Assembly: GCA_900314485.1 (NCBI GenBank)
Contig: OMVL01000014.1
Span: 1 to 46,951 of the forward strand
Origin: an uncultured Eubacteriales bacterium
Lineage (GTDB): Bacteria; Bacillota; Clostridia; Oscillospirales; Oscillospiraceae
Direction of reading: 5' to 3'
Length of the DNA stretch: 46,951 nt
The notes under the pieces are model-generated. The model did no database searches. It was not told the DNA's origin and saw only the letters and a program-made list of their open reading frames with translations. Positions 1-46,951 of this stretch are shown here, piece after piece (positions within the stretch are counted from its first letter, which is position 1; the number at the start of each line of letters is the position of its first letter). The position numbers and the translations under genes are program-made.

Positions 1-1048
1 CGGTCAGCGCATCCGTGACCCGTTTCAGCAGCAGGGAGAGGAGCAGGCTCAGCACAAGCATCAGCGCCTCATAGCGGAAGCGGCTGGTGTAGTAGCCCAA
101 ATAGCAGAGAATTGCACGGACTGCCACATGGGTCAGGTACAGTTCCAGCGTATAACGCCCAAACCATTCCAGCACCCTGATAATGATTTGCTTGCATTTG
201 GGAAAAGGGCCGTATTCCAGCAGCGCCACCGTGAGCAGGAGCAGAAAAAGGAATAAGGACGCCAGAATATAACGGGTCATAATGATATTGCCGTTAAACC
301 TCAGCGGGAGTAGAAATACGAAAACCGCACCCAGCAAAAACACGCCCGGATGGACCCGCTTCTTCTGCCATGCCACCCGGCCAAAGTAACTGCCTACAAA
401 AAAGGACGGAAAGCGAAGCAGCGCAATATTGACGTGGGAGAACAACGCTGCATAGTAGGTCTGCATCACGAGTGCCAGCAAGGTGACGAAGGAAAACAGC
501 GTAATGACCCGCATCTGCGCTGTAATATCGTCTGCCGCCCGGTCAATGATCTGAAAAACATAGGGGGCAATCAGGTAACACAGGGAGATCATCAGGATAT
601 ACCAATACCAGGTACGCCCCTGCTGAAACAATTTCATAAACAGAAGATCCTCCAGATAATAGCGAAGGCCGTCCTGCTCAAACAGTATATCCCGCCAAAA
701 CAAAGACGGAAGCGCCATCACGAGATAGGGCAGCAAAACTTTGACATAGCGCTTCCAATAAAACTGCCGCAAATCAAATACGGGCTTGCGCTTCATGGAA
801 TAGTACAGGCCAAAGCCGGACAGCGCCAGAAAAGCATCTACGCCGGCGCTGGAGATGAGCATATTGTAATAGTAAATGATACCCTCAAACTTCGTCTGAT
901 AAATGCGGCAATCGTCCGTAAAATGAAATATGAGGATGCTGATGATCGCAAGCCCCATGAGGGCGCTGCGATATTTGGAGATCAGATCATAGGTCAGTGG
1001 AGCACGGCCTGTCTTGTTGCCCTGGGCGGGCATGTTGCGATCTTTCAT
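1..1048 (-). CDS. Acyltransferase family 3 membrane protein (partial, runs off left edge)
   Basis: I translated this by hand from ATG at 1046-1048; about 349 codons are open to the window edge with no stop. After a short polar N-terminus it reads RSALMGLAIISILIFHF, the first helix of the acyltransferase-3 (OafA/YrhL) family with the conserved His, followed by GVDAFLALSGFGLYYS and many hydrophobic segments, ending near LELYLTHVAV. Such proteins usually O-acylate cell-surface polysaccharide or small secreted molecules; the substrate cannot be told here. The start is backed by GGAGG about 11 bases upstream. It lies 190 bases downstream of uvrB on the same strand. The C-terminus is outside the window. 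The family call is firm, the role is inferred. Confidence 0.8.
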   Translation of the reverse strand, partial: MKDRNMPAQGNKTGRAPLTYDLISKYRSALMGLAIISILIFHFTDDCRIYQTKFEGIIYYYNMLISSAGVDAFLALSGFGLYYSMKRKPVFDLRQFYWKRYVKVLLPYLVMALPSLFWRDILFEQDGLRYYLEDLLFMKLFQQGRTWYWYILMISLCYLIAPYVFQIIDRAADDITAQMRVITLFSFVTLLALVMQTYYAALFSHVNIALLRFPSFFVGSYFGRVAWQKKRVHPGVFLLGAVFVFLLPLRFNGNIIMTRYILASLFLFLLLLTVALLEYGPFPKCKQIIIRVLEWFGRYTLELYLTHVAVRAILCYLGYYTSRFRYEALMLVLSLLLSLLLKRVTDALT

Positions 1049-1200
1049 GTCGCCTTATCCTCCGTAGTAGCAATCTGCCTGGAGCGCCAAATTCTTTGTA
1101 ATTCCTGCTCGGTCCAAATAACCCGGTCATAAAAAGAACGGTGCCAACTTGAATACCAGACCGCCGCGTATTCTTTCCTGTTACGAACAACACGGGAAAC

Positions 1201-1225
1201 TGTAGGGGCCGCATTGCTTGCACCC
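1201..1225 (+). repeat. GTAGGGG-family intergenic hairpin repeat, copy 1 (diverged)
   Basis: It begins TGTAGGGGCCGC and ends GCTTGCACCC, resembling the copies at 27416-27440 and 37798-37820. It lies between uvrB and the acyltransferase. This is the weakest copy of the family, and its palindrome is imperfect. Confidence 0.45.
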
Positions 1226-1238
1226 ATCTATTACGCAC

Positions 1239-3066
1239 TCATTTCCGCCCCCGCAGCTCGATGATCTGATCTCTCAGGGCGGCGGCCAGCTCGAATTCCA
1301 ATCTCTGGGCGGCCTCCTTCATCTGCTGCTCGTCAACGGCCTTGGACAGCTGGAGCATCTCGTGGATGTCCTTGCGGATGGTCCGGGGGACGATGCCGTG
1401 GTCTTTGTTGAACTGATCCTGGATCTCCCGGCGGCGGGCGGTCTCGTCCATGGCGGAGCGCATGGAGGGGGTGATATGGTCGGCGTACAAAATGACCTTG
1501 CCCTCGGCGTTTCGGGCGGCTCGGCCGATGGTCTGAATGAGGGAGGTCTCGCTGCGGAGAAAGCCCTCCTTGTCGGCGTCCAGAATGGCCACCAGAGAGA
1601 CCTCCGGCATGTCCAGACCCTCACGCAGCAGGTTGATGCCCACCAGCACGTCCACCGTGCCCATGCGCAGATCCCGGATGATCTCCGTCCGCTCGATGGT
1701 CTGGACGTTGTGGTGCATATAGCTGACCTTGATGCCCGCCTTTTGCAGGTAGGCCGTCAAGTCCTCCGCCATTTTAATGGTCAGGGTGGTGACCAAAACT
1801 CTCTCGTTGCGCTCGATGCGGAGGTTGATCTCCCCCAGCAGGTCGTCAATCTGCCCCTCAATGGGCCGGACCTCCACCACGGGGTCCAGCAGTCCAGTGG
1901 GGCGGATGACCTGTTCCACGATCTGGCCCGAGCGGCTGCGCTCGTACTCCGACGGGGTGGCGGAGACGTAGATGACCTGATTCACCCGCTCTTCAAACTC
2001 CGGAAATTTTAAGGGCCGGTTGTCAAAGGCGCAGGGCAGGCGGAACCCGTAGTCCACCAGACTGGTCTTTCTGGCGTGGTCGCCGTTATACATGGCCCGG
2101 ACCTGGGGCAGCGTCACATGGCTCTCGTCGATGAACATGAGGAAATCCTTGGGAAAGTAGTCCAAAAGCGTCAGGGGAGGGGAGCCCACCGGCCGGCCGG
2201 AGATGACTCTGGATGCGCTGGGCTTCCACCGCTTTCTCCTGCTCCTTGAAGAACCCCACCTGCTGCCACATCTCTTCCTCGATCTCTTTCACCGCCCGGT
2301 CCATCTTCTCCTTGGTGGTGACGTAGTGGCTGGCGGGGTAGATGGCCACATGATTCAAAATCCGGGTGGGCGTGCCGGTGAGGGCCTGGATCTCGGAGAT
2401 GCGCTCCACCTCGTCCCCCCAGAACTCAATGCGGATGGCGTGGTCTTTGGAGTAGACCGGGTAGATGTCGATGGTATCGCCCCGGACCCGGAAGGTGTTG
2501 CGCTCAAAGGCAATGTCGTTGCGCTCGTAGCGGATCTCGATCAGCTTGCGGATCAGCTCCTCCCGGCGCTTTTCCATGCCGGTGCGGAGAGAGATGACCA
2601 TGTTCTTGTAGTCGATGGGGTCGCCCAGACCGTAAATGCAGGAGACCGAGGCCACTACAATGACGTCTCTCCGCTCAAAGAGGGCGGCAGTTGCGCTGTG
2701 GCGGAGCCGCTCGATCTCCTCGTTGATGGAGGCGTCCTTCTCAATAAAGGTATCCGTGTGAGGGATATAGGCCTCCGGCTGGTAGTAGTCGTAATAGGAG
2801 ACAAAATACTCCACGGCGTTATTCGGGAAAAGCTGCTTAAACTCGCTGCACAGCTGGGCAGCCAGCGTCTTGTTATGGGCCAGCACCAGCGTGGGACGCT
2901 GGACCTGCTCGATGACCTTCGCCATGGTAAAGGTCTTACCGGAGCCGGTGACGCCTAAGAGCGTCTGCTCGTCCAGACCCAGCTCCACGCCCCGGGCCAG
3001 AGCCTGAATGGCCTCCGGCTGGTCGCCGCTGGGGGTGTATTCGCTTACCACCTGGAATTGAGCCAT
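1239..3066 (-). pseudogene. uvrB: Excinuclease ABC subunit B with internal frameshifting deletion
   Basis: UvrB is the DNA-loading helicase-like subunit of nucleotide excision repair. The first part (3066 to about 2207) has the family start and the Walker A motif GVTGSGKT, and reads to KAVEAQRI. It then shifts frame, and the correct frame resumes at [10 protein letters not shown] and runs through [30 protein letters not shown] and the C-terminal UVR motif to the stop at 1239. Compared with Bacillus-type UvrB, about 24 conserved residues (the region around E-QRT...GFCSGIENYS) are missing at 2206-2212, with a deletion length of 2 modulo 3. No single-base correction restores the protein. The start at 3066 has GAGGTG upstream, and the promoter is SOS-controlled. 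It may be a real pseudogene or an assembly deletion; uvrC at 22699-24537 is intact. Confidence 0.85.
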
Positions 3067-3099
3067 AGCTGCACCTCGGAGCGCAAAATTTCTGTCCTC

Positions 3100-3128
3100 A
3101 TATTATCAGAACGTTTGTTCGATGTCAA
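3100..3128 (-). promoter_or_regulatory. Sigma-A promoter of uvrB with LexA (SOS) box in the spacer
   Basis: On the minus strand TTGACA (3128-3123) is followed by a 17-base spacer and TAATAT (3105-3100). The spacer holds CGAACAAACGTTC, which contains the Gram-positive LexA/DinR operator GAACnnnnGTTC (3109-3120). Binding there would occlude RNA polymerase, so uvrB should be DNA-damage inducible, as in Bacillus. Confidence 0.88.
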
Positions 3129-3194
3129 TGGGATTTATTTGCAGTTATGGAATGCCCCGAAGAGGGTACCACGCCCCAAAATCACTACCCATGA

Positions 3195-3222
3195 CAGGGG
3201 GTGTGCCAAGGCGCACCCCTAC
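3195..3222 (-). repeat. GTAGGGG-family hairpin repeat, copy 2
   Basis: These 28 bp are identical to 27461-27488. The core GGGTGTGCC-aa-GGCGCACCC can fold into a hairpin with one mismatch. Read on the minus strand it begins GTAGGGGTGCGCC. It lies just beyond the 3' end of ychF and may act there as an mRNA 3' hairpin. Confidence 0.75.
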
Positions 3223-3230
3223 TCTCATTC

Positions 3231-4328
3231 TCACACATTAAACCGGAACAGGATAATATCCCCGTCCTGCACCACATATTCCTTGCCCTCGGAGCGCATG
3301 AGGCCCTTTTCCCTTGCGGCCTTTTCGCTGCCGCAGGAGACCATATCGTCATAGGCGATGACCTCGGCACGAATAAAGCCCCGCTCGAAGTCGGAGTGGA
3401 TCTTGCCTGCCGCCTGGGGCGCTTTCGTCCCCTTGGTGATCGTCCACGCCCGGCACTCGTCCTCGCCGCTGGTGAGGAAGGAGATGAGACCCAGCAGGGT
3501 ATAGCTGGCCTTGATGAGCCGGTCGAGGCCGGACTCGGCAATGCCCAGCTCCTCCATAAAGACGGCCTGCTCGTCTGAGTCCATCTGGCTCAGCTCCTCC
3601 TCCAGACTGGCGCAGACGGGGATGACCTGCGCCCCCTCCTTGTCAGCCAGCTCCTTCACCTGCTGATAGTAGGTGTTGTCGGCATAGCTGCCGCCGGAGA
3701 AGGTGTCCTCGTCCAGATTGGCGGCATAGATAATGGGTTTGAGGGAGAGCAGATCACTGGTGGCAATGAGGGCGGCGTCCTCCTTGTCGCACTCGTAGGA
3801 GCGGACAGAGTTGCCGTCGTTGAGCCAGTCCCGCAGACCCTCAAAGACCTCTGCCTCACGGAGGAACTTCTTGTCGCCCTTGGCGGCCTTCCTGGCCTTG
3901 TCAATGCGGCGCTCCACCATTTCCAGATCCGCCATGATCAGCTCCAGGTCGATGATGCCGATGTCACGAATGGGGTCGGTGCTGCCCTCTACGTGGATGA
4001 CATTCTCGTCGTCAAAGCAGCGCACCACATGGACAATGGCCTCGGTGCCCCGGATGTTGGCCAAAAACTTGTTGCCCAGACCCTCACCCCGGCTGGCGCC
4101 CTTGACCAGGCCGGCGATGTCCACGAACTCGATGACGGCGGGAGTGGTCTTTTTCGGGTGATAGAGGTCAGAGAGCCAGTCCAGACGGCTGTCAGGGACG
4201 GCCACGGTACCCACATTCGGCTCAATGGTGCAGAAGGGATAGTTGGCGCACTCAGCGCCGGCGTTGGTGATGGCGTTAAAGAGGGTGCTCTTACCCACGT
4301 TGGGAAGGCCGACAATGCCCAGTTTCAT
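3231..4328 (-). CDS. ychF: Redox-regulated OBG-type ATPase YchF
   Basis: This 365-residue protein has the full YchF/OLA1 length. The P-loop GLPNVGKST is at residues 7-15, followed by [10 protein letters not shown] (G3). The usual NKxD of GTPases is replaced by NLDE, as expected for the ATP-preferring YchF branch. A coiled-coil insertion (around [25 protein letters not shown]) and a C-terminal TGS domain ending [10 protein letters not shown] complete it. YchF binds ribosomes and affects translation and stress responses, but its exact role is unsettled. It is monocistronic between uvrB and a lipoprotein gene. Confidence 0.96.
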
Positions 4329-4473
4329 TTCTATCGCATCCTTTATCTCTTAGTCTGCCGGGGGTGAGTTTCCTCCCGGTGCAGCGTGGTTTCTCAACAT
4401 TTTATTATACCGCCGGATATGCAAATCCGCAAGGAGAAAAAGGGTTGCCGGGGCATTTCCGGGAAAAACAAAG

Positions 4474-4498
4474 CCGGAACGCCGCGGGGACGCTCCGG
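4474..4498 (-). terminator. Rho-independent terminator of the DUF3298 lipoprotein gene
   Basis: On the minus strand CCGGAGCG pairs with CGTTCCGG (one G-U) around a 9-base loop, followed by CTTTGTTTTT. It sits directly after the stop codon at 4509. Confidence 0.7.
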
Positions 4499-4508
4499 TC
4501 TGCGTATT

Positions 4509-5501
4509 TTACTTCAAATATCTGTCCCGGACCACGCCCGCCAGGTCGGTATAGGAGATCGGAAACTCAATCTCCCCTGCGGCGTAGGGCCCCAGCAGAT
4601 AGGGGGCGGAGACAAAGGTAATGCCCTCGTCTGTGAAAAAGAAGTTGCTGTCCTGGACCACGTCGCCCACGTAGCTGCGCCAGTCGTTAAAGAGCAGATC
4701 CTTGTACTCCTCCTGCTCGCACAGCTCCACAATGCTGTTCCGGGCAAAAACAGCGAAATCCGCTCCTTCGGCGGAGATGTTTTTCGGGGTGAGCCGCTGA
4801 CCGGTCTGCACATCGTAGCTGACGCCGTAGGAACGGTAATATCCGTGGACGCCGCCTGTGTAGGAATAAGACAAGAGCCGCAGACTGAGCACGTGCTCAT
4901 CCGCCCGGACCACCTGGACGCTCAGCTCATCGCAGTAGGCGATCCAGTCCAGATTTTCGTCCAGGGCGTATTGATAGTCCTCCAGCGCCTGCTCCTCCAG
5001 CTGTTCATCGGTCTCCAATGCGGCCGCCCCGTTCAGGTCTGCCTGAATGAGCTCGGCAATGTCCGGATGAGCGGGGAGGGTGACGGTAAATTCCAGTCCC
5101 TCATAGCGCATGACCTGGGTGCCGTCGTCCGCCTCGACGCTTTGCTCCACAGCGGATGTCTCCACCTGGGGGACCTGGTCGGCCACGGCGTTGGCGATCC
5201 GTTCGGTCTCGCTTTTCACGACGTTGCCGGGGGTCAGAAGGGCAGACTCCGTCTCGGCGGTCTCAGCGCCCTCCGGGGCGGGAGCATCATCCGCATCCGC
5301 TTCGGACGCAGGCACATCATCCGCCGAAGCGGCGGCGTCGCCGCTGTCTGCGGCGGGCGTAGCATCCTCCTTTGAGGCATCCGCTGCCCCGGCGGAGACA
5401 GAACTGTCCGCAGCAAGCATGGGACTGTCCGAAGCGGCTGTGCCGCAGGCGGAAAGAGAGAGCAACAGAGCCAGCAACAGAGCGATCCTCGTCTTTTTCA
5501 T
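4509..5501 (-). CDS. DUF3298 (RsiV-like) extracellular lipoprotein
   Basis: The 330-residue protein starts at ATG 5501, with GGAAGGAA upstream. The signal peptide ends in lipobox LSAC (Cys19), so it should be lipid-anchored outside the membrane. Residues about 20-100 are a low-complexity Ala/Asp/Glu/Ser linker. The C-terminal 200 residues carry the DUF4163/DUF3298 pattern: an N-terminal beta part starting MRYEGLEFTVTLP, then YSYTGGVHGYYRSYGVSYD and the final FTDEGITFVSAPYLLGPYAAG. The family includes RsiV, which binds lysozyme, and PdaC-associated domains. There is no transmembrane anti-sigma part, so a free-standing binding or sensor lipoprotein is likely; the ligand is unknown. Confidence 0.82.
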   Translation of the reverse strand: MKKTRIALLLALLLSLSACGTAASDSPMLAADSSVSAGAADASKEDATPAADSGDAAASADDVPASEADADDAPAPEGAETAETESALLTPGNVVKSETERIANAVADQVPQVETSAVEQSVEADDGTQVMRYEGLEFTVTLPAHPDIAELIQADLNGAAALETDEQLEEQALEDYQYALDENLDWIAYCDELSVQVVRADEHVLSLRLLSYSYTGGVHGYYRSYGVSYDVQTGQRLTPKNISAEGADFAVFARNSIVELCEQEEYKDLLFNDWRSYVGDVVQDSNFFFTDEGITFVSAPYLLGPYAAGEIEFPISYTDLAGVVRDRYLK

Positions 5502-5580
5502 CGCCGCACGTTCCTTCCTTTCACCCATCATACAGCAGGGTGAAATGACGATCACAGGAGTTTCTGTGACTTTTATCTAC

Positions 5581-5609
5581 ACTATGCAGGTTTTTCTTTA
5601 TATTGTCAA
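5581..5609 (-). promoter_or_regulatory. Probable promoter of the DUF3298 lipoprotein gene, with downstream palindrome
   Basis: Minus-strand TTGACA (5609-5604), a 17-base spacer and CATAGT (5586-5581). Between it and the start codon lie two dyads, TCACAG-6-CTGTGA (5552-5569) and TCACCC-11-GGGTGA (5521-5543), which could be an operator or a leader hairpin. The -35 is perfect, the -10 weak. Confidence 0.5.
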
Positions 5610-5674
5610 GAGTCTGCACAAAATGATAACAACTATTAAGATGTGGAAAACTTTTCCAATGCCGTCCAAAAAAA

Positions 5675-5708
5675 CACAGCGTTTCGGCCGCAGAGCCGAA
5701 ACGCTGTG
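5675..5708 (-). terminator. Terminator of lysA
   Basis: The perfect stem CACAGCGTTTCGGC / GCCGAAACGCTGTG has a 6-base loop. On the minus strand an eight-T run follows (A run at 5667-5674 on the plus strand). It lies 24 bases past the lysA stop. Confidence 0.92.
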
Positions 5709-5731
5709 CTGTTCTTTATGCGGGGAGGGCT

Positions 5732-6991
5732 TTACCAGACCAAGGTGGCAAAGTAATCCTCCGGCGTCTCTGCCCGGCGGATCAGTTCTACTGAGCCGTC
5801 CTCCTTCAGCAGAAGCTCTGCCGAGCGGAGCCGGCCGTTGTAGTTATAGCCCATGGAAAAGCCGTGGGCGCCGGTGTCGTGGATGACCAGCAGATCACCG
5901 ACTTCGATCTCCGGCAGCATCCGGTCCACGGCGAACTTGTCGCAGTTTTCGCAGAGAGAACCTACCACATCGTACTTGTGATCCGCAGGCTGATCCTCCT
6001 TGCCCATGACGGTAATGTGGTGGTAAGCGCCGTAGATGGCAGGCCGCATCAGATTGGCGGCGCAGGCGTCCACGCCCTTATATTCCTTATAGGTGTGCTT
6101 TTCGTGGATGACCTCGGTGACCAGATGACCGTTAGGAGCCAGCATGAAACGGCCCATCTCGGTGTAGATGGCCACATCGTCCATGCCGGCGGGCGTCAGA
6201 ATGGCTTCATAAGCCTTGCGCACGCCCTCGCCGATGGCAAAGATGTCGTTGGCGGGCTGCTCGGGGCGATAGTCGATGCCCACGCCGCCGGAAAGGTTGA
6301 TAAAGGTAATGTGGCAGCCGGTTTCCTTTTTCAGCTCCACCGCCAGCTCAAAAAGCTGGGCGGCCAGAGCCGGGTAGTAGTCATTGGAAATGGTGTTGGA
6401 GGCCAGGAAGGCGTGAACGCCGAACTCCTTGGCGCCCTTGCTTTTCAGTACCTTGAAGGCCTCAAACAGCTGTGCTTTGGTCATGCCGTACTTGGCGTCG
6501 CCGGGGTTGTCCATGACCTGAAAGCCCTCTTTGCTCTCTCCCAGCTGGTACACGCCGCCGGGATTATACCGGCAGGAGATCCGCTCCGGGATAAAGCCGA
6601 TGGCCTTTTCCAGATAGTCAATGTGTGTAAAGTCGTCCAGATTGATGGTGGCCCCCAGCTGGGAGGCCAGCACAAACTCCTCTGCCGGAGTCTCGTTGGC
6701 GGAGAACATGATGTCTCTGCCGGTGATGCCGCACTTGGCGCTCATCATCAGCTCGGTCAGGCTGGAGCAGTCGCAGCCGCAGCCCTCCTCGTGCAGGATC
6801 TTCAGGATGCGGGGGGTGGGAGTGGCCTTGACGGCGAAGTATTCCTTGAAACCGGGATTCCAGGAAAACGCCTTGTTCACATTGCGGGCGGTCTGACGGA
6901 TGCCGGCCTCGTCATAGATGTGGAAGGGCGTGGGATAGTCTTTTTGGATGCTCCGGAGCTGGTCCAGAGTGACAAATGGCTTTTTCTCCAT
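5732..6991 (-). CDS. lysA: Diaminopimelate decarboxylase
   Basis: LysA converts meso-diaminopimelate to lysine and CO2 using pyridoxal phosphate, in the cytoplasm. The start chosen is ATG 6991 (MEKKPFVTLDQL) with AGGAG at suitable spacing, giving 419 residues; a longer frame to 7081 lacks support. The PLP lysine is Lys55 in YFAVKATPTP. The fold-type III barrel continues with FINLSGGVGIDYRP (phosphate-binding loop) and YTEMGRFMLAP. The C-terminal beta domain has SLCENCDKFA, where classical LysA has CESGD, and DTGAHGFSMGYNYNGR. The changed CESGD motif is typical of a LysA subgroup in anaerobes, so a related decarboxylase activity is not excluded. It is divergent from the hydrogenase operon. Confidence 0.9.
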   Translation of the reverse strand: MEKKPFVTLDQLRSIQKDYPTPFHIYDEAGIRQTARNVNKAFSWNPGFKEYFAVKATPTPRILKILHEEGCGCDCSSLTELMMSAKCGITGRDIMFSANETPAEEFVLASQLGATINLDDFTHIDYLEKAIGFIPERISCRYNPGGVYQLGESKEGFQVMDNPGDAKYGMTKAQLFEAFKVLKSKGAKEFGVHAFLASNTISNDYYPALAAQLFELAVELKKETGCHITFINLSGGVGIDYRPEQPANDIFAIGEGVRKAYEAILTPAGMDDVAIYTEMGRFMLAPNGHLVTEVIHEKHTYKEYKGVDACAANLMRPAIYGAYHHITVMGKEDQPADHKYDVVGSLCENCDKFAVDRMLPEIEVGDLLVIHDTGAHGFSMGYNYNGRLRSAELLLKEDGSVELIRRAETPEDYFATLVW

Positions 6992-7052
6992 AATGGATTT
7001 CTCCTCTCGGGACATTGACGGGGGAAGGGCAGCGCCTTCTCCTGCCTCTAAT

Positions 7053-7081
7053 ATAGTACCGATTTTTACCGTTCTCCGCAA
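7053..7081 (-). promoter_or_regulatory. Sigma-A promoter of lysA
   Basis: Minus-strand TTGCGG (7081-7076), 17-base spacer, TACTAT (7058-7053), about 60 bases upstream of the lysA start. No lysine riboswitch is possible in so short a leader. Confidence 0.65.
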
Positions 7082-7161
7082 TCGGAAACATGCCCCATTT
7101 TTTCGCTGTACTTCGCCTCTTTTTTACATTAAATTGCTAGAAAGTGGAGAGAGCGCTGAGA

Positions 7162-7193
7162 TTTTAAAAGTTAGCGGGGCATAACTTTTAAAA
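7162..7193. promoter_or_regulatory. Perfect 12-bp inverted repeat between divergent lysA and hydrogenase operon
   Basis: TTTTAAAAGTTA (7162-7173) and TAACTTTTAAAA (7182-7193) flank GCGGGGCA. It lies 28 bases upstream of the hydrogenase -35 and about 80 bases upstream of the lysA -35. Its position suits an activator or repressor site. The rest of the 354-base intergenic stretch (6992-7345) holds the two promoters and a leader with a short ACCGGC/GCCGGT dyad. Confidence 0.55.
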
Positions 7194-7221
7194 ATTCGCT
7201 TTCTTTTTGTTTCTCTGACTA

Positions 7222-7250
7222 TTGACGCTTGTTGTGCAAATCTTTATAAT
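7222..7250 (+). promoter_or_regulatory. Sigma-A promoter of the hydrogenase operon
   Basis: TTGACG (7222-7227), exactly 17 bases, TATAAT (7245-7250). The transcript would have a leader of about 90 bases ending in AAAGGAGG before the first start codon. This is the best promoter in the window, and none as good is seen inside the operon. Confidence 0.88.
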
Positions 7251-7345
7251 GAATCCGTATGAGTATTTACTAAATGACATTAAAAAGGTAAGAGAAGTAA
7301 CCGGCGGTCAACCATAGAGACGGCTGCCGGTAAAGGAGGTTCACT

Positions 7346-8428
7346 ATGAGCTACACCATTCCGATCGGCCCTTACCATCCCGCGTTGGAAGAGCCGATCC
7401 ATGCCCGCCTGACCGTTGACGGCGAGCGCATCACCGATGCGAAGGTGTTTGTGGGTTACAACCACCGGGGCATTGAAAAGCTGGCCCAGGAGCGGAACTT
7501 CATCCAGACCCTGGTGCTGGTGGAGCGGGTCTGCGGCATCTGCTCCCACTCCCACTCCCTGACCTACGCCATGTGCATCGAGCACATTATGGGTGCGGAG
7601 GTGCCCAAGCGGGGCCAGTATATCCGGGTCATCGTGGAGGAGCTGGAGCGCATCCACTCCCATCTGCTGTGGCTGGGCATTGCCTGCCACATTGTGGGAC
7701 ACGACAGCATGTTTATGCAGATCTGGAACGACCGGGAGCAGACCATGGACACGCTGGAGGCCGTCACCGGCAACCGGGTGAACTACGCCATGAATACCAT
7801 CGGCGGCGCCCGGAGGGACATTGACGACGACAAGCGGAAGCTGATCCTCGCTGCCATGGACGATCTGGAGCAGAAGATGGGCCCCATCACCCACTACCTG
7901 ACGAGCGACAAGACGCTGGCCATGCGCACCAAGGGGGTGGGCGTGCTCACCACCGAGGACGCCGTTCGGCTGGGCACCGTCGGCCCCCACGCCAGAGCCT
8001 CCGGCGTGGATATGGACGTCCGCCGGGACGCGCCCTATTCTTCCTATAACGACTTTGAGTTTGCCGTCCCCGTCCAGCAGTCCTGCGATGTGTACGCAAG
8101 AGTGGTCATCCGGGTGCTGGAGATCTACGAGAGCATTAAGATCATCCGTCAGGCGGTGGATCTGCTCCCTGAAGGCCCCATCAACCTGGGCAATAAGATG
8201 CCGAAAGTCCCTGCCGGAGAGTTTGTCGCCCGGCACGAGGCGCCCCGGGGCCATCTGGTCTATAAGGTGGTCACCGACGGAGGACAGACCAACCACCGGA
8301 TCAGCATCCACGTCCCCACCTTTAAGACGGCGCCTACCGTCCCTGTCATGCTGAAAGGAAACACTGTGGCGGACGCCGGCCTGATCGTGGCCTCCATCGA
8401 CCCCTGCTTCTCCTGTCTGGACCGGTAA
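7346..8428 (+). CDS. mbhL: Group 4 [NiFe] hydrogenase catalytic (large) subunit, MbhL/EchE-like
   Basis: This cytoplasm-facing subunit holds the NiFe(CN)2CO centre where protons are reduced to H2. In 360 residues both nickel-ligand motifs are present: RVCGICSHSH at 61-70 (Cys63, Cys66, His70) and DPCFSCLDR at 352-360 (Cys354, Cys357). The protein stops at that arginine, so there is no C-terminal peptide to be clipped, and no hydrogenase endopeptidase gene occurs in the operon. The internal GARRDI and the lack of a fused NuoC domain fit Mbh/Ech rather than HycE. The AAAGGAGG site fixes the start. It is the first gene of the operon, with hypA three bases away, which is unusual because it is normally beside the small subunit. 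Confidence 0.95.
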   Translation: MSYTIPIGPYHPALEEPIHARLTVDGERITDAKVFVGYNHRGIEKLAQERNFIQTLVLVERVCGICSHSHSLTYAMCIEHIMGAEVPKRGQYIRVIVEELERIHSHLLWLGIACHIVGHDSMFMQIWNDREQTMDTLEAVTGNRVNYAMNTIGGARRDIDDDKRKLILAAMDDLEQKMGPITHYLTSDKTLAMRTKGVGVLTTEDAVRLGTVGPHARASGVDMDVRRDAPYSSYNDFEFAVPVQQSCDVYARVVIRVLEIYESIKIIRQAVDLLPEGPINLGNKMPKVPAGEFVARHEAPRGHLVYKVVTDGGQTNHRISIHVPTFKTAPTVPVMLKGNTVADAGLIVASIDPCFSCLDR

Positions 8429-8431
8429 GCC

Positions 8432-8776
8432 ATGCACGAGCTGGCTATCACCCAGAGCATTTTGAACATTGCCGAAAATGCCGCAAAGGAACACGGGGTC
8501 AAGAAGGTGCGGGAGGTCCGTATCAAAATCGGCGACTACTCCGGCGTTGTGCCCCAGTGCGTCAGGTATTACTTTGACGTCATCAGCAAGGGAACGGTGG
8601 CGGAAGGGGCCGAGCTGAAAATGGAGCGGCTTCCCATCCTCATGCGCTGTGAGGACTGTAACTGGCAGGGAGAAGTGGACAAGCACCACATCGAGTGCCC
8701 CTCCTGCGGCGGCATCCGGCTCAAGCTGCTTCAGGGAAGAGAGTTTTATGTCGAAAGCTTGGAGGTGGACGACTAG
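8432..8776 (+). CDS. hypA: Hydrogenase nickel-insertion protein HypA
   Basis: HypA delivers nickel to the large subunit together with HypB. The 114-residue protein begins MHEL, so His2, the nickel ligand, is present. A structural zinc site is formed by Cys73, Cys76, Cys89 and Cys92 (CEDC and CPSC). Its length is normal. It is three bases after mbhL and two bases before hypB, so the three are surely co-translated. Confidence 0.96.
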   Translation: MHELAITQSILNIAENAAKEHGVKKVREVRIKIGDYSGVVPQCVRYYFDVISKGTVAEGAELKMERLPILMRCEDCNWQGEVDKHHIECPSCGGIRLKLLQGREFYVESLEVDD

Positions 8777-8778
8777 GA

Positions 8779-9444
8779 ATGGAAATCAAAGTCATGCATC
8801 AGGTCATGGAGTGGAACGAGGACGTCAGCGACGCTGTGAAGGCTGACCTCGCCGCCCATCATGTATGCCTCATCAACGTGCTGGGAAGTCCGGGAGCGGG
8901 CAAGACCAGCACCATTGTCTCCCTCATTGACCGGCTGAGGGACAGATACCGCATCGGCGTCATTGAGGGAGACATTGCCGGCCAGATCGACGCCGACAAA
9001 ATTCACGCACTGGGTCTGCCGGTGGTTCAGCTGGACACCGACGGCGCGTGCCACATTGAGGCCATGAGCATCCAGCACATCCTGCCGGAATTTGATCTGG
9101 ACGCTCTGGACGTCCTTTTTGTGGAGAACATCGGCAATCTGGTCTGCCCCGCCGAGTTTAACATCGGCGAGAGTTTCCGATTGGCCCTTCTGAGCATCCC
9201 GGAGGGAGACGACAAGGTGGAGAAATATCCCCTGATGTTCGCAACTTCGGACGCTCTGGCCATGAACAAATACGATTTGAAAGAATACTTTGGATTCGAC
9301 GATCAGCGGGTGGAGCGAAACGCCAAAGCCGCCAATCCGGATATCTCCGTCTTTCGCATTTCCAGCCGGGACGGGATGGGACTGGATGGGCTTGCAGCGT
9401 GGGTCGCAGACCGCATTGACGCATCCTTGAAAGAGAGAACGTAA
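8779..9444 (+). CDS. hypB: Hydrogenase nickel-incorporation GTPase HypB
   Basis: HypB is a SIMIBI-class GTPase that drives nickel transfer. The chosen start, ATG 8779 (MEIKVMHQV), directly follows the hypA stop; the frame is open further upstream but that overlaps hypA. The 221 residues show the P-loop GSPGAGKT at 36-43, EGDIAGQIDADK, DTDGACHIEA (the metal-binding Cys/His of the G domain), ENIGNLVCPAEFNIGE, and a base-recognition region MNKYDL. There is no N-terminal His-rich nickel-storage stretch and no CxxCGC motif, so it is the short form. Confidence 0.95.
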   Translation: MEIKVMHQVMEWNEDVSDAVKADLAAHHVCLINVLGSPGAGKTSTIVSLIDRLRDRYRIGVIEGDIAGQIDADKIHALGLPVVQLDTDGACHIEAMSIQHILPEFDLDALDVLFVENIGNLVCPAEFNIGESFRLALLSIPEGDDKVEKYPLMFATSDALAMNKYDLKEYFGFDDQRVERNAKAANPDISVFRISSRDGMGLDGLAAWVADRIDASLKERT

Positions 9445-9456
9445 GGAGGGAAAAAC

Positions 9457-9993
9457 GTGCAGAAACCGTCGTCAAAATTCCTTGCCTGGCTGTCCGCCTT
9501 TATCTTCTGCTTTCTGTTCTGGCTGCTGCTGACCTGGTCCGTAGCGCCGAGAGAGCTGATTTTAGGCGGAGTGGTCAGCGCCATTGTCGCCGCTTTCTCC
9601 GGGAGATTCCTGATCCATCATCAGGCATTCTACCTATATAACCCGGTGCGGCTCATTGTCCTGATTTTCTACTGCGCCATCATCTTCCTGTGGGAGGTCA
9701 TCAAGGCCAACTTCGCCATGGCAAAGCTGGTGCTCAGCCCCCGGCTGAAGTATGAGGCCGGCATCCTCCGCATTCCCGCATCCGACAAGGTGCAAAGCGA
9801 ATACGGCCTTGCCATGGTGTCCAACTGCATCACCCTGACTCCCGGCACCATCACCGTGGATGTGGCGGAGGACGAGGGTGGTAAAAACTACTACTACGTC
9901 CACTGGATCGACGTGGCCGAGACCGACCGTGACAAGGCCGGCGAGGCCATCAAGGGCCGGATGGAGCGCTGGATCGGGAGGATTTGGAAATGA
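9457..9993 (+). CDS. mnhE: Mrp antiporter subunit MnhE / MbhA-like
   Basis: This is a membrane subunit of the Na+/H+ module of the hydrogenase. The 178-residue protein starts with GTG at 9457 after AAGGAGGG. It has two N-terminal hydrophobic helices, AFIFCFLFWLLLTWSV and LILGGVVSAIVAAFSG, then YNPVRLIVLIFYCAIIFLWEVIKANFAMAKLVL. The conserved cytosolic MnhE part follows, including SNCITLTPGTITVDV. Family length is about 160-180. It overlaps mnhF by four bases (ATGA). It starts the Mrp block E-F-G. Confidence 0.93.
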   Translation: MQKPSSKFLAWLSAFIFCFLFWLLLTWSVAPRELILGGVVSAIVAAFSGRFLIHHQAFYLYNPVRLIVLIFYCAIIFLWEVIKANFAMAKLVLSPRLKYEAGILRIPASDKVQSEYGLAMVSNCITLTPGTITVDVAEDEGGKNYYYVHWIDVAETDRDKAGEAIKGRMERWIGRIWK

Positions 9994-10244
9994 TCGAATT
10001 GTTGATTGCCGCCATCGTCTGCGTGGTGCTGAACCTGTTCCTGCTCTTCCGCATCTTCCGCGGCCCCACCGCCGCCGACCGGATGTGCGCCGCCGACGCG
10101 CTGGATCTGGTCTCCGCCCTTGCCCTGGTGCTCTACTCTCTCTATACCGGCCGGGCGATCTATCTGGACATCGCTCTGGTGGTGGCCCTCCTGGGCTTTG
10201 TGGGCACCGTCTTTGTGGCCCGCTATCTGGAAGGGAGGCTGTAA
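9990..10244 (+). CDS. mnhF: Mrp antiporter subunit MnhF / MbhB-like
   Basis: The 84-residue protein starts at ATG 9990, overlapping the mnhE stop, with GGGAGG eight bases upstream. It has three predicted helices and the family signature FRIFRGPTAADRMCAADALDLVSALALVL, matching MnhF's RGPT..DR motif. It is a small membrane subunit of the Mrp module, needed for assembly or ion translocation. It is followed after three bases by mnhG. Confidence 0.93.
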   Translation: MIELLIAAIVCVVLNLFLLFRIFRGPTAADRMCAADALDLVSALALVLYSLYTGRAIYLDIALVVALLGFVGTVFVARYLEGRL

Positions 10245-10247
10245 GCG

Positions 10248-10586
10248 ATGCGCATTGCCATTGACATTCTGCTGGGGATCGGCGTGTTCTTCATCCTTGT
10301 GGGTGTGCTGGGCGTCAACCGGATGCCCGACGTGTTCGGACGGCTTCAGGCCTCCACCTGCATCGCCACTATGGGTACCATCTCTGTGGTGCTGGCGGGT
10401 ATTCTCTACGCTGTCTCCAACGGCGGAGAGACTGTTACTTACGTAAAGCTGGCCGTTCTCCTGCTGCTGGTCATGGGTACCAACCCCATCAGCAACCACG
10501 CTCTTTGCAAGGCCGCCTACAAGATGGGCGTCAAGCCCGCCAGGGAGCTGGTCATTGACGACTATAAGGAGGATGATCCGGAATGA
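10248..10586 (+). CDS. mnhG: Mrp antiporter subunit MnhG / MbhC-like
   Basis: The 112-residue membrane protein has three helices. The signature GVLGVNRMPDVFGRLQASTCIATMGTISVVLAG matches the MnhG/PhaG family (R.PD...R.HA), with LLLVMGTNPISNHALCKAAY in the last helix. It overlaps mbhD by four bases. Together with MnhE and MnhF it forms the small-subunit end of the ion-translocating arm. Confidence 0.93.
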   Translation: MRIAIDILLGIGVFFILVGVLGVNRMPDVFGRLQASTCIATMGTISVVLAGILYAVSNGGETVTYVKLAVLLLLVMGTNPISNHALCKAAYKMGVKPARELVIDDYKEDDPE

Positions 10587-10849
10587 ATCTGAACGGAATT
10601 CTGGTATTCGTCCTGAATACCCTTGCCATCATCGGGGCGGTGGCCGCCGCTGTTGTGGCGGTGCAGGCCAAAAAGCTGATCGACTCGGTCATCGCTCTGG
10701 CCGCCACCGGCTCCTTTATCGCCCTGGAGTTCATTTTGCTCCAGGCTCCGGACGTAGCCATTGCCGAGGCCAGCGTGGGCGCCGTCCTCTCCACGGTATT
10801 GTACATCATCGCCCTGCGCAAGGTGAGAGCAGAGGAGGATGAGAAATGA
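10583..10849 (+). CDS. mbhD: DUF4040 membrane subunit MbhD-like
   Basis: The 88-residue protein has three hydrophobic helices. SFIALEFILLQAPDVAIAEASVGAVLSTVLYIIAL is the DUF4040 signature seen in MbhD and in the C-terminal part of MrpA. The acidic residues in this helix pair (LEF, APDVAIAEA) are thought to take part in ion movement. It is separate from any MrpA, as in archaeal Mbh. It overlaps mbhE by four bases. Confidence 0.92.
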   Translation: MNLNGILVFVLNTLAIIGAVAAAVVAVQAKKLIDSVIALAATGSFIALEFILLQAPDVAIAEASVGAVLSTVLYIIALRKVRAEEDEK

Positions 10850-11226
10850 ATGTGAAAAAGCTGTTTCTGACCATCTCTCTGGTCATTCTCCTGGCCTGCG
10901 GCGTCTATGCCGCCATTGTCATGGCATCCGGCGATCCCACCTACGACGGCTCTGAGACCGATGTGGTGGCGCTGTACGAAAACCCGCAGGACTATGACAA
11001 CTCCAAGGCCGACGGCGTGGCCGCCGTCATAGTGAACGAGAATCTGGACAAGACCGCCGCTCAGAACGTGGTATTCTCCGTCGTCTTCAACTTCCGCGGC
11101 TACGACACCATGGGCGAGAGCTTTATTCTCATCGCCGCCATTGCCGGCTGCCTGGTCGTGCTCCGCAAGACTGGGGGAAAGGGCGAACAGAAGCCCGCTG
11201 AACAGAAGGAGGGAGAAGAGGCATGA
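10846..11226 (+). CDS. mbhE: Membrane subunit MbhE-like
   Basis: The 126-residue protein has an N-terminal helix (LFLTISLVILLACGVYAAIVMA), an extracytoplasmic loop rich in Asp/Tyr, and a second part VFNFRGYDTMGESFILIAAIAGCLVVL. This matches MbhE and the MrpA C-terminal segment (the RGYDT.GE motif). A charged tail rich in Lys, Glu and Gln ends the protein. In Mbh it links the antiporter arm to MbhF (MnhB). It overlaps mnhB by four bases. Confidence 0.9.
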   Translation: MNVKKLFLTISLVILLACGVYAAIVMASGDPTYDGSETDVVALYENPQDYDNSKADGVAAVIVNENLDKTAAQNVVFSVVFNFRGYDTMGESFILIAAIAGCLVVLRKTGGKGEQKPAEQKEGEEA

Positions 11227-11684
11227 AGAAAAAGAACATTATCGTCCGCTGCGCCGCCGATCTGTTCCTGCCTCTGGCCTGCGTCTTCGGCTGCTATGTG
11301 GTCTTCCACGGCAACACCAGCCCCGGCGGCGGCTTCCAGGGCGGCGTGCTCATTGCCAGCGCCATCCTGCTGGTCTTTTTGGGTCACGGAGGGAGCAAGG
11401 TAAAGGGCTCCTTCAGCGAGCGGCTGCTCCACAGCAGCGAGACCATCGCTGAGATCATGTATGTCGTCATCGCCCTCATCGGCATTTTTACCGGTCTGAA
11501 CTTCGCCGTCAACTTTGTCTTTGCCGGCCATCAGTTTGAGACCAGCACCCTGATGAATGACGCTGTGGGCTATCACGTCATGGCCGGCATTGCGTGCCTG
11601 CTCATTCTGATGCTCAGTACGCTGGACCCGGATGAGGACGCAGCCAACGAATCTTCCGAAGGAAAGGAGGCCGATCCCAAATGA
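11223..11684 (+). CDS. mnhB: Mrp antiporter subunit MnhB / MbhF-like
   Basis: The 153-residue membrane protein has four predicted helices. The MnhB signature FHGNTSPGGGFQGGVLIASAILLVFLG (the H....PGGGFQGG motif) is present, and the second half is helical with a short charged tail. It is an ion-translocating module subunit of Mrp and Mbh complexes. It overlaps mnhC by four bases, ATGA. Confidence 0.94.
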   Translation: MKKKNIIVRCAADLFLPLACVFGCYVVFHGNTSPGGGFQGGVLIASAILLVFLGHGGSKVKGSFSERLLHSSETIAEIMYVVIALIGIFTGLNFAVNFVFAGHQFETSTLMNDAVGYHVMAGIACLLILMLSTLDPDEDAANESSEGKEADPK

Positions 11685-12031
11685 TGGTTGTCAACTTTAT
11701 CGGCTCCTTTGCGCTGATCGTGCTGGGACTTTACTGCATGGTGGCCAAGCACAATCTGATCAAAGTGATCATCGGCATGGGCCTGGTGGACTACGGCACC
11801 AACCTGCTCATCGTCTCCGTCGGCTTCCACGCCGGCGGCACCGCCCCCATCTTTACCATCGCCGAGCTGACCCGGGCCAGCTTCTTCGTTGACCCGGTTC
11901 CTCAGGCGCTGACCCTTACCTCCATCGTCATCGGCGCCTGCACCACCGCCATGAGCCTCAGCCTTGTGATGATGCTGAGGAGACAGTACGGCACCCTTGA
12001 CACCAGAGAGATCAGGAGGTTGAACGGATAA
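11681..12031 (+). CDS. mnhC: Mrp antiporter subunit MnhC / MbhG-like (NuoK family)
   Basis: The 116-residue protein has three helices and is homologous to NuoK. It reads GLYCMVAKHNLIKVIIGMGLVDYGTNLLIVSVGF, where the usual conserved glutamate of NuoK helix 2 has Asp in its place (GLVDYG), as in many MnhC. DPVPQALTLTSIVIGACTTAMSLSLVMML follows the MnhC pattern DPLPQALVLTAIVI. It overlaps mbhH by one base. Confidence 0.93.
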   Translation: MMVVNFIGSFALIVLGLYCMVAKHNLIKVIIGMGLVDYGTNLLIVSVGFHAGGTAPIFTIAELTRASFFVDPVPQALTLTSIVIGACTTAMSLSLVMMLRRQYGTLDTREIRRLNG

Positions 12032-13971
12032 TGAACGGTTTTCTGGTAAACTTCCCCATTCTGGCGATCATGACGCTTTTTGTCGGCGCCTTTGTCACCT
12101 CCCTGGTGGGCCGCCGCAATGCTGTGGCACGGAATATTGTGGTGGCGGTCTCCGTCACTGCTGCCCTCGGCATGATACTGGCCCTCGTGAAGCCCGTGAT
12201 GCTGGACGGTCAGATCATCGCCTACTGGCTGGGCGGCTGGCAGCCCGTGGAGGGCTGGGCCATCGGCATCAGCCTTGAGGTGGACGCATTGAGCCTCTTC
12301 TTCGGACTCATCGTCACCGTGGCCGTCTTTGTCTCCGGCCTCTACTCCTTCACCTATATGAATCACGACGATTCGCTGGTGAACTACTATACCCTGTTTT
12401 TGATGCTCTCCGGCTCTGTGCTGGGTCTGGTGCTCTCCGGAGACCTGTTTAACATCTTCGTCATGATCGAGATCATGACCTTTACTGCCGTGGCCCTCAC
12501 CGCCTTCCGCACCGGCTACGACGGCGCGCTGGAGGGTGCTTTCAAGTATCTGGTGGTCGGTTCCCTCGGCTCCACCTCTGTCCTTCTGGGCATTGCCATG
12601 ATCTACTCCCAGGTCCACACCCTGAATTTGGCTCAGATCGCAGCACTGATCCCCGGTCAGGGCGCAAATCCTGTCATGATTGCCGCCTTTGCCTTCCTCT
12701 TCATGGGCTTTGGCACCAAGGCGTTCCTCTTCCCCTTCCATCCTCTGGCGGCGGACGCACACGCTGTGGCTCCCGCTTCCATCTCCCTGATGATCTCCGG
12801 CGTCCTCACCAAGTGCGGCGTCTATGGCATTATCCGGCTGGTCTATGTGCTGTATCAGAACTACAGTACGCCCTTTGTCTCCTATCTGGTCACCGGCTTT
12901 GGCGCTGTCAGCATGTTCGTCTGCGTCACCATGGCCTTTAACCAGCACAACTTCAAGCGGCTTCTGGCCTTCCACTCCATCTCTCAGGTGGGCTACGTCA
13001 TCACCGTGGTGGGTCTGGGTTCCGCTCTGGGTCTCAACGCAGGCCTTTACCACGCCATGAACCACACCATCTTTAAGGGCCTCCTGTTCCTGACTGCCGG
13101 CGCAGTTCAGCATCAGACCGGAAGCCTTGACCTGGACGGTCTGGGCGGCCTGAGTAAGAAGATGCCCAAAACCACATTGCTGTTCCTGATCGGTGCGGCC
13201 TCCATCAGCGGCCTGCCCCCCTTCAACGGCTTTGCCTCCAAGTGGATGATCTATCAGGCGGCCTTCCTCAAGGGCGTGTATGACGGCAATTTCTTCTATG
13301 TCATTGTCGCCGTGGTGGCCCTCATCACCAGCGTTTTGACCCTGGCCTCCTTTGTCAAGGTGTCCCAGAGCGTTTTCTTCGGCCAGCTGCCTGAGCAGTA
13401 CAAAGAGGTCAAAGAGGCGCCCTTTGCCATGCGCCTTCCCATGTGGATTCTGGCAGTCCTGTGCGTGGTCACCGGACTGTTCCCCAACTTTGTCCAGACC
13501 TATCTGCTCACCCCCGCTGTCCGTGCCGTCACCGATCTGACCGGCTACATCGACGCCGCCATGGGCGCCGGCTATGCGGCAAATCACGGCATCGCCAGCT
13601 GGCCGGTCACGGTCATCCCCGTCACCGGCGTGTGGAATCCCGTGTCCTGGCTGCTGCTTCTGTTCTGCGTCACCTGCGGCGTGGCCATCGTGGCCCTGCT
13701 GGCAAGTCCCAGCGACAACAGCAAGCTGCATATTTCTTCCAAGGATGAAAGCGACGAAGAGCGGAATGATAAGTATGAGTCCTTCTTCTCCGGTGAAGAG
13801 GCCCTTTACTCCCAGGTGGGCGGCAGCGATCTGTTCTGGGGCTTCAAGCACAACTGGCGCAAGTATTTCAGCTTTATGCACGACTGGCACAGCGGCATTG
13901 TGAATGACTACGCCCTCTACGGTGTGGTGGCCATTGCCCTTGTCCTGCTGGCCTGCATCGTGATTCTGTAA
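12031..13971 (+). CDS. mbhH: Antiporter-like subunit MnhD/MbhH with a fused MbhI-like C-terminus
   Basis: This is the large ion-translocating subunit, homologous to NuoL/M/N. It has 646 residues, against about 490-510 for MnhD or MbhH alone. Key residues of the half-channels are visible: Glu147 in FNIFVMIEIMTF, Lys230 in GFGTKAFLFPFHP, His237 and Lys261. A 14-helix core ends near residue 490. Then comes an extra helix (NPVSWLLLLFCVTCGVAIVALLAS), an acidic linker, and SDLFWGFKHNWRKYFSFMHDWHSGIVNDYALYG plus a last helix. This tail resembles MbhI, which supplies the lateral helix in archaeal Mbh, so I infer an H-I fusion. It is the only MnhA/D-type subunit in the operon. Confidence 0.88.
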   Translation: MNGFLVNFPILAIMTLFVGAFVTSLVGRRNAVARNIVVAVSVTAALGMILALVKPVMLDGQIIAYWLGGWQPVEGWAIGISLEVDALSLFFGLIVTVAVFVSGLYSFTYMNHDDSLVNYYTLFLMLSGSVLGLVLSGDLFNIFVMIEIMTFTAVALTAFRTGYDGALEGAFKYLVVGSLGSTSVLLGIAMIYSQVHTLNLAQIAALIPGQGANPVMIAAFAFLFMGFGTKAFLFPFHPLAADAHAVAPASISLMISGVLTKCGVYGIIRLVYVLYQNYSTPFVSYLVTGFGAVSMFVCVTMAFNQHNFKRLLAFHSISQVGYVITVVGLGSALGLNAGLYHAMNHTIFKGLLFLTAGAVQHQTGSLDLDGLGGLSKKMPKTTLLFLIGAASISGLPPFNGFASKWMIYQAAFLKGVYDGNFFYVIVAVVALITSVLTLASFVKVSQSVFFGQLPEQYKEVKEAPFAMRLPMWILAVLCVVTGLFPNFVQTYLLTPAVRAVTDLTGYIDAAMGAGYAANHGIASWPVTVIPVTGVWNPVSWLLLLFCVTCGVAIVALLASPSDNSKLHISSKDESDEERNDKYESFFSGEEALYSQVGGSDLFWGFKHNWRKYFSFMHDWHSGIVNDYALYGVVAIALVLLACIVIL

Positions 13972-13986
13972 AGGAGGGGAGAAGAA

Positions 13987-14955
13987 ATGACTGCACTGCT
14001 TATCAATCTGTTCTATGTCCTGATTTTCCCCGGCCTGCTCTTTTGTATTCTGATGGGCATTCTGCTCTCCGGACTGGACCGCATCTGGGTGGCCCGGATG
14101 CAGCGCCGCGTGGGTCCCCCTATCCTCCAGAGCTGGTATGACTTTCTCAAGTGCTGCGGCAAGGAGACCATCGTCCCCCGCCACGCGAAAAAGACGGTCT
14201 ATTTTGCCGCCCCGGTAGTGGGCTTCGCCGCCCTCATCTCCATTGCCCTGTTCCTTCCCGTAGTGAACGGCCGTCCCGCCTTCTCCGGCACTGCCGATCT
14301 GGTGGTCATCCTCTATCTGCTCACCCTGGTCAGCGTCTGCATGATCGTGGGCGCGGCCTCCTCCGGCTCTCCCTTTGCCGGGGTAGGTCTCAGCCGTGAG
14401 ATGGTGGCCATGATCTCCTACGAGCTGCCCTTCGTCCTGGTCATTTTGGCCTTGGGCAAGGTGACGCTGACGGCGGAGTCCGGCCTGCCGCTGACCTTCT
14501 CCCTTCAGGCCATCTGGGACTATCAGGCGGCAAACGGCCCGCTGCTGTTCCATTGGAGCCTGATTCCCGCCGCCATTGCCATGCTCTTCGTCATCCCCTG
14601 CGAGGTGGGCATGCATCCCTTCGATGTGGCAGAGGCGGAGACGGAGATCTGCGAGGGTACGCTCTCTGAGTACAGCGGACCTCCTCTGGCGGTGTTCCGG
14701 CTGACCCACATGGTAAAGATGTACATCATGACCGCCCTGTTCTATGTCCTCTTCCTGGGGGGCATCTCCACCGGCATTGTGGCGGCGGATGTGGCGATTT
14801 TTATCCTGATCTGCGTCCTGCTCACCTTTATCACCATGAGCCTGCCCCACGCCGCCTGCGCCCGATTCAAGGTAGAACAGGTGTTTCAGTTCTACTGGAC
14901 GATCGTGGCCGGACTGGCCCTCATCAGCCTGATCCTGGTCTGGCTGGGCCTCTGA
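13987..14955 (+). CDS. mbhM: NuoH/MbhM-like membrane anchor subunit
   Basis: The 322-residue protein has about eight helices and belongs to the complex I subunit 1 (NuoH) family, which ties the peripheral hydrogenase arm to the membrane arm. It shows the conserved loop WVARMQRRVGPPILQSWYDFLK, the acidic stretch GLSREMVAMISYELPFVL, and HPFDVAEAETEICEGTLSEYSGPPLAVF, all typical of NuoH. AAAGGAGGG lies just before the start. It is followed 16 bases later by the small subunit gene. Confidence 0.94.
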   Translation: MTALLINLFYVLIFPGLLFCILMGILLSGLDRIWVARMQRRVGPPILQSWYDFLKCCGKETIVPRHAKKTVYFAAPVVGFAALISIALFLPVVNGRPAFSGTADLVVILYLLTLVSVCMIVGAASSGSPFAGVGLSREMVAMISYELPFVLVILALGKVTLTAESGLPLTFSLQAIWDYQAANGPLLFHWSLIPAAIAMLFVIPCEVGMHPFDVAEAETEICEGTLSEYSGPPLAVFRLTHMVKMYIMTALFYVLFLGGISTGIVAADVAIFILICVLLTFITMSLPHAACARFKVEQVFQFYWTIVAGLALISLILVWLGL

Positions 14956-14971
14956 AGGAGGGTGAATCCAA

Positions 14972-15418
14972 ATGTTTGAAAAACTGATCGACAACAGCAT
15001 GGCGAAAAGCCCCTGGATCTTCCACGTCAACGCCGGCTCCTGCAACGGCTGCGACATTGAGCTGGTCAGCGTGCTGACCCCCCGGTACGACGCCGAGCGT
15101 CTGGGCTTCCGCCTCACCGGCACCCCCCGTCAGGCGGACATCGTGGTGGTCAGCGGTCCTATTACCCTCCAGACCCGTGACCGGCTCAAGCGGGTCCTGG
15201 AGCAGGTGCCGGAGCCTTACGTGGTGGTGAGCCTGGGCTCCTGCCCCAAATCCGGCAACGTCTTTAAGGGCAGCTATGCCATTGACGGCCCTCTGGACAA
15301 GTACACCCATGTGGACGTGTCCGTGGCGGGCTGCACGCCCAAGCCGGAGGCCATTGTGGCCGCCCTTGCCAAGGCGACGGAGATTTTGAAAGAAAAGAGA
15401 AAGGAGATGCGTCAGTAA
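14972..15418 (+). CDS. mbhJ: [NiFe] hydrogenase small subunit, NuoB/MbhJ-like
   Basis: The 148-residue protein carries the proximal [4Fe-4S] cluster next to the NiFe site. Its four cysteines are Cys24 and Cys27 (GSCNGCDIE), Cys91 (LGSCPKSG) and Cys121 (AGCTPKPEAI). The family usually has GCPPxPE at the last site, and here the first proline is Thr. There is no Tat signal, as expected for group 4. It overlaps the next gene by one base. Confidence 0.94.
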   Translation: MFEKLIDNSMAKSPWIFHVNAGSCNGCDIELVSVLTPRYDAERLGFRLTGTPRQADIVVVSGPITLQTRDRLKRVLEQVPEPYVVVSLGSCPKSGNVFKGSYAIDGPLDKYTHVDVSVAGCTPKPEAIVAALAKATEILKEKRKEMRQ

Positions 15419-15909
15419 TGCTTCCCTATCTCGGAAAAGCCTTTACGAATTTGTTCCGCAAGCCCAGCACGGAGAAATTTCCTGCCGGAGACGCACCTCA
15501 GGCGGCGGAGCACTACCGGGGCCGCATCTCTTATAACCCGGATGTCTGCGTCAACTGCGGCATGTGCATGCGGGTGTGCGCACCTCAGTGCATGCACCGG
15601 GATATTGAGACCCTGGAAAACGGGGATCAGAAGATCACCTTTACCTTTGACATGACCAGCTGCACCTTCTGCGGCATGTGCGCTGATTTCTGCTCCCGCC
15701 ACTCCATCACCCTGACGGACGACTATATGATGGTGGGCAGCAAGCCGGAGGACTTTATCGTCACCGGCTCCTTCATCAAAAAAGCGCCCCCACCCAAGCC
15801 CAAGCTGACTCCCGAGCAGATCGCCGAGATGAAGGCCAAGGCGGAGGCCGCCAAGAAAGCCAAGGCGGAGGCCGCCGCCAAAGCCGAGGAAGCCAAGGCA
15901 GATGCCTGA
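15418..15909 (+). CDS. mbhN: Two-[4Fe-4S] ferredoxin-like subunit, NuoI/MbhN-like, with charged tail
   Basis: This electron-entry subunit of the hydrogenase should take electrons from soluble ferredoxin. Cluster ligands are Cys44, 47, 50, 54 and Cys82, 85, 88, 92 (CVNCGMCMRVC, CTFCGMCADFC). The spacing fits the NuoI/MbhN type. Residues 121-163 are an Ala/Lys/Glu/Pro tail (for example PPPKPKLTPEQIAEMKAKAE), probably helical and not part of the core fold. The gene overlaps hypF by eight bases. Confidence 0.92.
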   Translation: MLPYLGKAFTNLFRKPSTEKFPAGDAPQAAEHYRGRISYNPDVCVNCGMCMRVCAPQCMHRDIETLENGDQKITFTFDMTSCTFCGMCADFCSRHSITLTDDYMMVGSKPEDFIVTGSFIKKAPPPKPKLTPEQIAEMKAKAEAAKKAKAEAAAKAEEAKADA

Positions 15910-18148
15910 CCTTTGCCGCCTCCATCTGGAGATAGAGGGCATCGTGCAGGGAGTGGGCTTTCGTCCCTTCCTCCACCGGCTGGCGAGACAGCATGAGCTT
16001 GCCGGCTGGTGCAGAAATACCGTGTTCGGCGTGGAACTGGAGGTGGAGGGGACTGCCCCTGCATTGGCCCGGTTTCGTGCCGCCCTGAGAGAAGACCTGC
16101 CCCCGTTGGCCCGTATCAGCGCTCTCCGGGAGACAGCATGTACTGCCCCCGTGGGAGAGCAGGGCTTTCACATCCTGCCGAGCCGCAGGGCGGGCAGCCC
16201 CGATACTCTCATCAGCCCCGACATTGCCACCTGTCCCGACTGTCTCCGGGAGCTGCGGGACAGGGGAGACCGGCGCTACCGCTACCCCTTTATCAACTGC
16301 ACCAACTGCGGCCCCCGATTTACCATCGTGAAGGGCCTGCCCTATGACCGGGCGCTGACCTCTATGGGGCGGTTTCAAATGTGCCCGGCCTGCCGGGCGG
16401 AATACGACAGCATTGAGACCCGCCGTTATCATGCCCAGCCCGACTGCTGCCCCAACTGCGGGCCGACACTAAAGCTCCTCACCCCTTCGGGAGAGGAGCA
16501 GGCCGACCCCATCGGCGGGGCGCAGGAAATTCTGCAAAGAGGGGGTATTGCGGCGGTCAAGGGCCTGGGCGGCTATCATCTGGCCTGTCGGGCTGACCTC
16601 CCTGAGACGGTAGCCGAACTGCGCCGCAGGAAACGGAGAGACGAGCGGCCCTTTGCCCTCATGTGCCGGGATCTGTCCGTGGTGAGACGGTATTGCGACC
16701 TCTCTCCGGATGAGGAGGCTCGGCTGGGCAGCCCCAGAGCCCCCATTGTGCTGCTGAAAAAGCGGCCTGACGCTCCGGAAAACCTGAGCGAGACAAGGGA
16801 GCTCGGGGTCATGCTGCCCTATACCCCTGTCCACCATCTGCTGATGGAGCGGTTTGACCTGCTGGTGATGACCAGCATGAACGTCTCTGACCAACCGGTG
16901 CTGTGCGACATTGCCGAATTCCCCTGGCAAAGGCTGGCGGATGCCTGCCTGACCCACGATAGAGCCATTGTCAACCGCTGTGACGACTCCCTGCTCCGGG
17001 TCTTTCGGGGAAAGGATTCCTTCTTCCGCCGCAGCCGTGGCTACGCCCCGGAGCCTGTGGCGGTGCCCGCCGACTGCACCGGCATTTTGGCCTGCGGAGC
17101 GGAGCAGAAGGGGAGCTTTGCCCTCAGCAGAGGGGGCAATGTGTTTCTCAGCCAGCACATCGGAGATTTGAAGGACTGGGAGACATTTCAGTTCTATGAA
17201 CAGCAGATCCGCCGCTTTGAGCAGCGCTTCGGCGTGGCAGTCCGTCGTCTGGTCTGCGACCTCCACCCGGACTATCTCTCTACGGAATACGCCCGGAAGC
17301 GGAGCCGGGAGGAGGGCCTGCCCCTGCTGCAAGTGCAGCACCACCATGCCCATATGGCCGCCTGCATGGCGGAAAACGGGTTGGAGGGAGACTGCATCGG
17401 TCTCATTTGGGACGGCACGGGCTACGGCACTGACGGCAGTATCTGGGGAGCGGAATGTCTCGTGGGCGGCTATGCCGGGTTTGAGCGGCTCGGCACCATC
17501 CGACCGGTCAAGCTCCCCGGGGGAGACCGCTGCGCCAGGGAGATCGGCCGCATTGCCCACAGCCTGCTGTGGGACGCAGGCCTGCCCCGGCGGAGCGCCC
17601 ATCCTCAGGCAGACCAGCTGACGCAAATGCTTTCCGCCGATCTGAATTCCCCAAAATCCTCCGGCATGGGCCGGCTTTTTGACGGGGTCTATGCCATCCT
17701 GACCGGGCGGCATACCGTCACCTACGAGGGACAGGGGGCCGTCCTGCTGGAGGCCATGGCAGCGGAGGGACAGGCTGCGCCCTATGACCTCACCTTTTAC
17801 GAGGAGGAGGGCCGCCTGACCTTGGACACCCGGCCCTTGACTGCCGCCATTTTGTCGGAACAGGCCGGAGGAATCCAACCTGCGTCCATCGCCGCCCGCT
17901 TTCTGGAGAGTTTGGTCTCGCTGGCGGTGGCTCACGCAAGCTACGCCAGAGAGAAAACCGGCCTTCACCGGGTGGTCCTCTCCGGGGGCGTGTTTCAGAA
18001 CGCCCGGCTCCTGCCCCGTGTGCTGGATACACTGACAGGGGCGGGATTTACACCCTATTACCATACCCATGTGTCTGCCAACGACCAGGGCATTCCCCTG
18101 GGGCAGACGCTGATCGCCGCCAAAGGAGGCGGGATACCATGTGTTTAG
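15902..18148 (+). CDS. hypF: Carbamoyltransferase HypF
   Basis: HypF moves a carbamoyl group from carbamoyl phosphate to the C-terminal Cys of HypE, the source of the cyanide ligands on iron. The 748 residues comprise an acylphosphatase domain (VQGVGFRPF, Arg21), two zinc fingers (Cys111/114/133/136 and Cys161/164/183/186), a YrdC-like domain, and a Kae1-like C-terminal domain with HHHAHMAACMAE and WDGTGYGTDGSIWGAE. Length and domains are complete. It overlaps the ferredoxin gene upstream and hypC downstream by 8 and 10 bases. Confidence 0.97.
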   Translation: MPDLCRLHLEIEGIVQGVGFRPFLHRLARQHELAGWCRNTVFGVELEVEGTAPALARFRAALREDLPPLARISALRETACTAPVGEQGFHILPSRRAGSPDTLISPDIATCPDCLRELRDRGDRRYRYPFINCTNCGPRFTIVKGLPYDRALTSMGRFQMCPACRAEYDSIETRRYHAQPDCCPNCGPTLKLLTPSGEEQADPIGGAQEILQRGGIAAVKGLGGYHLACRADLPETVAELRRRKRRDERPFALMCRDLSVVRRYCDLSPDEEARLGSPRAPIVLLKKRPDAPENLSETRELGVMLPYTPVHHLLMERFDLLVMTSMNVSDQPVLCDIAEFPWQRLADACLTHDRAIVNRCDDSLLRVFRGKDSFFRRSRGYAPEPVAVPADCTGILACGAEQKGSFALSRGGNVFLSQHIGDLKDWETFQFYEQQIRRFEQRFGVAVRRLVCDLHPDYLSTEYARKRSREEGLPLLQVQHHHAHMAACMAENGLEGDCIGLIWDGTGYGTDGSIWGAECLVGGYAGFERLGTIRPVKLPGGDRCAREIGRIAHSLLWDAGLPRRSAHPQADQLTQMLSADLNSPKSSGMGRLFDGVYAILTGRHTVTYEGQGAVLLEAMAAEGQAAPYDLTFYEEEGRLTLDTRPLTAAILSEQAGGIQPASIAARFLESLVSLAVAHASYAREKTGLHRVVLSGGVFQNARLLPRVLDTLTGAGFTPYYHTHVSANDQGIPLGQTLIAAKGGGIPCV

Positions 18149-18357
18149 CAGTACCCTTGAAGCTGACAGAGATCGACGGGAAGGACGCCGTCGGAGAGCT
18201 GGAGGGCGTCCGCCGCAAAATCCGGGTGGACTTTCTCCGGGACCCTCAGATCGGAGACTACGTCATTGCCCACGCCGGCTTTGCCATTGAAAAACTGAAC
18301 GAAAAGCAGGCCCTGGAAAACCTGAAAGCCATTCAGGAGGTGGCCGATGCTCTCTGA
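18139..18357 (+). CDS. hypC: Hydrogenase maturation chaperone HypC
   Basis: HypC (HypC/HybG/HupF family) carries the Fe(CN)2CO unit with HypD and hands it to the large subunit. The 72-residue protein starts MCLAVP, so the essential N-terminal Cys2 is present. GDYVIAHAGFAIEKL is the family hallmark. It overlaps hypF by 10 bases and hypD by 11. Confidence 0.97.
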   Translation: MCLAVPLKLTEIDGKDAVGELEGVRRKIRVDFLRDPQIGDYVIAHAGFAIEKLNEKQALENLKAIQEVADAL

Positions 18358-19441
18358 GTCCGCCTTCCGCCGTCCCCAGGGGGCGGAAAAGCTGCTCACG
18401 GCCATTCGGGAGATGGACCTGCCGGAGGCCCGGCTCATGGAGGTCTGCGGCACCCACACCATGGCCATTGCCAAGTCCGGCCTGCGGCAGGTGCTGCCCG
18501 GCAATATCCGCCTGCTCTCCGGACCCGGCTGTCCCGTCTGCGTCACGCCCGCCGGGGTGATGGACGAGATTTTGAGACTGAGCGAGCTGCCCGGCGTTAT
18601 CCTCACCACCTACGGAGATCTGATGCGGGTGCCGGGGTCTGACCCGGAGGACAGCCTGCAGCGCCGCAAGGCGCTGGGGGCGGACATCCGCTGGGTCTAT
18701 TCCCCCATGGACAGTCTGGAAATTGCGGCGGAACACCCGGAACGTCAGGTCGTCTTCCTCGGCGTGGGCTTTGAGACCACCGCCCCCGGCACAGCCCTGG
18801 CGGTGCTGGAGGCGAAACGGCGGGGATTACGGAATTTCTCCATGCTGTGCCTGCTGAAACGGACAGAGCCCGCCCTCCGGGCGCTGATCCGGCGGCCGGA
18901 TTTTCGGGTGAACGGCTTTCTCTGCCCCGGCCATGTGGCCACGATTTTGGGAGCGGATGCCTTTCGATTTCTGCCGGAGGAATACGGCCTTCCCGCCGTG
19001 GTGTCCGGGTTTGAGACGGGAGACCTGCTGACGGCGGTCTACCGCCTGCTGTGCCAGATCCGGGACGGCAAGCCCGCCCTGGAAAACGAGTACATTCGGG
19101 CGGTCTCCCCTGAGGGGAATACCGCCGCCCGGGCGCTCATGTCCCAGGTGCTGGAGGAAAGGCCGGACATCTGGCGGGGATTGGGGGCGATCGAAGGGAG
19201 CGGCTTTGGCCTGAAAGCTGAATTCCAGGACTACGACGCCGCCCGGCGATTTGACTTCTGCCCCCAGAACCGGGAGAACACCACCGGCTGCCGCTGCGGG
19301 GCGATCATCTGCGGGCAGATGTCCCCTCAGGACTGTCCGCTGTTTGGCAAGCGCTGCCAGCCTGACCACCCGGTGGGGCCCTGCATGGTCTCCGGGGAGG
19401 GGGCCTGCGCCGCGGCATTTCATTACAGACGAATCGAGTAA
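18347..19441 (+). CDS. hypD: Hydrogenase Fe-(CN)2CO assembly protein HypD
   Basis: This [4Fe-4S] scaffold protein builds the iron centre with HypC. In 364 residues it shows EVCGTHT (Cys34), LSGPGCPVCVTP, GVGFETTAPGTA, and a C-terminal cysteine-rich part (TTGCRCGAIICGQMSPQDCPLFGKRC) that ligates the cluster. Complete length. The start overlaps hypC, so the two partners are translationally coupled. Confidence 0.97.
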   Translation: MLSESAFRRPQGAEKLLTAIREMDLPEARLMEVCGTHTMAIAKSGLRQVLPGNIRLLSGPGCPVCVTPAGVMDEILRLSELPGVILTTYGDLMRVPGSDPEDSLQRRKALGADIRWVYSPMDSLEIAAEHPERQVVFLGVGFETTAPGTALAVLEAKRRGLRNFSMLCLLKRTEPALRALIRRPDFRVNGFLCPGHVATILGADAFRFLPEEYGLPAVVSGFETGDLLTAVYRLLCQIRDGKPALENEYIRAVSPEGNTAARALMSQVLEERPDIWRGLGAIEGSGFGLKAEFQDYDAARRFDFCPQNRENTTGCRCGAIICGQMSPQDCPLFGKRCQPDHPVGPCMVSGEGACAAAFHYRRIE

Positions 19442-19446
19442 CAAGC

Positions 19447-20448
19447 ATGAACCAGGATATTATCACACTGGACTACGGCAGTGGGGGACGAAAGACCGCC
19501 CAGCTGATCGACGAGCTGCTGCTTCCCGCCTTTCAGAGCGACACGCTGAACGCACTGGGGGACGGGGCGGTGCTGGATCTCAGCGGCCCCTTGGTCTTTT
19601 CCACCGACAGCTTTGTGGTCAGCCCCCTGTTTTTTCCCGGGGGAGACATTGGAAAACTCTCCGTCTGCGGCACGGTGAACGATCTTGCCATGTGCGGCGG
19701 CATTCCCCGGTATCTCAGCCTGTCCTTTATTATTGAGGAGGGACTGGCTGTGGAGGAGTTAAAGTGCATCATTTCCTCCATTGCCCGGACGGCCAGAGCA
19801 GCGGGGGTGGAGATCGTCACCGGCGACACGAAAGTAGTGGAGCGGGGCAGGGGAGACGGCATCTATATCAATACCTCCGGCATCGGCACGCTGACCTATC
19901 CCGGCCTTTCTTCCGACAATATCCGGGAGGGGGACGCAGTTCTCATCTCCGGCTCCATCGGCGACCACGGAGCCACGGTGATGATGGCACGAAACGGGCT
20001 TCTGGAAGGGAGTCCCCTCTCTTCCGACTGTCAGCCTCTTCATAAGCTGGCCAAGGCGGCATGGAGCTGCGGCGGTGTGCGGGTGCTGCGGGACCCTACA
20101 AGGGGCGGCGTTGCCACCACGCTGAACGAGTTTACAGAGGGTCGGAATTTCTCCATTGAGCTGGAGGCGGACGACCTTCCCATCCATCCCCCGGTACAGG
20201 CGGCCTGCGACCTTCTGGGACTGGACCCCCTCTACTGCGCCAACGAGGGCAAGCTGCTGGCGGTCGTTGCTCCCGACAGGGCGGAGGAGGTACTGCATGC
20301 CCTCCAAAATACCCCCGGCGGAGAGGAGGCAGCAGTCATCGGACGTGTCACCGGGAGAGCCCCGGGCAAAGTGATCTTAAATACCTTCCTCGGCGCAGGC
20401 CGTGTGCTAAGTAAATTGACGGGAGCCCAACTCCCCAGAATATGCTAA
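19447..20448 (+). CDS. hypE: Carbamoyl-dehydratase HypE
   Basis: HypE dehydrates the thiocarbamate on its C-terminal Cys to thiocyanate, which becomes the CN ligand. The 333-residue AIR-synthase/PurM-like protein begins with LDYGSGGRKTAQLI, has DPTRGGVATTLNE, and ends PRIC, so the acceptor Cys333 is intact. It comes five bases after hypD, and 16 bases later follows the NuoC-like gene. Confidence 0.97.
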   Translation: MNQDIITLDYGSGGRKTAQLIDELLLPAFQSDTLNALGDGAVLDLSGPLVFSTDSFVVSPLFFPGGDIGKLSVCGTVNDLAMCGGIPRYLSLSFIIEEGLAVEELKCIISSIARTARAAGVEIVTGDTKVVERGRGDGIYINTSGIGTLTYPGLSSDNIREGDAVLISGSIGDHGATVMMARNGLLEGSPLSSDCQPLHKLAKAAWSCGGVRVLRDPTRGGVATTLNEFTEGRNFSIELEADDLPIHPPVQAACDLLGLDPLYCANEGKLLAVVAPDRAEEVLHALQNTPGGEEAAVIGRVTGRAPGKVILNTFLGAGRVLSKLTGAQLPRIC

Positions 20449-20464
20449 TAAGGCGGTGTTTCCT

Positions 20465-20848
20465 ATGCAAACCAACACAAAAATTTCCATCACCAAGGAC
20501 GAGATCGTCCCGACAGCCCGGAAAATGCGGGACGAGGGCAGGCTCCTCATTATGATCCACGGCCATCTGGACAAGGACAGCCGGCCCGTCATTACCTACG
20601 ACTACTCCCTGGGCGCGGAGGTCGCCTCTTACGAGGTGGTGGGAGAGTCCGTGGTCCCTTCCATTGAGCCGATCTACTCCGCTGCCGCCGAGTGGGCGGA
20701 GCGGGAGATCACCGAGCTGCTGGGCTTCACCTTTGAGGGACTGGACACCTCGGAGCGTCTGTTCCTGGCGGACGCCATGATGGACGGTCAGGGGCAGATT
20801 CTGGTCACGCCGATTAACGTCCTGCGGGAGAAGAACAACCTCAACTGA
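20465..20848 (+). CDS. mbhK: NuoC/EchD/MbhK-like 30-kDa-type hydrogenase subunit, last gene of operon
   Basis: This 127-residue protein starts at ATG 20465 after AGGCGG (an in-frame GTG at 20456 is possible). Residues 64-100 read VPSIEPIYSAAAEWAERE and then ITELLGFTFEGLDTSERLF. That is the core motif of complex I 30-kDa subunits (PSa..W.ERE..D.fGi.f.Gh...RL). The N-terminal half forms the small alpha-beta part found in short EchD forms. It should dock beside the catalytic subunit. Its place after hypE, about 12 kb from mbhL, is odd. Functional naming is by motif and context. Confidence 0.8.
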   Translation: MQTNTKISITKDEIVPTARKMRDEGRLLIMIHGHLDKDSRPVITYDYSLGAEVASYEVVGESVVPSIEPIYSAAAEWAEREITELLGFTFEGLDTSERLFLADAMMDGQGQILVTPINVLREKNNLN

Positions 20849-20862
20849 GAGGAAAGACGACA

Positions 20863-20904
20863 AAAACCCTCCGATCGACCCGAAAACGGGGATCGGAGGG
20901 TTTT
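20863..20904. terminator. Bidirectional terminator after the hydrogenase operon
   Basis: The perfect 14-bp stem AAAACCCTCCGATC / GATCGGAGGGTTTT (20863-20876 and 20891-20904) has U-rich tails in both directions. It ends the plus-strand operon and the minus-strand gene at 20948. Confidence 0.94.
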
Positions 20905-20947
20905 GCTTTCTGCAAAAGTGCCGCCCGGCGGCTGCTTAACGCTGGGG

Positions 20948-21475
20948 TTATTCGTCCTCTTCCTTTGCCACGTCATAGGCTGTCTGAGCGGGACGGCGGG
21001 AGGCGGGGGCAGCGCCTGCGCCCATGCCGGCCACAGAACGGAACTTGGCCCGGGACTGACGGATCTCGTTGAGGGCGACATTGACGGCGTCCTCGGTGCG
21101 GCGCATGGCATCCTCGCAGTAGGTGTTGGCGGCGGCCTTCAGCTCGTTGGCCCGATTTTCCGCCTCGGCAGTGACCCGGGCGGCCTCGGCACGGGCCTGA
21201 CGGGTGATCTCATGCTCGTCGATCAGCTGCTTGGCGCGGTCCAGCGCCTGCTGGCGGATGCGCTCGGCGTCGGTCTTGGCCCCGTCCAGATACTCATTGC
21301 GCTGGGTGAGCAGCTTCTTGGCCTCGCTCAGCTCGGCGGGGAACTTGTTGCGGATCTCGTCCAGCAGATCCAGAGCGTCGTCACGGTTGATACGGCAGGT
21401 GCCTCCCAAGCCGCCCCGTGCGTCGTCGATCATACGATAGAGGCTGTCCAGCAGATCGGTTACTCCATTTGCCAT
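20948..21475 (-). CDS. Coiled-coil protein of unknown function
   Basis: The 175-residue protein is soluble, with no signal or membrane segment. Residues about 5-40 read LLDSLYRMIDDARGG...RDDALDLLDEIRNKFP, then a long helical stretch rich in Ala, Arg and Glu (about 45-150) is predicted to be a coiled coil, ending in an Ala/Pro-rich acidic tail. Similar proteins sit next to coaD and rsmD in other Clostridia and are sometimes labelled ATPase, but no nucleotide-binding motif is visible here. A DivIVA-like or scaffold role is possible but unproved. Confidence 0.75.
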   Translation of the reverse strand: MANGVTDLLDSLYRMIDDARGGLGGTCRINRDDALDLLDEIRNKFPAELSEAKKLLTQRNEYLDGAKTDAERIRQQALDRAKQLIDEHEITRQARAEAARVTAEAENRANELKAAANTYCEDAMRRTEDAVNVALNEIRQSRAKFRSVAGMGAGAAPASRRPAQTAYDVAKEEDE

Positions 21476-21505
21476 CGGTATTCATCCTTTCTGTATTTGG
21501 GAGCA

Positions 21506-21666
21506 CTAGTAGTCCGTTAACCCTAAAACTTTGATCATCCGCGGCGTCTGTTTCCGCCATACTTCGTTGTCGTCTTTGGCGGGCGTCAGCCCGCCTGCAT
21601 CCTCCGCCTCGTCTGACGAAACCATACTTGCGGCTTAAACAACATTTAGGATTAACAGACTACTAG
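21506..21666. repeat. 161-bp inverted-repeat element (MITE-like)
   Basis: The ends are 22-bp inverted repeats (21506-21527 and 21645-21666) differing at two positions; the outermost bases are CTAGTAGTC. Inside are two similar segments starting CGTCTG and ending CCATACTT, and a GGCGGGCGTCAGCCCGCC hairpin. There is no ORF. The right end supplies the coaD stop codon. A small non-autonomous element or structured RNA hairpin is likely. Confidence 0.7.
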
Positions 21667-22154
21667 CGTCCCAGTTGGTCTTCCATACGGGCCTGTACCT
21701 CTTCTGCGATCTCGTCCGGGACGAAGTCGGTGAGGGGTACATGATACATTGCCAGCTCCTTGGTGATGCTGGAGCTGAGATAGGTGTAGTTCTGACGGGC
21801 GGAGAGAAACATTGTCTCCAGTCCGGGATTCAGCTTGCGGTTAATCATCGCCATCTGAAATTCCTTCTCAAAGTCGGAAAGAGCCCGCAGACCCTTGACC
21901 ACACAGCTGGCGTTTTTCAGCTTGGCGTATTCCGCCAAAAGCATGGGCGATGCGTCCACCTCCACATTGGGGATGTCGGCCGTCACCTTTTGCAGCAGGG
22001 CCACCCGCTCCTCGTGGGAGAAAAGCCCTTTTTTCTCGGAGTTGACCATGACGCACACGATCAGACGGTCAAACTGGGCGGCGGCCCGCTTGATAATATC
22101 CAGATGTCCCCGGGTCACCGGGTCAAAGCTGCCGGGATAAATGGCGATACTCAT
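21663..22154 (-). CDS. coaD: Phosphopantetheine adenylyltransferase
   Basis: CoaD catalyses the fourth step of coenzyme A synthesis: 4'-phosphopantetheine + ATP to dephospho-CoA. The 163 residues show the nucleotidyltransferase motif YPGSFDPVTRGHLDII (T/HxGH), VVKGLRALSDFEKEFQMA and YTYLSSSITKELA (ISSS-type loop). Length is normal. It overlaps rsmD by four bases. The stop codon (TAG, tandem TAGTAG) belongs to the adjacent inverted-repeat element, so the native last codons may have been replaced. Confidence 0.96.
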   Translation of the reverse strand: MSIAIYPGSFDPVTRGHLDIIKRAAAQFDRLIVCVMVNSEKKGLFSHEERVALLQKVTADIPNVEVDASPMLLAEYAKLKNASCVVKGLRALSDFEKEFQMAMINRKLNPGLETMFLSARQNYTYLSSSITKELAMYHVPLTDFVPDEIAEEVQARMEDQLGR

Positions 22155-22702
22155 TCTGCTCCATCCTTCCGGTATAAGGTCACTTTGATCTTTCCATACC
22201 GATAGGCTCTGTCTTTGCGATATGGAGCGGAGAGCGGGGGCAATTCCTTATCCACCCGACTTTCACAGACAATTATACCATTTTCGGACAGTATGTCAAT
22301 CTCAGCGATGGTTTTTAATGCACTTTCCAGCAGTTCCGTGTCGTAAGGAGGGTCTAAAAAGATCAGGTGAAACTTCTGCCGCTGGCTTTTCAGGCAGGAG
22401 AGGGAGTCTCCCTGCACCACCTTTGCCCGGTCTGACAGCCCGGTGGACTGGAGATTTTTCCGAATGACGGCTGCGGCGTCCCTCCGCTGATCCACAAAAA
22501 GGCACTGCTCCGCCCCCCGGCTGAGGCATTCGATGCCCAGCTGGCCGGTGCCGGCAAAGAGATCCAGCACCCGCCGGCCCTCAATGTCAAACTGGATGGC
22601 GTTAAACACGCCCTCCTTCACCCGGTCGGTGGTGGGGCGGGTCTCCATGCCTTCCAGCTCTGCCAGACGCTTTCCTCTGGCGGTACCTGTGATAACTCTC
22701 AT
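22151..22702 (-). CDS. rsmD: 16S rRNA (guanine(966)-N(2))-methyltransferase
   Basis: RsmD methylates G966 of 16S rRNA with S-adenosylmethionine. In 183 residues: N-terminal MRVITGTARGKRL, TRPTTDRVKEGVFN, SAM-binding DLFAGTGQLGIE, and catalytic LDPPYD. It overlaps coaD (downstream) and uvrC (upstream) by four bases each, so the three form a tight operon. Confidence 0.95.
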   Translation of the reverse strand: MRVITGTARGKRLAELEGMETRPTTDRVKEGVFNAIQFDIEGRRVLDLFAGTGQLGIECLSRGAEQCLFVDQRRDAAAVIRKNLQSTGLSDRAKVVQGDSLSCLKSQRQKFHLIFLDPPYDTELLESALKTIAEIDILSENGIIVCESRVDKELPPLSAPYRKDRAYRYGKIKVTLYRKDGAE

Positions 22703-24537
22703 GTCTCCTCGTCTCCTTCTGTGTCGGGGTGGAAGTGCAGATATACCGCACGGGCGGCGTTTTTGGGGATGACCTCGGCCAGCTGGGCCTCGGTTGCGTT
22801 GCGGATGGCCTTGACCGTCTTAAAATGCTTCATCAGCTTCTGACGGCGCACCTCGCCCACTCCGTCGATGGTCTCAAGAGCGGAGGCAATGGTCTGCTTT
22901 GCATGGCTCTCCCGGTGGAAGGTGATGGCAAAGCGGTGGGTCTCCTCTTGAATCCGGCCCACCAGAGAGAAGATGGCCTGGGTCTGCTGGATGCCGATCT
23001 CCCGTCCGCTGGGGGCCACCAGAGCGCGGGTCCTGTGCCGGTCGTCCTTCACCATGCCGAAGACGGGGACGCTCAGCCCCATGCCCTCAATGACATCCAC
23101 AGCAATATGCACCTGGCCCAGGCCGCCGTCCATCAAAATCAGGTCGGGGAGGTCCCCGAACTTCTCGTCGCCGTCCAGATAGCGTTTAAACCGGCGTTGG
23201 AGCACCTGCTCCATAGAGGCGTAGTCGTCGGGATGCTCCATGTCCCGGAGCTTGAACCGGCGGTAGTCCCGCTTGAGGGGCTTGCCGTCCACGAATACCG
23301 TCATAGAGGCCACGATGTTGCTGGCACCCGTGTTGGAGATGTCGTATGCCTCAATGCGCTTCGGGGCTTGGGGCAGGCCCAGCATCCGGCCCAGCAGCTC
23401 CATCAGCTTGCTCTGCCGCTCCTGGGCGGAGGTGGCCCGCTCCGCCTCGTCCAGCGCCGTCCGCTCCGCCAGCTGCACCAGGTTGACCCGGTCCCCCCGC
23501 TTGGGGACGGTAAAGGCCACCTTGTGCTCCGCCCGTTCGGTGAGCAGCTGCCCCAGCTCCTCTGCGTCCTCAAATTCCCTGGGCAGTAAGATCTCCCGGG
23601 GCAGGACGCTCTTGTTCAGATAATACTGTTTGACCAGAGAGGCGACGATCTCTTCTGTCTCCTCCTCTGCGGGAGTGGGCATGACCTCAGTGTCCCGGTC
23701 GGTGAGGGAGCCCTTGAGAAAGTGGAGCACCACAAAGCAGCTTTTGGCGGTGCCGCGGTAAAAGCCCACCACATCGGTGTCCGCCCGGGAGGAGGCCACC
23801 ACCCGCTGCCGGGTGCCCAGTAACTGAATGGCCTGCAGGCGGTCCCGCAGCTCGGCAGCCGCCTCAAACCGCAGCGCGTCAGAGGCTTTCAGCATCTCGG
23901 CCTTCAGCTCCTGCTCCACCTGAGTAAATTTGCCCTCTAAGAGCCGGACAGCCTGTCCGATCCGCTCCCGGTAGTCGGCTTCGGAGAGTTTTCCCATACA
24001 CCAGCCGTCGCAGATGCCCAGATGGTGGTTGAGACAGGGCCGCTCCTTCCCGATGTCCCGGGGAAATTTCCGGCTGCAGGTGGGCAGCCGCAGGGCGTTG
24101 CAGATGGCCTTGATGCTCTCTGCTGTGGCGGACCGTCCGCCGTAGGGGCCGAAGTACCGGGCGCCGTCCTTCATGGGCTTGGAGACCATGGAGAAGCGGG
24201 GGTAAGGTCCCCCCGACAGCCGAATATAGGGATAGCCCTTGTCGTCCTTGAGGAGGATGTTGTAGCGGGGCTTGTGCCGCTTGATGAGGGAGTTTTCCAG
24301 CACCAGAGCCTCAAATTCGCTGGAGGCCAGCAGATAGTCAAAGCGGTCGATCTGGGCCACCATGGCTCTGGTTTTTGCGTTGTGGCTGGCAAGGTCGGCG
24401 AAATACTGGCTGACCCGGTTTTTCAGCGCCCGGGACTTGCCTACATAGATGACCTGGCCCGTCGCATCCATCATAATATAGACCCCCGGCCCCAGAGGGA
24501 GGGAGTGGGCCTTTTGTTTCAGTTCCTCTCGTGTCAT
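22699..24537 (-). CDS. uvrC: Excinuclease ABC subunit C
   Basis: UvrC makes both incisions in nucleotide excision repair. The 612-residue protein is complete: GIY-YIG nuclease near residues 10-90 (LPLGPGVYIMMDATG...VIYVGKS), a Cys-rich segment (CNALRLPTC...CLNHHLGICDGWC), the UVR motif near 200 that binds UvrB, an RNase H-like domain (AYDISNTGASNIVASMTVF, LILMDGGLGQVHIA), and C-terminal helix-hairpin-helices (SALETIDGVGEVRRQKLMKHF). Its partner uvrB in this window is disrupted. No LexA box was seen upstream. Confidence 0.97.
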   Translation of the reverse strand: MTREELKQKAHSLPLGPGVYIMMDATGQVIYVGKSRALKNRVSQYFADLASHNAKTRAMVAQIDRFDYLLASSEFEALVLENSLIKRHKPRYNILLKDDKGYPYIRLSGGPYPRFSMVSKPMKDGARYFGPYGGRSATAESIKAICNALRLPTCSRKFPRDIGKERPCLNHHLGICDGWCMGKLSEADYRERIGQAVRLLEGKFTQVEQELKAEMLKASDALRFEAAAELRDRLQAIQLLGTRQRVVASSRADTDVVGFYRGTAKSCFVVLHFLKGSLTDRDTEVMPTPAEEETEEIVASLVKQYYLNKSVLPREILLPREFEDAEELGQLLTERAEHKVAFTVPKRGDRVNLVQLAERTALDEAERATSAQERQSKLMELLGRMLGLPQAPKRIEAYDISNTGASNIVASMTVFVDGKPLKRDYRRFKLRDMEHPDDYASMEQVLQRRFKRYLDGDEKFGDLPDLILMDGGLGQVHIAVDVIEGMGLSVPVFGMVKDDRHRTRALVAPSGREIGIQQTQAIFSLVGRIQEETHRFAITFHRESHAKQTIASALETIDGVGEVRRQKLMKHFKTVKAIRNATEAQLAEVIPKNAARAVYLHFHPDTEGDEET

Positions 24538-24558
24538 GGCAATTTACCCAAATGGCGA

Positions 24559-24587
24559 AAAAGGCACCGCGGAATGCGGTGCCTTTT
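24559..24587 (-). terminator. Terminator of the HPr-like gene
   Basis: The perfect 12-bp stem AAAAGGCACCGC / GCGGTGCCTTTT has loop GGAAT, followed on the minus strand by further T residues. It lies 21 bases past the stop codon at 24608. Confidence 0.9.
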
Positions 24588-24607
24588 GTGTTGATAAAGG
24601 TCAGAAA

Positions 24608-24871
24608 TCAGCGGTCAAGACCACTGGCCAGCAGCTCGACCAGACTGTCCACAGCCTCGGCCTCATCGATACCGTCAGCGATCAGATTGATCTTGGTGCC
24701 CTGAATCACGCCCAGAGACAGGACGCCCAGCAGGCTCTTGGCGTTGACACGGCGCTCATCCTTTTCCATCCAGATGGAGCTTTTAAACTCATTGGCCTTC
24801 TGAATAAAGAAAGTGGCGGGACGGGCATAGAGGCCAACCTGATTATTGACAACGGCTTCTTTTACGGTCAT
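24608..24871 (-). CDS. HPr-family protein lacking the phosphorylatable His15 (Crh-like)
   Basis: The 87-residue protein starts at ATG 24871 (a GTG nine bases earlier is an alternative). The whole HPr fold is recognisable, but the active-site motif GLHARPA reads GLYARPATFF, so residue 15 is Tyr. The regulatory Ser46 is kept in NAKSLLGVLSLG. HPr passes phosphate from enzyme I through His15 in sugar uptake, so this one cannot do that. Like Bacillus Crh (Gln15) it could still be phosphorylated at Ser46 by HprK and act with CcpA. It has its own terminator and no PTS neighbours. Confidence 0.9.
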   Translation of the reverse strand: MTVKEAVVNNQVGLYARPATFFIQKANEFKSSIWMEKDERRVNAKSLLGVLSLGVIQGTKINLIADGIDEAEAVDSLVELLASGLDR

Positions 24872-25011
24872 ATGAAACACCCTAGCCTTCCATCATAATG
24901 ATGCCTTATTGTAGCAGATTCCCGTTCCCGCCGTCAACGTCAATTTCACCAAATTCTCTTGACTTTCGGCCGTGTAGGGGAGTTTTTGTGTATAAAACGG
25001 GGGCCAGTTTG

Positions 25012-27387
25012 TCATTTCAGTTCCACAATGGTCACGCCGTTTTCTCCCTCGCCGTAGCGGCCGGGGCGGAAGGATCTGACATATTTGCTGGTGCGCAGGT
25101 GCTGCTGCACCGCTTTTCGGAGGGCTCCGGTGCCCTTGCCGTGGATGATGGTGACGCTTTTCAGCCGGGCCATCACCGCATCGTCCAAAAAGCTGTCGAT
25201 CAGCCCCTCGCATTCGTCGGTCATCATGCCCCGGATGTCCAGCTCTGCTCTGGCTCCTTCGGAGCGGACCTGCCGCTGGATGCGGCTGACCATCACCTGG
25301 GCCTGCACCTTGGCATTGGTCTTGGGCTGCTCAACGACCCGGACCTCATCCTGCTTGGCGCTGACGGTCAAAATACCCGCCTGGAGCCGCAGGGTACCGT
25401 CCTTGTTCACCGAGATCACCTGAGCCTTGGTACCCACCTTCAAAAGCTCCACCGTATCTCCCGCCTCCGCCGGCCGGGTGGGGGGCAGGGACTCCTTTTG
25501 GGTACGCTGCAGCTTCTCCTCCGCCTTGTTGATGCTCCGGCGCAGGTCGGCCCGGCGCTGATTCTCCGCCTCTGCGGAGTCCTCCTTCCGCTGGCGCTTC
25601 TTCATCTCGTCCAGTTGGTGGAACACCTGATTGGAGACGGTGCGGGCCTCCTGCAGGATCTCCTCCGCCTCTTTTCGAGCGGACTCTGTGATCTTGAGCC
25701 GCTGATCCTCCATCTCCCGGCGGTATTGCTCCGCCTTGGCTGCGTCTGTCTCCATGGTGCGCTTGAGCCGCTGGGCCTCGGCCTGCATCTGCTCCATCTC
25801 ACGCCGCTGCTGCTCCAACCGGGAGAGAACGTCCTCAAACTGGACGTTCTGCCGGTCGATGCGTCCGGCGGCGTTCTGGATGATATGCTCCGGAAGCCCC
25901 AGGCGGCGGGAAATGGCAAAGGCGTTGGACTTACCGGGGATGCCGATCAGCAGGCGATAAGTGGGCTTTAAGGTCTCCACGTCAAACTCGCAGGAGGCGT
26001 TTTCCACCCCCGGCTCGGTCATGGCGTAGGTTTTCAGCTCGGCATAGTGGGTGGTGGCGGCCACCTTCGCCCCAAGACTCCGGGCCTCCTCAATGACGGC
26101 CACGGCCAGGGCGGCGCCCTCCACCGGGTCGGTGCCGGCTCCCAGCTCGTCAAAGAGGATGAGGGTGCGCTCCTCCGTCTCCTCCAAAAAGCCCACGATG
26201 TTGGTGATGTGGGAGGAAAAGGTGGAGAGGGACTGCTCGATGGACTGCTCGTCGCCGATGTCCGCCAGCACGTTGCCGAAGACGGGGCAGAGACTTCCGT
26301 CCGCCACCGGGAGCTGCAAGCCGCACTGGGCCATGAGCACCAGAAGGCCGATGGTTTTCAGCGTCACCGTCTTGCCGCCGGTGTTGGGGCCGGTGATGAC
26401 TAAGGTGTCGAAGGTAAGGCCCAGATTCACGTCGATGGGCACTGCCTTTTTTGCGTGGAGCAGGGGGTGCCGGGCCTTAGTAAATTTCAGGGAGCCGTCT
26501 GCGGTCAGCTGAGGGGCAATCGCCTCCATCTGATATGAAAGCTTCGCCTTGGCAAAGATGAGATCGAGGGAGACCAGCAGGCCGTAATCATCCAAAATGT
26601 CCTCCCGGATGGCGGCCGCCTGGTTGGTGAGGTCGGCCAGGATGCGGGCAATCTCCTTCTCCTCCTTGGCGTAAAGCTCCCGCAGCTCATTGTTGGCCTT
26701 CACTGCCCCCATAGGCTCCACAAACAGGGTGGAGCCGGAGGAGGAGATGTCGTGGACCAGACCGGGCACGCTGCCCTTGCACTCTGCCTTCACCGGCACC
26801 ACGAAGCGGTTGGAGCGGATGGTGATGATGGGCTCCTGCAAATATTTGGCGGAGGAGGAGGCAATGAGATGCTGCAAGACCTCCCTGGCCTTGCCGGAGG
26901 AGAGCCGGATCTTCCGGCGGATGTCGGCAAGCTCCGGACTTGCGTTGTCGGCGATCTCCTCTTCAGAGAGGATGGCGCCGAAGATCCTGTCCTCCAGAAA
27001 TTTGTTTGCCCGGAGGGAGCGGAACATGGGGGCCAGACAGCTGGCCTCCTCCTGCTCGGTCTGGCAGGACTGAGCCTCTCGGGCGCAGCGGAGCACACGG
27101 GCGATGTCCAGCAGCTCCTTGGGATTCAGCGCCCCGCCCAGGCTGGCCCGCTGGAGGGAGGCGGCCACCGGCTTTAAATCGCCGAACCCGGGGGCGTTGC
27201 CCAGGTTGGACATGGCAACGGCGGCGGCGGTCTCCGCCTGAAGGCGCTGTACATCCTCCAGTTCCGTGGCGGGACGGAGGGCCAGGGCACGTTCTTTGGC
27301 TTCCTGACTCACCGCGTGGTGGGCCAAAAGCTCCAGCACACGGGGCAGCTCCAATGTGCGGATGGATTTTTCAAATCGTTCGGTCAT
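25012..27387 (-). CDS. mutS2: Endonuclease MutS2
   Basis: MutS2 is a MutS-like ATPase that suppresses recombination and acts on stalled ribosomes in Firmicutes. Start ATG 27387 (MTERFEKSIRTLEL) has AGGT upstream; an ATG 21 bases earlier lacks a ribosome site. The 791 residues contain a MutS core with Walker A GPNTGGKTVTLKT, FDELGAGTDPVEGAAL (Walker B), a long coiled coil, and a C-terminal Smr nuclease domain (LDIRGMMTDECEGLIDSFLDDA, IIHGKGTGALR). Full length. It lies downstream of recO on the same strand. Confidence 0.96.
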   Translation of the reverse strand: MTERFEKSIRTLELPRVLELLAHHAVSQEAKERALALRPATELEDVQRLQAETAAAVAMSNLGNAPGFGDLKPVAASLQRASLGGALNPKELLDIARVLRCAREAQSCQTEQEEASCLAPMFRSLRANKFLEDRIFGAILSEEEIADNASPELADIRRKIRLSSGKAREVLQHLIASSSAKYLQEPIITIRSNRFVVPVKAECKGSVPGLVHDISSSGSTLFVEPMGAVKANNELRELYAKEEKEIARILADLTNQAAAIREDILDDYGLLVSLDLIFAKAKLSYQMEAIAPQLTADGSLKFTKARHPLLHAKKAVPIDVNLGLTFDTLVITGPNTGGKTVTLKTIGLLVLMAQCGLQLPVADGSLCPVFGNVLADIGDEQSIEQSLSTFSSHITNIVGFLEETEERTLILFDELGAGTDPVEGAALAVAVIEEARSLGAKVAATTHYAELKTYAMTEPGVENASCEFDVETLKPTYRLLIGIPGKSNAFAISRRLGLPEHIIQNAAGRIDRQNVQFEDVLSRLEQQRREMEQMQAEAQRLKRTMETDAAKAEQYRREMEDQRLKITESARKEAEEILQEARTVSNQVFHQLDEMKKRQRKEDSAEAENQRRADLRRSINKAEEKLQRTQKESLPPTRPAEAGDTVELLKVGTKAQVISVNKDGTLRLQAGILTVSAKQDEVRVVEQPKTNAKVQAQVMVSRIQRQVRSEGARAELDIRGMMTDECEGLIDSFLDDAVMARLKSVTIIHGKGTGALRKAVQQHLRTSKYVRSFRPGRYGEGENGVTIVELK

Positions 27388-27415
27388 GTTTTTTACCTGT
27401 TTGTTCATAATTGTT

Positions 27416-27440
27416 TGTAGGGGCGCGGCTTGCCACGCCC
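27416..27440 (+). repeat. GTAGGGG-family hairpin repeat, copy 3
   Basis: It starts TGTAGGGGCGCGGC and ends TTGCCACGCCC. It forms an inverted pair with copy 4, 20 bases away, like a bipartite REP element. It lies between mutS2 and recO. Confidence 0.75.
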
Positions 27441-27460
27441 GACGATGGATTTGCAGGCAT

Positions 27461-27488
27461 CAGGGGGTGTGCCAAGGCGCACCCCTAC
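27461..27488 (-). repeat. GTAGGGG-family hairpin repeat, copy 4
   Basis: Identical over 28 bp to 3195-3222. Inverted relative to copy 3. It ends 17 bases before the recO stop codon at 27506. Confidence 0.8.
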
Positions 27489-27505
27489 GCAATATCTGCA
27501 ATTGG

Positions 27506-28279
27506 TCACATTCCCTTCCCAAACACCGCCGCCGGTGCCTGCAGTTCCTTATAATAATCCAGTGACCGGAATCCCCGCTCCAGCTGGGTCAGCAGATAGG
27601 CCTCGCATACGTCTCCCAGCTGGGTCAGAGACGGCTCATCCAGTCGGAAGGAGAGCAGCTTTTTGCCGGGGCAGGAGAGAATATGCCCCATGGCGGAGAG
27701 CACCGGGGGCGACACCGGCATGGAGATGCCGTCTCCCGCTTCTTTGCTGCACTCGGCACAGTGGAGCACACCCTGAGTCAGATTGAGCCGGGGCTGTTCA
27801 GGCGCTCTCCCGCAGACGGCGCAGCCATCCAGCAGCGGCTCAAAGCCGGCAAGGGACATGCTCCGCAGCTCAAATGCGGCCTTGACCTGGGGCAGGGGCT
27901 TATCCAGCTGATCCAGGGCGTACAGGCAGTTGAGCAGCAGGGGCAGCAGGCCGTCGGCAGGGCTCTCCTCCTGAACGATGCTCTCCAAAATCTCGGCAAA
28001 ATAAGTACCCAGCGCCAGCTTGTCCAGGTCGCTGCGCAGCTTGCGGAATTCCAGCTCCACTGCCGCCTCCGTCACCGTCCAGCGGCCCCGAAACTCGGAG
28101 AGGGTCATCTCCGACCAGACCAGCATCTGACAGGCGGCGGAGAGACCGTTGCCCTTTTTTCGGCAGCCTCTGGCCTGCACCGTGATGCGGCCCAGATCGG
28201 GGGTGAGGACGGTGAGGATCTTGTCCGATTCCTTGTAGTCGGCCTCTCGGAGGACAATGGCCTTTGTGGTCACGTGCAT
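27506..28279 (-). CDS. recO: DNA repair protein RecO
   Basis: RecO anneals single strands and loads RecA together with RecR. The 257-residue protein has an N-terminal OB fold (TKAIVLREADYKESDKILTVLTPDLGRI) and a helical C-terminal part with a zinc site (CAVCGR and CAEC). Its length is normal. It follows a yqzL-like gene by 11 bases, the same era/yqzL/recO order as in Bacillus, with traX inserted. Confidence 0.95.
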   Translation of the reverse strand: MHVTTKAIVLREADYKESDKILTVLTPDLGRITVQARGCRKKGNGLSAACQMLVWSEMTLSEFRGRWTVTEAAVELEFRKLRSDLDKLALGTYFAEILESIVQEESPADGLLPLLLNCLYALDQLDKPLPQVKAAFELRSMSLAGFEPLLDGCAVCGRAPEQPRLNLTQGVLHCAECSKEAGDGISMPVSPPVLSAMGHILSCPGKKLLSFRLDEPSLTQLGDVCEAYLLTQLERGFRSLDYYKELQAPAAVFGKGM

Positions 28280-28290
28280 AAGTACCTCGC

Positions 28291-28428
28291 TCAGCCCCGG
28301 CGTTTCTGATCGCCGGAGCTTTCCTCTTTGCGGGGAGTCTGCCGCTCCTTCGCCTTTAAATAGGTATAGGCCTGGGGCAGGCCGGTGGAGAAAAACAGCT
28401 TCCAGTTTTCGGGTCGGTTTTCGTTCAT
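28291..28428 (-). CDS. yqzL: YqzL-like small protein
   Basis: This 45-residue frame was read by hand: ATG 28428 with GGAGGG upstream, stop at 28291. It reads MNENRPENWKLFFSTGLPQA and then YTYLKAKERQ, matching the YqzL pattern W.xF..TG....YL..KE. YqzL is encoded between era and recO in Bacillus, and the position is the same here. The last 20 residues are charged. Function unknown. Confidence 0.8.
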   Translation of the reverse strand: MNENRPENWKLFFSTGLPQAYTYLKAKERQTPRKEESSGDQKRRG

Positions 28429-28486
28429 ATCTCTGCCCTCCGTAACCTTAATTTGCTACGAAGTGCGTCGATTTATGACTGGGAAA

Positions 28487-28547
28487 TTAAGGCTTCGCCG
28501 CACAATTTGGCAAGCGCCGCAGGCACAATTGTGCGGTGATGCCTTAA
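28487..28547. repeat. 61-bp inverted repeat carrying the traX stop codon
   Basis: Arms 28487-28507 and 28527-28547 are 21-bp inverted copies with two mismatches; ends read TTAAGGC / GCCTTAA, with a 19-base GC-rich centre. The right end overlaps the traX stop codon. It could fold as a long RNA hairpin and end the traX transcript. Confidence 0.7.
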
Positions 28548-29365
28548 AACAGCACCCGCACCAAAACGCCCAAAATGAGCAGATGCACGGGGTAGAAGAT
28601 GTAGAAGAACCACTTGCCGCTCCGGCCCCGCTTGCCGTTGTAGAGCAGGGTCAGCAACAGACCGATGATGGCAAAGATCTCGATCCAGTTGTCTCTAAAA
28701 TAACAATGACCCAAAATGGCCAGACAGCCCATGAGACACTGGAACAGACGGCGCACCCGGCTCGGCTCCTGCCAGACGGCGGTGGGGCCGTCCGCTCCCG
28801 TTTCCGTGCGATAGGGGAGGCCTCTGCCAATGCCCAGTGCGACAATCAGGGCTACGCCGGAGACGTCGTAGTCTGTGCAGAGGAGGTTTGCGGCAAAGCA
28901 GGCGGGGAGGGCGGCGACCACAGCGGCGGGATACTCCGCCCACCGGGGGAGACGCTTTGCCATTACATCCCACAGCCACAGGGCGCAGAGACCGAAAAAC
29001 AGCGTGAAAAACACGTTCTGACTGGTGAACTCCAAAATGCCGAATACGTTAAGATCACTGTACTCCGGCCAGTTGAAGGCCAGATCGAAGGGAATCTCCG
29101 CAAGGAGGGCGAAGAGACCCAGCCGCAGCAGGTATTTCCCACGACTGCGGGTGTGGCAGAAGCCCTCTACCAGCAAAAAACAGAAGATGGGGAAGGCCGC
29201 CCGTCCCACAGAGCGGACCAGGTAGTAAATGGCCAGCATGTCGTTGGTGGGATTGGCGTAAAACATCTGCAATACCAGCGTTGCTCCCACATGGTCGATG
29301 AGCATGGTCACAATGGCAATCCACTTCAGGGCGTTGCCGGTCAAAAGCCCCTTTTTTTCTGCCAT
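28544..29365 (-). CDS. TraX family membrane protein
   Basis: The 273-residue protein starts at ATG 29365 with GGAGGA seven bases upstream. It opens LTGNALKWIAIVTMLIDHVG, the TraX signature, and has about eight hydrophobic helices, including GRAAFPIFCFLLVEGFCHT and the final WFFYIFYPVHLLILGVLVRVLF. TraX N-acetylates pilin on F plasmids. Chromosomal Firmicutes copies are thought to be membrane acyltransferases of unknown substrate. The gene sits between era and yqzL, three bases after the era stop. Confidence 0.88.
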   Translation of the reverse strand: MAEKKGLLTGNALKWIAIVTMLIDHVGATLVLQMFYANPTNDMLAIYYLVRSVGRAAFPIFCFLLVEGFCHTRSRGKYLLRLGLFALLAEIPFDLAFNWPEYSDLNVFGILEFTSQNVFFTLFFGLCALWLWDVMAKRLPRWAEYPAAVVAALPACFAANLLCTDYDVSGVALIVALGIGRGLPYRTETGADGPTAVWQEPSRVRRLFQCLMGCLAILGHCYFRDNWIEIFAIIGLLLTLLYNGKRGRSGKWFFYIFYPVHLLILGVLVRVLF

Positions 29366-29368
29366 CAC

Positions 29369-30197
29369 TCAGTCCTCCGTAAAGCCAAAGGAGCGGATAA
29401 GGCCGGGATTGTCTCTCCAGTTCTCCTTTACCTTGACCCAGGTCTGCAAATAGACCTTAGCGTCCAGAAACGCCTCCATATCCGCTCTGGCTTCTGATGA
29501 GATCTTTTTCAGCTGTGCGCCCTTTTTTCCGATAATGATGCCCTTGTGGCTCTCCTTTTCGCAGTAGATGATGGCCTCAATGTCGATGACGCCGCTGGGG
29601 CGCTCGTGGAACTTTTCGATGGACACCGCCGTACCGTGGGGGATCTCCTTGTCAAGGGAGCGGAGCATCTTCTCCCGCAGCATCTCGCCCACGATCTGCC
29701 GCTCCGGCTGGTCGGTGAAGGCGTCCTCCGGGAAGTACCAGGGGGACTCCGCCTGATAGGGGGCGAGGAGGTCAAAGAGCTGGTCAATGCCGTCCTTCCG
29801 CTTGGCGGAGATGAGAATGACGTGGTCAAACTGGTGGCACTTCTGATAGGCGTCAATGACGGCCAGCAGCTTTTCCTTCTGCTCGATCTTGTCCACCTTG
29901 TTAATGACGGATGGGCTCCACGACCAAAACGGCCACATCCACATCCGCCACGCTGGAGCGGGAGACGCTGTCCATATACTCTCCCAGTCGGGTGCGGGCC
30001 CGGTGAAGCCCGGGAGTGTCGAGGAAAATATACTGAGCCTTGCCCTTTGTGACCACACCGGTAATGCGGTTGCGGGTGGTCTGGGGCTTATCGGAGACAA
30101 TGGCCACGTTTTCGCCCACCAGGGCGTTTAAAAGGGTGCTCTTGCCCACGTTGGGCCGGCCTACAATGGCGATCATGCTGCAGGTTGTTTCGTTCAT
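29369..30197 (-). pseudogene. era: GTPase Era with internal frameshifting deletion
   Basis: Era is an essential GTPase for 16S rRNA maturation in most bacteria. The N-terminal part (30197 to about 29915) has [16 protein letters not shown] (G1) and DTPGLH (G3) and reads to VVEPI, then meets a stop in frame. The remainder, from SVINKVDKIEQKEKL (G4) through the KH domain (GIIIGKKGAQLKKISSEAR) to the stop, is in another frame. Roughly 20-25 residues between G3 and G4 are missing at about 29908-29917, with a deletion length of 2 modulo 3, as in uvrB. A sequencing or assembly deletion is at least as likely as true loss. Confidence 0.85.
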
Positions 30198-30240
30198 GGT
30201 GATACCTCATTTGCAACGTGTTTCTGTAAAATGTAGACTC

Positions 30241-30261
30241 GTACGGGACGGCGTCCCGTAC
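30241..30261. repeat. Palindrome between era and trmB
   Basis: GTACGGGAC-GGC-GTCCCGTAC, a perfect 9-bp stem with a 3-base loop. It has no strong T run on either side, so an intergenic hairpin or weak terminator of trmB is likely. Confidence 0.5.
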
Positions 30262-30284
30262 GTACCGTTTACGCCATGCGGCGC

Positions 30285-31001
30285 TCACCTGCCGTATTTG
30301 GTGCCCTCCACATACCCAAAGGGGATGAGCGACACATCCTCCGGCATGACAAAGGGATCGGGCAGCGGCCCCTTTGCAGCGACGCAGCGGTTGATGGGCA
30401 CGCCCTCGGCGGAGAATTTTGCCTCGTAGTCCGTCATGACGCCCTGAACGCCGTTGGCGTGAAGGTCGTTTGTCACCTGGCTGACGGTGTAGCCGGCGGC
30501 GGGGAACTGGGTGAGAGAGAAATCGAAGAGGGGGCGGTTGTCTGTCTTAAAGTGGATCTCCCCGCCGTCCCGAAGGGCCTGCCGATAGGACAGGAGAAAG
30601 CCCGCATGGGTCAGCCGCCGGCGGCAGTGCCGCTTGGAGGGCCAGGGGTCGGAGAAGTTGAGAAAGATCCGGTCTGTCTCGCCGGGGGCGAAGATGTCCC
30701 CCAGCCGGGCGGCGTCGGCGCAGATGAAAAAGACATTCTTCAGCTCCAGGGCCTGAGCCTTTTCCATGGCCATGACCATGGCGTCTGCCACCCGCTCCAC
30801 GGCAATGAGCAGGGCCTGAGGATTTTGGCGGGCGGTCTCTGCGGTAAAGGAGCCCTTGCCGCAGCCGATCTCCACCCAGATCTCCTCCGCCTGGGGGTAT
30901 AAGTCCTTCCAGCGGCCGCGCATGGCCTCCGGCTCTTTCACCTGATAAGCGGCGCAGCGCTCCATCCGGGGGACCAGATTCTTTTTCCTTCTCATTCTCA
31001 T
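30285..31001 (-). CDS. trmB: tRNA (guanine-N7-)-methyltransferase
   Basis: TrmB methylates G46 of tRNA using S-adenosylmethionine. I choose ATG 31001 (MRMRRKKNLVPRMERC) with GAGG nine bases upstream, giving 238 residues; the open frame to 31280 is not protein-like. Motifs: VEIGCGKGSFTAETA (SAM site), ERVADAMVMAMEKA, NFSDPWPSKRHCRRRLTHAGFL (family signature) and HFKTDNRPLFDFSL. It is upstream of era on the same strand. Confidence 0.94.
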   Translation of the reverse strand: MRMRRKKNLVPRMERCAAYQVKEPEAMRGRWKDLYPQAEEIWVEIGCGKGSFTAETARQNPQALLIAVERVADAMVMAMEKAQALELKNVFFICADAARLGDIFAPGETDRIFLNFSDPWPSKRHCRRRLTHAGFLLSYRQALRDGGEIHFKTDNRPLFDFSLTQFPAAGYTVSQVTNDLHANGVQGVMTDYEAKFSAEGVPINRCVAAKGPLPDPFVMPEDVSLIPFGYVEGTKYGR

Positions 31002-31295
31002 AGCGGTTATCCTCATTTTTCCTTTCGTTTCTGATGTATTTTCAATCATAACACAAGATATGCCCTGCCGCAAGCGGAGAAAGGGCGGAAGGGAGGGGAA
31101 GGATTTGAAAAGGAGGGGGAGCAAACGGGCAATTCCCACAAAAACGGAGATAAATCGGGACGGATTTACTCTTTTTTTGTTGATTGTCTCCGGATGGGGT
31201 TTGCGATAAAATACAGTTGCAGTGTTCTTTGGTTTACAGAGAAGACCAAAAGCACCATCTACCAACGCAAAGAAACACAAGGAGGAAGGAAAACC

Positions 31296-32570
31296 ATGAA
31301 AAAGTTACTCGCTCTGATCCTGGCTCTGGTTATGTCCCTGTCCCTGGTGGCTTGCGGCGGCAGCAATAACAATGCTGCTGAGCCCGCTGCAGACAACAAT
31401 GCTGCTGACGAGACCGAGACCCCTGCCGCAAATGACGAGACCGAGGCTCCCGCCGCCAACTCTGACGTCAAGATCGGCCTGATCTGCGTGGAGGACGAGA
31501 ACTCCGGCTACGACTACGCTCACATTGCCGGCCTGACCGAGGCCTGCGAGAACCTGGGCATTGACGTCGCCACTCAGGTCGTCTTTAAGTATGACATCCC
31601 TGAGGACGAGAGCTGCTACGACACTGCCGTCGATCTGGCGGAGCAGGGCTGCACCCTCATCTTCTCCGATTCCTACGGCCATCAGTCCTACATGCTGCAG
31701 GCTGCCACCGAGTTCCCTGACGTGACCTTCGTCTCCGCTACCGGCGACATGGCTGCAAACTCCGGTCTCTCCAACTACAAGAACTTCTTCACCTATGTTT
31801 TTCAGTCCCGCTATGTCTCCGGCGTTGTGGCAGGCCTGAAGCTGAAGGAACTGCTGGATAACGGCGAGATCACCGATCCCTATGTCGGCTATGTGGGCGC
31901 TTATCCCTATGCTGAGGTCGTCTCCGGCTTTACCGGCTTCTTCCTGGGCATCCGCTCCATCGTGCCCGATGCTCACATGGATGTTCAGTTCACCAACTCC
32001 TGGTATGATCCCGTGGCTGAGGGCGAGGCTGCCAACGCTCTGATGGCTCGCGGCGCCGTCATCATCGGTCAGCACGCTGACTCCACCGGCGCTCCCTCCG
32101 CTGTTCAGGCTGCCAAGGACGCCGGCGCTACCGTCTACTCCGTGGGCTACAACATCGATATGCTGGCTGTCGCTCCCACCGCTGCTCTGACCTCCGCTCA
32201 GAACAACTGGGTCGTCATCTATCAGCACATTGTCGAGAAGTTCCTGGCCGGTGAGGAGATCCCCGTTGACTATGCTGCCGGCTACGCTGACGGCGCTGTT
32301 ATGATCTCTGAGCTTGGCCCCGAGGTCGCTGAGGGCACTGCTGAGAAGGTCGCTGAGGTCGAGGCCGCTCTGACCGATGGCAGCCTCCAGGTCTTCGACG
32401 TTTCCACCTTTACCATCGACGGCGAGACGCCCACCTCCATCCTCATCGACCTGGATGGCGACTTTGTGGGCGAGACCGAGGGTGTTGTTGACGGCGTGTT
32501 CCAGGAGTCCGTCCTGCGTTCCGCTCCCGGCTTCACTCCCATCATCGACGGTATCACCACTCTGAACTGA
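31296..32570 (+). CDS. BMP-family (PnrA-like) substrate-binding lipoprotein, probably nucleoside
   Basis: The 424-residue protein starts at ATG 31296 after AAGGAGGAAGGA. The signal peptide ends LSLVAC (lipobox Cys20). A low-complexity linker of Asn/Ala/Asp/Glu/Thr (about 23-56) leads to the BMP domain starting VKIGLICVEDENSGYDYAHIAGL, with DLAEQGCTLIFSDSYGH and ATVYSVGYNIDMLAVAP. BMP proteins bind nucleosides for ABC import. The three following genes supply the transporter. Codons are strongly biased to GCT, GTC and GAG compared with neighbours, suggesting high expression. Confidence 0.93.
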   Translation: MKKLLALILALVMSLSLVACGGSNNNAAEPAADNNAADETETPAANDETEAPAANSDVKIGLICVEDENSGYDYAHIAGLTEACENLGIDVATQVVFKYDIPEDESCYDTAVDLAEQGCTLIFSDSYGHQSYMLQAATEFPDVTFVSATGDMAANSGLSNYKNFFTYVFQSRYVSGVVAGLKLKELLDNGEITDPYVGYVGAYPYAEVVSGFTGFFLGIRSIVPDAHMDVQFTNSWYDPVAEGEAANALMARGAVIIGQHADSTGAPSAVQAAKDAGATVYSVGYNIDMLAVAPTAALTSAQNNWVVIYQHIVEKFLAGEEIPVDYAAGYADGAVMISELGPEVAEGTAEKVAEVEAALTDGSLQVFDVSTFTIDGETPTSILIDLDGDFVGETEGVVDGVFQESVLRSAPGFTPIIDGITTLN

Positions 32571-32591
32571 TTTTGTTCGAACCTTCCAAGG

Positions 32592-32613
32592 GGGGCTGTC
32601 TTTCGGCAGCTCC
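32592..32613 (+). terminator. Hairpin after the BMP gene, possible attenuator
   Basis: GGGGCTG (32592-32598) pairs with CAGCTCC (32607-32613, one G-U), followed by TCTTGCTTCTTTT. It may reduce read-through so that the binding protein is made in excess over the transporter. Confidence 0.6.
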
Positions 32614-32674
32614 TCTTGCTTCTTTTCAGAAGGATGAGGTTTGACATTTTTCTCCATATCCCCCCGGTTTTTGA

Positions 32675-32703
32675 TTGCACGGGAATCTCAATTGTTGTAA
32701 AAT
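32675..32703 (+). promoter_or_regulatory. Internal sigma-A promoter before the ABC transporter genes
   Basis: TTGCAC (32675-32680), 17 bases, TAAAAT (32698-32703), about 95 bases before the ATPase start. Transporter genes may be transcribed separately from the lipoprotein gene. Confidence 0.6.
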
Positions 32704-32797
32704 AAAATTGATGTGCGCAAAAGCGGGCCATACCCGCAGACACCGGAGATATTTCCCTTTCCGCTCCGGCGGCAGATTGACAGAAAGGAAGATTGGC

Positions 32798-34348
32798 TTG
32801 GAGCAAGTAAACGCCATTGAACTGATCGGCATTACCAAGCGCTTTGGCCCGGTGGTGGCCAACGACAATGTCAGCATGGTGCTCAAGCGGGGCGAAATTC
32901 TCTCCCTGCTGGGCGAAAACGGCAGCGGCAAGACCACGCTGATGAACATGCTCTCCGGCATCTATTTCCCTGACGAGGGTGAGATCCACGTCAAGGGTCA
33001 GCCGGTGACCATTGCCTCTCCCAAAGATGCCTTTGCCTGCGGCATCGGCATGATCCATCAGCATTTTAAGCTGGTGGATGTGTTCACTGCCACGGAAAAC
33101 GTGGTGCTGGGTCTGGAGGAAGAGGGCAGACTGGACCTGAAGGCCGCCGCCGGGAAGATCCGGGAGATCTGTGACAAGTACGGCTTTGTCATCGACCCGG
33201 AGAAAAAGGTCTATGATATGTCTGTCTCGGAAAAGCAGACGGTGGAGATCATCAAGGTACTCTACCGGGGTGCCGACATCCTCATTCTGGACGAGCCCAC
33301 GGCCGTCCTCACCCCTCAGGAGACGGACCGGCTTTTTGACGTCATGCGGAACATGAAGGCAGACGGCAAGGCGCTCATTATCATCACCCACAAGCTCCAC
33401 GAGGTCATGGACGTCTCTGACCGTGTTGCGGTCCTGCGCAAGGGCAGGTACATCGGAGATGTGGCCACGAAGGACACCACGCCTCAGAAGCTGACGGACA
33501 TGATGGTGGGCCGCACCACCACATTGAATATCAACCGTCCCGAGCCGAAAGATCCCACCCCCCGTCTGGAGGTCAAAAACCTGACCATTCACGACGCCAT
33601 GGGCGTTAAGCGGGTGGATAACGTCACCTTTACCGCCATGGGCGGCGAGATTTTGGGCATTGCCGGCGTGGCCGGCTCCGGGCAGAAGGAGCTGCTGGAG
33701 GCGGTGGCCGGACTTCAAATCATCGACGCCGGGGCCTCTATCGAATACCGGGCCATCGGCGACGAGGAGAAGGAAGCCGTCCAGCTGGTGGGCAAGACGC
33801 CCCGCCAGATCAAGGAGGCGGGGGTGGCCCTGGCCTTTGTGCCGGAGGACCGGCTGGGTATGGGACTGGTCGGCTCTCTGGGTATGACGGGCAATATGCT
33901 GCTGCGCAGCTACCGCCGGGGCCACGGACTGTTTACCGACCGGAAGCAGCCGGAGGAGCTGGCCGAGCACATCAAGGAGGAGCTGGAGGTGGTCACTCCC
34001 AACACCAGCTATCCCGTCCGCCGTCTCTCCGGCGGCAACGTGCAGAAGGTGCTGGTGGGCCGTGAGATCGCCCAGGATCCCTCTGTCCTCATGACCGCCT
34101 ATGCCGTCCGCGGCCTGGACATCAATACCTCCTATACCATCTACAACCTGCTCACCGAGGAGAAGATGAAGGGCGTGGCCGTCATCTACGTGGGCGAGGA
34201 TCTGGACGTGCTGCTGGAGCTGAGCGACCGGATCATGGTCCTCTGCGGCGGCCAGGTCAGCGGCATTGTGGATGCCCGGACCACCACCAAGGAGGAGATC
34301 GGCCTGCTGATGACCAAGTTCAACAAGGAGGTGGCGCAGGATGAGTAA
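32798..34348 (+). CDS. ABC transporter ATPase (two nucleotide-binding domains), nucleoside type
   Basis: Start TTG 32798 follows AGGAAG at good spacing; no ATG fits. The 516-residue protein has two ATPase halves like NupO/YufO. First half: Walker A GENGSGKT at 39-46, signature VSEKQTVEIIK, Walker B ILILDEPTAVLTPQ, and TH in IITHKLHEV. Second half: GVAGSGQKELLEAV in place of Walker A, LSGGNVQKVLVGREIA, and LMTAYAVRGLD, where Walker B lacks the usual Glu (a normal feature of this family). It overlaps the first permease by eight bases. Confidence 0.93.
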   Translation: MEQVNAIELIGITKRFGPVVANDNVSMVLKRGEILSLLGENGSGKTTLMNMLSGIYFPDEGEIHVKGQPVTIASPKDAFACGIGMIHQHFKLVDVFTATENVVLGLEEEGRLDLKAAAGKIREICDKYGFVIDPEKKVYDMSVSEKQTVEIIKVLYRGADILILDEPTAVLTPQETDRLFDVMRNMKADGKALIIITHKLHEVMDVSDRVAVLRKGRYIGDVATKDTTPQKLTDMMVGRTTTLNINRPEPKDPTPRLEVKNLTIHDAMGVKRVDNVTFTAMGGEILGIAGVAGSGQKELLEAVAGLQIIDAGASIEYRAIGDEEKEAVQLVGKTPRQIKEAGVALAFVPEDRLGMGLVGSLGMTGNMLLRSYRRGHGLFTDRKQPEELAEHIKEELEVVTPNTSYPVRRLSGGNVQKVLVGREIAQDPSVLMTAYAVRGLDINTSYTIYNLLTEEKMKGVAVIYVGEDLDVLLELSDRIMVLCGGQVSGIVDARTTTKEEIGLLMTKFNKEVAQDE

Positions 34349-35447
34349 TTTGAAACAGGGACACGAGCCCCTGCTGCGCATCGTCAAGCGGAGCAGCATC
34401 CACCGGCCTACGGCCTACGCCATTCGGGTGGCTGCCGTCCTTTTGTCCCTGCTGGTCAGCGGACTGTTTATCTTCGCCGTGACCAAGCTGAATCCGGTTG
34501 AGGTCTATAAGGCCATGTTCGCCGGCGCCTTCGGCACCGCCCGCCGCAGCTGGGTCACCATTCGGGACGCCATGATGCTGCTGTGTATCGGTGTGGGCCT
34601 GGCTCCCGCCTTTAAGATGCGATTTTGGAACGTGGGCGCCGAGGGCCAGGTGCTCATCGGCGGCATCGTGACCGCAGGACTGATGCGGGCGTTGGGCAAT
34701 ACCCTGCCCACGCCGGTGCTGCTGGCGCTTATGGCGGCAGTCAGTCTGGCTGCCGGCTGCGTCTGGGGCATTATCCCCGCCGCATTTAAGGCATACTGGC
34801 ACACCAACGAGACGCTGTTCACCCTGATGATGAACTATGTGGCCATTCAGCTGACCAGCTACTGCGTGGCCCTGTGGGAAAATCCCAAGGGCTCCAACTC
34901 GGTGGGCGTCATCAACCAGGCCACCAAGGGAGGCTGGTTCCCGGAGCTGTTCGGGCAGGCGTACAGTCTCAACGTCATTCTGGTGCTGGCGCTGGCCATC
35001 GGCATGTACCTCTACCTGAGCTTTTCCAAGCACGGCTATGAGATCACCGTGGTGGGGGACTCGGAGAATACCGCCCGGTATGCGGGCATCAGCGTGAAAA
35101 AGGTGACGATCCGCACCATGGCCCTCTCCGGCGCTATTTGCGGTCTGGCAGGCTTTATTGCCGTCTCCGGCGCCAGCCATACCATCTCCACCTCCACCGC
35201 CGGCGGCCGGGGCTTTACCGCTATCATTGTGGCCTGGCTTGCCCAGTTCAACTCCTTTATTATGATCCTCATCTCCTTCCTGCTGGTCTTTTTGCAGAAG
35301 GGCGCCATTCAGATCGCCTCCCAGTTTAACCTGAACGACTATGCATCCGATGTCATCACCGGCATCATTCTGTTTTTCATCCTGGGCAGCGAGTTTTTCA
35401 TCAACTACCGCATCATCCTGCGGAGAAAGGAGCATGAGCACAAATGA
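34341..35447 (+). CDS. ABC transporter permease (NupP/YufP-like)
   Basis: The 368-residue membrane protein has about ten helices, branched-chain/nucleoside permease type (BPD_transp_2). Conserved segments: FWNVGAEGQVLIGGIVTAG, HTNETLFTLMMNYVA, GDSENTARYAGISVKK and GRGFTAIIVAWLAQFN. With the next gene it forms the channel for the substrate bound by the BMP lipoprotein. It overlaps the second permease by four bases. Confidence 0.93.
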   Translation: MSNLKQGHEPLLRIVKRSSIHRPTAYAIRVAAVLLSLLVSGLFIFAVTKLNPVEVYKAMFAGAFGTARRSWVTIRDAMMLLCIGVGLAPAFKMRFWNVGAEGQVLIGGIVTAGLMRALGNTLPTPVLLALMAAVSLAAGCVWGIIPAAFKAYWHTNETLFTLMMNYVAIQLTSYCVALWENPKGSNSVGVINQATKGGWFPELFGQAYSLNVILVLALAIGMYLYLSFSKHGYEITVVGDSENTARYAGISVKKVTIRTMALSGAICGLAGFIAVSGASHTISTSTAGGRGFTAIIVAWLAQFNSFIMILISFLLVFLQKGAIQIASQFNLNDYASDVITGIILFFILGSEFFINYRIILRRKEHEHK

Positions 35448-36445
35448 GCGTTGCGCAGTTTGTACAGCTGTTTCAGTCTGCCATCGTCTTTGGCACCGTG
35501 ATCATGTTCGGCGCCGTGGGCGAGATTTTGACGGAGAAGTCCGGAAACCTGAATCTGGGCGTCCCCGGCATCATGTATCTGGGCGGTATTGCCGGCCTTG
35601 CCACCGCCTTTTTCTATGAGAGCGGCACGGCGAATCCCAACCCGGTGCTCTGCGTCCTGCTGCCTTTTGCGGCGGCCTTTGCAGCGGCAGCCCTGGGCGG
35701 CCTGCTCTACAGCTTTCTCACCATCACCCTCCGAGCCAATCAAAACGTCACCGGCCTGACTCTGACCATCTTCGGCAACGGCCTTGCCAACTTCTTCGGC
35801 GGCAGCCTGAACGGCATGGCCGGCGGCGTAGGCCAGATCTCCGTCACCGCCACCAGCGCCGCCTATCGGACCACCATTCCCGGCCTGTCTGCCTTCTCCG
35901 TTGGAAAGATCCCGGTGGGCAATCTGATCTTCGGCTATGGCTTTATGGTCTATCTGGCCATCGCCATCTCCGTGGCCCTGAGCTTTTTCCTCAACCGCAG
36001 CCGGAAGGGCCTGAATCTCCGGGCTGTGGGCGAGAATCCCGGTACGGCGGACGCTGCCGGCATCAACGTGATCCGGAACAAGTATCTGGCCACCTGCATC
36101 GGCGCGGGTATCTCCGGTCTCGGCGGCCTGTACTACACCATGGACTACATCAAGGGCACCTGGACCACCGACAGCACCATTGAGGCGCTGGGCTGGCTGG
36201 CTGTGGCGCTGGTCATCTTCGCCACCTGGAAGCCGGTGAACGCCGTCTGGGGCGCCTATCTGTTCGGATTGCTGTATTGGATGTTCCTCTACATCCCCGG
36301 ACTGACCCGCAGCTCCATGGAGCTGTTCAAGATGCTGCCCTATCTGGTCACCATCGCCGTTTTGATTTTCACCGCCCTGCGGAAAAAGCGGGAAAATCAG
36401 CCCCCGGCGGGGTTGGGGCTGCCGTACTTTAGAGAAGAGCGGTAA
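35444..36445 (+). CDS. ABC transporter permease (NupQ/YufQ-like)
   Basis: The 333-residue membrane protein is the partner of the preceding permease. It has GAVGEILTEKSGNLNLGVPGIMYLGG, VTGLTLTIFGNGLANFFGG, RAVGENPGTADAAGINVIRNK and GLGGLYYTMDY, all typical of the second permease in BMP-linked importers. It is the last gene of the transporter operon, followed by a strong terminator. Confidence 0.93.
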   Translation: MSVAQFVQLFQSAIVFGTVIMFGAVGEILTEKSGNLNLGVPGIMYLGGIAGLATAFFYESGTANPNPVLCVLLPFAAAFAAAALGGLLYSFLTITLRANQNVTGLTLTIFGNGLANFFGGSLNGMAGGVGQISVTATSAAYRTTIPGLSAFSVGKIPVGNLIFGYGFMVYLAIAISVALSFFLNRSRKGLNLRAVGENPGTADAAGINVIRNKYLATCIGAGISGLGGLYYTMDYIKGTWTTDSTIEALGWLAVALVIFATWKPVNAVWGAYLFGLLYWMFLYIPGLTRSSMELFKMLPYLVTIAVLIFTALRKKRENQPPAGLGLPYFREER

Positions 36446-36464
36446 GCGGAACGGAAGACAACGA

Positions 36465-36498
36465 CAAATCCCTCCTGCAATCACGCAGGAGGGATTTG
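36465..36498. terminator. Terminator after the ABC transporter operon
   Basis: The perfect 14-bp stem CAAATCCCTCCTGC / GCAGGAGGGATTTG has loop AATCAC. It lies between convergent genes and could serve both. Confidence 0.88.
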
Positions 36499-36523
36499 TG
36501 TTTGCGGTGAGGGATCAGGATCT

Positions 36524-37150
36524 TTACACCAAGTCCCGAAACGACCGGATATACCCGTCGCAGAAGGAACGCATTTCCGCTTCGTATTCGGCAAAACATC
36601 CGTCATACACGCCGATCACGGTAAATCCCGCCCCTTTCGCACCCCGGCAGGCCACGGGGGAGTCGTCATAAAAGGTGATCTCCTCCGGTCTTACCCCCAA
36701 CTTGCGGGCGGCCTCCCGAAAGGCGGCGGGGGAGCGCTTCTCCATACCCAGGTGCTGGGCAAAGACCACATCGGTCAGATACCGGTCAAACCCCCGGTCG
36801 GACAGCGCCGCATGGCAAAGAGACGGCTCTGCCGAGGTAAAGAGGGCCATCCGCTCTCCCGTTTGGAGACACTGGTCCAGATAGTCCATGACTCCGTCCT
36901 TCACCTTCAGCGTCCGGGCGTAGCCCTCCCGTGCCATCTCCAGCCACTCCGCCATAATTTCTTCGGGAGTTTCCTCCAGATGACAGAAGTCACGGGTAAA
37001 CTGTGCGGCGATGGGGAAAATGGCGTGGATGACGCCCTCGTTGTATTCCGGCGTCCATGGAATGCCCCGTTTTGCCAGAAATTGTACGTCAATCTCCCGC
37101 CAAAGCCCGTTGGAGTCCAGCAGGGTGCCGTCTAAGTCAAAGAGTTTCAT
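36524..37150 (-). CDS. HAD-family hydrolase
   Basis: The 208-residue protein shows motif I DLDGTLLDS near the N-terminus, motif II in ALFTSAEP, and motif IV FYDDSPVACRGAKGAGFTVIGVYD, so it is a subfamily IA phosphatase (phosphoglycolate phosphatase-like) with a helical cap. The substrate is unknown. It starts four bases inside the glycosylase gene upstream (ATGA overlap), so the two are co-transcribed. A link to clearing sugar-phosphates from repaired DNA is only a guess. Confidence 0.9.
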   Translation of the reverse strand: MKLFDLDGTLLDSNGLWREIDVQFLAKRGIPWTPEYNEGVIHAIFPIAAQFTRDFCHLEETPEEIMAEWLEMAREGYARTLKVKDGVMDYLDQCLQTGERMALFTSAEPSLCHAALSDRGFDRYLTDVVFAQHLGMEKRSPAAFREAARKLGVRPEEITFYDDSPVACRGAKGAGFTVIGVYDGCFAEYEAEMRSFCDGYIRSFRDLV

Positions 37151-37770
37151 TTTGCATGCTCCTCATAGGTAAACCGCCAGAGAAAGTCCTTTGCCTCCTC
37201 GGCGTAGTCGATGCCGATGCGCTTTGCCGCCGCAATGGGCCGGGTCTCCTGAGGAAGCGCCAGCCCCAGATCTGCCGGGTCGTCTGTCACCCAGAGGGTG
37301 CCGCCGGTGAGGTCGGTCCCGTCCTCTGCTCGGGTCAGGGCCAGGGCCTTACATAGCTTGCCCGGGCCGTCCCCAAAGTGTTTGCGCTGATAGGCGGTCA
37401 GCGCTTCCGGAGCCGTCCCGTACCGCAGACGGGCCATGGCCGGGGTGCCCAAAACCGGCTCGCCGCCCCGAATGAGGACGGCGGAGGGCTCCCCCTCCCG
37501 CTCTGTCACCAGATTGAGACAGTGGTGCATGCCGTAAATCAGGTAAATGTAGGCATGGCCCGGAGGGCCGAACATGGTGGCGTTTCGAGCGGTCTTGCGG
37601 TAGCCATAGGCATGGCAGGCCTTGTCGCAGCGGCCCACGTAGGCCTCCGTCTCGGTGATGCGCAGGGCGAGGTTTTGCCCCTCATACCTCCGGACCAAAA
37701 TCTTGCCCAGCAGATTGCGGGCAATAGCCACCGTGTCGCCGTTATAAAAATCACGAGGTAAAATTGCCAT
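37147..37770 (-). CDS. DNA-3-methyladenine glycosylase (AAG/Mpg family)
   Basis: This enzyme removes alkylated or deaminated purines from DNA. In 207 residues: LARNLLG-type start (VAIARNLLGKILVR), catalytic ITETEAYVG (Glu in ETEAY), DKACHAY, TMFGPPGHAYIYLIYGMHHCLNLVT, and GPGKLCKAL near the C-terminus. Family length. It lies back to back with uracil-DNA glycosylase 158 bases away, so two base-excision enzymes are neighbours. Confidence 0.95.
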   Translation of the reverse strand: MAILPRDFYNGDTVAIARNLLGKILVRRYEGQNLALRITETEAYVGRCDKACHAYGYRKTARNATMFGPPGHAYIYLIYGMHHCLNLVTEREGEPSAVLIRGGEPVLGTPAMARLRYGTAPEALTAYQRKHFGDGPGKLCKALALTRAEDGTDLTGGTLWVTDDPADLGLALPQETRPIAAAKRIGIDYAEEAKDFLWRFTYEEHAK

Positions 37771-37797
37771 ACTCGTACCTCTTTTCCTGATACCGAT

Positions 37798-37820
37798 GTA
37801 GGGGCAGCCCTTGGCCGCCC
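37798..37820 (+). repeat. GTAGGGG-family hairpin repeat, copy 5
   Basis: TGTAGGGGCAGCCC ... TTGGCCGCCC, a member of the dispersed family, located in the divergent region between the glycosylase gene and ung. Confidence 0.7.
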
Positions 37821-37928
37821 GCCAGATATAGGTTCAGTATACCAGTGGTGCGGCGGGCAAGTCAACGCTGGTCGAACAGGGCGGAATGTGGTAGAATGGA
37901 GAAAACATGGCAGAGAGGACGTTGCAGT

Positions 37929-38624
37929 ATGGCAGATTGGCGCACGGAGCTGGGCAGATGGGGAGACATCGCCGCCCCGTTTTTGACGGAGGACTGGTGC
38001 CGGGCATTGACAGACCGGGTAGAGGCTGCCTATGAGGGGGACAAACCCGTTTACCCCCCCAGATCGGACCTCTTCACCGCCCTGCGGCTGACGCCGCCCG
38101 AGGGGGTGCGCTGCGTCATCCTGGGACAGGACCCCTATCCCGGTAAGGGACAGGCCCACGGGCTGGCCTTCTCCGTCCGGCCGGGGGTGGCCGTGCCACG
38201 GTCGCTGAACAACATGTACAGGGAGCTGGAGTCGGACCTGGGCATCCCTCCCGCCAAGACGGGCAGCCTGATCCCCTGGGCGGAGGAGGGAGTGCTGCTC
38301 CTCAACAACGTGCTCACCGTCTACGGCGGCGAGGCCAACAGCCACAAGGGCTGGGGCTGGGAGGAATTTACCGCCCGTCTGCTGCTGGCTCTGCAAGGTC
38401 AGCCCCGGCCCATCGCCTTTCTCCTCTGGGGCAAAGGCGCCCAGACCAAGGGCCAGGCGGCGAGGATCATGGACAGCCCCTACCCCCGGCTGATCATCGA
38501 GACGGCGCATCCCAGTCCGCTTTCCGCCCGTCGGGGTTTTTTCGGCTCAAAGCCCTTCAGCCGGGTGAATCAATTTCTGGAGGAACACGGGGAGACGCCC
38601 ATTTGCTGGGCGGTGGAACGGTAA
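37929..38624 (+). CDS. ung: Uracil-DNA glycosylase
   Basis: It removes uracil from DNA. The chosen start, ATG 37929 (MADWRTELGRWG), has GAGG nine bases upstream; the open frame to 37845 is not conserved. The 231 residues show GQDPYPGKGQAHG (catalytic Asp68), LLLNNVLTV, LLWGKGAQ, and HPSPLSARRGFFG with the catalytic His. Family 1 UDG. It is divergent from the alkyl-purine glycosylase. Confidence 0.96.
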   Translation: MADWRTELGRWGDIAAPFLTEDWCRALTDRVEAAYEGDKPVYPPRSDLFTALRLTPPEGVRCVILGQDPYPGKGQAHGLAFSVRPGVAVPRSLNNMYRELESDLGIPPAKTGSLIPWAEEGVLLLNNVLTVYGGEANSHKGWGWEEFTARLLLALQGQPRPIAFLLWGKGAQTKGQAARIMDSPYPRLIIETAHPSPLSARRGFFGSKPFSRVNQFLEEHGETPICWAVER

Positions 38625-38640
38625 ATTCACAATTTCGTGA

Positions 38641-38669
38641 TAGACTTCCCAGTAAAATGTGGGTACAAT
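38641..38669 (+). promoter_or_regulatory. Promoter of the rhomboid-like gene
   Basis: TAGACT (38641-38646), 17 bases, TACAAT (38664-38669). The -10 is good, the -35 fair. It lies about 50 bases before the start codon. Confidence 0.55.
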
Positions 38670-38719
38670 TAGCGTGATGTAAATTTTTCCTCTGAAAATC
38701 AGTGCGAGGAGGCATTGAA

Positions 38720-39562
38720 GTGAACAAACTGAACGCATGGATCGACCGGTTTTGCTATCAGCATCCCCGGTTTGGCATTCCCAACCTGATCTACTACCTG
38801 CTGGGGGGCAAGGTCATCGTCTATTTGCTGGATATGATCACCTATTCCGGTGTGGCGGTATCCAGTCTGCTGGAGTTTGACCGCAGTCTGATCCTACAGG
38901 GGCAGATCTGGCGGGTGATCACCTTCCTCTTTACCAGTTGGGGAGAGAATGTCTTCTTTTTCATCCTGGCCATGTATTTTCTCTGGTTTATCGGCACCAG
39001 CCTGGAGCGGGAGTGGGGGACGGCCAAGTTCACCTGCTATTACGGGCTGGGTGCGCTGCTGGCTGTCGTTGTGGGCTTTTGCGCAGGATCTGCCAGCACG
39101 GGCTATCTGGACATGTCCCTGTTTCTGGCTTTTGCAACCCTCTACCCGGATACCCAATTCCTCCTGTTCTTTATCATCCCGGTGAAAGCCAAGTGGCTGG
39201 CCTGGATCGACGGGGGACTGATGGCCATCTACTTCCTGCGCAACCTGATTGCCATGAATTGGTTTGGAGCGGCGCTGATCATGGTGGCAATCCTCAACTA
39301 CCTGATCTTCTTCTGGCCGGAGCTGATGTACCACGTCAAGCGAATGAGAGGGCAGGCGAAGTATTCCCAGCGCAGCAACGTCATCCAATTTAAAAAGGCG
39401 GCCCGTGACCTGAAGAAGCGGGACTACATTCACAAGTGCGACGTCTGCGGACGGACGGATGCGGACTACCCGGACCTAGAGTTTCGCTACTGCTCTAAAT
39501 GCGCCGGGTATCACTGCTACTGCATTGACCACATCAACAACCACGAGCATATCACAGAATAA
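38720..39562 (+). CDS. Rhomboid-like membrane protein with C-terminal zinc ribbon
   Basis: Start GTG 38720 follows GAGGAGG. The 280-residue protein has about six helices. The non-catalytic rhomboid marks are present: GQIWRVITFLF and LEREWGTAKF. The GxSG serine motif is absent; the matching helix reads GYLDMSLFLAFATLYPD. So it is probably an inactive rhomboid relative. After the last helix a basic stretch (YHVKRMRGQAKYSQRSN) precedes a zinc-binding tail with CDVCGRTDADYPDLEFRYCSKC and a following Cys/His cluster. Function unknown; a membrane-bound adaptor is possible. Confidence 0.8.
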   Translation: MNKLNAWIDRFCYQHPRFGIPNLIYYLLGGKVIVYLLDMITYSGVAVSSLLEFDRSLILQGQIWRVITFLFTSWGENVFFFILAMYFLWFIGTSLEREWGTAKFTCYYGLGALLAVVVGFCAGSASTGYLDMSLFLAFATLYPDTQFLLFFIIPVKAKWLAWIDGGLMAIYFLRNLIAMNWFGAALIMVAILNYLIFFWPELMYHVKRMRGQAKYSQRSNVIQFKKAARDLKKRDYIHKCDVCGRTDADYPDLEFRYCSKCAGYHCYCIDHINNHEHITE

Positions 39563-39570
39563 AACAAAAA

Positions 39571-39595
39571 CCGCCGCTCCATTCAGGGGCGGCGG
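39571..39595 (-). terminator. Terminator of the LysM-CAP gene
   Basis: CCGCCGCTCC (39571-39580) pairs with GGGGCGGCGG (39586-39595, one G-U type pair). On the minus strand TTTTTGTTTT follows. Confidence 0.82.
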
Positions 39596-39601
39596 AACTC
39601 T

Positions 39602-40207
39602 TTATCCGATAAACATCTGGGTCCAGTAGTTGCCGTTTGCCACATAGCCTACTCCGATCTGGGTGTAGGAGGAGTTGAGGATGTTGGCCCGATGGCCGCT
39701 GGAATTCATCCAGGCGTTTACGACCTCCTGAGGCGTCCGCTGGCCGTAGGCGATGTTCTCTCCGGCGGTGCGGTAGCTGAGGCCGAAGGCCTTCATCATC
39801 TGGAAGGGAGAGCCGTAGGTGGGACTGGTGTGGGAGAAATAGTGCTTGTCCACCATGTCCTGAGACTTGTACCGGGCCACCCGGGACAGCTCCCAGTTGG
39901 TCTTGAGGGGCTGGAGACCGTACTGTACCCGGATCTCATTGACCAGACGGATGACCTCCGCCTCGTAGGCCTCCACGGTGGTGTCCTTTCCGGGGATGGT
40001 CAGCACCTGGCCGGGGTAGATCAGGTTGGGGTTGGTGATTTGGGGATTGGCGGCGATGATCTCGCTGACGCCAATCTGGTACTTGACCGCCACCTTCCAC
40101 ATGGTGTCGCCCTTGGCCACGGTATGAGTGGCGTCTGCCGCCGCGGCAGGAAGGAACAGTGCCCCGCAAAGGAGCAGGGATAGGCAGAGGGAGAGGAATT
40201 TCTTCAT
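39602..40207 (-). CDS. Secreted LysM-CAP (SCP/YkwD) domain protein
   Basis: The 201-residue protein starts at ATG 40207 with AGGAGG six bases upstream. Signal peptide MKKFLSLCLSLLLCGALFLP with cleavage near AAAADA. A LysM domain (THTVAKGDTMWKVAVKYQIG, about residues 27-71) should bind peptidoglycan. The CAP domain (about 80-201) has VNEIRVQYGLQPL, YFSHTSP, GENIAYG and SGHRANILN. The role is unknown; such proteins are common in spore formers (YkwD, SafA-like). Confidence 0.92.
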   Translation of the reverse strand: MKKFLSLCLSLLLCGALFLPAAAADATHTVAKGDTMWKVAVKYQIGVSEIIAANPQITNPNLIYPGQVLTIPGKDTTVEAYEAEVIRLVNEIRVQYGLQPLKTNWELSRVARYKSQDMVDKHYFSHTSPTYGSPFQMMKAFGLSYRTAGENIAYGQRTPQEVVNAWMNSSGHRANILNSSYTQIGVGYVANGNYWTQMFIG

Positions 40208-40228
40208 GGTTAACCTCCTAATCAGAAA

Positions 40229-40253
40229 GGCGGCCACGCAGGGCATGGCCGCC
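40229..40253 (-). terminator. Hairpin between the Cys-rich peptide gene and the LysM-CAP gene
   Basis: Perfect 8-bp stem GGCGGCCA / TGGCCGCC with a 9-base loop, followed on the minus strand by TTTCTGATT. A second perfect stem, CGCTGAT-caa-ATCAGCG, is at 40274-40290. They may terminate the small transcript or attenuate read-through into the CAP gene. Confidence 0.55.
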
Positions 40254-40295
40254 GAATCGTGTCAATCAGGGAGCGCTGATCAAATCAGCGGTTCC

Positions 40296-40361
40296 TCAGC
40301 AGCCGCAGCCGCACAGCCGGCACAGAAGCTGCCAGATATAGTTGCAATCGAAATTACACAT
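40296..40361 (-). CDS. Tiny cysteine-rich peptide (21 residues)
   Basis: This was found by hand because it is far too short for ordinary gene calling. ATG 40361 is preceded by AGGAGG with eight bases between; a stop TGA at 40296 gives 21 residues. It starts MCNFDCNYIWQLL and ends CRLCGCGC. Six of 21 residues are Cys (2, 6, 14, 17, 19, 21). It has its own promoter, a 45-base leader and hairpins behind it. The composition, with a hydrophobic centre and a C-terminal Cys cluster, recalls tiny Firmicutes coat or membrane peptides and metal-binding peptides, but I recognise no family. The frame, signals and composition are seen; expression is inferred. Confidence 0.65.
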   Translation of the reverse strand: MCNFDCNYIWQLLCRLCGCGC

Positions 40362-40405
40362 ATGCTTGACCTCCTGTTAAGTATTCGTCTCGCGAGGACA
40401 AGTGT

Positions 40406-40434
40406 AGAATAGCACATATACTTTTGGAATGCAA
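40406..40434 (-). promoter_or_regulatory. Sigma-A promoter of the Cys-rich peptide gene
   Basis: Minus-strand TTGCAT (40434-40429), exactly 17 bases, TATTCT (40411-40406), about 38 bases before the ribosome-binding site of the 21-codon frame. Confidence 0.7.
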
Positions 40435-40531
40435 ATGTAATGATTTCCAGCAAAAAAGTGAAAAAAACGAAACAGATCGATTTAGAATGGAGGGGCGGGA
40501 AAAGCTGCGCAAGGGCTTTGGCTTGACAAAT

Positions 40532-40561
40532 AAAAAGCACCTGCTTTCGCAAGTGCTTTTT
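40532..40561. terminator. Terminator after the DUF4428 gene
   Basis: Stem AAAAAGCAC / GTGCTTTTT with an extra CTG-side pairing, and a T run in both directions. It lies 60 bases beyond the stop at 40621. Confidence 0.82.
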
Positions 40562-40620
40562 CTGGCATCTGACGCACCGCCCGCCGGAACTCCGACGGGC
40601 GGTCAAATTCGCCAAACAGC

Positions 40621-41409
40621 TTATCCCTTAACGGAGCCGCCGCAGTATTCGCAGCAGCCGCTGGCGTCCGGGATGGTGGTAGCGCCGCAGCAGGGGCATG
40701 TGACGGCGGTTTTGGGGGCAGCGGCGGAGGCCGCCTCACGGCGCACCTGCTGGCGTGCCTGCGTCAGCGCCCGCTGGATGTCGTTGCCCAGCTTCTGGTA
40801 TTCCTGATAGTCCACGTTGCTTCTGGCCAGGGTACTTGCGCCGGTGACAGGGACGCCGGGACGTGCGGGCGGCGGGGTGATCTTAATGGAGCTGCTGTTC
40901 AGCTTGAACTTGATTTCGTTAAAATAGGGGTGGTTCACGCTGATAATGACATAGAAGTCATAGCTGTACTCGTAGCGGGGCGGGACGTAGCTGACGGACT
41001 TGCCGTCCTTGTCCTTGCGCATTAGCTCGCTCTTGTGCTCCTGCACGTCCACCTTGCAGTCGGTGACCTGAGCATAGTCCAGCACATCCGGGTTGGCGGA
41101 GGCCAGATCACGGGCGGAGGTCACCATAAACTTCCGGTTGTCCTCGTCCAGCAGCACCTTGGTGTTGCTGCCCAGCGAGCGGGTGGTGTTAAAGGCGGCC
41201 ACTGCCTGTCTATTGTCCTCCCGATAGTCCAGCTGCTCTCTGATCTGCGCCACAGTGCTGCTCCTGCGCTCACCGAACCAGGGGGACAGCTTCGATGCAC
41301 AGTCCTTGCACAGATTGCCGTCCTCCAGCTTGCGGTTGCCCAGAAGACCGATCTCGCCGTTGCAGATAGAACACATCTTCTTGTCAAAAATCTTTCCGAA
41401 CAGACCCAT
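40621..41409 (-). CDS. DUF4428 / zinc-ribbon protein
   Basis: The 262-residue cytoplasmic protein starts after AGGAGG. The N-terminus MGLFGKIFDKKMCSICNGEI with a later CKDC forms the DUF4428 treble-clef zinc finger. The middle (about 75-195) is a beta-rich domain with EYSYDFYVIISVNHPYFNEIKFKLN, as seen in bacterial pleckstrin-like or Short C-terminal proteins. A C-terminal zinc ribbon is formed by CPCC and CEYC. Function unknown. It lies downstream of the LRR chimera on the same strand. Confidence 0.82.
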   Translation of the reverse strand: MGLFGKIFDKKMCSICNGEIGLLGNRKLEDGNLCKDCASKLSPWFGERRSSTVAQIREQLDYREDNRQAVAAFNTTRSLGSNTKVLLDEDNRKFMVTSARDLASANPDVLDYAQVTDCKVDVQEHKSELMRKDKDGKSVSYVPPRYEYSYDFYVIISVNHPYFNEIKFKLNSSSIKITPPPARPGVPVTGASTLARSNVDYQEYQKLGNDIQRALTQARQQVRREAASAAAPKTAVTCPCCGATTIPDASGCCEYCGGSVKG

Positions 41410-41434
41410 TTTGATTCCTCCTATGTTTGTGTTC

Positions 41435-41462
41435 CCGGCCCTCCGGCTAACCGGAGGGCCGG
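41435..41462. terminator. Perfect 12-bp hairpin between LRR and DUF4428 genes
   Basis: CCGGCCCTCCGG-CTAA-CCGGAGGGCCGG. It lacks a T run on the minus strand, so it may be an mRNA processing or attenuation hairpin rather than a full terminator. Confidence 0.55.
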
Positions 41463-41472
41463 TTCGTTCCTG

Positions 41473-43512
41473 TTACTGCAGGCTGTAGTAATCAAATGCC
41501 GCCGTATCCGGCACACCGATGCTGTGGAGGAAGTCCTCGCACTGGTTGCGCTGTTCCTCCGTCATGGACGCAGGCAGGTGGACGGTGACATTTTCCGGAA
41601 TGCCCGCAAAGGTATCGCTCTGATAACGCGCCCCGTCCTGTTCAAACAGGATAAGCGTGTTAAGCCAGATGTCGGTCAGCGCTGTATTCCCCTCCAGAAT
41701 CCGGGAGCCGGTTCCGTTGCCGCATTGGCCCCGGAAGTAGGCTGCGGTAAAGTCCGAGTTCTTGAATGCCTTGTCCGCAATGCCGTAGACGTTGGTGGTA
41801 TACCAGAAGGTTCCGTCGGTGAGCAGTACATAATTCGGAATGGTCAGCTTCTTGCTCTCGCCGGTATAGCCTGTAATGTTATTGCCCTGCCTCTCAAAGC
41901 CGATGGTATCCTCCGGCATAAAGTCCTTGGCGCTGCCGATCCACGCAAGGTCTCTGTATCCGATGGAGATCAGATATTTGTCCAGAGCCTCGCTCTGCTC
42001 CATCGTTGCGTCCGAGGGGAGATGGATCTGGTAGGACATACTGGTGGCGCTGTAGAAATCGCCCTGAATCTCTGCCGGGTCATAGATGCCGTCTAAGTAC
42101 AGGCAGCTGCCCATCATGGCGCAATGATCGCTGGGGAAGACGTAATCCCCGGCGTTTTGCAGGAAGATGTAGTCCGCCTGAATTGCGTTTGTGCCGATCT
42201 CCACATTGGGATTCTGGATCACAATGCAGGCTGCGCCGTAAGTTGCGTAGTCCCCGATACTGGTAACGCTTTCGGGAATCACCAGCACATCAAGGGTGGT
42301 GCTGCCGAAGCAGGACTCCGGGATGGCCTCCAGACCCTCAGGCAGGTTTACGTCCAAGTGACCCATGTTGACAAAGCAGCTCTCGCCCAGCTCCCGCAGG
42401 GTGGAGGGAAGCGTCAGGGAATCAATATTGCGGCAGTTGGCGAAGGCGCCCTGGCCCAGAGACTCCAGATCCTCAGGCAGATTCACCTGAGCGACATCAC
42501 TGTCAGAGAAGGTGTAGTCGCCGGAGAAAGCTCCGCCTGTCGGGATAGAGATGGTGTCGAAGGTGCTGCATTCAAAGCAGCCGGCGCCGTACTCAGCGCC
42601 TGCGCCGGTGAAGGTGCCTGCGCCGGAGCTGTCAAACGCATGAGCGCCCACAAAAGCCACAGCACGAGGCAGGGTCACATCCTTCAGCTTGGGGCAGTTG
42701 CGGAAGGCGTTGGCGTCGATCTCCATCAGTGTATCGGGGAAGGTGACGCTCTCCAGATTGGAGCAGCCCTCAAAGGCGTTGGGCTGAATGACGGTTACGC
42801 CCTCGGGAATGACCACAGAGGTGATTGCGGTGTTTCCTGCAAAGACACGGAACCCGATGGACTCGGTATCGAACTGGCCGATCCGGGCGGGGATCTCCAG
42901 CGCCGTGTCAGAGCCGGTATAACTGGCAATCTGGCCACGGTCGGTAGTGAATCCGTTCTCGCTGGCGGTGCCCGGCTCGTGGTAGCCGTTGGGGTCAATG
43001 ACCAGAGAATTCATCACATTGGCAAACTGTTCGTTGTCCAAAAACGCCTTGTAGTCCTCCGGCTGGAAGCCGCGCAGGTTGGCAAACACGCTCAGCGTCC
43101 GCTCGCCGCTGTAGGGGCCGTAGAGGCGCATGGTGTAGGTGGGCGGGCTCTCCTGGTCATCGCTTTCGTTCTTCATAATGACACCGTTGAAGTTGAGGCC
43201 GCCATACACACCAATGTACTTTTCATTGCGGAAGATTTTGCTGAAAGAACTCTTTCCAAACCTTGTACCCTTTGAAGTCTTGTACCCTCTGGCATTAAAG
43301 GTGCGGCAGATTTCCGCAACACTGTGACCTTCTGCATACATTTCAAAGGCTTGCCGCACGATGGGTGCGGTTTCTTCATCTATGACCAGCTTCTTCCCTT
43401 CCGTTTTGTAACCCAGAGGGATTTGACCACCAATGGAGTTGTGCTTATAGGCAGACTCCCGCAGACCACGGTTTATCTTCTGGGAGAGTTCTGCGCTGTA
43501 AAACTCAGCCAT
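41473..43512 (-). CDS. Serine-recombinase fragment fused in frame to BspA-type leucine-rich-repeat protein
   Basis: The open frame of 679 residues joins two unrelated parts. Residues 1-103 (AEFYSAELSQKINRGLRESAY to RNEKYIGVYG) are the recombinase domain of a large serine recombinase, without its catalytic N-terminus. From about residue 105 the sequence is a beta-rich segment, then LRR_5 repeats such as TSVVIPEGVTVIQPNAFEGCSNLESVTFPDTLMEIDANAFRNC, repeated several times to about residue 420, then a C-terminal region ending YYSLQ. BspA-type LRR proteins are normally secreted, but no signal peptide remains here. The ATG at 43512 has a poor ribosome site, so the chimera may not be made. The junction is near 43203. 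Confidence 0.8.
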   Translation of the reverse strand: MAEFYSAELSQKINRGLRESAYKHNSIGGQIPLGYKTEGKKLVIDEETAPIVRQAFEMYAEGHSVAEICRTFNARGYKTSKGTRFGKSSFSKIFRNEKYIGVYGGLNFNGVIMKNESDDQESPPTYTMRLYGPYSGERTLSVFANLRGFQPEDYKAFLDNEQFANVMNSLVIDPNGYHEPGTASENGFTTDRGQIASYTGSDTALEIPARIGQFDTESIGFRVFAGNTAITSVVIPEGVTVIQPNAFEGCSNLESVTFPDTLMEIDANAFRNCPKLKDVTLPRAVAFVGAHAFDSSGAGTFTGAGAEYGAGCFECSTFDTISIPTGGAFSGDYTFSDSDVAQVNLPEDLESLGQGAFANCRNIDSLTLPSTLRELGESCFVNMGHLDVNLPEGLEAIPESCFGSTTLDVLVIPESVTSIGDYATYGAACIVIQNPNVEIGTNAIQADYIFLQNAGDYVFPSDHCAMMGSCLYLDGIYDPAEIQGDFYSATSMSYQIHLPSDATMEQSEALDKYLISIGYRDLAWIGSAKDFMPEDTIGFERQGNNITGYTGESKKLTIPNYVLLTDGTFWYTTNVYGIADKAFKNSDFTAAYFRGQCGNGTGSRILEGNTALTDIWLNTLILFEQDGARYQSDTFAGIPENVTVHLPASMTEEQRNQCEDFLHSIGVPDTAAFDYYSLQ

Positions 43513-43608
43513 ACCTTCAAGGACTGACTCAAGGATGATACCTTCCGGGTCATCTGAAATGTTCTCTGCGGCAGATGTAGAGCGGATGTGCCGGGAGAAC
43601 GGTTTGCA
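43204..43608 (-). pseudogene. Remnant of a large serine recombinase (catalytic domain mostly lost)
   Basis: The frame continues upstream of 43512 to a stop at 43609-43611, reading AENISDDPEGIILESVLEG before AEFYSAEL. That is the end of the resolvase catalytic domain. The catalytic Ser region and most of the C-terminal part are gone. It abuts a truncated relaxase on the other strand, so the two are relics of one or more mobile elements joined by deletion. Confidence 0.82.
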
Positions 43609-43612
43609 TTAG

Positions 43613-44683
43613 GTTGATCTGAATCGTAAAGCCAAGCAGAACGTCACGGATAAAGAGTATTGGGCAGCCCACCGAGGGCAGGAACGTCTTGACCAAAGAA
43701 ATGAAGCCATCCGCAGCGTTGGCGGCAAACCAACCGAATCCAAATTCACAACGGAACTTGCAAGAATCCGTCAGGCAATCGACGAGACAAAGCAGAAATG
43801 CAACTCCGTTGAAGATTTCAAAGCAATTCTGAAACGGGAACACAACATCGTAGTCACCGAAAGCCGTGGACGTTGGAGCTATCTACCGGAGTATCGCAAG
43901 CGCCCCATCACTTCCCGCAGACTTGGAGAGGATTATAGCAAGGAATCCGTCGAGGCGTTCATCAATCAGCGTCTCTTGGAGTTGCAGAAGCAAACACAGG
44001 TGGAATCACAGTCACAGGCTGCGCCTGAGAAAAAGGCAGAGAAGAAAACCGCACCTGAGCCGAAGCCCTCTCGCCCTGTCATTGAGTCGATAGTAACCGG
44101 ACGCATCATCGACCTGAATGACCCGAAGATTCAGGCAAGTTACAGCCTTACCCAATGGGCGAAGATACAAAACCTGAAAGCAATGAGCATGAGCTTCAAC
44201 TATCTCACTGAAAACCACCTGCTCAATCTGGACGACCTGCAAGCAACCATCGGGGATCACAAGCAGGACTTCAACCACGACACTCAGCGGTTGCTCCGAA
44301 TTGAGAAAAACCTGCGGGAATGCAATGGGTTGTTGAAGCACTTAGGGCTCTACCACAAATACCGCCCGCTATACGAACAGTATTTGAAAACCCGGAAATC
44401 ACCCAAGTTCCGGGAGAAAAACATCCGTGAAATTCTGCTCTACGAGGGTGCTGTAAAGTATCTGCGGGAGTACCAGCAGGCGCACCATGTCAACTGTGTT
44501 CCCAACTATCAGTCACTGAAGGAAGCGAAAGTCAGATTGACCGCACAGCAGCAAGACCTCTATGACCGGCGGCGTTTGAAAGATACCATCAAAACGATGG
44601 AGGACGGGTATAAGCTGCTGACACAGCAAGAGCATACTGTCCACCGCACTCTGAACCGGAATCAACATTATGAGCTGGAATAA
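43613..44683 (+). pseudogene. 5'-truncated relaxase / mobilisation protein
   Basis: The frame opens right after a TAG at 43610-43612 and runs about 356 codons to the stop at 44681. The first ATG is only at 43976. The reading KEYWAAHRGQERLDQRNEAI, then ELARIRQAIDETKQKCNSVEDFKAIL, and ITSRRLGEDYSKESVEAFIN are typical of the C-terminal half of relaxases on Clostridia transposons and ICEs, followed by a helical, charged tail. The N-terminal nuclease domain with its Tyr and His triad is missing, so it cannot nick DNA. Confidence 0.75.
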
Positions 44684-45166
44684 GGCAGCTCCAGCACACA
44701 AATCCTACGTTCTATTGCGTCTACTGTTTCTATTTTTCTGCAAATCGAGTAAATTCGACACCATTTTCCTTGTCAACCTGTCTTTTCTAAACTATACTAT
44801 CCATGCAATCACAAATTGCATATCGAATTAACGGATGCACTCTTCATTTTCCTCTGCAAATCACGATCACACAGGGATGGTCTAAGCAGGAGAAACTGGG
44901 GAGATTTTTCTTGCCCTGGGGGCAGAAGAGAAGGTGAAAAAAGTATCGCAGAATCTCGCTTTAAAGCGTTGGAGTTTTCAAAAAGCTGTGTTATCATTAC
45001 GGCACAGAGAAACTGCCTCTGATGTTCGCAGCACCAGAGGCAGTGAAAACGAAACTGTTCGCAGCAGTTTCGTACAATCACAGGCACCGAAACCACAATC
45101 ATCAGCATCCTGTGTCCTTTCATTGTACCAGAAGTGACGCAGAGGTGCAACGGAAAGGAGCAAATC
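44684..45166. other. Noncoding stretch upstream of the integrase
   Basis: 483 bases without a convincing gene, A+T-richer than its neighbours. It contains two dyads close together, ACTGCCTCTG / CAGAGGCAGT (45012-45021 and 45034-45043) and GAAACTG / CAGTTTC (45051-45057 and 45065-45071). Such a layout fits arm sites or attP-type structure near an integrase, but this is unproved. Confidence 0.4.
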
Positions 45167-46365
45167 ATGTCGAAAAAAGCAGCCTCCGGCAGCGGCACCA
45201 TCCGCAAAAGACGGTCACCCGCAACGGCAGAGAGTACACCTTCTGGGAGGCACGGATCACCGTCGGCACCGATCCCGGCACAGGAAAGCAGATCCAGAAG
45301 TCCTTTACCGGCAAAACCCAGAAGTAAGTCCGGGAGAAGATGCAGGCCGCCGCTGTGGACGTCAACAACGGCGACTACTTCGAGCCCTCCCGGATCACGC
45401 TGAAAAGCTGGGTAGAACTCTGGCTGAAAGAGTACACCGGGGACAAGAAGTACCTCACCGTCAAGCACTACAAAGCACAGTGCAACAGCCACATCATCCC
45501 GTCACTGGGCGCTGTGAAGCTGTCCGCCCTGACCGTCCCACAGATTCAGGCGTTCTACAACCGTCTACTCCGGGATGGGCTGGCACCCAAGAGCGTCTGC
45601 AATATCCACGGTATTCTGACCAAGTGCCTGAGCACAGCGGCCAATGTGGGTTATCTTCGGACCAACCCCGCTTCCCAGGTGACGCTGCCCAAGGTGGAGA
45701 AGAAGGAAATCCACCCGCTGACAGATGAGCAGGTAAAGCAGTTTCTCCAGATCGCCGGGGAGGATGAATATGAGATTCTGCTGAAGGTGATCCTGTTCAC
45801 CGGTCTTCGGGAGTCTGAGGCCATCGGTCTGACCTGGGACTGTGTAGATTTTCGCAAGGGGACGCTGAAGATTTGCAAGCAGCTCCAGAAGCGCCCCAAA
45901 CAAGACGGCGGCTTTACCTTCGCCCCGCTGAAAAACGACAAGACCCACATTCTGAAGCCTGCCCCTTCCGTCATGGCACTGCTGGAACGCCGCTGGAAGG
46001 AACAGGCCGCTCAGCGGCTGCGAATTGGCGATCTGTGGGAAGGCTGGCAGAACGAGGAGGAGCGCAAGACGGCGCTGGTCTTCACCACCATGACTGGCAG
46101 CAACCTCAGCCCCCAGACGGTCTACAACCACTATAAGAAGCTGGCCAAGCGAATCGGCGCACCGGACAGCCGGGTACATGATCTCCGCCACACCTTTGCC
46201 ATGCTGTCCCTCCAGAATGGAGACGATGTGAAGACCGTCCAAAGCGCATTGGGCCATGCGACGGCGTCGTTCACCTTGGACGTCTACGGTCATGTATCCC
46301 AGCGGATGCAGGAGGACAGCGCTGCACGGATGGAGGCTTACATTCAGAGCGCTTCCTGCCAGTAA
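45167..46365 (+). pseudogene. Tyrosine integrase with frameshift and nonsense codon
   Basis: ATG 45167 follows AAAGGAG and reads MSKKAASGSGTIRK. At the A run 45206-45209 one base seems lost; in the next frame the protein continues KTVTRNGREYTFWEARITVG to KSFTGKTQK. There TAA (45325-45327) stands where GAA (Glu) would be expected, followed by VREKMQAAAVDVNNGDY. The remaining 341-residue frame from 45340 has the SAM-like core-binding domain and the catalytic set: Arg in TGLRESEAIGLTW, HDLRHTF, and LGHATASFTLDVYGH with the Tyr. It is a Tn916/ICE-type integrase. A downstream start at 45340 would give a protein without the arm-binding domain. Confidence 0.85.
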
Positions 46366-46439
46366 GGGAAAACATAAGGGAAACAAATCTGCCGTTGTTC
46401 CTGATAGAGAACAAAATCACCGCCCAAAACGCCAAAAAG

Positions 46440-46477
46440 AAACCGCTCAGAAGCAATTTCTCACTTCTGAGCGGTTT
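46440..46477 (+). terminator. Terminator of the integrase gene
   Basis: Perfect 14-bp stem AAACCGCTCAGAAG / CTTCTGAGCGGTTT with a 10-base loop, ending in TTTC. The integrase stop lies 75 bases upstream. Confidence 0.85.
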
Positions 46478-46481
46478 CTAT

Positions 46482-46505
46482 CTGGCAGCGGGAGAAGGAT
46501 TCGAA
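46482..46505 (-). other. tRNA 3'-end-like sequence, candidate attachment site
   Basis: On the minus strand it reads TTCGAATCCTTCTCCCGC and then TGCCAG, resembling a T-loop followed by an acceptor end with CCA. No complete tRNA can be folded. It sits just past the integrase gene, where an att core would be expected. The 46366-46657 stretch otherwise holds the integrase terminator and nothing coding. Confidence 0.4.
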
Positions 46506-46657
46506 GAGCCGGATCGAACTTCTCATGCGTAAAAAGTAGTCAAATTCACGTAAAACATTATATTATCGCAACTTTTCCGTGACGTCTTGTCTCATCGGTT
46601 CAGGTGCAAAAAATCGGGCAAGGGCCGGGTAAGGGCTGCCAAAACAGGAGGATACAT

Positions 46658-46951
46658 ATGATACAAAACAGCTTTGAAATGAACGGCGGAACCTACACTT
46701 TGGTGGAGGACCATCTCATTCCTGATCTGATCATAGCAGACCGGGAGCCGCTTGGCAAGTGGGGACTGCTGCGGAAGCACTTTCTCCGTGAATACCACCG
46801 GGCATTGTATTCCAGCTGGCTTCTCACCGGTAAGCTGGACGAGCATCTGAGGCAGATCGAGAAAGACTGCGAGGAACGTTTTGAGCTTATTACCATGCAG
46901 ATGGCAGAGCGAGAGAACGTCACCGAGGGGCTGAAGGCCGACGATCAGATG
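46658..46951 (+). CDS. tnpV: TnpV family transposon protein (partial, runs off right edge)
   Basis: ATG 46658 follows AGGAGG. The 98 visible residues read GTYTLVEDHLIPDLIIAD, then PLGKWGLLRKHFLREYHRALYSSWLLTGKL and MAERENVTEGLKADDQM. This matches TnpV proteins of Clostridia conjugative elements (GK.G.LR..FL.E....LY..LL..GKL and MAEREGVTE.LKA..QM). The role is unknown. It shows that mobile DNA continues beyond the window. Confidence 0.85.
   Translation, partial: MIQNSFEMNGGTYTLVEDHLIPDLIIADREPLGKWGLLRKHFLREYHRALYSSWLLTGKLDEHLRQIEKDCEERFELITMQMAERENVTEGLKADDQM

Follow-up and report, generated by a model that had tools for sequence, protein, structure and literature searches.

Nineteen consecutive plus-strand genes at 7346–20848 of the window (the whole 46,951-nucleotide stretch of DNA analysed) encode a [NiFe] hydrogenase and its maturation proteins in the order L-hypA-hypB-A..H(I)-M-J-N-hypF-C-D-E-K. 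Judged from sequence, the enzyme belongs to a recognised type, a complete Mbh-type membrane hydrogenase as in Pyrococcus, here carried by a gut bacterium, and the gene order is the odd part. We assign a probability of about 0.85 to the reading that a single operon encodes a complete Mrp-linked, ferredoxin-driven Mbh-type hydrogenase together with six Hyp proteins, and that its order arose once, by rotation at the K|L joint.

Operon Layout

Each of the 19 reading frames is uninterrupted at the coordinates below (ORF check of the window); neighbouring genes are separated by gaps of −11 to +16 nt, and every gene scores above cut-off with one or more Pfam families. The hypB start is placed at 8779, although the hypB search queries ran from 8773 (two codons longer).

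7222..7250, +, sigma-70 type promoter, TTGACG-17-TATAAT; 11/12 consensus matches, 95 nt upstream of L
7346..8428, +, MbhL-like catalytic large subunit, 360 aa, C63, C66, C354 and C357, ends DPCFSCLDR; PDB match 6cfw_L, ligand alignment
8432..8776, +, hypA, nickel insertion; PF01155, E 5e-35
8779..9444, +, hypB, nickel insertion GTPase; PF02492, E 8.8e-16, start from translation
9457..9993, +, MbhA, MrpE-like (MnhE); PF01899, E 8.4e-39
9984..10244, +, MbhB, MrpF-like, D32 and D38 invariant; MrpF Pfam match, 6u8y_B, 6cfw_B
10248..10586, +, MbhC, MrpG-like (MnhG); PF03334, E 1.6e-19
10583..10849, +, MbhD; PF13244, E 1.5e-18
10846..11226, +, MbhE, divergent; PF20501, E 2.1e-6, barely above cut-off (28.1 bits against 27)
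11223..11684, +, MbhF, MrpB-like (MnhB); PF04039, E 5.8e-19
11681..12031, +, MbhG, MrpC-like (NuoK/MrpC-like); PF00420, E 3.7e-23
12031..13971, +, MbhH (MrpD-like antiporter subunit) with MbhI as C-terminal tail, 646 aa; 6cfw_H, 6cfw_I
13987..14955, +, MbhM, NuoH-like; PF00146, E 1.1e-62
14972..15418, +, MbhJ, NuoB-like, cluster cysteines C24, C27, C91 and C121; Pfam, 6cfw_J
15418..15909, +, MbhN, NuoI-like, 4Fe-4S ferredoxin-like, two 4Fe-4S motifs (8 Cys); Pfam, alignment
15902..18148, +, hypF, carbamoyltransferase; Pfam
18139..18357, +, hypC, chaperone; PF01455, E 1.4e-22
18347..19441, +, hypD; PF01924, E 2e-139
19447..20448, +, hypE; PF00586 and PF02769
20456..20848, +, MbhK, NuoC-like; PF00329, E 2.8e-9
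20863..20904, +, intrinsic terminator, a hairpin with a T-rich tail behind it, 3' of K; −31.2 kcal/mol, z −5.9

The initial annotation had described 19 tightly packed genes as a single operon for a Mrp-linked group 4 [NiFe] hydrogenase and all six Hyp proteins; the coordinates and single strand hold, the Pfam content agrees, and the cluster is laid out like one transcription unit. It had named a separate standard J-K-L locus in the genome as a finding that would count against its reading; a search of the genome with the window's L as query returned a single match, one L gene only. Its proposal of one promoter and one terminator is likewise consistent with the near-consensus promoter-like site before L and the strong hairpin after K, a hairpin not in the output of the built-in terminator scan of the region. 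The number of promoter-like sites in the region (5 found, 3.6 expected) is by itself uninformative. Sites with at least 11/12 matches occur upstream of L in 19/20 whole-genome loci without K-L adjacency, compared with 0/13 in which K adjoins L and a background of 9/600 random pieces. At the internal gene starts tested, no site comparable to that of L was found, and upstream of hypF a comparable site is present in a minority of K-L loci (3/7 and 7/33). Scanning the window for Rfam families and tRNA genes yielded no matches.

Assignment of the Hydrogenase

Counterparts of all 14 subunits of Pyrococcus furiosus Mbh (6cfw; HydDB group 4d) are present in the window, including the MrpE/F/G-like Na+ module, and this complex gives the best PDB match for L (6cfw_L, E 1.6e-86, 293.8 bits), H (6cfw_H, aligned residues 9–514, E 1.8e-86) and J (6cfw_J, E 1.2e-47). 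The C-terminal tail of H matches MbhI (6cfw_I, E 4.2e-5; tail profile, E 1.5e-8), bearing out the H(I) fusion suggested by the initial annotation. The window differs from the P. furiosus system in being bacterial, in this fusion, in the weak similarity of K (best match 7q5y_B, E 0.021; 6cfw_K third, E 0.12), and in carrying six hyp genes inside an operon of the order L-hypAB-A..H(I)-M-J-N-hypFCDE-K. By its own score L is nearly as close to formate hydrogenlyase HycE (FHL 7z0s_E, second, 278.5 bits) as to MbhL. An L-only tree, with PfMbhL as the single archaeal Mbh sequence, places the window's group in a clade of its own (100/100), with no supported position relative to PfMbhL. The Mrp-linked label is given because of the operon contents and the H and J matches: MrpE/F/G/B/C/D-like ion module genes and MbhD, E and I all occur in one cluster, alongside the Ni-Fe cysteines of L, the cluster cysteines of J and the 4Fe-4S motifs of N that mark the Mbh type.

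Other group 4 assignments were rejected. Ech (HydDB 4e) has a six-subunit core without MrpE/F/G/B; the window has MrpE/F/G/B-like genes, the Ech loci fetched show none, and the Ech-type large subunits compared here are 39–44% identical to the window's L. Formate- or CO-linked types (4a, 4b, 4c) do not fit, there being no formate or CO dehydrogenase among the 19 genes. An MBS-type sulfane-sulfur reductase, or a relative of complex I that lacks Ni-Fe chemistry, would have modules in common with this operon, and the MrpF-like subunit B is closer to MBS (6u8y_B, E 8.6e-16) than to Mbh (6cfw_B, E 3.8e-12). However, MBS has lost the Ni-Fe ligands of L, whereas here all four (C63, C66, C354 and C357) are cysteine in 126/126 sequences, and six hyp genes sit in the operon; such an identity is thus extremely improbable. 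The ligand positions follow the L1 and L2 motifs as defined in the available text of PMC7886697. Also invariant are the four cluster cysteines of J (127/127), the eight cysteines of the two N motifs (109/109) and, in the alignment of relatives, D32 and D38 of subunit B.

Gene Order

The order was surveyed in the best 80 of at least 565 relatives (named loci), where K lies immediately upstream of L in 48, after N in 7, and beyond the fetched piece in 25; in 7/7 checked among those 25, coordinates place K 13–14 kb downstream of the L start. Whole-genome loci arranged like the window end with K in 15/15 pieces reaching the operon end. Relatives most often show the order hypF-C-D-E-K-L-hypA-(B)-A..H-M-J-N, and the window has the same circle opened between K and L, with hypFCDE-K at the end and the promoter before L. 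What the initial annotation called a scrambled order is thus a single-cut cyclic rotation. Nor was the catalytic subunit moved next to its nickel-insertion genes, as had been supposed: L-hypA is the older neighbourhood, and it is hypFCDE-K that left the front for the end.

In a rooted 12-gene tree the K-last loci form one clade (100/100) nested within paraphyletic K-L loci, implying that K-L is ancestral and that a single rotation is enough. In the unrooted ingroup tree the order changes once, and 0/500 shuffles were equally low. Trees with distant outgroups alone did not root the K-L against the K-last orders; the root of the polarity is three class-level loci, among them L220, which is K-L with no hyp gene within 4 kb before K, and L221 and L222, in which hypC-D-E already lie upstream of K. 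Contrary to the concatenated trees, the L-only tree groups the K-last locus L130 with K-L loci (98/99). The odd order is best explained as the ancestral hypFCDE-K-L-hypA-B-A..H-M-J-N opened at one point, the K|L joint, and rotated once, which would have set L beside the promoter and hypFCDE-K at the operon end. A 19-gene respiratory operon, this suggests, may change order by one interpretable step instead of scrambling.

A different history, in which K moved to the end before hyp genes were inserted between N and K, would suit loci with N-K and no intervening hyp (L127 and L128), those with N-hypC-K (L130 and L135), and the absence of a hyp gene beside K in L220. We consider it quite unlikely: hypC-D-E already precede K in L221 and L222, the earliest K-last branches carry hypC-K (L130) and hypF-hypC (L133) after N, and losses from hypFCDE-K account for the remaining loci with one move. 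Selection might instead have placed L first and K last for subunit dosage or for co-translational assembly with HypA/HypB, and both the K-last order, kept in the clade's loci wherever K is visible, and the widely kept promoter-like site before L are in keeping with this. Yet the L-hypA adjacency predates the rotation, so L gained no new neighbour; the operon can lose hypB and hypF; and nuo gene order is, by the title of Oppermann 2022, not essential for complex I assembly. Such functional rewiring therefore seems unlikely, and a single rotation is preferred.

How the rotation came about we infer rather than observe. Two candidate intermediates were rejected: in L138, a 95-aa 'hypF' match before L reads as an acylphosphatase on sequence inspection and so is taken as no tandem-duplication remnant, and in L130 hypD-hypE lie ~8 kb before L, behind other frames, and so do not make a half-rotated mosaic. 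We found no published account of such an operon rotation in literature searched largely at title level, subscription papers aside.

Related Clusters and Probable Transfer

The [NiFe] cluster TCEL_00187-00205 of Caloramator (Thermobrachium) celer was described as Mbh-like in 2014 (available text of PMC3986597 and PMC3715667) and, in that of PMC3986597, as the sole route for reduced ferredoxin there. If its locus tags are gapless, it has 19 genes, as in the window. The same 19 gene types as in the window occur in L159 of T. celere DSM 8682, presumably the strain of the published C. celer, but in the unrotated form hypFCDE-K-L-hypA-hypB-A..H-M-J-N. The Ech-hyp clusters of Clostridia likewise join a group 4 ferredoxin-linked hydrogenase to adjacent hyp genes, as in C. 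thermocellum, where hypABFCDE lies beside echABCDEF (PMC4355364), but they have six subunits and, unlike the window, no MrpE/F/G/B module. At least one hyp gene was present in 10/10 Ech loci fetched wide. The contrast drawn in the initial annotation with hyp genes located elsewhere accordingly weakens: hyp genes beside a group 4 hydrogenase are nothing exceptional in Clostridia, as these Ech loci, C. thermocellum and, in print, the C. celer cluster indicate. Desulfurococcales Mbh-like clusters (subgroup 4g-5) also have all Mbh subunits in an order unlike that of P. furiosus (available text of PMC7886697); they are archaeal, unlike the window, and are likened to it by published description, not by sequence.

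Among 32 genomes of the window's genus, 21 have the operon, 7 have Ech instead, 4 have neither and none has both. In one subclade, whose operon lacks hypB and hypF, the operon tree conflicts with the rpoB tree; the subclade's HypF, encoded elsewhere, resembles one Ech-linked HypF. Comparison of these trees suggests that the subclade's operon was probably acquired by transfer. The earlier idea of a possibly transferable module thereby gains support, the module having probably moved between lineages, whereas the idea that subunits and maturases are locked together does not hold strictly, given three operons without hypB and hypF. Of the loci searched, G018 is the only one to have both window flanks, split over two contigs (L051 and L052); for G009 and G025 (L047/L123 and L045/L121) the operon adjoins the same coaD-rsmD-uvrC block on the opposite side.

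A tentative scenario is that a cyclic permutation in one step, by tandem duplication minus the outer parts or via a circular intermediate, left the promoter facing the catalytic gene, and that the rotated module later passed into an Ech lineage, replaced Ech and shed hypB and hypF since a resident HypF could serve; among gut Clostridia, hydrogenase modules and maturation sets might then change hands independently of each other. K-L and K-last orders, and Mbh and Ech within one genus, are natural matched pairs for asking if the order of an operon, or the maturases a host already has, makes a difference to the assembly of large hydrogenases.

Proposed Working and Host Metabolism

The activity, its direction and the coupling ion are inferred from gene content: ferredoxin-driven H2 evolution with Na+ export. 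Pyruvate:ferredoxin oxidoreductase (PFOR), present in the genome, would reduce ferredoxin; electrons would enter at MbhN, run through MbhJ and yield H2 from protons at the MbhL Ni-Fe site, while the MbhM-H(I) part would pump protons and the MrpE/F/G/B/C-like part would swap protons for Na+. The genome has one ATPase c-type gene, in a V-type layout, and this V-type ATPase, whose motifs suggest that it may be Na+-dependent, could use Na+ for ATP. No match to rnfC was found in the genome. Running mainly in the direction of H2 uptake, the enzyme would spend the ion gradient to reduce ferredoxin, and HydDB does list the Ech type as physiologically reversible; however, it places the Mrp-linked type among H2-evolving enzymes (both in the available text of PMC5037454), and the host PFOR supplies reduced ferredoxin, making uptake improbable as the main direction.

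With this operon and its relatives, a Mrp-linked hydrogenase of the Pyrococcus type takes its place in many Clostridia of the gut and rumen, organisms whose H2 release and ion pumping have a bearing on methane and on the yield of fermentation. No maturation protease gene is found among the 19 operon genes, and since L ends at DPCFSCLDR, such a protease is probably not needed. The genome also encodes an [FeFe] hydrogenase, so the operon enzyme is not the host's sole H2 enzyme.

Operon Layout and Its Two Arrangements

The hydrogenase operon lies on contig C37 of an assembly of 1.77 Mb (76 contigs, completeness rating 97.7%). The gene list and coordinates proposed in the initial annotation proved correct, each of the 19 genes having a Pfam match over cut-off. 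The features of the locus are:

5732-7081, minus strand, lysA-like gene opposed to the operon (upstream neighbour)
95 nt upstream of L, plus strand, promoter-like site with 11 of 12 sigma-70 matches
7346-20848, plus strand, 19-gene hydrogenase and hyp operon with intergenic gaps of -11 to +16 nt
directly 3' of K, plus strand, hairpin (-31.2 kcal/mol) with a T-rich tail
20948-21475, minus strand, opposing gene with no family match (downstream neighbour)

Further upstream, uvrB (1239-3066, minus strand) is split over two overlapping frames, its first half at 2086-3066 and its second at 1239-2189, and is thus broken, either through a frameshift or through an error in the assembly.

Gene order was surveyed in whole-genome loci and in 80 named loci (the best 80 of at least 565 relatives), two sets that share some genomes. 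Two arrangements recur: that of the window, L-hypA-hypB-A-B-C-D-E-F-G-H(I)-M-J-N-hypF-hypC-hypD-hypE-K, where L is the catalytic subunit, K is NuoC-like and H(I) is MbhH with fused MbhI, and a commoner one, hypF-hypC-hypD-hypE-K-L-hypA-(hypB)-A..H-M-J-N. Both are one circle, opened either at K/L (rotated, K-last) or at N/hypF (unrotated, K-L). All 15 end-reaching pieces of whole-genome loci with the window arrangement have K at the end. Among the best 80 named loci, K lies immediately 5' of L in 48, and in 25 it lies beyond the fetched piece; in the seven of these examined further, coordinates place K 13-14 kb past the L start. In the other seven of the 80, K follows N with hypFCDE partly or wholly absent between them: all four genes are absent in L127 and L128, hypC alone is left in L130 and L135, and L115, L117 and L118 are without hypF. 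Thermobrachium celere DSM 8682 (locus L159), which we take to be the same strain as the published C. celer, has the unrotated order, in contrast to the rotated order of the window. The Ech hydrogenase loci fetched wide carry a K-like gene between J and L in eight of ten cases, and none was found there in L054 and L106.

A promoter-like site is clearly present at the head of the rotated operon. Where K does not adjoin L, the best sigma-70 match at the L start scores 11 or 12 of 12 in 19/20 whole-genome and 24/28 named loci (sets that overlap in genomes), against a background of 9 such sites in 600 random pieces, and no such site was found at the examined internal starts of the whole-genome loci (hypF, 13; A, 19; M, 19; hypE, 14). 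In loci with K next to L, such a site is absent upstream of L (0/13 and 0/47 loci) and occurs 5' of hypF in only 3/7 and 7/33, so that a promoter-like site at the front of the unrotated order is less well supported.

Polarity of the Rotation

In an unrooted 13-gene tree (37 rows) a single change separates the two arrangements, and none of 500 shuffles was as good. Trees with Ech and other distant outgroups gave no settled root for the two orders, and a tree of L only grouped the K-last locus L130 with K-L loci (98/99). The K-L order is found in three loci of a different family in the same class (L 63-64% identical); two carry hypC-D-E upstream of K, and in the third (L220) no hyp gene was found upstream of K within 4 kb. 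When a 12-gene tree (35 rows) was rooted on these class-level loci, Caloramator and Thermobrachium branched first and other K-L clades next, and all 15 K-last rows formed one clade (100/100); a tree of three genes with Ech as the root gives the same result (99). We therefore take K-L as the ancestral order and the rotation as a single event.

Distribution, Probable Transfer, and Loss of hyp Genes

Among 32 genomes of the window's genus, some incomplete, 21 have the operon's L, seven an Ech-type L (39-41% identity), four neither and none both. Beyond the genus the distribution is patchy: L of at least 63% identity occurs in 12/200 genomes sampled from the family, 10/394 drawn from the order and 5/391 drawn from the class, the window's own being counted each time.

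RpoB genes, sought in 30 genomes and recovered from 28, place genomes G019 and G027 amid Ech-bearing and empty genomes. By their Mbh genes, both instead belong to the window's group, which leaves out Candidatus Onthomonas (100/99). With groups chosen after the trees had been seen, the Mbh grouping is rejected by the rpoB data (p 8e-8) and the rpoB grouping by the Mbh data (p 0.035). The position of G013, whose assembly has a contamination rating of 10%, also differs between the two trees. The window's coaD-rsmD-uvrC block also neighbours the operon of Candidatus Onthomonas and that of a near relative (G009, L047/L123; G025, L045/L121), but there the operon stands on the opposite side, an arrangement resembling an inversion or two placements at the same site.

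Both hypB and hypF are missing from the operons of G019, G026 and G027; that of G031 is without hypB, its piece stopping at N, and those of G014 and G022 stop after hypA. Each of these six genomes has one hypF match elsewhere (41-43% identity to the window's). Five of these HypF copies (G014, G019, G022, G026, G027) share 61-62% identity with the Ech-linked HypF of G016 and just 37-38% with the one of Ech-bearing G008; no hypC or hypD was found beside the same five within the pieces examined. On the simplest reading, the module was probably transferred into an Ech background. More boldly, the rotated module may have moved into the Ech lineage, replaced Ech, and dropped hypB and hypF as the resident HypF could serve, such that modules and maturation sets were exchanged separately. 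We regard this sequence of events as possible but rather unlikely (about 0.3), its odds being slightly reduced by the fact that just three operons are shown to be without both genes and that the G008 comparison is contrary. The stand-alone hypF of G027 (L194, contig C90) has one in-frame TAG stop within the match.

Subunits and Conserved Residues

P. furiosus Mbh is the top PDB match for L, H and J, with HycE of formate hydrogenlyase a close second for L (278.5 vs 293.8 bits); for subunit B, the sulfane-sulfur reductase MBS is a better match than Mbh. K is NuoC-like by Pfam (E 2.8e-9), its likeness to any solved K being weak. MbhH aligns to residues 9-514 of the 646-residue H, and the remainder matches MbhI (E 4.2e-5 from a single sequence, 1.5e-8 from a profile of tails, database size scaled alike). 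The fusion is general among the loci examined, since H frames all span 644 to 679 aa stop to stop, save that of L035, which runs into undetermined bases.

Among the loci compared, invariant residues comprise the four Ni-Fe cysteines of L (126/126), four cysteines of J (127/127), eight of N (109/109), and Asp32 and Asp38 of the MrpF-like subunit (116/116); in H, Lys230, Lys261 and Lys349 occur in 102/102 and Glu147 in 101/102. Window L ends in DPCFSCLDR, as the chain of the P. furiosus Mbh structure (6cfw) does at DPCLSCTDR, so the enzyme can probably do without a maturation protease. N has a long Lys/Ala/Glu-rich tail behind its ferredoxin domain (15790-15909).

Proposed Role in Host Energetics

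The window's genome has PFOR and one ATPase c-type gene (166 aa, two family matches) with the motifs LPGTQ, YQG and VEF, presumably a V-type Na+ site. No rnfC match was found there or in G119 of the neighbouring genus; all nine congeners tested gave one, eight over cut-off. A single [FeFe] hydrogenase (485 aa, 4Fe-4S motifs; L188, contig C60), which we assume to be of the group-B type, means that Mbh is not the sole H2 route; its gene adjoins what reads as a CTP synthase. For P. furiosus, the published view is that proton pumping is powered by redox activity and that the Mrp-type module swaps the gradient for Na+ (PMC8415708). The window's Mbh would evolve H2 driven by ferredoxin, and may export Na+ that feeds the V-type ATPase.

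Relation to Known Systems

HydDB group 4d is defined as ferredoxin-coupled and Mrp-linked (PMC5037454), and the C. celer cluster TCEL_00187-00205 is described as Mbh-like (PMC3986597, PMC3715667). Published work also reports hyp genes adjoining ech (PMC4355364, PMC4596419), a different order of Mbh subunits in Desulfurococcales (PMC7886697), fused subunits in related complexes (PMC8415708), and a T. kodakarensis Mbh operon, TK2080-TK2093, of 14 genes if the tags are gap-free (PMC4549637). A literature search, based mostly on listings, found no description of a single rotation, nor of exchange with Ech within one genus.

Loci L103, L104, L105 and L223, from other families, represent a third type of group 4 (47-48% identity in L), in which a number of H-like genes are followed by G, J, L, M and N; no K or MrpE/F/G was found in them, and in L104, L105 and L223 hyp genes lie upstream.
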